Shown: positions 1 through 34,527 of the stretch, in pieces
How positions within the stretch are numbered: the stretch's first letter is position 1
Layout: the number at the start of each line of letters is the position of its first letter
Source: a virus
IMG/VR virus record: IMGVR_UViG_3300033183_000245
Coordinates: 1-34,527 of that record
Length of the DNA: 34,527 nt
Direction: 5' to 3' (one strand)
Position numbers and translations under genes: made by a program
Notes under the pieces: model-generated
Databases searched by the model: none
Told to the model about the DNA's origin: nothing
The model's input: only the letters and a program-made list of their open reading frames with translations

Positions 1-140
1 ATGTAAGCGAGCAGGTTGATTTGCAACCCTGTGGGGGCACGCATGTTGCCAAAACAGGTGAAATTGGCAGCGTCGCGATCAGCAAAATCGAGAAAAAGGG
101 CAAACAGAACAGACGTGTTCATCTCGTATTTCAGGATTGA
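1..140 (+). CDS. alaX: AlaX-type alanyl-tRNA editing protein, C-terminal fragment (host)
   Basis: The 5' part lies outside the window. Read in the frame whose codons start at base 3, the peptide carries QPCGGTHVAKTGEIG and later KIEKKGKQNRRVHL before the TGA at 138-140. The CGGTH box supplies zinc ligands in the second additional domain of alanyl-tRNA synthetases and in free-standing AlaX proteins, which hydrolyse mischarged Ser-tRNA(Ala) or Gly-tRNA(Ala) in the cytoplasm. The KGKQNRRV ending is typical of short AlaX proteins, so a stand-alone editor is more likely than AlaS. It is a host housekeeping gene and marks the chromosomal side of the prophage junction. Confidence 0.85.
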   Translation, partial: VSEQVDLQPCGGTHVAKTGEIGSVAISKIEKKGKQNRRVHLVFQD

Positions 141-201
141 TGCGGGAATTTCCCATTCACCCTTGATATTCCCAAAGCAATCGGTCAAAACCCCCTATAA
201 C

Positions 202-291
202 GGAGCGGTGGCCGAGTGGTCGAAGGCGCACGCCTGGAAAGTGTGTAGGCGGGAGACCGTCTCCAGGGTTCGAATCCCTGTCGCTCCGCCA
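202..291 (+). tRNA. tRNA-Ser(GGA), likely prophage attachment gene
   Basis: A 90-nt type II tRNA with encoded CCA. The acceptor stem GGAGCGG pairs with TCGCTCC (one G-U), the anticodon stem CACGC/GTGTG holds the loop CTGGAAA giving anticodon GGA, a long variable arm follows, and the T arm is CAGGG-TTCGAAT-CCCTG. It reads UCC/UCU serine codons. The gene is intact and phage DNA starts directly downstream, as expected when a tyrosine integrase uses the 3' half of a tRNA and restores it. No second copy of the tRNA 3' end was found in the window, so attR must lie outside it. Confidence 0.95.
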
Positions 292-346
292 TTATTTTCT
301 TATAAGTAACTGTATTTATTATATAAAAATCACCTTAAAGGCGGGT

Positions 347-370
347 GAGGTACATATTGAGGTACATATT
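347..370. repeat. Tandem 12-bp repeat next to attL, possible integrase arm sites
   Basis: Two perfect head-to-tail copies of GAGGTACATATT occupy 347-358 and 359-370, about 55 bp past the end of tRNA-Ser, in an AT-rich stretch (292-418) with no credible gene. Short direct repeats beside a tRNA attachment core are often arm-type binding sites for a tyrosine integrase or excisionase. The repeat is seen directly; the role is inferred. Confidence 0.5.
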
Positions 371-418
371 TATTTTTGTTGCACCAATGCCATACCGCAA
401 GAGTTTAATTTAGCTGAC

Positions 419-808
419 CTATGTATTGATCGAAGCGTTGATCTGCGTAATGAACTCATCGTTTATATAAAGTTCATACATTTTTGAGTTGGAAAGCAGC
501 TCCGCTCTGTCATCTTTCACTATTTTTAAAGTCTGCCCGTCTAGGTCGGCAGTAAATACACACTTCCAACTTGCGACCGCTGTCTTCTGACACGCTGGTT
601 CTTTGTAAAGGTTTTTCCAAGTGTGGTTAAAAACCTCTTTTCCGTTGGCACGTAAAATCGTGGTCAGCGTCATACCTTCCCACTGATCCTCTAATTCAAA
701 GACGTATTTTTTTTGATCGTATTGTCCTGCGGCTTTGAAAACAGGAGTGACCGTTCCACAGCTGGCTAACAATGCACTGGCAAAGATTGCTGAGATTATT
801 TTTTTCAT
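419..808 (-). CDS. Predicted outer/inner membrane lipoprotein (prophage cargo)
   Basis: 129 aa from the ATG at 808, which has GAGG nine bases upstream; an ATG at 823 is in frame but would delay the signal peptide. The N-terminus MKKIISAIFASALLASCGT is a type II signal peptide with lipobox LLAS-C, so the mature protein should start at a lipidated cysteine near residue 17. The rest is a soluble periplasmic domain with two further cysteines around the PACQ and WKC motifs. I do not recognise the family. It is transcribed toward the tRNA, the usual place for lysogenic-conversion genes, and phage lipoproteins there often block superinfection or DNA entry (inference). Confidence 0.7.
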   Translation of the reverse strand: MKKIISAIFASALLASCGTVTPVFKAAGQYDQKKYVFELEDQWEGMTLTTILRANGKEVFNHTWKNLYKEPACQKTAVASWKCVFTADLDGQTLKIVKDDRAELLSNSKMYELYINDEFITQINASINT

Positions 809-910
809 TTCAGTTCGCCTCATTTTTACGTCTCCTACCAAAATGTATATTGCCACCCCTTGAGACAATCCAAATGCTTTCTGTCTGTTTCAGTAATTTT
901 GGGTGAAAAC

Positions 911-1102
911 ATGACAGATAAAGTATGGCTTACCGACGTTGAAGTCGGCACAAGATTTGGCTCAACACGCCAGTGGGTTTGGTCACAAGCACGGACAAAC
1001 CCGAAGTTCCCACAACCTGTAAAGCTATCCACGCGCTGGTCGCGCTGGAGCCTGCAGGAGATCGAAGCATTTGAACAGGAGGCGATGTCAGCCCGTGGTT
1101 AG
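911..1102 (+). CDS. AlpA/MerR-like small DNA-binding protein
   Basis: 63 aa from the ATG at 911 (GGGTGA upstream); the frame stays open upstream but only this start has a ribosome site. The pattern WLTDVEVGTRFGSTRQWVWSQ followed by FPQPVKLSTRWSRWSLQEIEAF is the single helix-turn-helix plus wing of the AlpA/Xis-like group, in which a residue after the RW pair begins the last helix. Such proteins act as excisionases or as activators of early phage genes. Being first in the rightward early region and close to attL, either role fits; the sequence cannot decide. It overlaps the start of the next gene by 8 bp, suggesting translational coupling. Confidence 0.75.
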   Translation: MTDKVWLTDVEVGTRFGSTRQWVWSQARTNPKFPQPVKLSTRWSRWSLQEIEAFEQEAMSARG

Positions 1103-1535
1103 TGCATCACAGAGAGGCCGCAGCAATCAGCGTAAGGGCGGATACCATGAGCGCAAGAACGGCAAGCGGCTAGGGGAGCTGACTGGCCTGACGTTTGAGC
1201 GTAACTTGGATCAGCGCAGAGAAGCTGATCATCTGGGCGATTTGATCTGCACGGATGCGGATTTCCCATTTGTGATCGAAAACAAGTATCGCTCCAAAGG
1301 TAATGGCATTCCAGCGGGGGCGTGGGAGCAAGCCTGTAGAACCGCACACAAGACGCAGCAGTGGCCAAGCGTGGTCTATCAGAATGGCCGCGTTGCGCCG
1401 CGTTGTCGCGTCCCTCTGGCCGTCATAGGACGTGCGCAGGGTGGGCATGACCTAATCCCGTTTGGTACAGCTGACCTATCAATGGAAGACTATGCTGAAC
1501 TTGCACTTCAGCTAATGCGCAACAAAAGGTTTTGA
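1095..1535 (+). CDS. Putative PD-(D/E)XK endonuclease / resolvase-like protein
   Basis: 146 aa if translation begins at the GTG at 1095, preceded by AGGAGG at 1077-1082; a TTG at 1071 is in frame but would place the start inside that ribosome site. The N-terminus is basic (RGRSNQRKGGYHERKNGKRLGE). The centre has HLGDLICTDADFPFVIENKYR, matching the D...ExK core of the PD-(D/E)XK nuclease fold, with Asp in GDL and Glu-Asn-Lys as catalytic residues. Small phage proteins of this shape are often Holliday-junction resolvase-like or branch-cutting nucleases used in recombination and replication. Size and location in the early operon agree. The exact substrate is not evident. Confidence 0.65.
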   Translation: MVSASQRGRSNQRKGGYHERKNGKRLGELTGLTFERNLDQRREADHLGDLICTDADFPFVIENKYRSKGNGIPAGAWEQACRTAHKTQQWPSVVYQNGRVAPRCRVPLAVIGRAQGGHDLIPFGTADLSMEDYAELALQLMRNKRF

Positions 1536-1550
1536 CCAAGGAACCTCTAT

Positions 1551-1644
1551 AGAAGGAAATCACTTCTGTCCCCCTATCGAAGGACAGCTGACTAGGGGGC
1601 CGCCTCAGAAGGAATACCCTTATGCCCCCCTATCGAAGGACAGC
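1551..1644. repeat. Imperfect 38-bp direct repeat, period 56 bp
   Basis: The units are 1551-1588 and 1607-1644. Each begins AGAAGGAA and ends in the perfect 19-mer CCCCCTATCGAAGGACAGC (1570-1588 and 1626-1644), with a diverged middle. The CCCCCTA of the first unit can also pair with TAGGGGG at 1593-1599. Repeat and hairpins overlap, so the duplication may have built the structured RNA described for this interval. Confidence 0.75.
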
Positions 1645-1722
1645 GAAGTTATCCTTCACGGCGGTAGGTGTCCGTCCCTTTACATATCGGAACCACCGCC
1701 ACCCACAATCAGGATGCATGAG

Positions 1723-1746
1723 ACGCCCGTAAGGGCGTTTTTTTTT
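1723..1746 (+). terminator. Rho-independent terminator
   Basis: Perfect stem ACGCCC-GTAA-GGGCGT (1723-1738) followed by a run of T to 1746. It would end transcripts from the 911-1535 genes or from the small RNA upstream, isolating the next early operon. Confidence 0.85.
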
Positions 1747-1925
1747 GGCCTTTTGCCATCTGACTAATGGTCTGAAAACAAAGACTATTCATCATTTTTC
1801 TTACCAGCAGCTTACGGATCATAACGGTTTAATACTACACGCTAACCAATTGATTACGTTAGAGAATAGCTGCATCCAGTTTAGTCAGAATGCATCCACA
1901 ACCAAACGCAAGAAAGGAACTTGTT

Positions 1926-2090
1926 ATGGATGCGATTGAACAGGAAAAAGCGGCGCGTCCTGCAAAGATACAAGCGTATGTTGCGACGTCAAGCAAGCAA
2001 TACTTGGTAAAGCTAGCGGTCGCAAATTCCCGCAAAATATCTGCGCAATTGGATTTGATCCTAAAAGAGCATGAGCAGTCAAATGGCTGA
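1926..2090 (+). CDS. Small early protein, possible ribbon-helix-helix type
   Basis: 54 aa from the ATG at 1926, which has AAAGGAA seven bases before it; an in-frame ATG at 1890 has no ribosome site. The sequence MDAIEQEKAARPAKIQAYVATSSKQYLVKLAVANSRKISAQLDLILKEHEQ divides into a short strand-like segment and two helices, which is compatible with a CopG/Arc-like ribbon-helix-helix repressor, but no diagnostic motif is visible. It opens the operon that runs to 7703. The 180 bp before it (1747-1925) is AT-rich and holds CTAAC-N10-GTTAG around 1842-1861, a possible operator. Function is not recognised. Confidence 0.55.
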   Translation: MDAIEQEKAARPAKIQAYVATSSKQYLVKLAVANSRKISAQLDLILKEHEQSNG

Positions 2091-2253
2091 TCGTCTGGAA
2101 AAGGATGAACTCCTAGAGGTGGCGTTGAACGGCATCGAGCGTAAGGCCGATGTCATCCGCCTAATGGCCGCCACACCTCCGCAAAATCCACAAACCAAAC
2201 GCCTCGCGGGCGAGATTTTAACCCTCGTCGAGCAGGTCAAGAAATGGGTGTAA
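2071..2253 (+). CDS. Small hypothetical early protein
   Basis: 60 aa if the ATG at 2071 is used (AAAGAG just upstream), or 56 aa from 2083. It overlaps the end of the preceding gene by 20 bp and the start of the next by 10 bp, which supports its reality through operon packing. It is a helical, charged protein with no cysteines or membrane segment. I do not recognise a family; small helical early proteins of phages often modify host functions, but nothing here shows that. Confidence 0.5.
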   Translation: MSSQMADRLEKDELLEVALNGIERKADVIRLMAATPPQNPQTKRLAGEILTLVEQVKKWV

Positions 2254-2669
2254 CTATGTTTGATAGTTTTGAAAGTCGTGGCGTTTGCCACGCAGAAATT
2301 GATTATGCAAACCGTCTGGATGAATGGCTGACAGATTGGTTGCCACAAAACCTTCCTGTCATTGATGAGTTTCTGAAAATCACAAAGAAACTTCACGATG
2401 ACATGGGTCGTGAGCATTACGGCGCACAAGCAGTCTACGAAGTCATGCGCTTCCATCGTCTGCAGCGCGAAGGTGCTGGTGAGTTTAAGCTGAACAACAA
2501 CAATGTTGCGCTGATCGCACGTTACATCATGGCGAAACACCCACAATACGACGGGTTTTTCAGCCTCCGCACTATTAACGGCATCCCAGAAGTACGCGCC
2601 AAGCACATCTTTGAGGATGCCATGCGTCGCGCAGGTCAGCTTCCAGCTGCTCAAGCGGAGTTGTTCTAA
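2244..2669 (+). CDS. Hypothetical early protein
   Basis: 141 aa from the ATG at 2244; a second in-frame ATG at 2256 is possible. The product is predicted cytosolic and mostly helical, with a run of asparagines (FKLNNNNVALIARYIM) in its middle and an alanine-rich end. Its stop overlaps the next start in TAATG, so it is translationally coupled to the exonuclease gene and may serve the same recombination module. No enzymatic motif is visible and I do not recognise a family. Confidence 0.65.
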   Translation: MGVTMFDSFESRGVCHAEIDYANRLDEWLTDWLPQNLPVIDEFLKITKKLHDDMGREHYGAQAVYEVMRFHRLQREGAGEFKLNNNNVALIARYIMAKHPQYDGFFSLRTINGIPEVRAKHIFEDAMRRAGQLPAAQAELF

Positions 2670-3457
2670 TGCCTGTGCGGATCATACGCGATCAGTCTGG
2701 CGCGGACTACCACGCCGAAATGGCGCACATCAGTTCATCGTACATCAAGGATTGGGGGCTGCGGTCCCCAGCCCATGCGGAACATGGCGAAAAAACCATA
2801 AACCCATACGTGGCTGATGAAGGCACCGCCATACACCTTGTGTTTGAGGGCAGGGATAACCTTGTCATTGAGGCAGGTGAAACGCGCCGCGGTTCTGGCT
2901 GGGAAGAAGCCAAAAAGCGTGCGGCGTCGATTAACGGCGTTGCCCTGCCAAAAAAGGCGTATGCAACGGCGATTGCAGCGGGCCGCAGTGCGCGTAACCA
3001 CCCGACCATCGCTGAGTGGTTCAGTGCCCACGAGGTTTGGCATGAGGCGTCGGTGTACGCAATTCACGCTGCAACTGGGCAGGGCGTTAAAACAAAACCT
3101 GACGTGTACTTGCCCGAAACAGGGGCAATCCTTGATTTGAAATCCGCTGTATCGGCTGATCCACGCGATTTCATACGTGCCTGCTTCAAGTACGGGTACG
3201 ATTTGCAGGCTGCGTTTTACCGCATGGTGTGCCGCGAAGCGGGTCTTCGCGTCAGCCCCAATTTTCACATTTTAGCCGTCGAAAAAACCAAACCGTTTGC
3301 GGCTCAGCATTTCGTGATGGAGAGCGACGTTCTCTCTGCTGCGGAAGAGCGCGTTGAGCAGATCATGCTCGAAATTGCGCATTCACGGGAAACAGGCGTG
3401 TTCAGCACAGGCTGGCCTCCAGTTTCCAAAATTAACCTTAACCCAATGGGAACTTAA
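2669..3457 (+). CDS. PD-(D/E)XK exonuclease (RecE C-terminal / Cas4-like, DUF3799 type)
   Basis: 262 aa, coupled to the previous gene by TAATG. The catalytic region around residues 132-190 contains GVKTKPDVYLP, then AILDLKSAVSADPRDF, then YDLQAAFYR, matching the D...DxK...QxxxY signature of RecE/AddB/Cas4-like nucleases (Asp of KPD, Asp and Lys of DLK, Gln and Tyr of QAAFY). An early AIHLVFEGRD segment corresponds to the conserved helix with His before the core. Phage enzymes of this type chew 5' ends of double-stranded DNA so that a partner can anneal single strands. The SSB-like gene follows after 2 bp, making a two-gene recombination module. No annealase of the RecT type was found beside it. 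Confidence 0.8.
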   Translation: MPVRIIRDQSGADYHAEMAHISSSYIKDWGLRSPAHAEHGEKTINPYVADEGTAIHLVFEGRDNLVIEAGETRRGSGWEEAKKRAASINGVALPKKAYATAIAAGRSARNHPTIAEWFSAHEVWHEASVYAIHAATGQGVKTKPDVYLPETGAILDLKSAVSADPRDFIRACFKYGYDLQAAFYRMVCREAGLRVSPNFHILAVEKTKPFAAQHFVMESDVLSAAEERVEQIMLEIAHSRETGVFSTGWPPVSKINLNPMGT

Positions 3458-3459
3458 TC

Positions 3460-4104
3460 ATGGAATACAGATTGTATAACGTGACTGCGCTACACGCGCG
3501 TCTACACACAGCACACAACTTCAGTGCATCAGATAATCGCTCAATGCCCTGTGCATTTGATGCGCCTGATGCGAAGTATGAGTGCAGTTTTATTATTTCC
3601 GAGGCTCAAGCCAAGGAAACGGCACGTAAGGTTGTTGAAGCCTACAATTCAAAAAAGAAGCACGATTGGCTGGAGTTTAAGCCATCTGGTCTTGATGATT
3701 TGTTTAAGCGCGACACGGATATGAACGGCGTTGAAACAGGCAACTACATCCTAAAAGCCGTTAAAAAAACCTACGGCGAAGAGGGCAATGCCCCAAAGGT
3801 TTGGATGCCAAATAGCAAAGAGGCAACCGATGATTTCCGTGTGACAAACGGATCAGATTGCCACGTCGTCTTGACGCTTGCGCCGTGGAACTACGCGGGC
3901 AAAGCGGGTGTCCAATTCCGTCTAAAGGGCGTGATGGTCACAACGTTGGCTGACGCGCCAGCAATGGGTAACCCGTTTTTGGACGACCCAAACGCCAACG
4001 TGAATGGCTCCATTGATGCGGAGCTAGACAGCCTCATGAATGACATAGCGGGCAAGAAGGCACCCACGCCTGACGCGCCGTTTCAGGACGACGTACCCTT
4101 TTAA
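3460..4104 (+). CDS. Single-stranded DNA-binding protein (DUF2815 / gp2.5-like)
   Basis: 214 aa. The body reads as an OB-fold DNA-binding protein of the DUF2815 class: YECSFIISEAQ near residue 45, an APKVWMPNSKEATDD loop, and a beta-rich CHVVLTLAPWNYAGKAGVQFRLKGVMV segment. The C-terminus ends FQDDVPF, close to the acidic tip (DDDIPF) of bacterial SSB that recruits DNA repair and replication partners. It follows the exonuclease by 2 bp and precedes the primase-helicase, so it should coat ssDNA in both recombination and replication. The conserved tip hints that it can dock host SSB-interacting proteins (inference). Confidence 0.8.
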   Translation: MEYRLYNVTALHARLHTAHNFSASDNRSMPCAFDAPDAKYECSFIISEAQAKETARKVVEAYNSKKKHDWLEFKPSGLDDLFKRDTDMNGVETGNYILKAVKKTYGEEGNAPKVWMPNSKEATDDFRVTNGSDCHVVLTLAPWNYAGKAGVQFRLKGVMVTTLADAPAMGNPFLDDPNANVNGSIDAELDSLMNDIAGKKAPTPDAPFQDDVPF

Positions 4105-4127
4105 TCACTCGTTTGTAGGAGTTTCAG

Positions 4128-4325
4128 ATGTTTGACATCAAATCAAAGCGAGTGCGCTTGGGTTATGGGTTGCGTAAGGCGGGTGTCTCACGCGCAACTT
4201 TCTATCGCAAAATGTCGGGCCACCCGTTGGCCCCACAAACAAAGGTGGAGCCAGACGGCTCCGCCACTTTCCGTCGCACAGAAATGGATCGCTTTGTAAA
4301 GGCGATACGGAAAGATGAGGTGTAA
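4128..4325 (+). CDS. Small helix-turn-helix protein (AlpA-like)
   Basis: 65 aa with GTAGGAG before the ATG at 4128. The segment YGLRKAGVSRATFYRKMSG is a helix-turn-helix of the AlpA/MerR-like sort, and the basic tail RRTEMDRFVKAIRK would be the closing helix after a wing. It lies between the SSB and primase genes, 2 bp ahead of the latter. It may regulate the early operon or help load the replication proteins at the origin; neither can be shown from the sequence. Confidence 0.6.
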   Translation: MFDIKSKRVRLGYGLRKAGVSRATFYRKMSGHPLAPQTKVEPDGSATFRRTEMDRFVKAIRKDEV

Positions 4326-4327
4326 CG

Positions 4328-6295
4328 GTGACTAACGTCAAAGCATACCCCGTTGCACACGCCGACTATTGCGGCAAACTCGAATGGTACTTGGTCCCAA
4401 TCCCTGCAGGGTCAAAGGGGCCAACACATACCAAGTGGCAGACGCCAGAGCGCACACTGTCAACGCCAGAGGCAGCGCAAAAGTTTTTTGAGAACAACCC
4501 AACACTGAACGTTGGGTTGCTTCACAGTGCCTCTGGTACCTGCGCCGTAGACATCGACAACGTCGAATACACGCGCATGATATTTGAGGAGCTGGGCATC
4601 GACTTTGATGATCTAATGCAGTCAGCACCTCAAATTGTTGGGCGTGAAAATCGCGGCAAGTTATTGTTTAACGCGCCGCCTGATTTGGTGATGCGCAAAA
4701 TATCATGGCCTACAAAAGATGATCCGCGCCGCACCGAAGTGGTGTTTGAGCTGCGGGCAGGGCCAGTACAGGACGTGTTGCCACCAAGCATACATCCCGA
4801 CACAGGGCGTCCGTACCGCTGGGAAGGGCGTTCGATCTGGGATGGGTTGCCAGACTTGCCAGAGCAACTTTTGACGATCTGGCGTGAGTGGGACTTATTT
4901 CGTCCGCAAATGATGGGGATTTGCCCGTGGATACAGCGCGACGCGCGGCCGCCTGCAAAACCGCGTCCACCTAGCGATGGGCCAAGTGTTATTGATGCGT
5001 TCAACGCGGCGCATGATATTCGTAGCTTGCTGATCCAGTACGGATACAAGCAGACAGGCAAAGATCGGTTTCTGTCGCCTAACTCATCAACAAAGTTGGC
5101 TGGGTGCATTGTGTTTGATGATGGACGCGCTTTTAGCCACCATCAGTCAGACCCATTTGATGAAAAGCACAGCTTTGATGCCTTTGAGGCATATTGCCAA
5201 TACGAGCATCAGGGAAACATCAAAGAAGCCGTCAAATCGGCGGCTGCACTTTTAAACTTGAACGAAAAGCCACGCGTTGAATTTGCTTCAGAGGTCGAAA
5301 GCGAACCTAGCAAACCTTTGTTCAAACGCATCGGGCTTGAGGACGTCACACCACCTGTGTGGTTGGTGAAGTCGCACATCGAAGAAGGCACCTTTGTTAT
5401 GGTGTTTGGCGCGTCTGGAGCAAAGAAATCATTTCTTGTTTACGATCTCGCATGTTGCATTGCGACGGGCAAAGATTGGCACGGCTATCGGGTCAAACAG
5501 GGTGCGGTATTGATTATTGCAGGTGAAGGCCATGGGGGTCTTAATCGCCGTCTTAAAGGCTGGGAGAAGTTTAATAATCAAAGCCTGAAGGATGTGCCGC
5601 TATATGGCAATGAGCGACCACTGATCCTCACGGACGATGCGGATATAGCCGCGCTAATTGCATATATCGAAGAACGTATCAGCATTGATGGCACACCATC
5701 ATTGATCATTGTTGATACACTGGCACGTGCGTTAGGCGCAGCGGATGAACGCTCTGGTGCGGATGTAAACAAGCTGATTGCGGCTCTGACAGGGGTCATA
5801 CAGCAATATCGCTGTGCAATCCTTCTGGTGCATCACACGGGCCACTCAGACGCCGCACAGCACCGCGCAAGGGGTGCCTCTGAACTGCCTGCGGCGGTTG
5901 ATCATGAGTTCCGCGTGGAACCCTTCGAGGAAGAGGGGATGCAGCTGCCTGCAACGTTGCTCACTAACACCAAAAGCAAAGATGCGGCACTCATGGAGCC
6001 TGTCATTTTTGATATGATCAGTGTTGGTCTTGGGGTTTGCGATGAGGATTTGAAGGAGATCAACACGCTTGTCCCTGAATTGCGCGGGCCGATAAGCGAA
6101 GAAGACGTCGAAACCATCAATCCGATCACAGTCGTGGTTGATGAGGATCGTAAGTTGCGGCGCAAGGGTGACTTCAAAAAACCCGATCTTGTTCGTGAGG
6201 TGTGGATCACACTGGATGGCAGCCGTAGAACAGCGGAACGCTGGGTGCGTAAGGCGATTGAAAGGGGGGAAATAGATGACTTCCCTAGATCGTAG
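4328..6295 (+). CDS. Bifunctional primase-helicase (Prim-Pol plus RepA-like AAA ATPase)
   Basis: 655 aa from a GTG start 2 bp after the previous stop. Residues about 15-190 form an archaeo-eukaryotic Prim-Pol domain: CAVDIDN holds the metal-binding DxD pair, and VLPPSIHPDTGRPYRW is the classic later motif. Residues about 340-560 are a hexameric RecA/RepA-like helicase domain: Walker A GASGAKKSF, GAVLIIAGEGHGG, Walker B SLIIVDTLARALG, and AILLVHHTGH as the sensor motif. The C-terminus (RRTAERWVRKAIERGEI) resembles a winged helix. It should prime and unwind phage DNA; the iteron-rich gene immediately downstream is the best origin candidate. Length and domain order match phage primase-helicases of this class. 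Confidence 0.88.
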   Translation: MTNVKAYPVAHADYCGKLEWYLVPIPAGSKGPTHTKWQTPERTLSTPEAAQKFFENNPTLNVGLLHSASGTCAVDIDNVEYTRMIFEELGIDFDDLMQSAPQIVGRENRGKLLFNAPPDLVMRKISWPTKDDPRRTEVVFELRAGPVQDVLPPSIHPDTGRPYRWEGRSIWDGLPDLPEQLLTIWREWDLFRPQMMGICPWIQRDARPPAKPRPPSDGPSVIDAFNAAHDIRSLLIQYGYKQTGKDRFLSPNSSTKLAGCIVFDDGRAFSHHQSDPFDEKHSFDAFEAYCQYEHQGNIKEAVKSAAALLNLNEKPRVEFASEVESEPSKPLFKRIGLEDVTPPVWLVKSHIEEGTFVMVFGASGAKKSFLVYDLACCIATGKDWHGYRVKQGAVLIIAGEGHGGLNRRLKGWEKFNNQSLKDVPLYGNERPLILTDDADIAALIAYIEERISIDGTPSLIIVDTLARALGAADERSGADVNKLIAALTGVIQQYRCAILLVHHTGHSDAAQHRARGASELPAAVDHEFRVEPFEEEGMQLPATLLTNTKSKDAALMEPVIFDMISVGLGVCDEDLKEINTLVPELRGPISEEDVETINPITVVVDEDRKLRRKGDFKKPDLVREVWITLDGSRRTAERWVRKAIERGEIDDFPRS

Positions 6296-6842
6296 CCTTC
6301 TTCAGATTGAGGATTTCCTCAAAACGCACCCAAACGCATCTGTTCGGGTCAAGTTCAATGGCGATGACAATTACCGTAATTATCCGTCGGGTGGTGTAAC
6401 AAACGACACTTTTTGCGACACTGCGGATGAGGGTGTCGTTTTTGAGGATGATGAAACTGAAATTTGCGACACTGTTGCGACAGTTAAGCGACACTTGTCA
6501 TTTTCAGAATGGTTTAAAATCAATGCCTTAGAGGATGTTAGCGACACTGTTGCGACACCTTCAACACCAAGTGTCGCTCGGGATGACCACGCGACAGCGG
6601 AACCCCAGACTAGCCCCCCTTTAGGGGGGCGTCTGGATGCGGGTGACGCGCCGACTGTCGATTGGGCTGATTTGAGTGAAAAACAATTTGAGCAGGCACT
6701 GCAAACAATCACCTGCCTTGAGGAGCTGAATGGCTTGGCCAATCGGCGGCGGGTGCTGCAACGCGATTGCAAGCAGTGGTCTGAGGCGCAGCGCAGTTTG
6801 ATCCTCATGCGCAAATTCATGTTGGAGAATGGCCATGGATGA
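6276..6842 (+). CDS. Hypothetical protein containing iterons in its coding sequence
   Basis: 188 aa, with a strong ribosome site (AAGGGGGGAAAT) and a 20-bp overlap with the primase-helicase. The N-terminal half is low in conserved features and shows repeated CDTVAT and SDTVAT peptides created by DNA repeats; a Pro-rich linker (PQTSPPLGG) follows; the C-terminal part from about residue 125 (WADLSEKQFEQAL onward) is helical and looks folded. This recalls replication initiators such as lambda O, where origin iterons lie in a flexible linker between a DNA-binding and a partner-binding domain. No DNA-binding motif is obvious, so the initiator role is inference. Confidence 0.6.
   Translation: MTSLDRSLLQIEDFLKTHPNASVRVKFNGDDNYRNYPSGGVTNDTFCDTADEGVVFEDDETEICDTVATVKRHLSFSEWFKINALEDVSDTVATPSTPSVARDDHATAEPQTSPPLGGRLDAGDAPTVDWADLSEKQFEQALQTITCLEELNGLANRRRVLQRDCKQWSEAQRSLILMRKFMLENGHG
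6403..6597. other. Candidate replication origin: GCGACACT iterons
   Basis: GCGACA(C/G) occurs at 6415, 6466, 6477, 6488, 6541, 6552 and 6591, a near copy (ACGACACT) at 6403, and inverted copies near 6433 and 6571. The runs 6466/6477/6488 and 6541/6552 are spaced exactly 11 bp, one helical turn, so a protein would bind one face of the DNA. The gap 6496-6540 is AT-rich and could be the unwinding region. The site lies just after the primase-helicase gene. Confidence 0.55.
6605..6636. other. Long perfect hairpin beside the iterons
   Basis: CCAGAC (6605-6610) pairs with GTCTGG (6631-6636), and GCCCCCC (6613-6619) with GGGGGGC (6624-6630) around a TTTA loop, with only a TA bulge. It is inside the coding sequence at the Pro-rich linker. 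It could be part of the origin (single-strand initiation site) or a roadblock in the mRNA. No T-run follows, so a terminator is unlikely. Confidence 0.7.
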
Positions 6843-7146
6843 AATCCGCTTAGGCAAGCTGATGCTGAAGTACGAACGCGAACAGGCAATTTTGGGCAAG
6901 CGGCCACCGCTACCCTGCGACCTCCGCATGAGGCTCAAGGAGTACAAGCGGCCAGATCGCACCAAGGATGTTCTGCACCACATCAACGCGCACAACGGCA
7001 TCACCACGAAGCAGTTGTTTGAGAAGGTCAACTTTTCCTACGAAGACTTTCAGGCTGCGCTCCGCACTTTGGTGAAGCGCGGTCAGGTGCTGGTGGGCCA
7101 ACAGGGCCGCAGCAAGATTTATTTCCCGATGGTCAAAGGACGGTAG
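6835..7146 (+). CDS. Hypothetical protein with winged-helix-like C-terminus
   Basis: 103 aa from the ATG at 6835, which has GGAGA six bases upstream; an ATG at 6829 is too close to it. It overlaps the previous gene by 8 bp. The C-terminal two thirds, KDVLHHINAHNGITTKQLFEKVNFSYEDFQAALRTLVKRGQVLVGQQGRSKIYFP, have the helix-helix-recognition helix-wing layout of a winged helix domain. The N-terminus is basic. It could regulate the switch to late genes or act as a replication accessory protein; neither is shown. Confidence 0.6.
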   Translation: MDEIRLGKLMLKYEREQAILGKRPPLPCDLRMRLKEYKRPDRTKDVLHHINAHNGITTKQLFEKVNFSYEDFQAALRTLVKRGQVLVGQQGRSKIYFPMVKGR

Positions 7147-7148
7147 CT

Positions 7149-7703
7149 ATGCTGACAGACGAAAAGCTGAAACGGCTATGCGCACATGATTGGCGCACAA
7201 CGATCAAGGCAGGGACTGATGCGGCAAACGATAAACGCCGCAAAGGGACGCGCATTGATGGCACCCACGTCGCGTGGGAGTTGCTCAAAGACGCGGTATC
7301 CGTGTCACGGGTGGCATACGCCGCACCGCCACGGTCAGGTTACCCAAAGAAGTCTGCACTGCCTGACGGCGTGGATGAGGTCACGGCGTGGCAGCTGGTG
7401 AGCGCGTACTTGAAGGGCGAGATCGAAAACCTGCCATCCGCAGAAACAAAAGCGCCACGCCCCACGGCGCAGCAGATCACGCGGGCAGAGATGATATTGG
7501 AGCTGTGGCACCACGTGGCTTTGATGGAGAAGGGCGACCGTGACCGACTGAAAAAAGCGATATATCTGAAGGCCAGCGGTATGCGTCCAAGGGCCATTAG
7601 GGATCGCTTGGGGCTAAACTACCAGCAGCTTTGGAACGCACAAAAACAGGCGTGTTCAGACATCTGGGAAAAAATTTCGCAGTTATCGCAACTAGGGGGT
7701 TGA
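7149..7703 (+). CDS. DUF6362-like phage protein with C-terminal helix-turn-helix
   Basis: 184 aa, starting 2 bp after the previous stop. The layout of an AAPPRSGYPKKSALP segment, a PTAQQITRAEMILELWHHVALMEKGDRDRLKKAIYLKASG core and a GMRPRAIRDRLGLNYQQLWNAQKQA helix-turn-helix resembles DUF6362 proteins found in phages of alphaproteobacteria, where the end looks like sigma region 4. It is the last rightward early gene before the packaging region, a common place for late-gene regulators. Family assignment is from memory of the pattern and is moderate; the regulatory role is inference. Confidence 0.55.
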   Translation: MLTDEKLKRLCAHDWRTTIKAGTDAANDKRRKGTRIDGTHVAWELLKDAVSVSRVAYAAPPRSGYPKKSALPDGVDEVTAWQLVSAYLKGEIENLPSAETKAPRPTAQQITRAEMILELWHHVALMEKGDRDRLKKAIYLKASGMRPRAIRDRLGLNYQQLWNAQKQACSDIWEKISQLSQLGG

Positions 7704-7844
7704 TAAAACGTGAGACTATCCTGAGATTTTCACTAAGATTGGAAATCCTATGCTCGGATCGATCTTACCTTTCATCTGCTCCATACACGACCTTGACACC
7801 CATTGGGTCGTTTCCCTGTGTGGCGGCTGCTGAACTCCCAGTCG

Positions 7845-8075
7845 TCACACATCTTTTTCAGACGTTTGCTCCACGTCTTGCTTGTTTCTGAAATAAATCA
7901 CGATCTCTGGTTCGCCCCGATGGCCACAGTGCGAACAGCGTGATTTTGCTTTGATTTGTTCAATGTCGTTGATGCCACGATCAATGAACTGCTGCACGGG
8001 TACGTTTTTGTCGTGCCGACATTTCACGCACTGGATGTTCAACCAGTGTTTGTTAATCAGATTTAGTTTCGTCAC
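7845..8075 (-). CDS. Small zinc-ribbon protein (antiparallel cargo)
   Basis: About 76 aa if the GTG at 8075 is used; the start is uncertain because no ATG exists in frame, and a TTG at 8123 or one nearer the first cysteine is possible. The pairs CVKC and, 30 residues later, CSHCGHRGE form a four-cysteine zinc ribbon, followed by EIVIYF and a charged tail. It is encoded opposite to the phage operons and overlaps the 3' end of the gene upstream of it (8053-8418), so the two are probably co-transcribed. Function unknown. The 140 bp between 7704 and 7844 holds no gene that I can support. Confidence 0.5.
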   Translation of the reverse strand: MTKLNLINKHWLNIQCVKCRHDKNVPVQQFIDRGINDIEQIKAKSRCSHCGHRGEPEIVIYFRNKQDVEQTSEKDV

Positions 8076-8418
8076 TGCTAATGAACTTTTTGATTTCCCA
8101 GTAGGACGCAACAGAGAACACAATAGTGAGCAATATTAACATCCAGTTGCCACCCGAGGTAAACACGCCACGGGCGACAATGAAAGTGCCAAGAATAAAC
8201 ATAAATAAACGGAACAATGATGGTGTTCGGGCTTCTTCTTGCAATTGTGCTTTTCTAGCGGCCTTTTCTTCAGGTGTACTTTCGGAAAACAAGGTTTCCA
8301 AAACCGTAGGCTCGTGGTCAGTGGGTGATACTCTCGCCCCACAGTGTGGACAAAGTCTTGCTGAGCGAGCAAGTCGCTCGCGACACTCTGGACAACCCCA
8401 AAATCGCAACCCTGACAT
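8053..8418 (-). CDS. Zinc-ribbon membrane protein (antiparallel cargo)
   Basis: 121 aa from the ATG at 8418, with GAAAGGCAAAAGG upstream; the frame is open farther but into the HNH gene. Residues 9-28 hold CPECRERLARSARLCPHCG, a compact zinc ribbon. After an acidic linker, residues about 72-112 form two membrane segments (LFRLFMFILGTFIVARGVF and WMLILLTIVFSVASYW). This is the zinc-ribbon plus two-helix plan common in small bacterial membrane proteins of unknown function. Its start lies 26 bp from the divergent HNH start. An immunity or superinfection role is possible but not shown. Confidence 0.6.
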   Translation of the reverse strand: MSGLRFWGCPECRERLARSARLCPHCGARVSPTDHEPTVLETLFSESTPEEKAARKAQLQEEARTPSLFRLFMFILGTFIVARGVFTSGGNWMLILLTIVFSVASYWEIKKFISSDETKSD

Positions 8419-8444
8419 GCCTTTTGCCTTTCTGTAGGTGCACC

Positions 8445-8792
8445 TTGAAAACACAGCAACGCAGTCCCGAAGCACATGTATATCGCTCACTGTACAGTTC
8501 AAAGCATTGGGCGACAATACGGCGTCAGGCACTGACACGGGACGAATACAGATGCCAGCACAGCGGCTGTGGTGCGCACCTGCAAGCGGGCAGGGATCAC
8601 CCACGCAGCGCGGTTGTACACCACCTGAAACCGCATAAGGGCGATCTCGAATTGTTCTTCGATTTAAATAATCTGCAATCCGTCTGCTGGACTTGTCACA
8701 GTGGCGACATCCAATCGACTGAGGCACTAGGCTACGACAGCACAATAGGAAGCGATGGTTGGCCTATTGATCCAAGGCACCCAAGCGTCTAG
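8445..8792 (+). CDS. HNH endonuclease of the packaging module
   Basis: 115 aa from a TTG at 8445 (TAGGTG eight bases upstream), chosen because the conserved part begins VYRSLYSSKHWATIRRQAL. Motifs: CQHSGC as first zinc pair, AVVHHLKPHKGD with the catalytic histidines, DLNNLQSVCWTCHSGDIQ with Asn and the second cysteine pair. Such HNH proteins sit immediately upstream of P27-type small terminases in HK97-like phages and are needed with TerL for cos cleavage and packaging. The gene order here agrees, except that a leftward cargo gene separates it from terS. Confidence 0.8.
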   Translation: MKTQQRSPEAHVYRSLYSSKHWATIRRQALTRDEYRCQHSGCGAHLQAGRDHPRSAVVHHLKPHKGDLELFFDLNNLQSVCWTCHSGDIQSTEALGYDSTIGSDGWPIDPRHPSV

Positions 8793-8818
8793 CACAAAAG
8801 AGCGCAGTCGCTTGTGTC

Positions 8819-9199
8819 TTATTGGTCCATGTAAGAAAAATTTGGGACGTATTCCTTTTTCAAGATTTTTTTCAAATCTTTAATGCAACTGTTAAAAACT
8901 TCTTGAGTGAGTTTTATTTCACGAAGGATAAGTTTGGCTTTCGTGTCATCTTGCGCTTTCCTGCGGACAGGGTTTCTTCTCTTTATAAAACCATTGTTTT
9001 CCAAAAGTGTTGTAATTTCGTGTATCGGGCCAGTTTCAAATCGACTATTGAGTTCCCATTGGTTCCAACGTTCTATTTCATAGCAATAAACCACCCTGTG
9101 TATCTGTTGATCAATCTTGTTCAGTTGTGAAACGTCAATAGTTTGGGCGTGGGAGTTACTCGACAGCAACATTACTAACACAAATAAAATCTTCTTCAT
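8819..9199 (-). CDS. Secreted protein of unknown function (antiparallel cargo)
   Basis: 126 aa from the ATG at 9199 (GGAAG before it). MKKILFVLVMLLSSNSHAQ is a clear Sec signal peptide with cleavage after Ala. The mature part is charged, helical, with two cysteines (VVYCYEIERW and NSCIKDL) that could form one periplasmic disulfide. It is inserted between the HNH gene and terS, opposite to them, and is AT-richer by eye than its neighbours. No family recognised. The 137 bp to the right (9200-9336) hold no gene; GGGGGGTGGGTC at 9249-9260 lies where cos is expected in HNH/P27 phages but I cannot confirm it. Confidence 0.65.
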   Translation of the reverse strand: MKKILFVLVMLLSSNSHAQTIDVSQLNKIDQQIHRVVYCYEIERWNQWELNSRFETGPIHEITTLLENNGFIKRRNPVRRKAQDDTKAKLILREIKLTQEVFNSCIKDLKKILKKEYVPNFSYMDQ

Positions 9200-9336
9200 C
9201 ACACTTCCACATATACACGCATGCTATGACGCAAAGCGTAATTTTAAATGGGGGGTGGGTCAAAGACAAAAATCATCAACACGCAAACCAGCGACCCCAT
9301 AAAAAATGTTTTGCTAACTAGGATTTTTCTCACGAC

Positions 9337-9792
9337 ATGCCTCGTAAACGCACAGACAGCAAAGAAAACGCAGCGCAAATTATGGCAAAGTCCGCAGTGC
9401 CAATTACTGTGCCGAGCAATGTCCCGCTAAGCGATACAGACATCCCATTTTATCACAACGTGATTGGTGAGTTTGCGCGAAGCCAGTGGACAGAACATGC
9501 CCTTGAGATCGCAGCCATGATGGCGCGGACGATGCATGATCTAAACGCAGAGCAACAAGCGTTGCGTGAAGAGGGTTACATTGCTGTCCGTGAAAACGGC
9601 ACGACCGTTGAGAACCCGCGCACAAGGATCGTTAAAAGTCTGACGTCTGATCTGCTATCGCTGCGTAGATCATTGGGCGTCAACGCGCGGGCGCGCGAAG
9701 AGGCTCACGTTGCTAGTAAGAAAACACTAATTGCCAAAGCCATTGAGGCTGACAACCCGCTGGATGATGGCCTGATAGCAAGGCCGCAGTAA
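9337..9792 (+). CDS. terS: Terminase small subunit, P27 family
   Basis: 151 aa. N-terminus PRKRTDSKENAAQIMAKSAVPITVPSNVPLSDTDIPFYHNVIGEFARSQWTEHALEIAAMMAR shows the P27 pattern of a basic start and a helical segment after a proline-rich stretch; then a helical core with LNAEQQALREEGY and PRTRIVKSLTSDLLSLRRSLGVNARA, which matches the usual P27 ending (R-x-L-G-L/V). Small terminases recognise the phage packaging site and deliver it to TerL. The gene is 356 bp ahead of terL because of one inserted antiparallel gene. Confidence 0.8.
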   Translation: MPRKRTDSKENAAQIMAKSAVPITVPSNVPLSDTDIPFYHNVIGEFARSQWTEHALEIAAMMARTMHDLNAEQQALREEGYIAVRENGTTVENPRTRIVKSLTSDLLSLRRSLGVNARAREEAHVASKKTLIAKAIEADNPLDDGLIARPQ

Positions 9793-9793
9793 G

Positions 9794-10108
9794 TTAATCA
9801 CCACCAAATTCAAACCGAGCATCTAATTCGCAGGTGAATGTAAAAGATTTTGGAGAAAATTTGTCTCTGTAAGGCAGCACCTCAGACTTCGTCCATTCAT
9901 CAACTATTTTGAAGTCGTCTACTTCTTGAGCCGTCCATACAGCAGTTTGCTTACATGGATCACTTACGTCTGTGGCGATCTCGACGGTAAATTTATCTTT
10001 TAACTCAGCATCAAACTCTGACCATTTTTGCTTTAGGATCATAACAAACATTTGGCAATCCTGCGCATCTTTAAAGGTATTCATGATAGTTCGTCTGATC
10101 TCTGGCAT
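9794..10108 (-). CDS. Small two-cysteine-pattern cargo protein between terS and terL
   Basis: 104 aa from the ATG at 10108, which has GAGGAA seven bases before it. Longer versions from 10144 are open and would add a short hydrophobic start (MVAFFQTV) like that of two related genes at 16844 and 17134. The signature FKDAQDC early and FTFTC near the end matches the F-[SK]-x2-[EQ]-[EDH]-C and [FY]-x-C pattern of those proteins; an extra cysteine sits in the middle (DPCKQ). It fills the terS-terL gap almost exactly: 1 bp from terS, 40 bp from the terL start. No known family. Confidence 0.6.
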   Translation of the reverse strand: MPEIRRTIMNTFKDAQDCQMFVMILKQKWSEFDAELKDKFTVEIATDVSDPCKQTAVWTAQEVDDFKIVDEWTKSEVLPYRDKFSPKSFTFTCELDARFEFGGD

Positions 10109-10148
10109 GTAGGTGTTCCTCACTGTTTGAAAGAAAGCTACCATAAAA

Positions 10149-11666
10149 ATGACGACACGCGGAGAAAAGGTTTGCCAGTTCATTGAACGCTACTGCCTGA
10201 TCCCAGAAGGTAGCAAAGTTGGCCAGCCGATAAAGCTGTTGGACTTCCAGCGTAAGTTTGTTTTGGATGTCTACGATAATCCAGCGGGGACGTCGCGTGC
10301 TTATCTCTCGGTGGCCCGCAAGAATGGCAAATCTGCTCTTATCGCCGCAATCGTATTGGCGCACTTAGTTGGGCCAGAAGCAAAGCAGAATAGCCAGATC
10401 ATCAGTGGTGCGCGATCACGCGATCAGGCCGCGTTGGTTTTCAAACTTGCTGAAAAGATGGTCAGACTATCGGATGAGCTAACAAAAATTGTGCGTATCG
10501 TGCCAAGCCAAAAGTCATTGGTCGGTTTGCCCTGTAATGTTGAGTACCGAGCGATCTCTGCTGAAGCGGGGACCGCGCATGGCTTATCCCCTACCTTAGC
10601 CGTGCTTGATGAAGTCGGGCAGGTTCGTGGTCCTCACGATCCGTTCGTGGAGGCTATTGAGACGGCGCAAGGTGCGCATCATCAGCCCCTGTTGATTGCC
10701 ATCAGCACCCAAGCCGCCACGGACGGTGACTTGTTTTCGCTGTGGTTGGATGACGCCGCGAACTCTGCTGATCCACGTATCGTGTCACATCTCTACACCG
10801 CACCGAAGGATTGCGAACTGTCAGACCGCAAAGCGTGGGCTGCGGCTAACCCTGCAATGGCGCAGTTTCGATCACAAACTGATATTGAAGACTTTGCTGC
10901 ACAAGCCGAACGGCTCCCAGCAAAGGCAAACTCATTTCGCTGGCTCTACTTGAACCAGCGCATAGAGGCGCAATCGCCATTCCTATCTCGGGCAGAGTGG
11001 GAGGCAAACAACGCGTCTCCCAACGTCGAGCACGGAGATTATTGCTTCGCAGGATTGGACTTGTCAGCTAGCCGTGACCTTACGGCTCTCGTCTTAGTTT
11101 TTCCCAAAGCGGACAAGTTTCACATACAGCCTCATTTTTTCCTCCCTTCAGACGGGCTGCGTGATAAATCCCAAGCGGAGAAAACTCCCTTTGACCTCTG
11201 GGCCGACGAAGGATTTCTGCACACAATAGAGGGGCCAGTCATTCAGCCTGCTATTGTGGCGCAGACTGTAGCGGAAATTGCGGAAACATATGATCTGCAG
11301 TTGCTGGCGTATGACCGCTGGCGGATCAATGACTTCCAGCGCGAGTTGGATAACATTGGTGCGCAGATACCTATGAAAGCCTTTGGGCAGGGGTTTAGAG
11401 ATATGTCGCCCGCTGTCGATAAACTGGAACGCCTAGTTGCAGAGCGCAAGTTATGCCATGGCGGTCACCCGATTATGAACATGTGCGCGGCTGGTGCTGT
11501 TGTGCAATCTGACCCCGCAGGGAACAGGAAGCTGCACAAAGCTAAAAGCTATTCAAAAATCGACGGACTGGTTGCGCTAGCGATGGCATTGGGATGCATG
11601 AGTGCGGACGACTTAATACAACCGACGTCGCCTTGGGATGACCCAAACTTTAAGTTGGCGGTTTAA
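10149..11666 (+). CDS. terL: Terminase large subunit (YmfN / HK97 type)
   Basis: 505 aa. The ATPase half has an adenine-binding LLDFQRKFV motif, Walker A SVARKNGKS, Walker B LAVLDEVGQ and the coupling motif AISTQA. The nuclease half shows FAGLDLSASRDLTALV with its catalytic Asp, a second acidic site in AYDRWRINDFQREL, and the closing KIDGLVALAMALG. TerL pumps phage DNA into the prohead and cuts it at unit length. GAAAG lies about 15 bases before the ATG. Its stop overlaps the stop of the convergent cargo gene by 3-4 bp. Confidence 0.92.
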   Translation: MTTRGEKVCQFIERYCLIPEGSKVGQPIKLLDFQRKFVLDVYDNPAGTSRAYLSVARKNGKSALIAAIVLAHLVGPEAKQNSQIISGARSRDQAALVFKLAEKMVRLSDELTKIVRIVPSQKSLVGLPCNVEYRAISAEAGTAHGLSPTLAVLDEVGQVRGPHDPFVEAIETAQGAHHQPLLIAISTQAATDGDLFSLWLDDAANSADPRIVSHLYTAPKDCELSDRKAWAAANPAMAQFRSQTDIEDFAAQAERLPAKANSFRWLYLNQRIEAQSPFLSRAEWEANNASPNVEHGDYCFAGLDLSASRDLTALVLVFPKADKFHIQPHFFLPSDGLRDKSQAEKTPFDLWADEGFLHTIEGPVIQPAIVAQTVAEIAETYDLQLLAYDRWRINDFQRELDNIGAQIPMKAFGQGFRDMSPAVDKLERLVAERKLCHGGHPIMNMCAAGAVVQSDPAGNRKLHKAKSYSKIDGLVALAMALGCMSADDLIQPTSPWDDPNFKLAV

Positions 11667-12136
11667 TTTAAGTCTGCTTCCAGTTTAAAACCTGCGTTTT
11701 TTAAGAAGCCGATAAAGTCCCGCATATTCTCGTGACCCTGTATACTTTTGACCGCAAAATATCCTGAACTCATCGAAAAGGCTTCGTAATATTTGCATGG
11801 ATCGGTATTAGGAATTACGTTGCTAATTTCGTCTAAATGCTTCTCGTAGCCTGCCCCTAGAGTTATTTTGACCATGTTATTTGGTAAAACTTCAGCGATC
11901 AAATCTGGCCAATACTTAGATTTTTCGTCCGTTGACATGCTTTTCATTAGGAAAAGTTGATTGTCTTTTTCACAGAAGTCTAGGTTAGACACATACGCTT
12001 TATCACCAACCAAAAGGTCGCCGATTAAGTAGCCATATGTAACTCTTCTTACCTCATCACGCGTTACGTTTACGTCAAACGCTTGAAGCTGAGTTGACCA
12101 AAATATCGCACTAACGAAAAACAAAATCGAACGCAT
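11663..12136 (-). CDS. Secreted protein of unknown function (antiparallel cargo)
   Basis: 157 aa from the ATG at 12136, with GGAG seven bases upstream. MRSILFFVSAIFWSTQLQA is a Sec signal peptide ending at an Ala-x-Ala-like site. The mature domain (about 138 aa) is mixed alpha/beta, with two cysteines (LDFCEKD and DPCKYYEA), and ends in a conserved-looking block, MRDFIGFLKNAGFKLEADL. It overlaps the terL stop and ends 30 bp short of the divergent portal start, so it has been fitted into a minimal gap. A periplasmic role in the lysogen is likely; function is not recognised. Confidence 0.65.
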   Translation of the reverse strand: MRSILFFVSAIFWSTQLQAFDVNVTRDEVRRVTYGYLIGDLLVGDKAYVSNLDFCEKDNQLFLMKSMSTDEKSKYWPDLIAEVLPNNMVKITLGAGYEKHLDEISNVIPNTDPCKYYEAFSMSSGYFAVKSIQGHENMRDFIGFLKNAGFKLEADLN

Positions 12137-12166
12137 ATAAAATCTCCATAATGAGGCAACGCTACT

Positions 12167-13360
12167 ATGGGCATGTTTGACAGATTTATAAAGACCGAAC
12201 AACGATCACTTGAAAACCCGACTGTGCCTGTTTCTGCGGACAACTTCCTGCACTTGATGGGCTGGGGTGACTTTCATTCCACCTCTGGTGTGACGGTCAA
12301 TATCGACACTGCTCTTGGCGTTCCTGCTGTTTGGGCTGCAGTCAACTTTATCTCAGGCACGTTGGCCAGCCTGCCGCTTGAAGTATATCGCGCAAACGAG
12401 CGTGTGACGGATGGAATTGGCGCGTGGCTCAACCGTGCGATCAATCCAACGACATCTTCGTTTCAATGGCGCAAGTACAGCTACGAGCAAACCCTAACAG
12501 GTGGACGCTCAGTCACGCTAATCCTGCGCAACGGGCGCGGTGATGTGACGGACTTGGTGCCGCTTGACCCTGCTGATCTGCATGTTCAAGAAGTCATGAC
12601 ATCGGAGTTTCCGACGAAAACTTACCGCAGTAAGAGCCGCGTTTACCAAGCCTCAGAGGTCATCGACCTGACCTTTATGCAGAAGCACAATCAGATCGAC
12701 ATACGTGGTCCGATTATGGCGAACAAAGACATCATTGGTTTGGCCATTGCGTCAGCCCGCTATGGCTCTAAAGCGTTCCAGTCTGGTGGTATCCCGCCAG
12801 CGGTACTGCAGGGTCCATTCCAAAGCGGTGCAGCGGCACAGCGGGCGTCTGAGGACGTCGCAGCCACAACTGCCAAGCTAGCGCGGGAAGGGCGACCAGT
12901 TATGGCTCTGCCTGCAGGTCACGAACTTCGATCTGTTGGGTTCTCCCCAGAGCAAATGCAGCTGTTGGAATTGCAGCAATTCTGCATTGAACAAATCGCG
13001 CGTATCTATTCATTACCGCCAGTCTTTATCCAAGATTTAAGTGATGGAACTTATTCCAACGTGGAGCAACAGGATTTGCATTTCGTAAAACACACGCTGC
13101 GTCGTTGGATTGAGCAGACAGAGCAGGAGATGAACCTTAAACTGTTTGGCCGTGAAAGTGATACGGAAGTCCGCTTTAACGTGGATAGCTTGCTTCGTGG
13201 TGATTTGAAAACCCGTATGGAAGCACACGCGACTGCAATTCAGAACGGCATTAAGACGCCAAACGAAGTGCGTGAAAAAGAAGGCTTAGAGCCATTACCC
13301 GCTGGCGATGATCTGATGATCCAAGGTGCGACTGTGCCGATTGAAAGCCAAGATACGTAA
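12167..13360 (+). CDS. Portal protein, HK97 family
   Basis: 397 aa. Characteristic motifs: TALGVPAVWAAVNFISGTLASLPLEVYR near residue 45, WRKYSYEQTLTGGRSVTLILRNGRG, DIIGLAIASARYG, and FCIEQIARIYSLPPVFIQDLSDGTYSNVEQQ, which are those of HK97 gp3-type portals. It forms the dodecameric DNA gate at the capsid vertex. The C-terminus ends PIESQDT, but a 59-bp copy of the preceding DNA at 14590 continues in frame as GEGEAVVVS to a TAG at 14679. The present end is therefore a replacement made when the next gene was inserted. Confidence 0.9.
   Translation: MGMFDRFIKTEQRSLENPTVPVSADNFLHLMGWGDFHSTSGVTVNIDTALGVPAVWAAVNFISGTLASLPLEVYRANERVTDGIGAWLNRAINPTTSSFQWRKYSYEQTLTGGRSVTLILRNGRGDVTDLVPLDPADLHVQEVMTSEFPTKTYRSKSRVYQASEVIDLTFMQKHNQIDIRGPIMANKDIIGLAIASARYGSKAFQSGGIPPAVLQGPFQSGAAAQRASEDVAATTAKLAREGRPVMALPAGHELRSVGFSPEQMQLLELQQFCIEQIARIYSLPPVFIQDLSDGTYSNVEQQDLHFVKHTLRRWIEQTEQEMNLKLFGRESDTEVRFNVDSLLRGDLKTRMEAHATAIQNGIKTPNEVREKEGLEPLPAGDDLMIQGATVPIESQDT
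13292..13350. repeat. 59-bp portal-end duplication, left copy
   Basis: Identical to 14590-14648 except at two positions, both synonymous in the portal frame (TTA/CTA for Leu and AGC/AGT for Ser). It encodes PLPAGDDLMIQGATVPIES. The pair brackets the 13412-14587 gene. Confidence 0.95.
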
Positions 13361-13363
13361 CTC

Positions 13364-13395
13364 TTGCAATAAGTCTCTCATGTCTCATAATGAGA
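13364..13395 (+). promoter_or_regulatory. Promoter of the inserted cargo gene with overlapping palindrome
   Basis: TTGCAA (13364-13369), 16 bases, then CATAAT (13386-13391) give a credible sigma-70-type promoter 20 bp ahead of the cargo start codon. The perfect palindrome TCTCAT-A-ATGAGA (13383-13395) covers the -10 element, a good place for a repressor. An own promoter is the hallmark of a phage moron. The reading is by eye. Confidence 0.5.
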
Positions 13396-13411
13396 TAGGG
13401 AGATTTTGGTC

Positions 13412-14587
13412 ATGCTGCGTTTCTTTTTTATTTTAATTAGCGTTTTAATTACTGCGTTTGGCAGTTCAAGTTTAGCTAAGGGCGTCTCTTGCCTGCCAGA
13501 TGGTTATCCTCATGTAAAAATAAGTCCGGGTTGGGATTGTAATAAAGCGTCAACTGCGACTGAAAAAGCCATATGTGAAAAACAAGGTCCACCACATTAC
13601 CCTGCGGTGAAAGATTTTTTGGTTGGGCAGATATATAAACAACTTAAAAACGCTGGACAATTGACACCTGTGCTAATGGAGCAATTTCGCATCAACAAAG
13701 ACAATCGCGATTATTGCGGTGACAATGTTAGTTGTATCTCCAAAGCGCGTGGTGCTCAGCTTAAATCTTTACTGAATTTAGATCAGATTACTGAAGACGA
13801 GTATGAAGCATGGTATTGCGAATTTATTGAAACCAATAATTTGATGCCAAGTGCAGATGAAATAGCTGCATTCAAAGCAAAAAGTGATGCCGATTTTGCT
13901 AAAAAGGTTGCTGAAGAAGAGGCGCGTAAAGCCAAGCAAGCAAAAGAATACGAACAAAGAATGGCGAAATTGGCTGAGCAAAAAGCCAAAGAAGAGGCAG
14001 AACAAAAAGTCTTAAAACAGAAATGGGATACTAAGCGCAGCGAGTTGTTAGCGAACAGTATAGGCTACAGAAATATTCTGCTGTACATGACTAAAATGGA
14101 AATTCGTGACGAAGCAAAATGCTTTTTAAAGCCCCAAGTCAATGCTGTGTGCTACGGCTTGGATAACATAAAGTTTGGCGGTATTTTTGATGAAATTCCC
14201 GACTTTAAAAGTTTGGATCGCGTCTTAGTCAGTCTGGAACTCGATTTAGGACCACTTGATACCTATTCTTGGGTGTCTGCGCTTTCGAATTGGAGCAACG
14301 CCGATCCTGAAGATCGAAATATTTATCAGAATATGCGATCTATTTTGGATAAAAAATACAAACTAGATTTTGAATTTAGTGAAAGAGATATAACTTTTTT
14401 TGATGACGGTGAAAAAAACACATTGCGAGTGTCTTATAATAGAGGGCAAGTGACGCTAGAGTTGCGCAAGAAAAAGATCGATTACTCAACCGACATCAGA
14501 CTGTTTTTAAACTACCAAACACCAGAATTAGGTGCGAAATATATGCAGCGGTACGAACCTAAAAAAGCAAAAGCGAGCGACTTTTAA
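13412..14587 (+). CDS. Secreted LprI-like N-terminal domain plus coiled coil, inserted cargo
   Basis: 391 aa from the ATG at 13412 (AGGGAG upstream); a TTG six bases earlier is unlikely. Residues 1-23 are a signal peptide (MLRFFFILISVLITAFGSSSLAK). Residues about 35-125 carry WDCNKASTATEKAICE and later GDNVSCISKARGAQLKSLL, the cysteine pattern of LprI/DUF1311 lysozyme-inhibitor-like proteins. Residues about 145-210 are a Lys/Glu/Ala coiled coil. The C-terminal 180 residues are an unrecognised domain with two more cysteines. It is rightward like the late genes, AT-rich by eye, has its own promoter, and sits between two copies of the portal end. A periplasmic envelope-protection role is plausible but inferred. 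Confidence 0.7.
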   Translation: MLRFFFILISVLITAFGSSSLAKGVSCLPDGYPHVKISPGWDCNKASTATEKAICEKQGPPHYPAVKDFLVGQIYKQLKNAGQLTPVLMEQFRINKDNRDYCGDNVSCISKARGAQLKSLLNLDQITEDEYEAWYCEFIETNNLMPSADEIAAFKAKSDADFAKKVAEEEARKAKQAKEYEQRMAKLAEQKAKEEAEQKVLKQKWDTKRSELLANSIGYRNILLYMTKMEIRDEAKCFLKPQVNAVCYGLDNIKFGGIFDEIPDFKSLDRVLVSLELDLGPLDTYSWVSALSNWSNADPEDRNIYQNMRSILDKKYKLDFEFSERDITFFDDGEKNTLRVSYNRGQVTLELRKKKIDYSTDIRLFLNYQTPELGAKYMQRYEPKKAKASDF

Positions 14588-14589
14588 AA

Positions 14590-14648
14590 CCACTACCCGC
14601 TGGCGATGATCTGATGATCCAAGGTGCGACTGTGCCGATTGAAAGTCA
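14590..14648. repeat. 59-bp portal-end duplication, right copy
   Basis: Second copy of 13292-13350. It lies 2 bp after the cargo stop codon and keeps the original downstream codons of the portal gene. Confidence 0.95.
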
Positions 14649-14679
14649 GGGTGAGGGTGAAGCGGTAGTAGTTTCGTAG
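14590..14679 (+). pseudogene. Orphaned original 3' end of the portal gene
   Basis: In frame it reads PLPAGDDLMIQGATVPIESQ followed by GEGEAVVVS and a TAG at 14677-14679. It has no start codon or ribosome site and is cut off from the portal gene by the cargo gene. It is the likely ancestral portal C-terminus. Confidence 0.85.
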
Positions 14680-14890
14680 CCAACAAAAAACAGGGAGCCT
14701 CACCCTCGTACAATGCTAGGGAGCAATTGTGTTAAGTTGTACGGCTTCAAACGAAAAATGGATCAGTGTGCCGATGCGTGAGCTGACACGGTGGAGTGAT
14801 CAACCCACGCAAAGGCAAATATAGGACGGCTTTCGCCGCACCATACAAGTCTCAACGACTTAAATTTCAAAACATTTAGAGGAACATAAT
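14680..14890 (+). other. Gene-free stretch rich in inverted repeats before the protease gene
   Basis: No credible ORF. AGGGTGAGG near 14647 can pair with CCTCACCCT at 14698-14706. GTACAA (14708-14713) pairs with TTGTAC (14737-14742), competing with the hairpin CAATGCT/AGCAATTG (14711-14729). GATCA/TGATC brackets 14761 to about 14790, and CGGC-TTTC-GCCG is a small hairpin near 14827-14838. It may be the leader of the protease-capsid mRNA or a small RNA; I cannot assign a class. The end (AGAGGAAC) is the ribosome site of the protease gene. Confidence 0.4.
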
Positions 14891-15475
14891 ATGGACAACC
14901 GAGAAAGTCGGCAGTCTGCATCTTTTGAGGTGCGGGCTATTGATGATGCGACGGTCGCCGTCGAAGGTTATGCGGCTGTCTTTAATCAGGAAACAGTCAT
15001 AGGCGGACAGTGGCGAGAGCAGATTGCACAGGGTGCTTTCCGCAATGCTATTGGTCGTGATGATGTTGTATTTCTTGTAAACCATGATGGGTTGCCCTTG
15101 GCGCGTAGTCGTAGCGGAACCCTTGAGTTGTCGGAAGACGATCATGGCTTGCACATTCGTGCGTTGCTTGATCCCACCGATCCAGATGTCCGAGCCATCG
15201 TCCCAAAAATGAAACGGGGCGACTTGGATAAGATGAGTTTTGCGTTCGTGCCGACCCGCCAATCTTGGGATGATGAGGATGATATGCCTCGTCGTACTAT
15301 AGAGGAAGCGGAGCTACACGACGTATCTATCGTTACGACCCCAGCGTACAGCGGCACCGAGATCGGGCTGCGCAGCTTGGAGCGGCATCGCAAAGCACAG
15401 AAGAAGAGCCAAGCAGCCCGCAGAATGCGGATGAAGGCTCGCCAATCCCTAAATCGCAAAGGAGAAGTCTCATGA
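14891..15475 (+). CDS. Prohead maturation protease, HK97 gp4 family (S78)
   Basis: 194 aa. VAVEGYAAVFNQETVIGG is the typical start of the fold; VVFLVNHDGLPLARS contains the catalytic His; LDKMSFAFVPTRQSW contains the catalytic Ser; ELHDVSIVTTPAYSGTEIGLRS completes the core. The basic tail (KAQKKSQAARRMRMKARQ) is common. It cleaves the N-terminal delta domain of the capsid protein during prohead maturation. AGAGGAAC precedes the ATG. It overlaps the capsid start as ATGA. Confidence 0.92.
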   Translation: MDNRESRQSASFEVRAIDDATVAVEGYAAVFNQETVIGGQWREQIAQGAFRNAIGRDDVVFLVNHDGLPLARSRSGTLELSEDDHGLHIRALLDPTDPDVRAIVPKMKRGDLDKMSFAFVPTRQSWDDEDDMPRRTIEEAELHDVSIVTTPAYSGTEIGLRSLERHRKAQKKSQAARRMRMKARQSLNRKGEVS

Positions 15476-16713
15476 CAGAGATGAAAACAATGCGTGAAGA
15501 GATGGCTGCTATTGCCACCGAAGCACGCGCTAAACTTGCCGAAGTTACAGATGAAACACCTGAAGATCGTGCAGCAGAGATTGAACGTGAATTTGACGCC
15601 ATGATGGCGGATCACGACAAGCTAGCTGCACGTGTCGAGCGTGAAGATCGCGTTGCTCAGGCGTTCAAAAAGCTAGAAGCAACCGACACCGCACAAATCC
15701 CAGAAGCCGAAGGTCGCACAGCACCTGCAGTCGACAACGGTTTGACCATGGATTACCGCGCAGCATTCGCTGAAATGATTGCAAATGGTGGTGATGCGTA
15801 TGTTGAGCCAGAGGTTCGCAACGTTTTAAAAGAATATCGCGTTCAAGTGGGTTCTACTAACTCTGCTGGCGGCTATACCGTCCCAACTGAGCTAGCGACG
15901 TTCATTGTCGAAAGCATGAAAGCGTTTGGGCCAATGTATACAAGCCCATTGTTTACAAGCATCGAAACAGCAGCGGGCAACCCGTTCAACATTCCAACGC
16001 TTGACGACACCAGTGTAACTGCTGAAGCGCATACTGAGGGTACTCAGCCAACCGACGACGGCGGCAAAGACGCGACCTTTGGTCAGAAAACACTAAGCAG
16101 CTTTGCATTCGACACTGAATGGGTTCGCTGGTCAGCGGAATTGAACGCAGACAGTGTCTTCAACATGGAAAGCCTACTAGGCCGCTTGCTTGGTGAACGT
16201 ATGGGCCGCATCGCAAACGCGAAGCTAACCACAGGTTCTGGTTCATCTGATGTCGAAGGTATCGTCACAAACTCAGCGGCTGGCGTAACTGCTGCCTCTG
16301 CAACTGCCGTGACTGCCGATGAAATCATCGACTTGGTGCATTCCGTTGATCCTGCTTATCGCCAATCACCAAATGCTGCGATCATGATGAACGACAGCAC
16401 ACTAAAGGCGATCCGTAAGTTGAAGGATGGCAATGGCAACTACTTATGGCAAATGGGCGACTTCCAAATTGGAACGCCGCAAAACATTCTGGGCTATCCA
16501 GTTGTTGTGAACCAAGACATGGACAGCATTGCGACTGGCAAGAAAACAATCTTGTTTGGTGACATGTCTCGCTTTTATGTTCGCAAGGTTGGCCAGCCGA
16601 GCATTTACGTTGCACGTGAACGCTTCGCGCCTGACTTTGGTATTCTTGGCTACATTCGGTTGGATGGCTGCTTGTCCGATACAGCGGCTGTGAAGCACCT
16701 AGTACAGGCGTAA
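15472..16713 (+). CDS. Major capsid protein, HK97 fold
   Basis: 413 aa. Residues 1 to about 110 are a charged helical delta domain (EMAAIATEARAKLAEVTDETPEDRAAEIEREF) acting as built-in scaffold and normally removed by the protease encoded just upstream. The rest has the HK97 pattern: YRVQVGSTNSAGGYTVPTELATFIVESM, a FGQKTLSSFAFDTEWVRWSAELNADS segment, and PNAAIMMNDSTLKAIRKLKDGNGNYLW with the final FGDMSRFYVRKVG. It assembles the icosahedral shell. Coupled to the protease by ATGA and followed by a strong hairpin. Confidence 0.93.
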   Translation: MTEMKTMREEMAAIATEARAKLAEVTDETPEDRAAEIEREFDAMMADHDKLAARVEREDRVAQAFKKLEATDTAQIPEAEGRTAPAVDNGLTMDYRAAFAEMIANGGDAYVEPEVRNVLKEYRVQVGSTNSAGGYTVPTELATFIVESMKAFGPMYTSPLFTSIETAAGNPFNIPTLDDTSVTAEAHTEGTQPTDDGGKDATFGQKTLSSFAFDTEWVRWSAELNADSVFNMESLLGRLLGERMGRIANAKLTTGSGSSDVEGIVTNSAAGVTAASATAVTADEIIDLVHSVDPAYRQSPNAAIMMNDSTLKAIRKLKDGNGNYLWQMGDFQIGTPQNILGYPVVVNQDMDSIATGKKTILFGDMSRFYVRKVGQPSIYVARERFAPDFGILGYIRLDGCLSDTAAVKHLVQA

Positions 16714-16719
16714 TAAAAA

Positions 16720-16755
16720 TGGGTGCTGCGCTTCTAGACATTAGTGCAGCACCCA
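16720..16755 (+). terminator. Strong hairpin after the capsid gene, no T-run
   Basis: TGGGTGCTGC (16720-16729) pairs perfectly with GCAGCACCCA (16746-16755), 6 bp after the capsid stop. No T-run follows, so it may stabilise the capsid mRNA 3' end or weaken transcription into the two leftward genes rather than terminate fully. Confidence 0.5.
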
Positions 16756-16843
16756 CTGGGTTACATAGTCAGGGACGACTACCGTCTAAGTTTGTCGAAA
16801 ATGTTATTTTCAGTCAACGTTAGCTTAGGGGGTAACATTGCAG

Positions 16844-17065
16844 TTAATGATCAAAAGCAGCCGTGCAGATGTAATTCGGGCCAGTTGTGTTGTCTTCATC
16901 TAAATAAACTTCTCCAAAAAGCACTGTAGCGTATTTCTGCGATTTAAGGAGTTTAGCACCTGTAATACACTCCTCTATCGTAGAGAAGCGTCCAACTTGT
17001 TCATAGTGTATTTCTTCGCCCTCAAGATTGCTAAAATATGCAAGCAGAATGAAAATTATGTCCAT
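16844..17065 (-). CDS. Small two-cysteine-pattern protein, probably membrane-anchored or exported
   Basis: 73 aa with an excellent ribosome site (AAGGAGAT) before the ATG at 17065. The N-terminus MDIIFILLAYFSN is short and hydrophobic. FSTIEEC (Cys33) and YIC (Cys67) fit the shared F-[SK]-x2-[EQ]-[EDH]-C ... [FY]-x-C pattern also found at 9794-10108 and 17134-17415. The two cysteines could form a disulfide if it reaches the periplasm. It lies in an antiparallel pair between the capsid gene and the head-tail genes. No known family. Confidence 0.6.
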   Translation of the reverse strand: MDIIFILLAYFSNLEGEEIHYEQVGRFSTIEECITGAKLLKSQKYATVLFGEVYLDEDNTTGPNYICTAAFDH

Positions 17066-17133
17066 TTTGTATCTCCTTGATTAAACTCGTACTTAGCTAC
17101 GTTTCACTTCATAAAGCTAATGCTTAGGAGTTT

Positions 17134-17415
17134 TTAGCGTGAAACAACACGACCAGTGCAAAAAAATGTCAAATGGTCGCCTTCTTCGCTAGTTTGTCGA
17201 ATTGCAAATTTCCCTTGTCGTTCGATAAGTTCGCTACGCCATCCGACCTCTTGCGCCAAAAACCAGACACCGCTTTTTTGCCGCTCTAACAAAGTCTGCT
17301 CGCAATGCTGCTCTGATTTAAAAACATTAACTTCATCATTTGGTTGATAAATTCTTGCGGCGACCACGTCACCGTTAAAGGCTTCAACCATTAGTAAAAC
17401 AAATTCAACGACCAT
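17134..17415 (-). CDS. Small two-cysteine-pattern protein, relative of its neighbour
   Basis: 93 aa, AGAGAG before the ATG at 17415. It starts MVVEFVLLMVEAFNG, then FKSEQHC (Cys38) and FFC (Cys86). The layout equals that of the 16844-17065 protein with a longer middle, so the two are likely diverged copies. It ends 42 bp before the rightward head gene. The region 17066-17133 between the pair holds the downstream gene's ribosome site and nothing else that I can support. Confidence 0.6.
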   Translation of the reverse strand: MVVEFVLLMVEAFNGDVVAARIYQPNDEVNVFKSEQHCEQTLLERQKSGVWFLAQEVGWRSELIERQGKFAIRQTSEEGDHLTFFCTGRVVSR

Positions 17416-17457
17416 AAAAACTCTCTAGCACCTTGGTATTATAAACAGGAGCCTAAC

Positions 17458-17649
17458 ATGAAACTTAAATTACTCCAGTCTATGGCTGGCATCGATTTTA
17501 GTCACAACGTAGGTGACGTGATTGAAGTCAACGATGCGGAAGCTGTAAAGCGTTATGTCGAACGTGGCATCGCGGAAATCGTGAAGACTACGAAAAAAGA
17601 AACTGCGGCCAAGAAAACAGCTGCAAAAGAGACAGCCACGAAAGACTAA
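17458..17649 (+). CDS. Small head protein following the capsid gene
   Basis: 63 aa, AGGAG before the ATG. KLLQSMAGIDFSHNVGDVIEVNDAEAVKRYVERGIAEIV is a compact conserved domain found in small proteins between the capsid and connector genes of HK97-like phages, with the pattern SMAG-x-D-[FY]-S and D-x-x-E-A. The tail from residue 44 is Lys/Ala/Thr repeats (KKETAAKKTAAKET), likely disordered and basic. A role in head completion is presumed from position only. Confidence 0.65.
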   Translation: MKLKLLQSMAGIDFSHNVGDVIEVNDAEAVKRYVERGIAEIVKTTKKETAAKKTAAKETATKD

Positions 17650-17652
17650 TCA

Positions 17653-18255
17653 ATGCCGACCTTGTCGCTACAGCACCGTGTTGAGCGCGTGACCGCACCT
17701 ACGTCTGAGCCTGTTTCAGTCGCAGATGCCAAGCGTCACCTGCGCGTGGAACATTCAGATGATGATCTGCTGATCAAACGATTGATCGAAACAGCAGTGG
17801 CTTATGTCGATGTTCGTGGTGCGTTAGGGAAGGCGATGATCACACAGACGTGGGCCGAATGGTTTGCGCCCAATCCGTCTGACGTTGTGCTGTCGCTTGG
17901 CCCAGTTCAGTCCGTAAGTAGCATTAGTTACTACGATACGGACAATGCCTTGCAGACAGCGACGTTAGATAACTACTACGTTCTAGGGCCGTCGACGCGT
18001 ACAGTAATTAAGCCCAAGACTGGTTACAGCTGGCCAATAACATTTACACGTGATGATGCGATTAAGGTTCAATACGTTATTGGCTACGGTGATACGTTTC
18101 GCGATGTACCCAGTACAGTGCGTCACGCGATCATGATGCTTGTTTCTCACTATTACGAAAACCGTGAAAACGAATTGATCGGCACAATTAGCAAAACCAT
18201 ACCATTCGGGTTTGAAGCGTTGATCGATAGCGAACGGGCGTCGTTCTATGGCTAG
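17653..18255 (+). CDS. Head-tail connector protein (phiE125 gp8 / HK97 gp6-like)
   Basis: 200 aa. VSVADAKRHLRVEHSDDDLLIKRLIETAVAYVDVRGALGKAMITQTWAEWF is the helical core of the gp6-like DNA-packaging/connector family (phiE125 gp8 type), and the second half (SSISYYDTDNALQTA, YVIGYGDTFRDVPSTVRHAIMMLVSHYYENRE) matches the long form of that family. It forms the ring under the portal that retains DNA and receives the tail. It overlaps the next gene by 8 bp. Confidence 0.85.
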   Translation: MPTLSLQHRVERVTAPTSEPVSVADAKRHLRVEHSDDDLLIKRLIETAVAYVDVRGALGKAMITQTWAEWFAPNPSDVVLSLGPVQSVSSISYYDTDNALQTATLDNYYVLGPSTRTVIKPKTGYSWPITFTRDDAIKVQYVIGYGDTFRDVPSTVRHAIMMLVSHYYENRENELIGTISKTIPFGFEALIDSERASFYG

Positions 18256-18586
18256 GGCAGGCTTGTTCCGCGAACGCGTTACGTTTCAGCGGATGGCATC
18301 AACGACTGATGATTACGGCAACGTCACTGCTGCGTCGTGGTCAAACATTGTAAGCCGCAACGCTGAGCTGACCGAGCGTACAGGGTTTCAGAATGACGAA
18401 CAGGGTGCGCTGCAAGATGTGGCTATTGCCCGAATGAAAGTACGCTCCGACACGCAAATTAAAGCTGTTACCATAGCGGATCGCGTATCTGCGCGTAATA
18501 CGCTCTGGGCCATCAAATCAATTTCAACCGCAACACCAAAAGGCGATATTCTTGAGTTTGTCCTTGAAAAGGGCGTTGCAACATGA
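18248..18586 (+). CDS. Head closure / head-tail joining protein (SPP1 gp16 type)
   Basis: 112 aa. The short beta-barrel pattern GLFRERVTFQRMASTTDDYGNVTAASW, followed by VAIARMKVRSD and ISARNTLWAIKSIS-like strands, is that of the head-tail joining family. It sits between connector and gp10-like genes as expected and forms the stopper ring. It ends in an ATGA overlap with the next gene. Confidence 0.82.
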   Translation: MARAGLFRERVTFQRMASTTDDYGNVTAASWSNIVSRNAELTERTGFQNDEQGALQDVAIARMKVRSDTQIKAVTIADRVSARNTLWAIKSISTATPKGDILEFVLEKGVAT

Positions 18587-19014
18587 AGGTGGACAGTAAG
18601 GGCGTCTCACGCGCTTTCAAGGAACTGCCTCGGAAACAACGCGCTTACATTTTTAAGGCCATCCGTAAATCGGTAAACGAAGGCGTGAGGCTAGCAAAAA
18701 CGCTTGCGCCCAAAGACACGGGCGATCTTGCGCAGGGTATTCACGCAAAATACGAGATCGAACCTAACGCTCTTGTCGGATCAGTAGAGGCTGCGCCGTC
18801 AGATGCTAAAAGTCAGATTAAAGCGTTGGCCGTCGAGTTTGGTCGCCAATACACACGCAGAAGACGTCAGCCAAAGCGCACTGGCAAGAAGTACACGGGC
18901 AAAACCACGCCCAATCCATTCATCCGTCGGACGCAATCAATCATTGGCCCAAAGCATACGGGCCGCATCAAACGCGCGATGAATAAAGCGGCCAAAGAGG
19001 TGGGACTGAAATGA
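18583..19014 (+). CDS. HK97 gp10-like tail completion protein
   Basis: 143 aa. Begins with KGVSRAFKELPRKQRAYIFKAIRKSVNEGVRLAKTLAPKDTGDLAQGI, containing the typical AP-x-DTG-x-L signature of gp10-like neck proteins, and is strongly basic throughout. It acts at the head-tail interface. ATGA overlaps connect it to both neighbours. Confidence 0.85.
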   Translation: MKVDSKGVSRAFKELPRKQRAYIFKAIRKSVNEGVRLAKTLAPKDTGDLAQGIHAKYEIEPNALVGSVEAAPSDAKSQIKALAVEFGRQYTRRRRQPKRTGKKYTGKTTPNPFIRRTQSIIGPKHTGRIKRAMNKAAKEVGLK

Positions 19015-19421
19015 ACGGTTTTGCTTTGGAACTGCAGAAGGGTGTTCGCGCCAGACTGGCTGCTTTGAGTAGCATCACGGATTTGGTATCGACGCGCATC
19101 TATGACGAGCCGCCAACCTCTGTCACGTATCCATTTATTCGCTTTGGAAACATTACGCCCAGCGCGGACGATACGGATGGCAGCACAGGCGCAGATGTCA
19201 GCTTTGAAATAGAAGCATTCAGCCAAGCCACGGGCAGGGTCGAAGCCACGCAGATCGCAGAGGCTATACGTGCTGCCCTGCATCGCTCTGAAGGCAGCGT
19301 CAGTCTTACGGGGTTTCACCTCATTGAGCTGCGTTGCGAGAATTACGTTGTCACAAGGAACAGCGACGAACGGGGCCATCGCGCCAGCGTCATCCTGACA
19401 GCAAATCTAGAAACCGCCTAA
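19011..19421 (+). CDS. Tail terminator protein (DUF3168 / gp17-like)
   Basis: 136 aa. LQKGVRARLAALSSITDLVSTRIYDEPPTSVTYPFIRFGN is the standard N-terminal half of DUF3168 tail terminators, and FEIEAFSQATGRVEATQIAEAIRAALH is the conserved middle strand and helix. It caps the tail tube and stops its growth. Overlaps the previous gene by 4 bp. Confidence 0.85.
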   Translation: MNGFALELQKGVRARLAALSSITDLVSTRIYDEPPTSVTYPFIRFGNITPSADDTDGSTGADVSFEIEAFSQATGRVEATQIAEAIRAALHRSEGSVSLTGFHLIELRCENYVVTRNSDERGHRASVILTANLETA

Positions 19422-19439
19422 CGTCGAAAGGAAACGGAA

Positions 19440-19865
19440 ATGGCTAAACAACTTGGACGCGCGTTCCTTCTCAAAATTGGGGACGGCTCAGGCAGCGAAG
19501 TATTTTCTGCATTGGCAGGAATTAACTCTAAAACGCTGACAATTAACAACAGCGCGATTGATGTCACAACGCCTGATGCGTCATCACCTAGCGGTGCTTT
19601 GTGGTCAGCATCTTTAAATGGCTTGAAGCAGGTCGCTTTGTCTGGTGACGGTGTATTTTTGGACGAGACAGCAGAAGCGCGGTTGAACACCGTGGCTATG
19701 CAAGCTGATCCCGTTGCAAACTTCGAGATCGTTGTCCCTGACTTTGGCACCTATGCTGGTGAGTTCCGTGTTACATCGCTTGAATTTGGCGGTGAGACAG
19801 AGGGCGGTGTTACGTTTTCAACAAGCCTTGAAAGCAACGGTGCTGTAACCTTTACCGCATCATAA
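19440..19865 (+). CDS. Major tail tube protein (TP901-1 / GTA type)
   Basis: 141 aa with GAAAGGAAA before the ATG. KQLGRAFLLKIGDGSGSEVFSALAGINSKTLTINNSAIDVTT opens the TP901-1-like tube fold, and ATYAGEFRVTSLEFGGETEGGVTFSTSLESNGAVTFT-type strands close it. It stacks as hexamers around the tape measure protein. Its stop overlaps the next start as TAATG. Confidence 0.87.
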   Translation: MAKQLGRAFLLKIGDGSGSEVFSALAGINSKTLTINNSAIDVTTPDASSPSGALWSASLNGLKQVALSGDGVFLDETAEARLNTVAMQADPVANFEIVVPDFGTYAGEFRVTSLEFGGETEGGVTFSTSLESNGAVTFTAS

Positions 19866-20281
19866 TGGCCATATCTGCAGTTGCTCCCAGAGGCGGCATT
19901 GTCGAGGAAATCGACGGCGTCAGCTACACAATTCTGTTACGGTGTCGTGAAATAGAAAGATACGAGGACATCCACAGAGGTATATTTGATGTTTGGGAAG
20001 GGTTCTTTGGTCGAGGTCAAAAGCCTTCGTCATCTGAAGTTAGAGACATTGTGGCTCTTGGCCTCGTTGGCGGCGGCAAGACAGACGCGGAAGCTGACCG
20101 CATTCTTGAAAACGCAACTCCTGCAGACTTATTCAAATTCTATCAGATCGCTCAAGCGGCTCTGGGCGTAGCGTTTATGCCTGACGCCTTTGACGAGGCT
20201 GAACTCAAAAAAAAAGACATGACACTGGACGACGAAGCAGTGGTCTTAATGTCCGAAAAATCATCGCAAATGGCATCGTAA
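19865..20281 (+). CDS. Tail assembly chaperone, short form (GTA gp10-like, Phage_TAC_11)
   Basis: 138 aa. GGIVEEIDGVSYTILLRCREIERYEDIHRGIFDVWEGFFGRGQ followed by a VRDIVALGLVGGG segment matches the GTA-type tail assembly chaperone, which loads onto the tape measure protein during tail assembly. Near the end the codons CTC AAA AAA AAA GAC make a 9-A run at 20207-20215, and the -1 frame is open from there to 20433. The short form is the zero-frame product. Confidence 0.8.
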   Translation: MAISAVAPRGGIVEEIDGVSYTILLRCREIERYEDIHRGIFDVWEGFFGRGQKPSSSEVRDIVALGLVGGGKTDAEADRILENATPADLFKFYQIAQAALGVAFMPDAFDEAELKKKDMTLDDEAVVLMSEKSSQMAS

Positions 20282-20433
20282 CGGGACTAAAACCTGAAGA
20301 GATCAGGAATATGATCCCGCGCGATGTCTTTCTTGTGTTTGAGGGGTGGCAGAAAGCGCACAGCCCGAGCAAAGCAGGCGCGAAAGCACCAACAATAGAT
20401 GAAGCCCGTGAACTGGCGGAGAGGTACGCGTAA
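19865..20433 (+). CDS. Tail assembly chaperone, -1 frameshift extended form
   Basis: After slippage at the A run (20207-20215) the ribosome would read RHDTGRRSSGLNVRKI and so on to GLKPEEIRNMIPRDVFLVFEGWQ and an end ELAERYA, stopping at TAA 20431-20433, which overlaps the tape measure ATG. The G/GT arrangement produced by programmed -1 frameshifting upstream of the tape measure gene is conserved in siphoviruses (lambda gpG-gpGT). The segment after the zero-frame stop resembles the small GTA gp10.1-like protein. An independent start at 20311 cannot be excluded. Coordinates span both frames. Confidence 0.7.
20207..20215 (+). promoter_or_regulatory. Slippery A9 run for -1 ribosomal frameshifting
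   Basis: Nine A residues containing the A-AAA-AAA heptamer in the chaperone reading frame. The -1 frame has no stop between this site and the tape measure gene. I did not identify a clear stimulatory pseudoknot downstream. Confidence 0.65.
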
Positions 20434-22082
20434 TGGCGATCACAGCGCAGGAACTCAACGTCATACTTTCGGCGCGGGACAAGCAGTTTACGAAAGCGAT
20501 GGAACGTGCGCAGCGTCGTGTTGAGAAGTTTTCAGCAAAGTCGCAGAAAGATTTAAGCCGCACAACTAAAGCAGTGAATGCGTTGTCTGTAGCAGCGAAT
20601 AGAATTGGGCCAGCCTTTGCGTTTACAGCTGTTACAGCGGGGCTTTCCAACATGCTGCAGCAGGCTGCCAAAACCGCATTTGAAATTGAAAAGCTGGCTA
20701 ATCTTTCTGGTGTTGGTACTGAGCGGTTTCAGGAACTGGCATATGCCTCTAAATCGGTAGGTGTCGAACAGGACAAACTTGCCGATATTTTAAAAGATAC
20801 AAACGACAAGTTTGGCGATTACTTCGCAACAGGTGCTGGGCCACTTGCTGACTTTTTTGAAAACATTGCGCCAAAGGTAGGCGTTACGGCTAAGGCATTC
20901 CAAGGGTTGTCGTCGGATCAGGCATTGGGGCTGTACGTTAAGACGCTGCAGGATGCGGGCGTAAACCAGCAGGAACTAACTTTCTACATGGAAGCCTTGG
21001 CGTCTGACGCCACTTTGCTGGCTCCATTGCTCACAAACAACGCGCAAGCCTTAAACAGTATGGCGACAGAGGCGCGAAATTTAGGTGCTGTGATTGAAGA
21101 TGATGTGATTTCAGCGACGGCAAATATGCAGACGCGCTTTGACCAAGCAATGACCGCGATGCAGACTAAATTCAAAAAGTTTGCGATGGGTGTCGTTGTC
21201 GGTTTCGATGTCATCTTTCAGATTTCTGAAGAAGAACAAGCATTTCGTCTCGAAAAGGAGATCAAGAAAATAGAGGACCAGTTGGGTCGTGTATCTAATA
21301 GCATACGGCGTCGTACACTGGAGCCAAAAGGAGATTTAGTCAAAAACCAAGAGGCGATTGACAGTCTGGTCCAACAGCAGTTGAGACTGCAAAACACGTT
21401 GAACGAATTGCGTGGAGCTTATGACCTAATTTTGCAAGGCATCATAGACCGAAACGAGCTAGACGAAACACTAGACAGCTTGCTGACTGGTGGCAATACA
21501 GGCAGCGGAACTTCCAGCGCGGATAATATTGCAGCGGTAAACAAGCAGCTGAAGATTATGGGTCCATTGCTGGATGATCTAGATAGCATCGCCAATACTT
21601 TGGAAAACTCACTGGAAAATGTATTTATGTCGGCCATCGATGGCGCAGACAGCTTCAAAGATACGGTTCGCCAAACAGCCGCTGCTGTGGTTCGTGAGCT
21701 GTACCGTGTATTGGTCGTGCAACGGCTTGTGAATGCAGCTATGGGATTGTTCGGCGTATCTCCTGCTCCAGTACCTAGTGTGGGCGGTAACGCTGCTGGC
21801 GGTGCCGTATATGCGGGTCAGCCTACAGTCGTCGGCGAACATGGTCGTGAGCTGTTTGTTCCATCCTCTGCTGGTCGTATCTTGTCGGTACCCCAAGCTA
21901 AGGCTGCAATGGGTGGTGGCGAAAGCATTGTGGTTAACCAAACCATCAATGTTTCAACTGGTGTTCAGCAAACAGTGCGCAACGAAATCAAAACACTTAT
22001 GCCGCAGATTGCTGAAAGCGCGAAAAGTGCGGTGGCAGATGCGAAGCGAAGAGGCGGGTCATATGGAAGGGCATTTGCGTAA
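20433..22082 (+). CDS. Tail tape measure protein
   Basis: 549 aa. The N-terminus SAR-DKQFTKAMERAQRRVEKFSAKSQKDLSRTT is coiled; hydrophobic segments lie near residues 55-75 (IGPAFAFTAVTAGLSNML) and 250-265; a coiled segment EKEIKKIEDQLGRVSN follows; the end has AGGAVYAGQPTVVGEHGRELFVPSSAGRI, the usual closing motif of tape measure proteins. It sets tail length and is ejected on infection. By the usual ratio of about 0.15 nm per residue, a short siphovirus tail of roughly 80 nm is expected. Overlaps both neighbours by TAATG. Confidence 0.88.
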   Translation: MAITAQELNVILSARDKQFTKAMERAQRRVEKFSAKSQKDLSRTTKAVNALSVAANRIGPAFAFTAVTAGLSNMLQQAAKTAFEIEKLANLSGVGTERFQELAYASKSVGVEQDKLADILKDTNDKFGDYFATGAGPLADFFENIAPKVGVTAKAFQGLSSDQALGLYVKTLQDAGVNQQELTFYMEALASDATLLAPLLTNNAQALNSMATEARNLGAVIEDDVISATANMQTRFDQAMTAMQTKFKKFAMGVVVGFDVIFQISEEEQAFRLEKEIKKIEDQLGRVSNSIRRRTLEPKGDLVKNQEAIDSLVQQQLRLQNTLNELRGAYDLILQGIIDRNELDETLDSLLTGGNTGSGTSSADNIAAVNKQLKIMGPLLDDLDSIANTLENSLENVFMSAIDGADSFKDTVRQTAAAVVRELYRVLVVQRLVNAAMGLFGVSPAPVPSVGGNAAGGAVYAGQPTVVGEHGRELFVPSSAGRILSVPQAKAAMGGGESIVVNQTINVSTGVQQTVRNEIKTLMPQIAESAKSAVADAKRRGGSYGRAFA

Positions 22083-22681
22083 TGGCTATTTCATATCCGC
22101 TAAGTTTACCTAATCAGACATCGATCCGCTCAATCGACATCACCGCCGTAAACGCGGTCGCATACTCACGATCACCGTTCACCTTTGCTGGTCAGGCACA
22201 AACCTACGCAGGGCAAATGTGGCAGGCAGATATATCGCTTAAGCCCATGCGCCGTGCGGATGCGGAAGAGTGGGTGGCTTGGTTGCTATCGCTACGCGGG
22301 CAGCACGGCACATTCCTACTAAGCGATCCCGTCTCAAACAGTATTCGCGGGACTGCAACAGCGGCTACGATCTCTGGTTCCGCTGGCGATCAGACAGTCA
22401 CGGCGACGGTTGCAAGTGGTGACACATTATTGGCGGGTGACTTCATCCAGCTAGGCACGGGGTCAGACGCTACGCTTCATAAGGTTTTAGAGGATCATAC
22501 TGGCACAGGGTCAGGGGCTAATCTCGAAATATGGCCAGCCTTGCGCAAGGATCGCTCTAGCGTATCGGCTGATCTGACAAGTGCCGCTGGACTGTTCCGC
22601 TTGGCATCCAATGAAACCACTTATTCTGTTAGCCAGCTGGCGGTTTATGGGATCAGCTTTGGAGCGATGGAAGCAGTATGA
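22082..22681 (+). CDS. Distal tail-like protein
   Basis: 199 aa. The segment MWQADISLKPMRRADAEEWVAWLLSLRGQHGTFLLSDPVSNSIRGTA contains the pattern MRRADAE-W and GTF-LL-DP seen in proteins directly after the tape measure gene in many roseophages and related siphoviruses, where they form the distal tail ring. A central GDQTVTATVASGDTLLAGDFIQLGTG stretch is a beta-rich insertion. No enzymatic motif. Assignment is by position and motif memory. Confidence 0.65.
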   Translation: MAISYPLSLPNQTSIRSIDITAVNAVAYSRSPFTFAGQAQTYAGQMWQADISLKPMRRADAEEWVAWLLSLRGQHGTFLLSDPVSNSIRGTATAATISGSAGDQTVTATVASGDTLLAGDFIQLGTGSDATLHKVLEDHTGTGSGANLEIWPALRKDRSSVSADLTSAAGLFRLASNETTYSVSQLAVYGISFGAMEAV

Positions 22682-23259
22682 CGCGCACGATACCATCCTC
22701 AATCACGGCTTTGCTTGGCGATGCAACGATTGAACCATATTACGCCGTTGATCTCGATTTTCCATCTGCAAACTTGCGACTGTGGACAGGATACGGAGAT
22801 CGCACGATCAACTCTGCGACGTATCTTGGCTCTGGTGATCTTATGCAGATTGACGGGCTAGAAGAGGCCGCTGATCTATCAAGTCGTGGTACAACGCTGA
22901 CGTTCTCTGGTGTGCCTAGCAACTTGGTGTCTTATGCGCTGACAGAGCATTACCAAGGTCACCTTTGCACAGTGTATTGGGGCTTAAAAAGCGTGTCTGA
23001 CGTTGTTGAGATTTTCAGCGGCTATATGGATCAAATGACCATACAGGATGACGGTGAAAGCGCAGTTATCCAGCTGAAGGTTGAAAGCAGACTGATTACT
23101 TTGGAGCGTCCTAATATTCGGCGGTACACTCAAGCAAGTCACGACGCAGTCATTGCAACGGAAGGCTATTCCAACACGACCGATACGTTCTTCAAGTGGG
23201 TCACGCAGCTGCAAGACAAGCAGGTGCCATGGGGACGTGATAATGTTGATGAGCAATAA
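22678..23259 (+). CDS. Baseplate hub / minor tail protein
   Basis: 193 aa, ATGA overlap with the previous gene. YYAVDLDFPSANLRLWTGYGDRTINSATYLGSGDLMQIDGLEEAADLSSRGTTLTFSGVPSNLVSYAL and the closing ESRLITLERPNIRRYT are characteristic of a minor tail protein family that follows the distal tail gene in this phage group. It probably forms the hub that connects the tail to the J-like tip protein. The 95 bp gap after it (23260-23354) has AGCGACACC/GGTGCCGCT arms around 23264-23328 that could fold, but no gene. Confidence 0.65.
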   Translation: MTRTIPSSITALLGDATIEPYYAVDLDFPSANLRLWTGYGDRTINSATYLGSGDLMQIDGLEEAADLSSRGTTLTFSGVPSNLVSYALTEHYQGHLCTVYWGLKSVSDVVEIFSGYMDQMTIQDDGESAVIQLKVESRLITLERPNIRRYTQASHDAVIATEGYSNTTDTFFKWVTQLQDKQVPWGRDNVDEQ

Positions 23260-23354
23260 AAAAGCGACACCAAACATCTTGAGGAAAAAAATCTTACAGT
23301 ATGGAGTAGTAAGTGATCGGTGCCGCTTATAGTGAAATGGTAAGTGCATAATAC

Positions 23355-23792
23355 ATGCCAAACCCTAATCAGCCTGATCTTGAGGCACTTAACGCTTACA
23401 TCGCAGAAGTGCGCGACACACCGTTTCAGTGGCATCATTTTGATTGCTTCATGTTTACAAATACCGCGTTCCAGCGCATGTACGGTGCGGGATGGGCGGA
23501 TGACTGGATTGGCAAGTATATCGCACCCAGCGGGCTTTACATGAAGCGTCAGGAGCTACGCGAAACCTTTGGTGCTAAGACACTGCCAGAAGCGATAGAT
23601 AGACGTCTGAAACGCATCGATCACGTGCCACCACGTGGTGCCTTGGTTACAACAAAACACGCCCGACGCTGGGTTATCTCTGAAGCAATGGGAATTGGAA
23701 TTGGATCGTCCGCTGTCTTTGCTGGCAAAGCGGGGCTGGTGCAGCTGCCAATTGAAACAATAAGCAACGCTTGGGTCAAACATGCGGCATGA
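23355..23792 (+). CDS. DUF6950-like tail protein (NlpC/P60-related fold)
   Basis: 145 aa. FQWHHFDCFMFTNTAFQRMYGAGWADDWIGKY has the W/H-x2-DC-x3-F start of DUF6950, and SEAMGIGIGSSAVFAGKAGLVQLPIETISNAWVKH is its ending. The family resembles NlpC/P60 papain-like peptidases around Asp-Cys, but the usual second His region is not obvious, so enzymatic activity is unsure. It precedes the J-like gene and overlaps it by 11 bp. The ribosome site is weak. Confidence 0.7.
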   Translation: MPNPNQPDLEALNAYIAEVRDTPFQWHHFDCFMFTNTAFQRMYGAGWADDWIGKYIAPSGLYMKRQELRETFGAKTLPEAIDRRLKRIDHVPPRGALVTTKHARRWVISEAMGIGIGSSAVFAGKAGLVQLPIETISNAWVKHAA

Positions 23793-26682
23793 TTTAAATC
23801 CATACAGCCCAAGCCGATATGGGCGTTGGGAACATTCCCCACGCATTGAAGCTGTTGCGCAGTATTTAATCGCGGCCAGCGTTCCGAAAATTGTGGCATA
23901 TGCCATTGCCTATATCGGAGTGACAGCTGTCACAAGCTGGGCTTTACGTGCGCTTGCACCAATGCCTGAGTTTGGCGCGGTTGAGACGGGTTTTTTGACC
24001 AACGCACGTGGTGCGACCACTGCGCAGCAACTGGTATATGGTGAAGTTCGTAAAGGTGGGACAATCACCTTCATCGAAAGCAACGGCACAAATAACGAAT
24101 ACCTGCACCAAATCATTTGCCTTGCGGGTCACGAAGTGAACTCAATCGGTGACATCTACATCAACGATCAAGTCGTCACGTTGGATAATGACGGCAATGT
24201 CACAAGTTCCGACTGGCAAGATAGCGACGGCGACAGCACCATTCTGATCCAGAAGTTTACAGGTGCAGCCAATCAAAACGTTTACTCGACGCTGAGTGCA
24301 TTAACCGATGGGCCAAGCTGGCAAGGTAAGCAGACAGGCGACGACACAAACTTCCGTGGGCAGGGCATTGCCTGTATTTATGTCCGCTTAAAGTACGATC
24401 AGGATGTATTTTCGCAGGGTGTTCCGCTGTTCACCGCCAAAGTGCAGGGAAAGAAAGTTTATGATCCACGCACCTCAAATACTGCTTATAGTGCCAACGC
24501 TGCTTTGTGTGTGCGTGATTATCTGGTTAGCAAGTATGGATTAAATAACAACGGAGCGGTCAGCGACACTTCATTCTCCGCTGCGGCTAACACTTGTGAT
24601 GAAAGCGTAACATTATCGGGCAGTGGCACTGAAAGCCGCTACGAAATAAACGGCGTCGTAAGCCTTGATCGCTCGCCCAGCGATATTTTAGCTGACATGA
24701 TGACGGCTTGCGCGGGAACTTTGTTCTGGGGAGCAGGCAACTGGCAGCTGAAAGTCGGTGAATATACCACAGCAGTCAAAACGTTTACTTTGGACGACTT
24801 TAGATCAGCGATTACGCTAGATACAAAGCACAGCCGCAGAGACAATTTTAACGTTGTGCGCGGCACGTTTGTAGATGCAAGCAGTGATTACGTTCGCACT
24901 GATTACCCAGAGATAAAGAGTTCAACTTTTATCAGCAATGACAATGGGATAGAAAGCGCAATTGATCTATCTCTGCCGATGACAACATCTGGTTCTATGG
25001 CGCAACGCCTAGCCAAGATGACTTTGTTCCGTGCGCGTGAGCAAATGACGCTTACAGCGGATTTTGGGATGGAGGCATTTGAGGTTCAGGTCGGCGACAT
25101 TGTCGGGATCACAAACTCCAGATACGGCTGGACAGCCAAAGAATTTGAAGTTGTCGGCTGGAAATTTGGCAATAATGGCGACGAAGGTGAAATTGTTATC
25201 AGCCTTACGCTGCGGGAAACCTCATCTGCTGCCTTTGATTGGAATGCAGAAGAAGGCGATATTGACGGTAATGACAGCACATTACCAAACGCGGGTAGCA
25301 ATTTAACAATTGCCAGCTTGTTAACCTCTGGTGGGGGTCGCACAACATCAGATGGCACGTTTATAAACAGCGTTATCGTTTCTTGGACTGCGCCATCCAA
25401 TCCTTTCATTTCATTTTATGAGGTGGAGCATAAGCCAACCGCTGATAGTAATTACGCAGCGACTACAACATCAGAGACAAGCATTGAGCTATCACCGCTT
25501 GTGGACGGTGTAGAGTACACGATACGCGTTCGTGCCGTCACTATTTCAGGGGTGCGTGGTCCGTATGTTGCGGCAACCTTTACTGGGGGTGGCGACGTCA
25601 CTGCGCCCAGTTTGCCAACAGCGATCAGCGCAACGGGTGGTTTTAAGTATGTGACCATTAATTGGACGAACCCAGCAGATGCCGATCTTAACTATATTGA
25701 AATTTACGAGAACACATCGAACACAAGCGCGGGTGCGACAAAGGTCGGAATATCAGCAGGGGATACGTTTACCCGAACAAACCTTGGGCTAAACCAAACA
25801 AGATATTACTTTCTCAAGTCTGTAGATTTTAGCGGGAACGCGTCTGCATTTACATCTGGTGTATCTGCAACAACGACATTCCTTGATGATGCTGACTTTG
25901 AAAATGGTGTTCGCCAAATCTTTATTGATGCGGGGCTAGACTTAATTGAGCCTGTATCCTCACTGCCAGCAGCAGGTGACTTCACCAATCAGCAGGTGTT
26001 CCTGACAACGGACAACAAACTCTACTACTGGGACGGCTCGAACTGGCAGGCAGTGGTTGCAGATGCATCGGTTGGTGCGGGCGATATTACTGCTACGGAA
26101 ATCGCAGATGGGGCAATATCAACTCCAAAGCTAGCAGCAAATGCAGTCACAGCGGCAAAGATTAACAGTGGAACGATTACTGCGAATGAAATAGCTGCGA
26201 ACACGATCACTGGTGGATTGCTCGCTACGTCAGGTATCATCACCAGCGCGGCACAGATCAACAACGCAGTCATCACAAATGCAAAGATTGCAAACGCGGC
26301 GGTCGATACTCTGAAAGTTGCTGGCGACAGCATTACTATTACGGACTTTACGGACTTCTCAACGCAATCGGGCAGCGGGCCTTATACATTTAGCACAAGC
26401 GTTTCGATGGCTTACGCTGGCGATATTGTAGCGTTTGGCAATGTTGAAATGTTTGGCACTGCTGGCTCAGGCGATACAGCAAGGTTTCAGCTATACATAG
26501 ACGGAACTGAAATGACGGGCATTAACTATACAGGGCAGGGGTTACTTGGCTTGCATACAATGGCAGGGTCAAAATCGGTGTCGTCTGGTTCGCGTACTGT
26601 TTACGTTTACGTGAGCAATCTTTCAGGCATAACTAGCCCATCCGCGGATTGCCAAATAACAGTCTTTCGGCGGTACAGATGA
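23782..26682 (+). CDS. Tail tip / host specificity protein (J-like)
   Basis: 966 aa. The N-terminus is hydrophobic around residues 38-55 (IAYIGVTAVTSWALRALAP). Residues 70-480 form the hub-like part (AYQLVYGEVRKGG-type start, FLTNARGATTAQQLVYGEVRKGG seen here; ITLDTKHSRRDNFNVVRGTF; LTADFGMEAFEVQVGDIVGITN). Two fibronectin-III-like domains follow (about 515-600 and 605-695; VSWTAPSNPFISFYEVEHK and INWTNPADADLNYIEIYEN). Residues about 760-850 are a repeat of ATEIADGAISTPKLAANAVTAAKI type, ending in a fibre-like beta domain. It contacts the receptor and closes the tail tip. Confidence 0.85.
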   Translation: MRHDLNPYSPSRYGRWEHSPRIEAVAQYLIAASVPKIVAYAIAYIGVTAVTSWALRALAPMPEFGAVETGFLTNARGATTAQQLVYGEVRKGGTITFIESNGTNNEYLHQIICLAGHEVNSIGDIYINDQVVTLDNDGNVTSSDWQDSDGDSTILIQKFTGAANQNVYSTLSALTDGPSWQGKQTGDDTNFRGQGIACIYVRLKYDQDVFSQGVPLFTAKVQGKKVYDPRTSNTAYSANAALCVRDYLVSKYGLNNNGAVSDTSFSAAANTCDESVTLSGSGTESRYEINGVVSLDRSPSDILADMMTACAGTLFWGAGNWQLKVGEYTTAVKTFTLDDFRSAITLDTKHSRRDNFNVVRGTFVDASSDYVRTDYPEIKSSTFISNDNGIESAIDLSLPMTTSGSMAQRLAKMTLFRAREQMTLTADFGMEAFEVQVGDIVGITNSRYGWTAKEFEVVGWKFGNNGDEGEIVISLTLRETSSAAFDWNAEEGDIDGNDSTLPNAGSNLTIASLLTSGGGRTTSDGTFINSVIVSWTAPSNPFISFYEVEHKPTADSNYAATTTSETSIELSPLVDGVEYTIRVRAVTISGVRGPYVAATFTGGGDVTAPSLPTAISATGGFKYVTINWTNPADADLNYIEIYENTSNTSAGATKVGISAGDTFTRTNLGLNQTRYYFLKSVDFSGNASAFTSGVSATTTFLDDADFENGVRQIFIDAGLDLIEPVSSLPAAGDFTNQQVFLTTDNKLYYWDGSNWQAVVADASVGAGDITATEIADGAISTPKLAANAVTAAKINSGTITANEIAANTITGGLLATSGIITSAAQINNAVITNAKIANAAVDTLKVAGDSITITDFTDFSTQSGSGPYTFSTSVSMAYAGDIVAFGNVEMFGTAGSGDTARFQLYIDGTEMTGINYTGQGLLGLHTMAGSKSVSSGSRTVYVYVSNLSGITSPSADCQITVFRRYR

Positions 26683-27050
26683 CACGTTACACAAAATACG
26701 ATGCTGACACAGGTCAGGTGGAATACATCTTTGATGGACGTGACGACGAGTTGCACCTGCATCAGCCGTGCCTTGCTGGCGAATACCCTGCGAAAGAATA
26801 CACCATTGTTGACGGGTCACCCGTCCGCAAATCACAGACTGACATTGATCAGGTAGATATTGATCGCGCATGGATAGAATTGCGGAACCGTCGCAACGGC
26901 TATTTAGCTGATTGTGACTGGACGCAAGCGACAGATGCTCCGTTAACCGATGCAGAAAAAGCAGACTGGGCAAACTACAGAGTAGCCTTGCGAAATTTGC
27001 CCGCAAATACGGCTGATCCAAGAACACCAACTTGGCCAGATAAACCCTGA
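26679..27050 (+). CDS. Tail fibre assembly chaperone-like protein
   Basis: 123 aa from the ATG at 26679, which overlaps the stop of the tail tip gene. The C-terminal LRNRRNGYLADCDWTQATDAPLTDAEKADWANYRVALRNLP is the well-known C-terminal motif of fibre assembly chaperones (Phage_tail_APC, gp38-like). Such proteins help fibres trimerise. It is followed by a terminator. Confidence 0.85.
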   Translation: MTRYTKYDADTGQVEYIFDGRDDELHLHQPCLAGEYPAKEYTIVDGSPVRKSQTDIDQVDIDRAWIELRNRRNGYLADCDWTQATDAPLTDAEKADWANYRVALRNLPANTADPRTPTWPDKP

Positions 27051-27077
27051 AACTAACCCACAACCCAATGCAACTGA

Positions 27078-27100
27078 GGCGGCGATAGCCGTCTTTTTTT
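27078..27100 (+). terminator. Rho-independent terminator inside the fibre gene cluster
   Basis: GGCGGC-GATA-GCCGTC (27078-27093) plus seven T. It sits 16 bp before the next start codon, whose ribosome site follows directly. Partial termination would lower expression of the fibre genes relative to the tail genes, or an antiterminator may override it. Confidence 0.8.
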
Positions 27101-27115
27101 ATGGAGGAAGCTATT

Positions 27116-27553
27116 ATGGCGACTTTTAACAAAGTGAACGATTTCGTAGTAAACGCAGTTCACAACATGGATTTGGAAAGTGACCAAGTTGTTGTTGCTT
27201 TGTCCAATACAGCACCGTCTTCTGAGACATCTGACCCATCAGCCGATGGCAATGGTATCTTGGGCAACGTCACAGAGGTCAGCTACACAAACCTGTCTTC
27301 ACGCAACGTGACCACATCATCATCAAGCCAGACGTCAGGCACATACAAACTTGTTCTTGCTGACATCACTCTGACTTCCACTGGTGGGTCAACTGGGCCG
27401 TTCCGCTATGTCTACATTTACAATGACACAGTAACATCGCCAGCCGATCCGTTGATTGGGTATTACGATTACGGTTCATCGCTGACGCTCAATGATGGCG
27501 ACAGTCTGACAGTAGACTTTAGTGCAGCAAACGGTGTGCTACAGATCGCGTAG
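27116..27553 (+). CDS. Conserved phage structural protein of unknown role
   Basis: 145 aa from the ATG at 27116 (GGAGG just upstream). [37 protein letters not shown] and the closing [33 protein letters not shown] match a small beta-rich protein common in fibre regions of siphoviruses. Function unassigned; a decoration or collar role is possible. A 9-bp gap separates it from the next gene. Confidence 0.7.
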
Positions 27554-27561
27554 GTGAGGTC

Positions 27562-28161
27562 ATGGTTACTCTCGCAAACCGCGTTAAAGTAAGCACGGCT
27601 ACCACTGGAACTGGCACCATAACGCTTGGCTCTGCCGAAGATGGTTATCAAACGTTTGCAGCTGGTGGTGTCTCTGACGGAGATACAGTGCGCTACGTCA
27701 TAGAAGATGGCAGTAACTGGGAAATCGGCATAGGAACTTACACAGCAAGCGGCACAACACTGTCTCGAACGGTTAGTGAAAGCAGCAACTCTGGGTCACC
27801 AATTAACCTGTCTGGCGCAGCTGTGGTGTTTATTTCGGCCACGACTGATGACATCCAGTATGCGCGACAAACCACAACTGAGTTTACTGCTTCCAGTGGT
27901 CAAACCACGTTTGTCGTTTCACACGTTGTCGGTTTGGAACAGGTGTTCCTTAACGGCGTAAAATTGGTGGATGGCGGCACAGATTACACGGCAAACGGTT
28001 CGACCATTGTATTGGCGAGCGGTGCAACCGTTGGCGACGTTGTCCAAGTAGCAGCATTCAGCGGCGTAAACCTAGCAGATTTAAACGCAACAGATGATTG
28101 GGGTCTAGTCACTGGCAGCGCAACTGCAACAGACGACTTCGGTTCAGTAACAGGATCATAG
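27562..28161 (+). CDS. Tail fibre protein, phage fibre type
   Basis: 199 aa. [70 protein letters not shown] is a fibre adhesin domain seen in many marine phages, followed by a [27 protein letters not shown] motif, and an end in [18 protein letters not shown], a low-complexity linker. It should be part of the distal fibre. Confidence 0.72.
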
Positions 28162-28163
28162 AC

Positions 28164-28862
28164 ATGGCAAGACAAGTACAGCTTAGACGCGGCACAACAT
28201 CTGAACACAGCAGCTTCACAGGTGCGGTCGGTGAGGTCACAGTAGACACAACAAAAGACACAGTGGTTGTTCACGATGGATCAACGGCTGGTGGTGTACC
28301 CCTTGCTAAATCAAGCGATCTATCGGCTTACGCGCAACTATCTGGAGCAACCTTTACAGGTGACGTCGACTTTGGATCGAACAAAATCACCTACGCAAAC
28401 GTTTATTCAACAGAGGGCGACTTGCCTTCAGCATCCACCTATCACGGCATGTTTGCGCATGTGCATGGAACGGGTAAGGGGTACTTTGCGCATGGCGGTA
28501 ATTGGATAAAGCTGGTTAATGAAGACACATCGGGCAACGTTACGATTAGTGGCGATCTAACCGTCAACGGGACAACAGCAGCGATAATCTTCACGCCAAG
28601 CGTCATTACTGCAAACACAACGGCAGTTGCTAACACCACCCATTATTACCTGAACGCTGGAACGATCACGCTGACATTACCCGCGTCACCCTCTGCTGGC
28701 GATGTGGTAAAAATCACCGAAGTGGCTGGGAATACCGACTGTGTGGTTGGGCGCAACGGATCAAACATTATGAGCGATGCAAGTGATCTGACTTTGGATC
28801 AGGCATACGCGGTCATTTACCTACAGTACGTCAACGCAACGATTGGTTGGGCGTTTGCCTAA
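28164..28862 (+). CDS. Fibre protein with Mtd-like N-terminal domain
   Basis: 232 aa from the ATG at 28164. RRGTTSEHSSFTGAVGEVTVDTTKDTVVVHDGSTAGGVPLAK is the N-terminal trimerisation motif found in major tropism determinants and many phage fibres. A GNVTISGDLTVNGTT repeat and a beta-rich C-terminal region follow. The next gene begins after AAAGGAG. Confidence 0.78.
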   Translation: MARQVQLRRGTTSEHSSFTGAVGEVTVDTTKDTVVVHDGSTAGGVPLAKSSDLSAYAQLSGATFTGDVDFGSNKITYANVYSTEGDLPSASTYHGMFAHVHGTGKGYFAHGGNWIKLVNEDTSGNVTISGDLTVNGTTAAIIFTPSVITANTTAVANTTHYYLNAGTITLTLPASPSAGDVVKITEVAGNTDCVVGRNGSNIMSDASDLTLDQAYAVIYLQYVNATIGWAFA

Positions 28863-28874
28863 AGGAGAAAACAC

Positions 28875-30110
28875 ATGAGCAATCTTTCAACATTCTTTGG
28901 TGGCAGTTCCAGCAGTGGCGGGGGTTCAACTGTATCTTCAACTATAACTACCTACCCAAGATTTAAGCGTTTAGAGTTTCTAAATACAGCAACAAGTATT
29001 ACGCTGGATAATGGATATATCCACGGTGGCCCGTATGTCGTAGGGATGAATGATACGCACTTTGTGTGTCATTACATTAATACTAACAGCGGTGCCTATT
29101 TAGCAAAATTATTTAGGGTTAATGACGATTATTCCGTAACTGGCATAGGAAGTTGGCGTCAAATTATTGGATCATCGCCGACCGACTTAGATGGCATTCA
29201 GGCGGGTAATGGTTATAGAAGCGTCTACATTGCTTCACAGCAAAGCAGCAATATACGAATAATTAAATTTGACTGGGATGGAGGTACAGGCACATCAAGT
29301 GGAACCAAAATAAACCAATCTGGTGCAAACAATACTCCACTAAATAATTGCTCTTGCCTAATAGATGGAACTTTAGTTGGTCAAGTAGGCAGCACTAATT
29401 CTGGGGGATATATATACTACGTTTCAGATAGTCTCACAGGAACTTCAAGCAGCGGAAATTATGGAATTGGTTGGGGTGGCAATGCAAGCCAAGTAGGCTC
29501 TATAGGCATGGAGGGAACTATAAATTCTTTCGGTGTATATGGAACTACTTTTGCGAGATATTGGACTTTGTATCGTGGGAATAACGGTAGCTTGTCAATT
29601 AATGAAGTAGATGCGGCGTATAACCAAAGTTATGTTTACAGCCCCAATCAAGCTAAAATTTGCAGAGCAGGTAATCGTGTAGTCGTTGCAATTCAAGACA
29701 ACCAAAATAGCCGTTACGGTAATAACATGCTTGAAGGTTATGGAAATGGCAGCACCAATGGCGGTGCATTCCAGTGGTCGAGGGCGAATACAGGGTACAG
29801 TTATTCGCAAGGTCATGGTTTTGCTGACCAAGACAGAAAATCAACTCCTTGTTCTGATGTAGAGGGTGGGTCTTTCTGTCGCCAATACAATGGAACTTAC
29901 CTTGATCGTGGGTACATTGCGGATTTCGGAGAAGATAGTCGCTTTAATGTTTCATATCCCTTTAAGTATCTACAAACCCAATCTAGTACGGCAAATCACG
30001 ATAGCGCGCGGGGTCAGTGTATAATCGGCGACAAGCTAATTCAGTGTCACAAATTCGGAACATCTAACGGTTCTATGAGTATTGAATTTGACATTTGGAA
30101 AGTATCTTAA
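28875..30110 (+). CDS. Putative receptor-binding fibre protein
   Basis: 411 aa with AAAGGAG before the ATG. It opens with a Gly/Ser-rich linker (FFGGSSSSGGGSTVSSTITTYPRF) and then has repeated aromatic and Gly/Asn-rich strands (GTTFARYWTLYRGNNGS, AVDAAYNQSYVYSPNQAKICRAGNRVVVAIQDNQ-like), compatible with a beta-propeller or sandwich adhesin. No known family recognised. Its coding sequence looks AT-richer than the genes around it, which suggests recent exchange, common for receptor-binding genes. Confidence 0.6.
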   Translation: MSNLSTFFGGSSSSGGGSTVSSTITTYPRFKRLEFLNTATSITLDNGYIHGGPYVVGMNDTHFVCHYINTNSGAYLAKLFRVNDDYSVTGIGSWRQIIGSSPTDLDGIQAGNGYRSVYIASQQSSNIRIIKFDWDGGTGTSSGTKINQSGANNTPLNNCSCLIDGTLVGQVGSTNSGGYIYYVSDSLTGTSSSGNYGIGWGGNASQVGSIGMEGTINSFGVYGTTFARYWTLYRGNNGSLSINEVDAAYNQSYVYSPNQAKICRAGNRVVVAIQDNQNSRYGNNMLEGYGNGSTNGGAFQWSRANTGYSYSQGHGFADQDRKSTPCSDVEGGSFCRQYNGTYLDRGYIADFGEDSRFNVSYPFKYLQTQSSTANHDSARGQCIIGDKLIQCHKFGTSNGSMSIEFDIWKVS

Positions 30111-30122
30111 GGAGCGGTTGGC

Positions 30123-30605
30123 ATGTCAAAAGCGCGTGACTTAGCAGACTTTATTTCCACTGGTAGTATTCTTTCTGATGGCACACTGGAAACCGTAGAG
30201 ATCGACGGCGTAACAGCTACGCCAGTTGAGCTAAATAAACTGGACGGGGCAACCGTCACAACAGCCGAAATCAACTATTTGTCGGGCGTTACATCTGCCG
30301 TGCAGACGCAAGTTGACACAAAGGCACCGACGGCAAGCCCGATGTTCACTGGTGACGTGACACTTCCAGATAAGATTGTTCACACAGGCGATACAGATAC
30401 AGCCATACGATTTCCCGCTGATGACACAGTGGCGTTTGAGACAGGTGGAAGTGAACGGTTGAGAGTTGGTTCTTCAGGTCAGATTGGCATTGGCGGTGCA
30501 ACATACGGCACATCAGGTCAGGTTCTTACATCTGGCGGTTCTGGTGCTGCACCATCATGGACAACAATATCGGCGGGTGCGCCTTTTAGCGGCTTTGGAT
30601 CATAA
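30123..30605 (+). CDS. Tail fibre protein, short
   Basis: 160 aa with AGGAGCG before the ATG. MSKARDLADFISTGSILSDGTLETVEIDGVTATPVELNKLDGATVTTAEINYLSGVTS is the standard opening of short fibres in marine phages, and SERLRVGSSGQIGIGGATYGTSGQVLTSGGSGAAPSWTTI is the usual head-group domain. Probably the base of the receptor-binding tip. Confidence 0.75.
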   Translation: MSKARDLADFISTGSILSDGTLETVEIDGVTATPVELNKLDGATVTTAEINYLSGVTSAVQTQVDTKAPTASPMFTGDVTLPDKIVHTGDTDTAIRFPADDTVAFETGGSERLRVGSSGQIGIGGATYGTSGQVLTSGGSGAAPSWTTISAGAPFSGFGS

Positions 30606-30617
30606 AGGAATATCGCG

Positions 30618-31190
30618 ATGACAACCTATAGCTTTGAAGATAAAGAATACACATTCACTAAAAGTTCAGACTGGATTTATTTACAGGGTAATACTGTTTA
30701 CACAGTTCCGACTGGCAAAATCGCTAAACTTGAATTTGACAGTTTTCATATTAGCCAATCGGCAGACAATCAATACGGTCAAACAAGCGTATTGTTTTAT
30801 ACCGAAGGAACAAACATTAAAAGAAAACACAATTTTTTATATTATAATGGTGCAGATGGTGATGTTTCTTCTTTGCATTGGTACAACCCAACAAACTACG
30901 CAAGAATAGATGTTTCAGGTGGCCCTACATCTATTCAATACAATTCAACGATGGTTTCTCAGCCACAGGATTGGTCGCGAAATGGTACTGTCGATACAAC
31001 ACCTGATGAAAATACTGCACAAGTTGGTTTTCAAGGTTCTAATTATGGCGCACGGGTTTTGGGGCCATCATATTTCTACATGAAAGCTGGGGAAGTCTTA
31101 AAGGTTATTTCTGTCAGTAGATTTGGTTCAGCACCATCTGGAAACCTATACGGCAATTCAAGATTTATGGTTTTCTTGGAAGATAGCTAA
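30618..31190 (+). CDS. Hypothetical protein in the fibre cluster
   Basis: 190 aa, AAAGGAAT upstream. Beta-rich, with TVYTVPTGKIAKLEFDSFHIS early and a KAGEVLKVISVSRFG segment late, typical of small fibre-associated or tip proteins. Low GC compared with the next gene. No known family; function cannot be assigned. Confidence 0.5.
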   Translation: MTTYSFEDKEYTFTKSSDWIYLQGNTVYTVPTGKIAKLEFDSFHISQSADNQYGQTSVLFYTEGTNIKRKHNFLYYNGADGDVSSLHWYNPTNYARIDVSGGPTSIQYNSTMVSQPQDWSRNGTVDTTPDENTAQVGFQGSNYGARVLGPSYFYMKAGEVLKVISVSRFGSAPSGNLYGNSRFMVFLEDS

Positions 31191-31205
31191 ACAAAGGCAA
31201 GTTAA

Positions 31206-32456
31206 ATGTTTGCATTATCGCCCAACGCAGCAGCAGCTTTAGGTGATGATGGCGGCATTCGTAACTTCTCATTAGTTGCGGATAGTGCGTCATACTTTCT
31301 AACTGGCATCGACCTAACTGCACTATCTATTCGCGATAACTTTATTGCAGATGATGGCGGATTTAACCTTACTGGTCAGACATCCGTATTTGTGATCAAT
31401 GCTATCGCAGATCAGGGGTCGCTTACTTTTAGCGGCATCGCGGCTAACTTTAAGAAAGGCTACAGCTTAGTTGCTGATAATGCGTCCTTTGCTGTAACGG
31501 GGCATGCTGCAAGTGTAACTGGTGCGCTGAACGTAGCGGCAGATGAAGTCGATTACACATTAACAGGCCAAGACACTGCATTCGCAATCGCACACCCTGT
31601 CGACAATGGCAGCTTTGCATTCACGGGGCAGGACAGTGATCTAACGCGCGGCTACGCACTTGATGCAAGGCATGGCAGTTACATCATCACAGAACAGGAT
31701 AGCCAACGCAGCGTAAGCAAAATCGGTGGCCAAGGTGACTTTACACTTACTGGGCAATCAAATGGTTTTGCGTTTGCAATGGAAGCCGACGCTGGGTCGT
31801 TTACTCAGACAGGTCAGGCTTCGTTCTTTGGTGTAACTGTCGTTGCTGGTGCTGGCTCATATGCGCTGTCAGGGCAGGCGGCTAACACTGCAACAAAGGT
31901 ATCGTCTCAGTCAGGTTCTTACGCTGTCACAGGGCAAGCTGCCGAACTACCAGTCAACACGTTGCTTACGGCTGATGCTGGATCGTTTGGTGTCACCGCT
32001 CAAGACAACAACTTTGATGTCGCTGACAACTTTGTAGCTGATGCTGGGTCGTTCCAGTTGCTGGCAGAAGACGTCGCGCTTGAGGTTAACTACTACCTAC
32101 TAGGTGATCGCGGTACGTTTGCCGTAACTGGTAATGACAACGAACTGATTGAAACCAATATTCTGCCTGCGGGTACGGCCACCTACACCATAACCACAGA
32201 CGATGCGCGACTAGAGCCTGTCTTAACGCTGCCTGTTCAAGCTGGTGTATTCACACTTACTGGTCAGTCCGCAGGGGTTGCGCAGTTTCTCGTCGTTGAG
32301 GGCGTCCAGCTATACACACTCACTGGGTCAGACACCTATTTCGACGCGGGCCGCGCCAGACGCTTTGAATACGCAAATGTTGCCAACGCTGCATCGCTCA
32401 CCGAAACGCAGCCCAACTCCGTCATTCTTGTCGATCCAAACAATGAGGCCGCTTAA
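31206..32456 (+). CDS. Repetitive fibre shaft protein
   Basis: 416 aa. Contains about 17 imperfect repeats of 20-22 residues with core (G/A)-S-F-x-L-T-G-Q (for example GGFNLTGQ, GSFAFTGQ, GDFTLTGQ, GSYAVTGQ, GVFTLTGQ). Each is a strand plus loop, so a beta-solenoid or stacked beta shaft is likely. The last about 60 residues are non-repetitive and end in a Asn/Pro-rich tail. Its stop overlaps the next start, suggesting joint assembly. Confidence 0.65.
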   Translation: MFALSPNAAAALGDDGGIRNFSLVADSASYFLTGIDLTALSIRDNFIADDGGFNLTGQTSVFVINAIADQGSLTFSGIAANFKKGYSLVADNASFAVTGHAASVTGALNVAADEVDYTLTGQDTAFAIAHPVDNGSFAFTGQDSDLTRGYALDARHGSYIITEQDSQRSVSKIGGQGDFTLTGQSNGFAFAMEADAGSFTQTGQASFFGVTVVAGAGSYALSGQAANTATKVSSQSGSYAVTGQAAELPVNTLLTADAGSFGVTAQDNNFDVADNFVADAGSFQLLAEDVALEVNYYLLGDRGTFAVTGNDNELIETNILPAGTATYTITTDDARLEPVLTLPVQAGVFTLTGQSAGVAQFLVVEGVQLYTLTGSDTYFDAGRARRFEYANVANAASLTETQPNSVILVDPNNEAA

Positions 32457-32779
32457 TGAGTTTCTACATCAAACAGAACGACACTACGCCATCGCTACGC
32501 GCCAATTTAAAGAACGGCAGTGGGGATGCAGTGGACTTAACCAACGCCACATCACGATTTCATATGCGCACTATGGGTGGGTCTACAGCAAGTGTGGATG
32601 CGGCTGCGCAGATCATCGATGAGGCTACTGGGGTTGTTCAGTACAATTGGGTTAGCGGCGATACGAATACCAACGGGACGTTTGAGGGTGAGTTTGAGGT
32701 TACCTACCCAGACGGCACAATCGAAACGTTTCCGAACGACGGCTACATCACCATCGAAGTTACAGACGACATTACTTAG
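32456..32779 (+). CDS. BppU N-terminal-like small baseplate protein
   Basis: 107 aa. IKQNDTTPSLRANLKNGSGDAVDLTNATSRFHMR and GVVQYNWVSGDTNTNGTFEGEFEVTYPDGTIETFPNDGYITI are the usual beats of the short BppU N-terminal-like family, in which a single beta-sandwich anchors a receptor-binding unit. It overlaps the repeat fibre by one base (TAATG style) and so probably joins it to the tail. Confidence 0.72.
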   Translation: MSFYIKQNDTTPSLRANLKNGSGDAVDLTNATSRFHMRTMGGSTASVDAAAQIIDEATGVVQYNWVSGDTNTNGTFEGEFEVTYPDGTIETFPNDGYITIEVTDDIT

Positions 32780-32787
32780 AGGCGCAC

Positions 32788-32982
32788 ATGGACAAACGAA
32801 CAGTTGCATCTGCACACGAACGCATTGATGACATGCAAATTCAGGTCGCGGAGATCAGAACCGAAGTCAAAATCCAGTTCAAAGAAGTCTTTGCCCGCGT
32901 GAAACGCCTTGAGGCTATCATGATTGGTGCATCAGCTTCCATTATTGCCATGCTGGTGATGGTGCTGACACGGATGCCTTAA
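32788..32982 (+). CDS. XhlA-like small membrane protein, possible holin partner
   Basis: 64 aa. A charged helix (HERIDDMQIQVAEIRTEVKIQFKEVFARVKRLEA) followed by a single C-terminal membrane segment (IMIGASASIIAMLVMVLT) is the architecture of haemolysin XhlA-type lysis proteins. It follows the fibre genes, the usual place for lysis genes, but XhlA-like proteins also occur elsewhere in phages. The lysis role is inference. Confidence 0.55.
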   Translation: MDKRTVASAHERIDDMQIQVAEIRTEVKIQFKEVFARVKRLEAIMIGASASIIAMLVMVLTRMP

Positions 32983-33206
32983 AAGCCGCTTCCACCACCA
33001 ACATCGTTGGGCCAAGACTGTTTGCTTAGGTCAACGTTTTCTCTGTTTGATGACATCATTTTGGTTGTCACTAATATTGCGGTGAACGCTCCAAAGAACA
33101 TTGTTGCAATCAAATTGTTTGCGAACTTATCGCTATCGGCAAAGAGAGTTAGTACCCCGAAAACAAGAGTATTGCTGGCACCTAGAATTGTTAGTGTTTT
33201 GAGCAT
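32979..33206 (-). CDS. Small two-helix membrane protein (antiparallel)
   Basis: 75 aa from the ATG at 33206, with GGAG six bases upstream; a GTG at 33224 is in frame. Two hydrophobic helices (about residues 4-23 and 31-49: TILGASNTLVFGVLTLF and NLIATMFFGAFTAILVTT) and a short tail. It overlaps the XhlA-like gene by 4 bp and runs opposite to the lysis genes, so it is likely cargo. An antiholin or immunity role is possible; nothing shows it. Confidence 0.5.
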   Translation of the reverse strand: MLKTLTILGASNTLVFGVLTLFADSDKFANNLIATMFFGAFTAILVTTKMMSSNRENVDLSKQSWPNDVGGGSGF

Positions 33207-33273
33207 TGCGAACTCCAACTTCACACATCATAGCAAAATTTCGTCAAAAAATCAAAAATAGGTGTTTGAAAAC

Positions 33274-33390
33274 AAAAAAACCCCCGCGTCGTCGGAGGCT
33301 TTCTTGGAGCGTAGTGCCAACACAGGGAGGAGTGTTTTCTACGCTGGCAACACAATGATAAGGGAGGTTCGTGTTGCGTATGAAACTAAC
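33274..33390 (-). ncRNA. Candidate anti-Shine-Dalgarno small RNA (CcsR/cuckoo-like)
   Basis: Read on the minus strand, hairpin A (33377-33347) is GCAACAC/GTGTTGC with a loop containing CCTCCC, and hairpin B (33345-33308) is AGCGTAG/CTACGCT with inner AACAC/GTGTT and loop TCCTCCCT. Then comes a terminator (33299-33274): CCTCCG/CGCGGGG with one bulge and seven T. Two hairpins that both expose a C-rich anti-SD loop plus a terminator resemble the cuckoo/CcsR RNAs of Rhodobacter and other alphaproteobacteria, which carry CCUCCUCCC. The exact 5' end is not known; a weak TAAAAT at 33412-33407 lies upstream. Confidence 0.6.
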
Positions 33391-33393
33391 TTA

Positions 33394-33444
33394 GCTGCAC
33401 TGCAGCATTTTAGCTAGGTGCTATATTGCATACCCGTTATGCAA
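33394..33444. promoter_or_regulatory. Two palindromes between the candidate small RNA hairpins
   Basis: GCTGCA-C-TGCAGC (33394-33406) and TTGCATA-N5-TATGCAA (33426-33444) are perfect inverted repeats in the segment between the two hairpin sets. They could be operators for transcription leaving this locus in both directions. No factor can be named from the sequence. Confidence 0.5.
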
Positions 33445-33462
33445 ATTTCACATGGCTAAAAT

Positions 33463-33514
33463 AAAAAAACGGCTCAATCACAACCTCCTCCCAAAAGTCG
33501 TGAGAACCGTTTTT
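33463..33514 (+). ncRNA. Terminator hairpin with CCUCCUCCC loop (plus strand)
   Basis: AACGGCTC...CAC pairs with GTGAGAACCGTT with a loop containing CCTCCTCCC (33484-33492), flanked by A-runs and T-runs, so it can act as a terminator in either direction. On the plus strand it presents a perfect anti-SD loop and could be the 3' end of a second small RNA; on the minus strand the loop is SD-like (GGGAGGAGG) and complementary to the loops of the minus-strand RNA. Confidence 0.5.
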
Positions 33515-33577
33515 ACCCGTAAGGGGATGCGGGCCTTTTAAGCATATCTGCCAACATGTCAATCAATAGGTGACCCC

Positions 33578-34021
33578 ATGGACCCGCTAACAGCATTGGC
33601 GGCGATCAAGACAGGTGTGGCTGCAGGCAAGCAACTGCACAATTTGTCGAAAGAGATCGCTGGGTTTTTTGATGCCACCGATGGTGCAAAGAAAGCCCAC
33701 GCTAAAAAGAAGAACGGCATTTTTGCCAGCGCGAACGAAGAGGCCATGGCGACATGGACACAAGCGCAGAACGCAAAGACAGCCGAAGCTGAACTGCGGG
33801 AGTTTATCGTCAACACCAAAGGGTTCTCTGCCTATCAGGAGCTGCTGAAGATACGCCGTGAAGTCATTGCACAGCGTAAGGAAGCGGAGCGTCAGGCGCA
33901 GAAAGAGGCCGAAGAGCGTGCTGAAATGATAATGACCGTCTTTGCCGTACTGCTTCTTATTGTTGCTGCGGTCAGCGGAGCAGGGGCGTGGCTCTACTAC
34001 AAAGGATGGATTGATCTATGA
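33578..34021 (+). CDS. Membrane-anchored helical protein of the lysis region
   Basis: 147 aa, AGGTG before the ATG. The start DPLTALAAIKTGVAAGKQLHNLSKEIAGFFDATDGAKKA and later long helix (AYQELLKIRREVIAQRKEAERQAQKEAEERAEM) lead to a C-terminal membrane segment (IMTVFAVLLLIVAAVSGAGAWLYY). The coiled helix plus C-terminal anchor could be an inner-membrane spanin or a virion-associated protein. Related proteins, as I recall, occur next to holins in T7-like and marine phages. No endolysin follows. Confidence 0.55.
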   Translation: MDPLTALAAIKTGVAAGKQLHNLSKEIAGFFDATDGAKKAHAKKKNGIFASANEEAMATWTQAQNAKTAEAELREFIVNTKGFSAYQELLKIRREVIAQRKEAERQAQKEAEERAEMIMTVFAVLLLIVAAVSGAGAWLYYKGWIDL

Positions 34022-34233
34022 ACGAACTGATCCCAGACAAGCAAGCATATCAAGTCAACAAGCGTCGGATGGCGTGGACTGCGCTGGGTATGATGATCGT
34101 GTCCACGATTGCAGTGTTAGTAGACCCTGCCAGAATGGCCGAAGCAGATGCCGTGCTGATGATGATGTACGGATCGCTATCGGCACTTGTTGGTGCTTAC
34201 TTCGGCTTCTCTGGCGTGGCTGCTAAGAAATAA
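34018..34233 (+). CDS. Holin-like protein with two membrane helices
   Basis: 71 aa, ATGA overlap with the previous gene. After a short charged N-terminus (MNELIPDKQAYQVNKRRM) come two hydrophobic segments (AWTALGMMIVSTIAVLV and AVLMMMYGSLSALVGAYFGFSGVA). The pattern N-x-RRM-W and a GAYFGF-G ending is that of small holin-like proteins of marine phages, class II in topology. It is the last rightward gene before the next leftward one. Confidence 0.6.
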   Translation: MNELIPDKQAYQVNKRRMAWTALGMMIVSTIAVLVDPARMAEADAVLMMMYGSLSALVGAYFGFSGVAAKK

Positions 34234-34250
34234 AACACAACTGCTGTTTA

Positions 34251-34527
34251 TTATTGCTTCAACCTTTTCTGAATATTTGAGGCTTCTTCATGGACTTCGT
34301 AATGTCTAACAAGATGATTAGACCAATCTGGGTTTTCTAAAACAGACTTATAAATGTCACCTGCCATGTAGGCTTCTAACGCGGCCTTAGTCTCAAACAT
34401 GTAAACACCGCCATAGGTTTTTTCCTGATGATTAAAGATGAAATGTTTATGTGCTAGACCATCAATCTCAGCAAATATCGGTGCATCTTGTTGAACTAAA
34501 GCATCAAACTGCTCAGGTGTGGCATCA
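34251..34527 (-). CDS. YdhR-like putative monooxygenase, C-terminal part (5' end off window)
   Basis: The visible 91 residues run from DATPEQFDALVQ to RLKQ and the TAA at 34253-34251; the gene starts beyond the right edge. HKHFIFNHQEKTYGGVYMFETKAALEAYMAG is the G-x-Y-x-F-x-[DT] ending of the YdhR family of small ferredoxin-like proteins, assigned as putative mono-oxygenases. It is antiparallel to the lysis genes and looks AT-rich. It could be prophage cargo or the first host gene, since attR has not been found. Confidence 0.55.
   Translation of the reverse strand, partial: DATPEQFDALVQQDAPIFAEIDGLAHKHFIFNHQEKTYGGVYMFETKAALEAYMAGDIYKSVLENPDWSNHLVRHYEVHEEASNIQKRLKQ

Follow-up and report, generated by a model that had tools for sequence, protein, structure and literature searches.

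Why should a block of viral head and packaging genes be studded with small genes that face the other way? The viral record IMGVR_UViG_3300033183_000245, a marine bacterial virus whose whole 34,527-nt stretch is here called the window, raises this question. In this HK97-type phage, six of the seven junctions between a regulator gene (7149 to 7703) and the connector genes (from 17458) carry small cargo genes, most of them reading backwards. We think it probable that the junctions of the head and packaging operon act as slots for such cargo (morons), filled by insertion at gene tails and swapped between relatives.

The core genes all read rightward, in the order regulator, HNH, terS, terL, portal, protease/capsid, and connector. 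The run of terS, terL, portal, protease, and capsid resembles the HK97-type head modules of known phages. The regulator-like gene to the left of the first slot is kept in relatives and matches phrog_6836 weakly. The HNH endonuclease domain (8484 to 8792; PF01844, E 5.5e-5; phrog_144, E 7e-18) has an ambiguous true start; the single common in-frame start seen is a GTG at 8325, which cargo gene b overlaps, so one of the two genes is mis-started. The terminase small subunit gene terS (9337 to 9792; PF05119; phrog_5601, E 4.8e-37) follows a conserved GGGTGGGTCAAAGAC-type leader (9255 to 9299, no strand assigned) that is cos-like by position only. The large subunit gene terL (10149 to 11666) has matches in 1,776 phage records and is 53 to 57% identical to those of Rhizobium phage 16-3 and HK022-like phages. 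The portal gene (12167 to 13360) has had its native 3' end displaced by the insertion of cargo gene f. Next come two genes kept in relatives, which we take to encode the head protease (14891 to 15475) and the major capsid protein (15472 to 16713). Finally, the connector genes con1, con2, and hta (17458 to 18586) are joined by tight junctions without cargo, and none was seen at con1-con2 in 35 loci or at con2-hta in 34.

An earlier, sequence-only reading had described at least six leftward genes in this module, each within a few dozen base pairs of a rightward start, together with a rightward secreted gene. Seven leftward genes (a to e, g, and h) were found, along with one rightward secreted gene (f). 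Divergent start-to-start spacers measure 30 nt (e/portal), 40 nt (d/terL), 42 nt (h/con1), and 44 nt (b/HNH, presuming an HNH start at 8463), with a wider 137 nt at c/terS. At their other ends, the stop of d lies 1 nt past the end of terS, and the stops of e and terL overlap by 4 nt.

Cargo a (7845 to 8075, leftward, 76 aa) encodes a zinc-ribbon-like protein with weak zinc-ribbon Pfam matches and homologs at 66 to 92% amino acid identity. It is overlapped by b (8053 to 8418, leftward, 121 aa), which combines transmembrane segments with a zinc ribbon whose matches (E 2.8e-5 to 2e-4) fall below curated cut-offs. Cargo c (8819 to 9199, leftward, 126 aa) has, from its sequence, a signal peptide; a leftward homolog in locus L031 (38% identity) occupies a different slot, terS-terL. 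In the window, that slot holds d (9794 to 10108, leftward, 104 aa), a strongly constrained gene by dN/dS whose family occurs in 12 IMG/VR loci and only in part of the lineage, and which appears at 96% amino acid identity in the regulator-HNH slot of L016. No match to d was found across 50,697 phage records, and the structure predictions for d (pLDDT 44.5) and g (pLDDT 56.0) were too low for a fold search. Cargo e (11663 to 12136, leftward, 157 aa), a signal-peptide protein that fills 95% of the terL-portal gap, had no relative among the viral contigs scanned or in 198 genomes of the host family. Cargo f (13412 to 14587, rightward, 391 aa, coding score 32) carries a signal peptide, and its N-terminal domain has weak matches in 2 of the 198 genomes (family of G001) and in two Sinorhizobium plasmids; the viral-contig scan for f yielded nothing useful. 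An LprI-like identity for f was ruled out when a Pfam search gave no LprI match. Lastly, g (16844 to 17065, leftward, 73 aa) and h (17134 to 17415, leftward, 93 aa, coding score 10) are Cys-pair small proteins, and g shares 20 to 23% identity with h and with small proteins in the same slot of L002, L011, and L023. The signal peptides of c, e, and f were judged by eye.

These genes are best read as morons, here densely packed and mostly antiparallel. They lie between genes that are adjacent in relatives, and other lineages have tight junctions at these positions. Moreover, their composition is unlike that of their neighbors: as had been proposed, the cargo is AT-richer, with a mean GC of 0.408 over the eight cargo genes versus 0.516 over ten core genes (Mann-Whitney p = 1.8e-4).

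How slot content varies was followed in 101 loci, retained after dropping loci that repeated a contig already present and 14 of the 16 genome_contigs loci, which were distant or partial (L082 and L083 were kept). The labels W, M, and O follow the terL identity of each locus to the window over its best segment, and they misplace some loci (L100, 96% identical to L030, stands in O). The terL-portal gap spans 2 to 122 nt in 49 of 78 loci and 233 to 2,044 nt in the other 29; in many more distant relatives, it is only about 8 to 40 nt. Close relatives with 98% identical terL have gaps of 500, 474, or 1,143 nt holding unrelated genes. The longest terL-portal ORF is leftward in all 16 distinct alleles of W and M and rightward in all 4 elsewhere. 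Among coding-scored families in W and M, 27 are leftward and 3 rightward, a count that excludes families scoring below 5.3 or shorter than 60 aa. Leftward ORFs in the portal-protease junction of distant lineages (clusters C3 and C5), which are probably antisense shadows, were also kept out of the cargo count. The leftward cargo of the lineage includes the bacterial-type families DUF1330, DUF1272, GFA, and alpha/beta hydrolase. Large deletions in relatives were dropped as a sign of selection for cargo, since terL and portal were retained too.

The suggestion that this lineage collects foreign cargo is thus upheld for swappable, mainly leftward genes. Its further description of the cargo as envelope-directed fits c, e, and f, with their signal peptides, but not many others (such as d, DUF1330, DUF1272, and GFA) that look cytosolic; our own heuristic assigns a signal peptide to 4 of the 27 leftward families and a transmembrane stretch to 7. 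Gap content compared across related phages, a check that the same reading had put forward, indicates that the cargo is not core, d being partial in distribution and b, e, f, g, and h confined to the window among the 101 loci. The expectation that the cargo is not conserved as core genes holds for b, d, e, f, g, and h; a is an exception, since most of the W-lineage loci that extend to its slot contain it.

The gaps also hold traces of how cargo may have arrived. Truncated 3'-tail copies of the gene just upstream occur in 18 of 186 gaps (gaps longer than 3,000 nt were left out here and in the shuffle and orientation test), representing about nine distinct events that involve HNH, terS, terL, and portal. 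A reversed-gap control gave 0 tail copies. In the window, f sits between two portal-tail copies: the left copy of a 65-nt duplication (13286 to 13350, rightward; copies 94% identical) and, downstream of f, a portal 3' tail that runs to the native stop (14584 to 14679, rightward; 94.8% identical to the portal end of L002, E 2e-37). Also, one cargo family, C6, occurs in 100% identical form in L019, beside the true terL, and in L003, beside a scar from the terL tail. Scars are absent from 168 of the 186 gaps, many of them loaded. Apparent terS 5' scars in HNH-terS gaps were rejected as a conserved noncoding leader that carries a stop in L022; the downstream-gene matches there (11 at the 5' end and 3 internal) all fall in the initial ~77 nt of a terS gene model that is too long. 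From these sequence patterns, we read the tail copies as footprints of cargo capture.

A more specific and tentative proposal is that foreign units of a ribosome site plus an ORF are copied directionally into a core gene at its very 3' end, so that the last 35 to 120 nt of that gene are duplicated, and that successive captures stack beside the core gene like a dated array. Such "tail capture" might be a general route of moron acquisition; if true, it would explain why cargo ends near core stops in a single orientation, and acquisition would be readable from its footprints. Ordinary mosaicism, a possible reading that we do not favor, would instead have random non-homologous recombination leave survivors with breakpoints at gene ends, the tails being leftover breakpoints without a specific mechanism. 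It accommodates the variable tail lengths (35 to 120 nt), a 5' portal piece also present at one junction of L003, and the 6 of 10 tested scars whose tail resembles the gene in another genome more closely than the one in its own genome, for which internal duplication is therefore unsupported. It accounts poorly for the facts that all tails are sense copies of the gene immediately upstream and stop no more than 12 nt from that gene's 3' end, that genuine 5' tails were absent at the same threshold, and that the copies in L030 and L082 are closest to their own genome's gene. Some integrative elements restore the 3' end of a gene while pushing its old end aside. The re-ended gene, insert, and displaced tail recall that arrangement by analogy rather than homology, but here the tails differ in length and each insert is a single gene; the crossover is too variable for a site-specific integrative cassette, and no recombinase was found among the cargo searched against Pfam.

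It is very unlikely that most of the leftward ORFs arose by chance as antisense frames in noncoding spacers, with few real genes among them. Some observations do lean that way. The other 100 loci contain no homolog of cargo b, e, f, g, or h, so length, composition, or motif is the only support for these genes; several gap ORFs do not exceed the length that shuffles produce (p = 0.09 for length alone in the capsid-con1 gap of the window); and many small clusters consist of 100% identical clones. Coding scores for g (5.9) and e (5.4) barely exceed 5.3, the 95th percentile of antisense ORFs inside core genes. Scores above 10 are reached by 14 of 196 leftward gap ORFs versus 43 of 109 rightward ones, a difference due partly to rightward phage genes that fill gaps in other lineages. 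Nevertheless, a and d evolve as leftward proteins under purifying selection, with dN/dS on the leftward frame of 0.08 to 0.12 and 0.01 to 0.09, respectively, where measurable, and this substitution pattern already refutes chance for both. Moreover, ORFs as long as e, c, and d-type alleles arose in 0 of 200 shuffled gaps, leftward ORFs span 95 to 102% of the gap in several cases where 0 of 200 shuffles gave an ORF of that length (e in the window and those of L011, L026, L109, L012, L082, and L132), and the leftward cargo includes Pfam families above cut-off.

Transcription signals bear on another reading, that a chain of antisense RNA over the late operon silences head genes in lysogens and the small proteins are secondary. 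The 30 to 44 nt between divergent starts leave little space for a promoter outside core coding sequence, which would place leftward promoters within it and make their transcripts abut or overlap late mRNA; the nearly uniform orientation also fits. We regard this reading as highly improbable, given that proteins a and d are conserved, that relatives without leftward genes manage without it, and that a terminator-like element would end g/h transcripts before the capsid gene. This element, a hairpin followed by TTTTT on the leftward strand between g and capsid (16718 to 16757, z -4.4), is found at the capsid-con1 slot only. A T-tract hairpin follows the capsid gene in 5 of 5 W-lineage loci and none elsewhere, in a list read by eye; a stricter script scored it in 2 of 5 W loci and 0 of 46 others, the lower count arising because the stem was allowed to run into the T's. 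The hairpin with its leftward T-tract suggests leftward transcription. A sigma-70 scan returned five promoter-like sites, fewer than the 13.2 expected by chance. Lysogeny is inferred mainly from relatives, since neither the window nor six of seven related records has an integrase match; among all eight records, only G003 has an integrase domain, and a 119,860-base contig from Paracoccaceae AH-224-B08 carries a remnant terL. Finally, late-expressed virion or morphogenesis accessories, as position within the head module of the W-lineage relatives examined might suggest, are hardly credible for leftward genes that are unrelated between close relatives and missing from most relatives sharing the capsid and portal genes.

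We therefore return to cargo slots. Each slot would take at least one small gene, nearly always opposed to the late operon, with the cargo stop often meeting the upstream core stop and the cargo start adjoining the downstream core ribosome site. Core genes would retain their own start signals, leaving late translation undisturbed. New cargo appears to insert at a core-gene tail, giving an intact or re-ended core gene, the cargo, and a leftover 3' tail. Phage recombination involving a template switch or an illegitimate second end probably brings this about; exonuclease VIII-like and annealing-protein-like genes (2669 to 4104, rightward; phrog_412, E 5.7e-44; phrog_112, E 3.3e-15) are candidate machinery for capture. 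Between close relatives, slot content is replaced quickly, presumably through crossovers within the conserved core genes on either side. Transcription of the leftward genes probably occurs in short units at times when the late operon is off, as it is in lysogens; the hairpin-T terminator would stop g/h transcription ahead of capsid, and the products probably help the host or prophage.

Lambdoid phages supply known moron cases. In one account, morons are single genes of deviant composition inserted between genes adjacent in related phages (PMC4378225), a likeness that the window shares. The differences are that a single head module has cargo in six of its seven junctions, with nearly all of that cargo antiparallel and units stacking in one junction, that upstream-gene tails persist as footprints, and that no recognizable promoter was found. 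Similarly, ST64B STMMW_20121 is described as an accessory gene that lies antisense to the lytic genes of its prophage and is independently transcribed in lysogens from its own promoter (PMC7067206). The cargo is likewise antisense to lytic genes, but that case concerns a single gene of one phage and has RNA evidence, whereas ours is a lineage-wide array known from sequence. Closest in layout are the regions of genomic plasticity of Pseudomonas Mu-like phages, where small variable ORFs, some at GC lows, occupy fixed slots between conserved genes. For these, the authors saw nothing in the flanking sequence to suggest a target for a recombinase, and they call acquisition "mysterious" (PMC4378225), whereas upstream-gene tails recur here.

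The route by which morons enter, called "mysterious" in the literature (PMC4378225), thus becomes directly testable through about nine footprints, four core genes, and cargo found in different slots. Also, the slots list small, mostly orphan proteins that are candidate lysogen traits of marine Paracoccaceae-associated phages.

The window, an IMG/VR virus record of 34,527 bases, encodes an HK97-type module for packaging and head formation (7149-18586). Its genes run regulator, HNH, terS, terL, portal, protease, capsid, and connectors, with the protease and capsid named from their place in this series. Its TerL is 53 to 57% identical to those of Rhizobium phage 16-3 and HK022-like phages. Between the regulator-like gene (7149-7703) and the first connector gene, con1, six of seven junctions are loaded, by the leftward genes a (7845-8075), b (8053-8418), c (8819-9199), d (9794-10108), e (11663-12136), g (16844-17065), and h (17134-17415) and by f, a rightward secreted-protein gene (13412-14587); the sequence-only reading had put the leftward genes at six or more, and seven are counted. 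The sole tight junction in this stretch is protease/capsid (-4 nt). Cargo and core genes stand back to back, with start-to-start distances of 30 nt for e/portal, 40 nt for d/terL, and 42 nt for h/con1, and inspection by eye found a ribosome-site-like sequence ahead of the leftward member of divergent pairs and usually the core member too. Cargo clusters in the half devoted to packaging and head genes, because beyond con1 all compared loci have tight junctions (con1 to con2 loaded in 0 of 35, con2 to the connector gene hta in 0 of 34) and the ORF list for the tail half holds a single leftward candidate, 32979-33224.

Several lines of evidence bear on whether the cargo ORFs are genes. For a and d, which have homologs of intermediate divergence, substitutions concentrate on the third codon position of the leftward frame: changes at the three codon positions number 3, 0, and 35 for d against related locus L016 (dN/dS 0.02) and 10, 3, and 26 for a against L013 (dN/dS 0.08). 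ORF e takes up 95% of its gap, a length that 0 of 200 shuffles reached. A composition-corrected codon score was passed by f, h, and d (the last in L019) and marginally by e and g, while b has a zinc-ribbon motif and hydrophobic segments, with Pfam matches under curated cut-offs. Cargo genes are also lower in GC than core genes, in keeping with the AT-richer look of several of them at first reading.

For comparison, a terL scan of viral contigs yielded 80 loci, a second one, queried with a related terL, another 80 (many on the same contigs), and a scan of genome contigs 16; removing repeats and distant loci left 101. Of 78 loci, 49 have a terL-portal gap of 2 to 122 nt and 29 have one of 233 to 2,044 nt. 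Lineages in which terS and terL overlap by 4 to 7 nt and portal follows terL by about 8 nt have no cargo in those junctions. Gap content, which the sequence-only reading had proposed to compare across related phages, varies even between close relatives: those with terL 98% identical to that of the window hold unrelated content in matching junctions, with terL-portal lengths of 474 nt (L002), 1,143 nt (L003), and 500 nt (window). In W and M, two lineages delimited by terL identity to the window, the longest ORF of distinct terL-portal alleles is leftward in 16 of 16, versus rightward in 4 of 4 in other lineages. Coding-scored families in W and M number 27 leftward and 3 rightward, one of the latter being a presumably ParB-like gene that is rightward between terS and terL in other lineages too. 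There, in L021, L022, L023, L029, and others, a ParB-like gene of about 400 amino acids (23 cluster members) is often accompanied by a small membrane gene.

Cargo also changes slot. Gene d lies between terS and terL in the window, L003 to L010, L019, and L132/L133, and its homolog in L016 (96% amino acid identity) lies between the regulator-like gene and HNH instead. L003 to L009 have a terS of another type (28% by window query), yet the distance from d to the terS stop is unchanged. L003 and L019 share a small membrane protein at 100% identity, versus about 77% for their terL genes at the DNA level in an ungapped comparison. Leftward cargo elsewhere in the lineage matches bacterial families above Pfam cut-offs (DUF1330, alpha/beta hydrolases, DUF1272, and GFA), DUF3764 narrowly so, and DUF6974 and SCO4226-like families under them. 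Many leftward cargo proteins with DUF1330, DUF3764, DUF6974, or SCO4226-like matches look as though they may be small ferredoxin-like alpha-beta barrels (L005 4613-4903 and 4933-5286; L065 3503-3841; L082 9548-9856; L030 8976-9590 and 11578-11922; L026 8551-8904), and a low-confidence prediction gives d a possible beta-alpha-beta-beta start. A leftward secreted cargo gene in L003 (2521-2966) is apparently frameshifted, which suggests that older cargo decays.

In the window, the insertion of f has left a footprint. Beyond f, 1,298 nt away, stands a second copy of 65 nt from the portal 3' end, at 94% identity; this downstream copy runs on to the native portal end as in L002 (96 nt, 94.8%), and the end of the window portal gene itself now differs from it. 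Because the native tail lies downstream of f and the portal gene has been re-ended, the sequence arrangement indicates an insertion of f within the tail of portal.

Similar footprints recur. We searched 186 gaps of 100 to 3,000 nt with 483 full-length core genes, and in 18 of them the gene directly upstream is represented by a sense copy of its 3' tail that reaches to within 12 nt of the gene end. No other core gene matched in these gaps save a leader upstream of terS, rejected as non-coding, and reversed gaps gave 0 matches. Breakpoints distinguish about nine tails: four of terL (66 nt, L003 type; 120 nt, L003/L014 type; L013; L082), two of terS (L030, L109), two of HNH (L013, L026), and the portal tail of the window. 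L003 has two terL tails inside one gap, between successive cargo, and the left edge of the L082, L030, and L109 tails adjoins the ribosome site for the leftward gene before it, about 18 to 22 nt from that gene's ATG. A tandem HNH pair in L030 (7319-8024; second copy 97% identical to L065) was kept out of this tally, and L082 has a second, 3'-truncated HNH copy. Among twelve junctions tested for 5' pieces of the downstream gene, one was convincing (L003, portal; score 70 versus a shuffle maximum of 29). Candidates in L080 (42 versus 28), where the match falls ahead of terL and not at its start, and L016 (28 versus 24), where it falls in an AT-rich stretch inside portal, were discounted. Since the best match of a tail is its own genome's gene in 4 of 10 cases (one a tie among clones) and another genome's in 6, the tails could have arisen either by duplication within the genome or by exchange with a relative.

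Relative to window positions 12573-32983, four apparently independent large deletions (L008/L009, L015/L017, L019, and L013) have removed most structural genes, rejoining near 32777-32983 and leaving terL, all or part of portal, and cargo in place. These loci, present in several metagenomes, are possibly defective or satellite-like derivatives. L083 has a closely related terL inside a metagenome-assembled genome labelled Euryarchaeota (NP73), for which a binning error is more likely than an archaeal host.

Antiparallel cargo, rapid turnover, slot change, and tail copies are shown by these loci. Capture would proceed by phage recombination, and exchange by homologous recombination within core genes; the window encodes exonuclease VIII-like and annealing-protein-like genes (2669-4104). 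Cargo would be expressed during silence of the late operon. One sign of transcription in the leftward direction lies between g and capsid, a hairpin with at least five consecutive T's at the end of its leftward strand; the T run occurs in all five W-lineage loci showing the region (hairpin z, -3.6 to -6.8) and was not seen by eye in the other loci listed. Automated scoring found the T run in 2 of 5 W-lineage loci and 0 of 46 others, the low count arising because the stem was allowed to run into the T's. Promoters belonging to the cargo itself are disfavored by the low number of sigma-70-like sites (5 found versus 13.2 expected) and by the very short divergent spacers. A temperate life is suggested only through relatives: a domain search of eight records found an integrase domain in one, the related record G003, with no match in the window, and L082 and the terL remnant L088 come from Paracoccaceae bacterium AH-224-B08. 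The left end of the window (202-868) has tRNA-Ser, a leftward lipoprotein-like cargo gene (419-868), and the shared phage left arm, and that of L005 (42-939) has tRNA-Leu, a leftward cargo gene, and the same arm; the differing tRNAs may mark different integration sites.

The cargo is of a known kind, morons. Published cases include a moron that runs antisense to lytic genes and has a promoter of its own (PMC7067206), and plasticity regions located between conserved phage genes and described by the authors as mysterious in origin (PMC4378225). Partial literature coverage turned up no published account of a single head module densely loaded with antiparallel cargo or of tail footprints; as far as these searches go, both are new here.

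Follow-up and report, generated by a model that had tools for sequence, protein, structure and literature searches.

The 3′ end of the portal gene is present twice in a marine tailed phage, once on either side of an extra gene. The 34,527-base IMG/VR virus record IMGVR_UViG_3300033183_000245 was analysed over its whole length (hereafter, the window), and a cargo gene was found between portal and prohead protease, followed by a stranded stub of the portal end. The feature is real, and its reading as a recombination scar at a moron is well supported by the sequence. In the model we favour, two related phages probably recombined unequally, which added the moron and left the second parent's old gene end behind as the stub.

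The portal 3′ end flanks an extra gene in the head operon

Family matches identified terminase small and large subunits, portal, prohead protease, capsid, head-tail adaptor, tape measure and tail fibre, giving the window the gene order of a tailed phage. The features relevant to this study are as follows.

11663-12136, minus strand: second cargo gene, in the terminase/portal gap; 157 codons, hydrophobic N-terminus
12167-13360, plus strand: portal gene; 397 codons, C-terminus VPIESQDT-stop; PF04860 (E 4.6e-77) over residues 53-373
13286-13350, plus strand: left copy of the portal 3′ end, functional (repeat search)
13351-13360, plus strand: shortened new portal end past the repeat (DT-stop), with no SQDT end among related portals
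13361-13411, plus strand: cargo leader; promoter-like TTGCAA-16-CATAAT (13364-13391) overlapping the inverted repeat TCTCATAATGAGA (13383-13395)
13412-14587, plus strand: cargo (moron) gene; 391 codons, N-terminal hydrophobic stretch, LprI-like at about aa 33-130, predicted long helix at about 148-214
14584-14648, plus strand: right copy of the portal 3′ end, a stranded stub (repeat search)
14649-14679, plus strand: old portal end GEGEAVVVS-stop, continuing the stub; stop codon 14677-14679
14680-14890, plus strand: intergenic leader from portal end to protease; where close relatives possess this leader, it mostly measures about 210-275 bp
14891-15475, plus strand: prohead protease, the next core gene; PF04586 (E 9.3e-41)

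A repeat search of the window found 61 of 65 nt (94%) identical between the left and right copies; this direct repeat is the strongest in the window (self-BLAST E 7e-22). The first-pass annotation had described copies of 59 bp starting at 13292 with two differences, both synonymous. Over that length the description is accurate (57/59; TTA/CTA for Leu and AGC/AGT for Ser in the portal frame) and both copies are real, but recognisable homology starts six bases earlier, at 13286. Because the homology starts there and three of the four mismatches of the repeat fall within its first ten bases, the true joint lies somewhere within 14584-14593.

The left copy closes the portal with ESQDT and a stop at 13360. 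Translated in the frame of the portal, the right copy gives SQGEGEAVVVS and then its own stop. Both ends are as first annotated. The copies bracket an intact open reading frame that runs from an ATG at 13412 to a TAA at 14585-14587. This stop codon sits on the first bases of the right copy, such that the last codon of the cargo lies on the joint; the cargo enters the copy in a frame other than that of the portal and stops at once. In their middle, over about 50 bp, the two copies match each other exactly, also at two positions where the nearest relative (L002) has other bases. The copies differ at both edges, and the ends that follow the repeat (DT-stop versus GEGEAVVVS) are unrelated. On the left, eight bases, AGCCAAGA, are shared with portals of the SQEN type. 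The portal stays intact, since the Pfam domain extends no further than residue 373 of 397 and the tail beyond is variable in relatives, in agreement with the earlier proposal that the essential gene remains usable.

Cargo-free relatives carry the stranded end once

A portal search of IMG/VR returned 107 relatives, of which the best 80 were analysed; one contig (L042) stops within the portal, leaving 79 readable portal ends. Among these best 80 of 107, the cargo was found in none of the loci (0/80; tblastn) and an SQDT end in none of the 79 readable ends. A pattern scan of the contigs for VPIESQDT-stop gave no matches, and a scan for the GEGE end matched in L002 and L014. In the same set the nearest portal, that of L002 (98% identical), ends in SQGEGEAVEVS as a single copy, and GEGE-like ends were found in 3 of the 16 loci with a portal identity of at least 90% (L002; L014, ending SQGEGEVVVVS; L010, ending SSGEGEAVVVS). 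The remaining loci at this identity end in SQEN..., SQSED..., TQSEG... or VQGAG.... Judged by these relatives, the stranded end is ordinary for the clade and the SQDT end is unusual. A scan for the conserved portal-end motif gave one match per stretch among the matches listed (86 reported).

Alignment to L002 placed window 12167-13350 at 3731-4914 and window 14584-16729 at 4850-7026. The two alignments overlap by exactly 65 bp, so this cargo-free relative has the repeat once, and its portal-protease gap is 243 bp. Cargo-free relatives can therefore end like the stranded copy and lack the duplication, as the first-pass annotation anticipated. What it had named as counter-evidence, a cargo-free relative ending in SQDT or two unrelated copies, was absent from the best 80 of 107 (0/79) and from the copies themselves (61/65).

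Downstream of the repeat, window 14650-14700 is identical to L010 (51/51 nt) and 96% identical to L002. The closest relative changes along the window: the portal body is nearest to L002, the 51 bases that follow the stub to L010, and the second half of the leader to L012 and L015. Such changes of nearest neighbour show mosaicism, without placing the parents of the joint.

The cargo is predicted to be a secreted protein with an LprI-like domain

The cargo region has a GC content of 39%, compared to 51% for the portal body and 53% for the start of the protease. An AGGGAG-like ribosome-binding stretch precedes the ATG. The promoter-like signal of the leader is not above chance (2 sites found versus 5.8 expected from shuffles), and a search for a terminator-like site just 3′ of the cargo found none. 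A common promoter or operator of the cargo genes was considered and rejected; CTCATwATG and GGAGATTTT occur in two cargo leaders and are absent from the other minus-strand genes examined.

The N-terminal hydrophobic stretch reads as a signal peptide, predicting a secreted protein. In a set of 394 genomes from the family of one Rhodobacteraceae MAG, 8 matched the cargo with an E-value of 1e-3 or better, and every match fell within aa 28-124. Seven of the eight aligned bacterial stretches are assigned to PF07007 by Pfam, and aligning all eight with cargo aa 33-130 yielded eight invariant columns, four of them cysteines. PF07007 was not detected on the cargo itself up to E 10 (segments) or E 0.01 (whole protein). 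The cargo thus resembles recognised LprI proteins in their common Cys-rich domain and seems to carry a divergent version of it, differing from PF07007 members in falling below the Pfam threshold and in having a further 260 residues without relatives. Scans of the cargo against Pfam, PHROGs, NCBIfam and PADLOC returned nothing significant except one weak PHROG match (phrog_1376, a function-unknown family; E 0.0037) over the long helix. Sequences from the PDB match this helix only (best E 0.012, prohibitin). An AlphaFold2 model predicted from the single sequence was of unusable quality (mean pLDDT 44), and neither a homologue nor a donor of the cargo was found in the viral-contig and phage collections searched.

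LprI is named as a lysozyme inhibitor, and phage proteins that block lysozyme at superinfection exist, for example T4 Spackle. By analogy with these, the LprI resemblance suggests a putative periplasmic role for the cargo, either protecting the lysogen or excluding rivals; none of the literature matches listed was relevant to LprI in phage exclusion. The cargo may be a new type of prophage-encoded envelope protein.

Stranded gene ends recur in the terminase/portal gap of relatives

Stranded gene ends were sought in 158 non-redundant sequences (157 loci and the window), with a closer search of 46 close relatives, window included. Across the 158 sequences, the portal 3′ end is doubled in the window only. 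By sequence comparison it is the terminase/portal gap, not the portal/protease gap, that is variable, indeed hypervariable, among the relatives. It measures 7-10 bp in L171, L024, L019, L029, L016, L017 and L046, 402 bp in L021, and 385-1143 bp with differing small ORFs in closer relatives. The second cargo gene of the window lies in this gap and has no DNA match (0) in the other loci compared. The portal/protease gap was rejected as a general cargo site; the longer gaps of more distant relatives look like another conserved phage gene that starts at the portal stop, visible in L112 as a single open frame.

In the L003 group (eight contigs, of which L175 and L179 end early), the gap contains, in order, the genuine TerL end, a cargo on the minus strand, 37 bp of portal start, a decayed 67-bp TerL end (matching the TerL end of the same group at only about 82%), cassette B, a 112-bp TerL end and cassette D, followed by the portal. 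In the L177 group (three contigs) the order is TerL, cassette B, a 111-bp TerL end, cassette C and portal. L010 holds a TerL stub of 40 bp, L014 holds a portal start stub of 34 bp between two cargo genes, and L141 has cassette C directly after its TerL end, without cassette B.

Compared to L141, TerL of L177 also reads as a new end, cargo and a stranded old end. The right-hand TerL stub of L177 is 94.6% identical to the L141 TerL end and cassette C is 92.9% identical, whereas the left TerL end of L177 itself is 84.7% identical and the 217 bp upstream 81.1%. Because the stub is so much closer to L141 than the gene's own end is, stub and cassette C derive from one lineage, and the gene body and cassette B from a different one. 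Between L003 and L014, cassette D is 99% identical, with TerL and portal flanks at 81.5% and 80.7%, respectively; such identity between diverged flanks indicates independent movement. The L003 stub does not reveal its parent, since it is no closer to the TerL end of L014 (83.6%) than L003's own end is (82.7%).

Left out of the stub count were the ‘protease end’ hits, all from a query (L023) with a wrongly set end, and the ‘protease start’ hits in L021, L173 and L181, loci in which the search turned up no intact copy. Two-piece TerL hits in L105, L114 and L146 proved to be one alignment split in two and were rejected as stubs. Across the clade, the stubs look like a recurrent scar of how such phages gain extra genes.

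Unequal recombination is the probable origin of the stub

Both copies, the cargo-free single-copy relatives and the analogous stubs at other junctions are seen directly. From these observations we infer two parents rather than one inserted element, together with a recombination pathway. One parent would have carried an intact portal ending SQDT and then the cargo, and the other an ordinary portal ending SQGEGEAVVVS and then the protease leader. If an exchange fused the cargo's end to the second portal about 60-70 bp short of where that portal's conserved part stops, the recombinant would have the whole portal and cargo of parent one, and the downstream genes and a useless portal stub of parent two. 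Selection would confine surviving joins to the neighbourhood of gene ends, where the duplication stays short and essential genes are left whole. Homologous recombination via the repeat could later spread or remove the cassette.

The window's copies do not themselves show two parents, because their middle is identical over about 50 bp and they agree against L002 at two bases; a recent duplication or gene conversion would fit too. The only sign of a different left parent is AGCCAAGA, the eight bases shared with SQEN-type portals. The single copy in L002 would fit gain of the cargo and its loss by deletion between the repeats alike. The first-pass annotation held that an insertion replaced the portal C-terminus and stranded the old one. 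Relatives do end in the stranded sequence; a discrete inserted element, however, is putative, because a single unequal crossover bringing a whole portal and cargo gives the same product.

From the window alone, a one-step unequal exchange looks the same as the insertion of a pre-formed unit of portal end and cargo, such as an excised circle or a fragment of another phage. In such a homologous single-crossover insertion, recombination enzymes would pair the portal ends, leaving hybrid ends on both sides and repeats that permit later excision or transfer. We regard this as somewhat unlikely. The copies are identical mid-block and different at both edges, as expected if the crossover fell in the identical block, and the authors of the Island3 study favoured general recombination between sequences of about 50 bp (PMC3029335). 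The same joint of cassette B to a TerL end is found in L003 and L177 despite their different downstream cassettes (D and C), and L141 carries C without B, although the common B joints would also result if both groups inherited B from one ancestor and the cassette behind it was later exchanged. Neither a free unit nor a circle was found among the sequences searched, and the original joining of cargo to portal end would still be illegitimate, so insertion of a unit would explain spread rather than origin. Duplication of the portal end within one genome, by slippage or template switching, with capture of the cargo between the copies and later mutation of the left end to SQDT, would account for the identical block, including the two bases that differ in L002. 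It is improbable given the unrelated ends past the repeat and the L177 TerL stub, which is clearly of another lineage.

The window is a single assembled metagenomic virus contig, and its cargo/stub joint was not found in the other contigs searched, as might be expected if strain variants had been joined through the repeat during assembly. Such a false join, however, normally uses the shared block once and does not leave two flanking copies, and similar TerL stubs occur in the eight L003-group and three L177-group contigs, from different samples by contig name; we consider an assembly artefact very improbable. Least credible is retention of the stub for a function in cis, such as serving the cargo or protease transcript as its leader or terminator. 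About 50 bp of it are unchanged though now outside the portal, and stubs tend to adjoin small genes without another spacer, but no plus-strand terminator-like site lies in or just after the stub, a search of the portal/protease leader for an Rfam family gave no match, and the TerL stub of the L003 group has decayed.

The scar is of a known kind, with layering as the new part

Integrative elements such as e14 in icd replace the 3′ end of a gene. The window resembles these in that the old gene end is stranded at the far side of the insert and the host gene stays usable, and it differs in that the 1.2-kb insert has no integrase or recombinase. A search of the insert for recombinase families found no match, the cargo being its sole gene.

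The closest parallel is in mycobacteriophage Island3 (PMC3029335). Its genes 67 and 68 have 60 bp common to their 3′ ends, and Brujita carries a single recombinant copy; the authors explain this by general recombination between sequences of about 50 bp. As with Island3 gene 68, an orphan gene follows a gene whose last ~60 bp recur at the other end of the insert, and a close relative without the extra gene holds a single copy. In the window the 65-bp, 94% identical repeat flanks the extra gene, and the single copy in L002 joins the left and right sequence. In Island3 the upstream gene is close to the right genome end, whereas the portal belongs to the head operon, and the inserted Island3 gene takes its last 18 codons from the stub, whereas the cargo meets it in another frame and stops immediately. 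Unlike what is described for Island3, contigs related to the window carry further stubs, layered, and also at a gene start. In light of this published geometry, the earlier claim that the window is a direct record of how morons enter structural operons goes too far (PMC3029335). Within the literature searched, mostly outside subscription journals, Island3 was the only match for moron joins with partial duplications, and we make no claim of absence beyond it. The scar is thus of a kind described once before, and its stacked recurrence in one clade is the new part.

Morons of lambdoid and other tailed phages are described, in PMC3029335 and PMC4378225, as single genes of lower GC content than their neighbours, lying between genes that are contiguous in relatives. 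The cargo resembles them in its position, its absence from relatives (0/80 of the best 80 of 107) and its GC content, and differs from typical morons in leaving a gene-end stub; a promoter of its own is at most putative, and no terminator-like site was found just downstream of the gene. PMC4378225 recognises no common recombinase target at moron regions and calls the mechanism of acquisition mysterious; moron entry is poorly documented because joins rarely leave traces. With gene-end stubs, each join can be located to a few bases, and the two parents can be distinguished when the old end is present in a relative. In a clade with several stubbed junctions, one can test whether morons are gained singly by unequal exchange or move as recombining cassettes.

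A broader view, which we consider unlikely at present, is that head-gene gaps in this clade act as loading docks for small secreted or membrane proteins, stacking cassettes by gene-end recombination, with short derivatives lacking capsid and tail genes shuttling the cassettes. If this were true, each layer would bring a fresh copy of the essential gene and strand the end of the previous copy, and the short derivatives, which carry all stubs seen outside the window, would act as exchange partners. All four stub-bearing lineages outside the window include short contigs; other short lineages lack stubs, and the lineages are few.

Additional features of the window and its relatives

Most or all of the capsid/tail block is missing from 18 of 157 related contigs (L003, L005, L006, L008, L010, L013, L014, L043, L122, L141, L142, L155, L157, L173, L177, L181, L182 and L183), in which the head genes jump to the equivalent of window 32.7-33.3 kb at eight different coordinate pairs. 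These short contigs may be satellites, defective genomes or decaying prophages, repeatedly derived from the clade. In L141, positions 2880-2990 comprise the first ~36 codons of the portal, seven filler bases and the last ~22 conserved codons, and the joint lies within a few bases of where the window stub begins. L003 has two copies (5317-5369 and 6632-6684) of the last bases of the gene ending at window 32982, bracketing two minus-strand ORFs, one with a signal-peptide-like start and one lipoprotein-like.

Small minus-strand genes lie amid the structural genes of the window (8819-9199, 9794-10090, 11663-12136, 16844-17065 and 17134-17415), some with hydrophobic N-termini, and the small minus-strand gene preceding TerL is conserved in L003. 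Window 1533-1644 consists of two tandem 56-bp units that are 77% identical. L016 is an 8,191-bp contig with a 33-bp direct terminal repeat, TerL and portal, and is possibly a complete small circular genome.

Follow-up and report, generated by a model that had tools for sequence, protein, structure and literature searches.

An accessory prophage cassette with predicted anti-Shine-Dalgarno hairpins may let the virus tune host protein synthesis

A 34.5-kb virus record, analyzed here over its whole length (the window), contains a cassette whose minus strand probably encodes a genuine anti-Shine-Dalgarno (anti-SD) small RNA, as judged from its fold and conservation, and the cassette may let the virus tune host protein synthesis. 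The predicted RNA, RNA-II (33274..33380, minus strand, about 105 nt, with its 5' end placed by prediction), consists of hairpins H1 and H2 and a terminator. The minus strand from 33380 to 33270 (111 nt) folds at −44.2 kcal/mol (z = −6.1), and none of 200 shuffled sequences folded equally well. H1 (33347..33377, minus strand) has a 9-bp stem and a loop that shows ACCUCCCUU, with CCUCCC at 33362-33367. H2 (33308..33345, minus strand) has a stem of 7+5 bp and a loop that shows UCCUCCCU (inside CUCCUCCC at 33325-33332). Both loop motifs are unpaired in the computed ensemble with a probability of ~1. The intrinsic terminator GCCUCCGacgacgCGGGGGUUUUUUU (33274..33306, minus strand) has U7 after its stem, and two of its pairs are G-U pairs that become A-C mismatches if read on the plus strand; it is near invariant across relatives, with an altered loop in one of them (L249). 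When the whole window was dinucleotide-shuffled 300 times, two CCTCCC-in-loop hairpins at most 80 nt apart on one strand arose in 2 of the shuffles. The original prediction of two consecutive minus-strand hairpins with CCUCCC and UCCUCCC loops, followed by a terminator, is thus borne out by the fold and by its retention in relatives.

The two-hairpin arrangement is kept in seven other phage contigs, one of which (L043) is cut off by its contig end and could be seen for H2 only, leaving seven full cassettes including that of the window. Group A (the window, L045, L217, and L249) has a common stem pair, and group B (L046, L052, L054, and L043) has unrelated H1 and H2 stems. The loop core CCUCCC is kept in both hairpins across both groups, as far as the contigs extend, with the H2 core reduced to CCUCCC in L217 and L249. 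In group B, the differing letters of the H2 5' arm all keep pairing with the unchanged 3' arm on the minus strand, while several break pairing on the plus strand, where G-U pairs turn into A-C mismatches; this covariation comes from few independent events, given how close the members of a phage group are to one another. For H1 and H2 the comparison used hand-anchored arms instead of a covariance model, because MAFFT fails on the two groups' replaced stems.

The whole cassette (33257..33564, minus strand) is a 308-bp insertion between AATAGGTG direct repeats that is missing from sister phages. Two of these (L004 and L010) have an empty site, matching the window at 33010-33256 (96%) and 33565-33637 (97%) without exactly 33257-33564, and L009 likewise has no cassette, with flank identities of 90% and 96%. 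The protein encoded next to the locus on its right has relatives in 30 phage contigs, where the cassette is present in L003, L013, and L015 and absent from close kin. Pattern scans added the cassettes of L043, L052, L217, and L249, for a total of eight including the window. The cassette can thus be present or absent in otherwise near-identical phages. What adjoins it on the left takes three forms (a gene for a small membrane protein, a GGCGGTATACTTGG element, or the upstream gene's end with nothing in between), and the cassette is thus a discrete module. Our best reading of these alignments is that it is an accessory ("moron") module, oriented opposite to the late genes and probably mobile among phages. 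In INPHARED phages and PLSDB plasmids, searches with the cassette DNA yielded at most one chance match of 27 nt, and in 391 Rhodobacterales genomes a single weak match of 39 nt. No relatives of the neighboring protein were confirmed in bacterial genomes.

Several features of the surrounding DNA vary among these contigs. The membrane-protein gene (window 32979-33224, minus strand) encodes a small probable membrane protein of 81 aa, with a 79-aa relative in L217 and no match in Pfam or PHROGs, and is present or absent independently of the cassette. We dropped this downstream gene as a regulated target because five cassette contigs (L045, L046, L052, L054, and L249) have other left flanks. A short conserved element with inverted ends, GGCGGTATACTTGGACCACTTGTGGATACACTAGGACATC...CCGCCATCC, is found to the left of the cassette or of the neighboring gene (e.g. 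L045:3358-3383) in L003, L011-L015, L045, L046, L052, and L054, with and without the cassette, and is possibly another structured RNA or a repeat. In eight contigs (L004, L012, L043, L045, L046, L052, L054, and L217), head genes (terminase, portal, protease, or major head protein) are followed nearly at once by the equivalent of the window right end (~32.7-34.2 kb), without connector and tail genes and with several different breakpoints. These contigs recall capsid-forming satellites that borrow tails, and could be such elements, defective prophages, or assembly effects.

The window phage is a prophage of (marine) Rhodobacterales. Its left edge is marked by a flank of host chromosome (3..291, plus strand) that holds the C-terminal end of an editing protein, which we take to be AlaX-like, and a tRNA-Ser(GGA). 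This tRNA shares up to 100% identity with Rhodobacterales genomes, and an AlaX-like tail is encoded near the tRNA in six of eight such Rhodobacterales loci. The remainder of the window belongs to a tailed phage that has head genes of HK97 type (terminase, portal, prohead protease, and major head protein) and, on the tail side, a tape-measure protein and a tail fibre. It is this host flank together with the tailed-phage genes that leads to the prophage assignment. No integrase was identified among the scanned window proteins, and no tRNA fragment matching the left edge (window 1-2300) was noticed at the right end.

Upstream of RNA-II, the cassette encodes a second predicted RNA, RNA-I (33463..33532, minus strand, about 70 nt, both ends placed by prediction), made up of a small CCC/GGG hairpin, the right hairpin HR, and U7. 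RNA-I folds at −31.8 kcal/mol, with a z-score of −3.5 on the minus strand and −1.7 on the plus strand. HR (33469..33510, minus strand) is an 18-bp terminator-like hairpin with a GGGA loop followed by U7. Its apex contains the SD-like GGGAGGAGG (33484..33492, minus strand), of which GGGAGGA is invariant in the seven cassettes; the plus-strand reading, CCTCCTCCC, is the sole copy in the window. The window HR reaches −28.1 kcal/mol on the minus strand versus −15.7 on the plus strand. Over the seven phages, pairing holds in 122 of 122 cells on the minus strand versus 73.8% on the plus strand; both sides are altered in three pairs and one side in five more, all of which still pair on the minus strand. 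RNAalifold gave −70.2 kcal/mol for the minus strand (covariation term −4.9) versus −40.1 for the plus strand (−0.6). After HR a tract of U6-U7 is kept on the minus strand; on the plus strand the window has U5, four relatives have U4, and L217 and L249 have CUUU or CUGU. Because of the covariation and the U tract we assign HR to the minus strand, where, by these comparisons, it is a hairpin with GGGAGGAG at its apex, a Shine-Dalgarno look-alike.

This assignment reverses the original prediction of a plus-strand terminator hairpin exposing CCUCCUCCC. A plus-strand RNA with such a loop is in our view highly improbable: the loop letters TCCTCCC are kept in seven of seven cassettes, and the window, L045, L217, and L249 have a CTATAT box at 33421, but the box is lost in L046, L052, and L054, 26% of the cells are unpaired on the plus strand, and neither L217 nor L249 keeps the plus-strand U tract. 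The 8-nt loop complementarity that had been pointed out is real, matching GGGAGGAG of the HR minus-strand apex to CUCCUCCC of H2, but with HR on the minus strand it becomes a possible contact of two RNAs that both come from the minus strand, instead of one across strands.

HR also bears on what the hairpins are for. That they are mere transcription terminators or insulators between the late operon and its neighbors, with incidental C-rich loops, is unlikely, even though the RNA-II terminator and HR are good intrinsic terminators on the minus strand and cassettes between phage genes frequently act as insulators. Neither H1 nor H2 has a U tract, and both are still hairpins with the loop core kept where the stems have been replaced, so that an exclusively bidirectional terminator, the explanation originally set against an anti-SD locus, fails for these two. 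HR itself retains GGGAGGA, with wobble pairs that gain no stability thereby. We consider it very unlikely that HR is a regulatory leader, a fourU-like element hiding the SD of a short frame that starts inside the stem. In HR, GGAG is paired with UUUU, and 5 nt past GGGAGG the hairpin contains a start codon (GUG in the window, AUG in L217) that opens 14 codons (window 33485-33443, minus strand); however, this 14-codon frame of the window and L217 is shifted by a U6/U7 difference in L045, L046, L052, and L054, and it runs straight into the terminator.

The HR apex GGGAGGAGG is complementary to the H1 and H2 loops and to those of host cuckoo RNAs; its match to the host motif is exact over 9 nt in the window and spans 8 nt in L217 but 7 in L249. 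The computed duplex energy of the apex is −17.6 kcal/mol with the H2 loop and −19.9 kcal/mol with a host cuckoo loop, the strongest found. In free HR only GGGA is open and the remaining apex is paired. Co-folding of RNA-I with RNA-II brought no equilibrium gain over folding apart, and a sponge role therefore needs a kissing start or a chaperone. The roles could also be exchanged, with RNA-I as the main actor, an SD mimic that soaks up host cuckoo/CcsR/ar14-like RNAs (an anti-sRNA), and RNA-II as its modulator. The exact complement of the host CCUCCUCCC and its strong duplex fit this arrangement, as do the presence of such RNAs in host genomes and the precedent of phage anti-sRNAs such as AgvB against GcvB (PMC12197685). 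The closed apex of free HR and the shortened match in L217 and L249 speak against it, and we regard it as quite unlikely.

Three short sites may control the two RNAs. A promoter-like site, P1 (TTGACA-N16-TAAAAG; 33537..33562, minus strand), stands at the right edge of the cassette; its TTGACNTGTTNNNNGATATGNNTAAA is kept in all seven full cassettes, though the outer flank differs in L217 and L249, and it is the one site of its type in the window, where 0 are expected. Its conservation suggests a promoter function. The inverted repeat GCATACCCGTTATGC (33428..33442), a possible operator, is nearly unchanged in the seven cassettes and has its sole window site here. Just upstream of RNA-II, the palindrome GCTGCACTGCAGC (33394..33406), possibly an operator or part of a promoter, is kept in the seven cassettes with one change, in L045, and has its only perfect window copy here.

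We infer leftward transcription of the cassette into structured non-coding RNAs, and with it promoter use, pairing in the cell, targets, a sponge role, a benefit to the phage, and the damping of translation. In RNA-II, the two stable hairpins would hold CCUCCC-type sequence single-stranded and free to pair with GGGAGG-type SDs. Such pairing would block ribosome loading on chosen mRNAs, most likely those of the host, as with CcsR and ar14/NfeR1. Phage genes were rejected as targets: none of the 38 examined in the window has GGGAGG in the 25 bases before its start, and host mRNAs are therefore the likely targets. Outside the cassette, GGGAGG occurs 2 times in the window against ~7.5 expected, a depletion that is weak at best. 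A rough survey of SDs at host start sites drew on just 27 usable genes from the loci, too few to be informative about targets. RNA-I would start from its own promoter-like site upstream and end in the terminator hairpin with the GGGAGGAG apex; by pairing with the loops of RNA-II and of host cuckoo RNAs it may be a sponge or a timing switch. Late plus-strand transcription, if it passes through the cassette, would be antisense to RNA-II.

That RNA-I and RNA-II form a regulator and its sponge is possible, although we hold it tentatively. We are equally hesitant about the wider proposal that a temperate phage uses an RNA-only pair, an anti-SD RNA and an SD-mimic sponge, to plug into the host cuckoo-RNA network and switch host translation between lysogeny and the lytic cycle, with late plus-strand antisense silencing the cassette. 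If true, phages would interfere with host translation without the use of proteins, by imitating a host RNA regulator or buffering it. The SD-mimic hairpin linked to the anti-SD RNA points to a built-in antagonist, and the presence and absence of the cassette in near-identical phages provide a clean natural experiment.

Rhizobiales and Rhodobacterales have anti-SD small RNAs in abundance. Cuckoo/ar14 RNAs have identical anti-SD loops and highly different stems (PMC10746234, PMC3927594), and ar14/NfeR1 has been shown experimentally to silence its targets via these loops (PMC10746234). The cassette resembles the cuckoo/ar14 RNAs (RF02344; NfeR1 in Sinorhizobium meliloti) in its series of hairpins with anti-SD loops, its kept loops and varied stems, its Rho-independent terminator, and its alphaproteobacterial setting (PMC10746234, PMC3927594). 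It differs in that cuckoo RNAs have CCUCCUCCC in every hairpin, whereas the cassette loops hold 6 (H1, AACCUCCC) and 8 (H2, ACUCCUCCC) of the 9 motif letters and neither has the full CCUCCUCCC; further, its terminator hairpin is separate and without the motif, an SD-mimic hairpin precedes it, and it lies on a mobile phage cassette. The RNA family search suggested with the original prediction found no meaningful Rfam match in the window at gathering or relaxed thresholds, and none to RF02344 ar14 up to E 10, while the positive controls L063, L185, and L196 were matched. The ar14 model recognizes rhizobial RNAs and misses both the window and the three Rhodobacterales loci tested, L132, L133, and L078, whose two-hairpin CCUCCUCCC RNAs matched no Rfam family. 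We built a model, R1, from 36 Rhodobacterales two-hairpin cuckoo RNAs; it scored the window at 9.6 bits (E 0.8) and the other cassettes at 8.6-13.8 bits, compared with 70 bits for L132 (a training member), 53 bits for L195, and 39-44 bits for ar14 RNAs. An R1-like covariance model would fill the Rfam gap for Rhodobacterales two-hairpin RNAs.

When 84,980 species were scanned for a pair of CCTCCTCCC loops with a T run behind them, most of the matches came from Rhizobiales and Rhodobacterales. Two-hairpin CCUCCUCCC RNAs occur in 94 of 381 Rhodobacterales genomes, with 0 control matches. The host order is rich in two-loop CCUCCUCCC RNAs, and the motif therefore has a working precedent there. With these RNAs and with CcsR1-4 of Rhodobacter sphaeroides the cassette shares the host order and the anti-SD loop principle. 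CcsR RNAs arise by processing of the 3' UTR of the DUF1127 gene ccaF1 and have an RpoHI/RpoHII promoter (PMC10253847, PMC8625941), whereas the cassette promoter-like site is of the TTGACA type; DUF1127 (PF06568, CcaF1) is absent from the window. In the host two-hairpin form, unlike the cassette, the second loop is inside the terminator itself. The proposed likeness to CcsR/cuckoo RNAs on a prophage thus holds for the CCUCCC-type loops, kept as stems are replaced, the cassette's own terminator, and a host order rich in such RNAs, but does not establish family membership. On our best reading the cassette RNA would work like a cuckoo RNA and is not demonstrably a member of the family by descent.

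Related RNAs were observed in other viral contigs. In a 5-kb contig, a full two-loop CCUCCUCCC RNA (L195:4629-4717, minus strand) lies beside phage head genes and a tRNA; it may mark a prophage edge, or be a second phage-borne cuckoo RNA that is independent of the cassette. In L196 (10617-10741 and 10962-11107), an ar14 RNA at the edge of a prophage with a phage-type RNA polymerase gene was rejected as phage cargo and is probably host DNA because a DUF1127-like gene and a tRNA adjoin it there. Three-hairpin ar14-type RNAs also occur inside several IMG/VR contigs of up to 75 kb (L177-L178, L180, L183-L187, L189-L191, L193-L194, L199, L201-L202, and L204-L208; L185 was confirmed by Rfam), and are either true cargo of prophages or host DNA in contigs wrongly called proviruses.

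In the literature searched we found no phage-borne anti-SD small RNA. The Caulobacter SisA-D RNAs are anti-SD small RNAs with a complementary sponge, CrfA (PMC12559287), a pairing to which we liken the cassette RNAs by description; SisA-D are chromosomal and Hfq-dependent and not phage-borne. AgvB, from prophage Sp5 of enterohaemorrhagic E. coli, is a phage RNA that imitates mRNA targets and soaks up GcvB (PMC12197685). AgvB and the cassette are both prophage-borne, but AgvB acts in another host class, has GcvB as its target, and has no anti-SD RNA partner, whereas the cassette would pair its SD mimic with an anti-SD RNA of its own.
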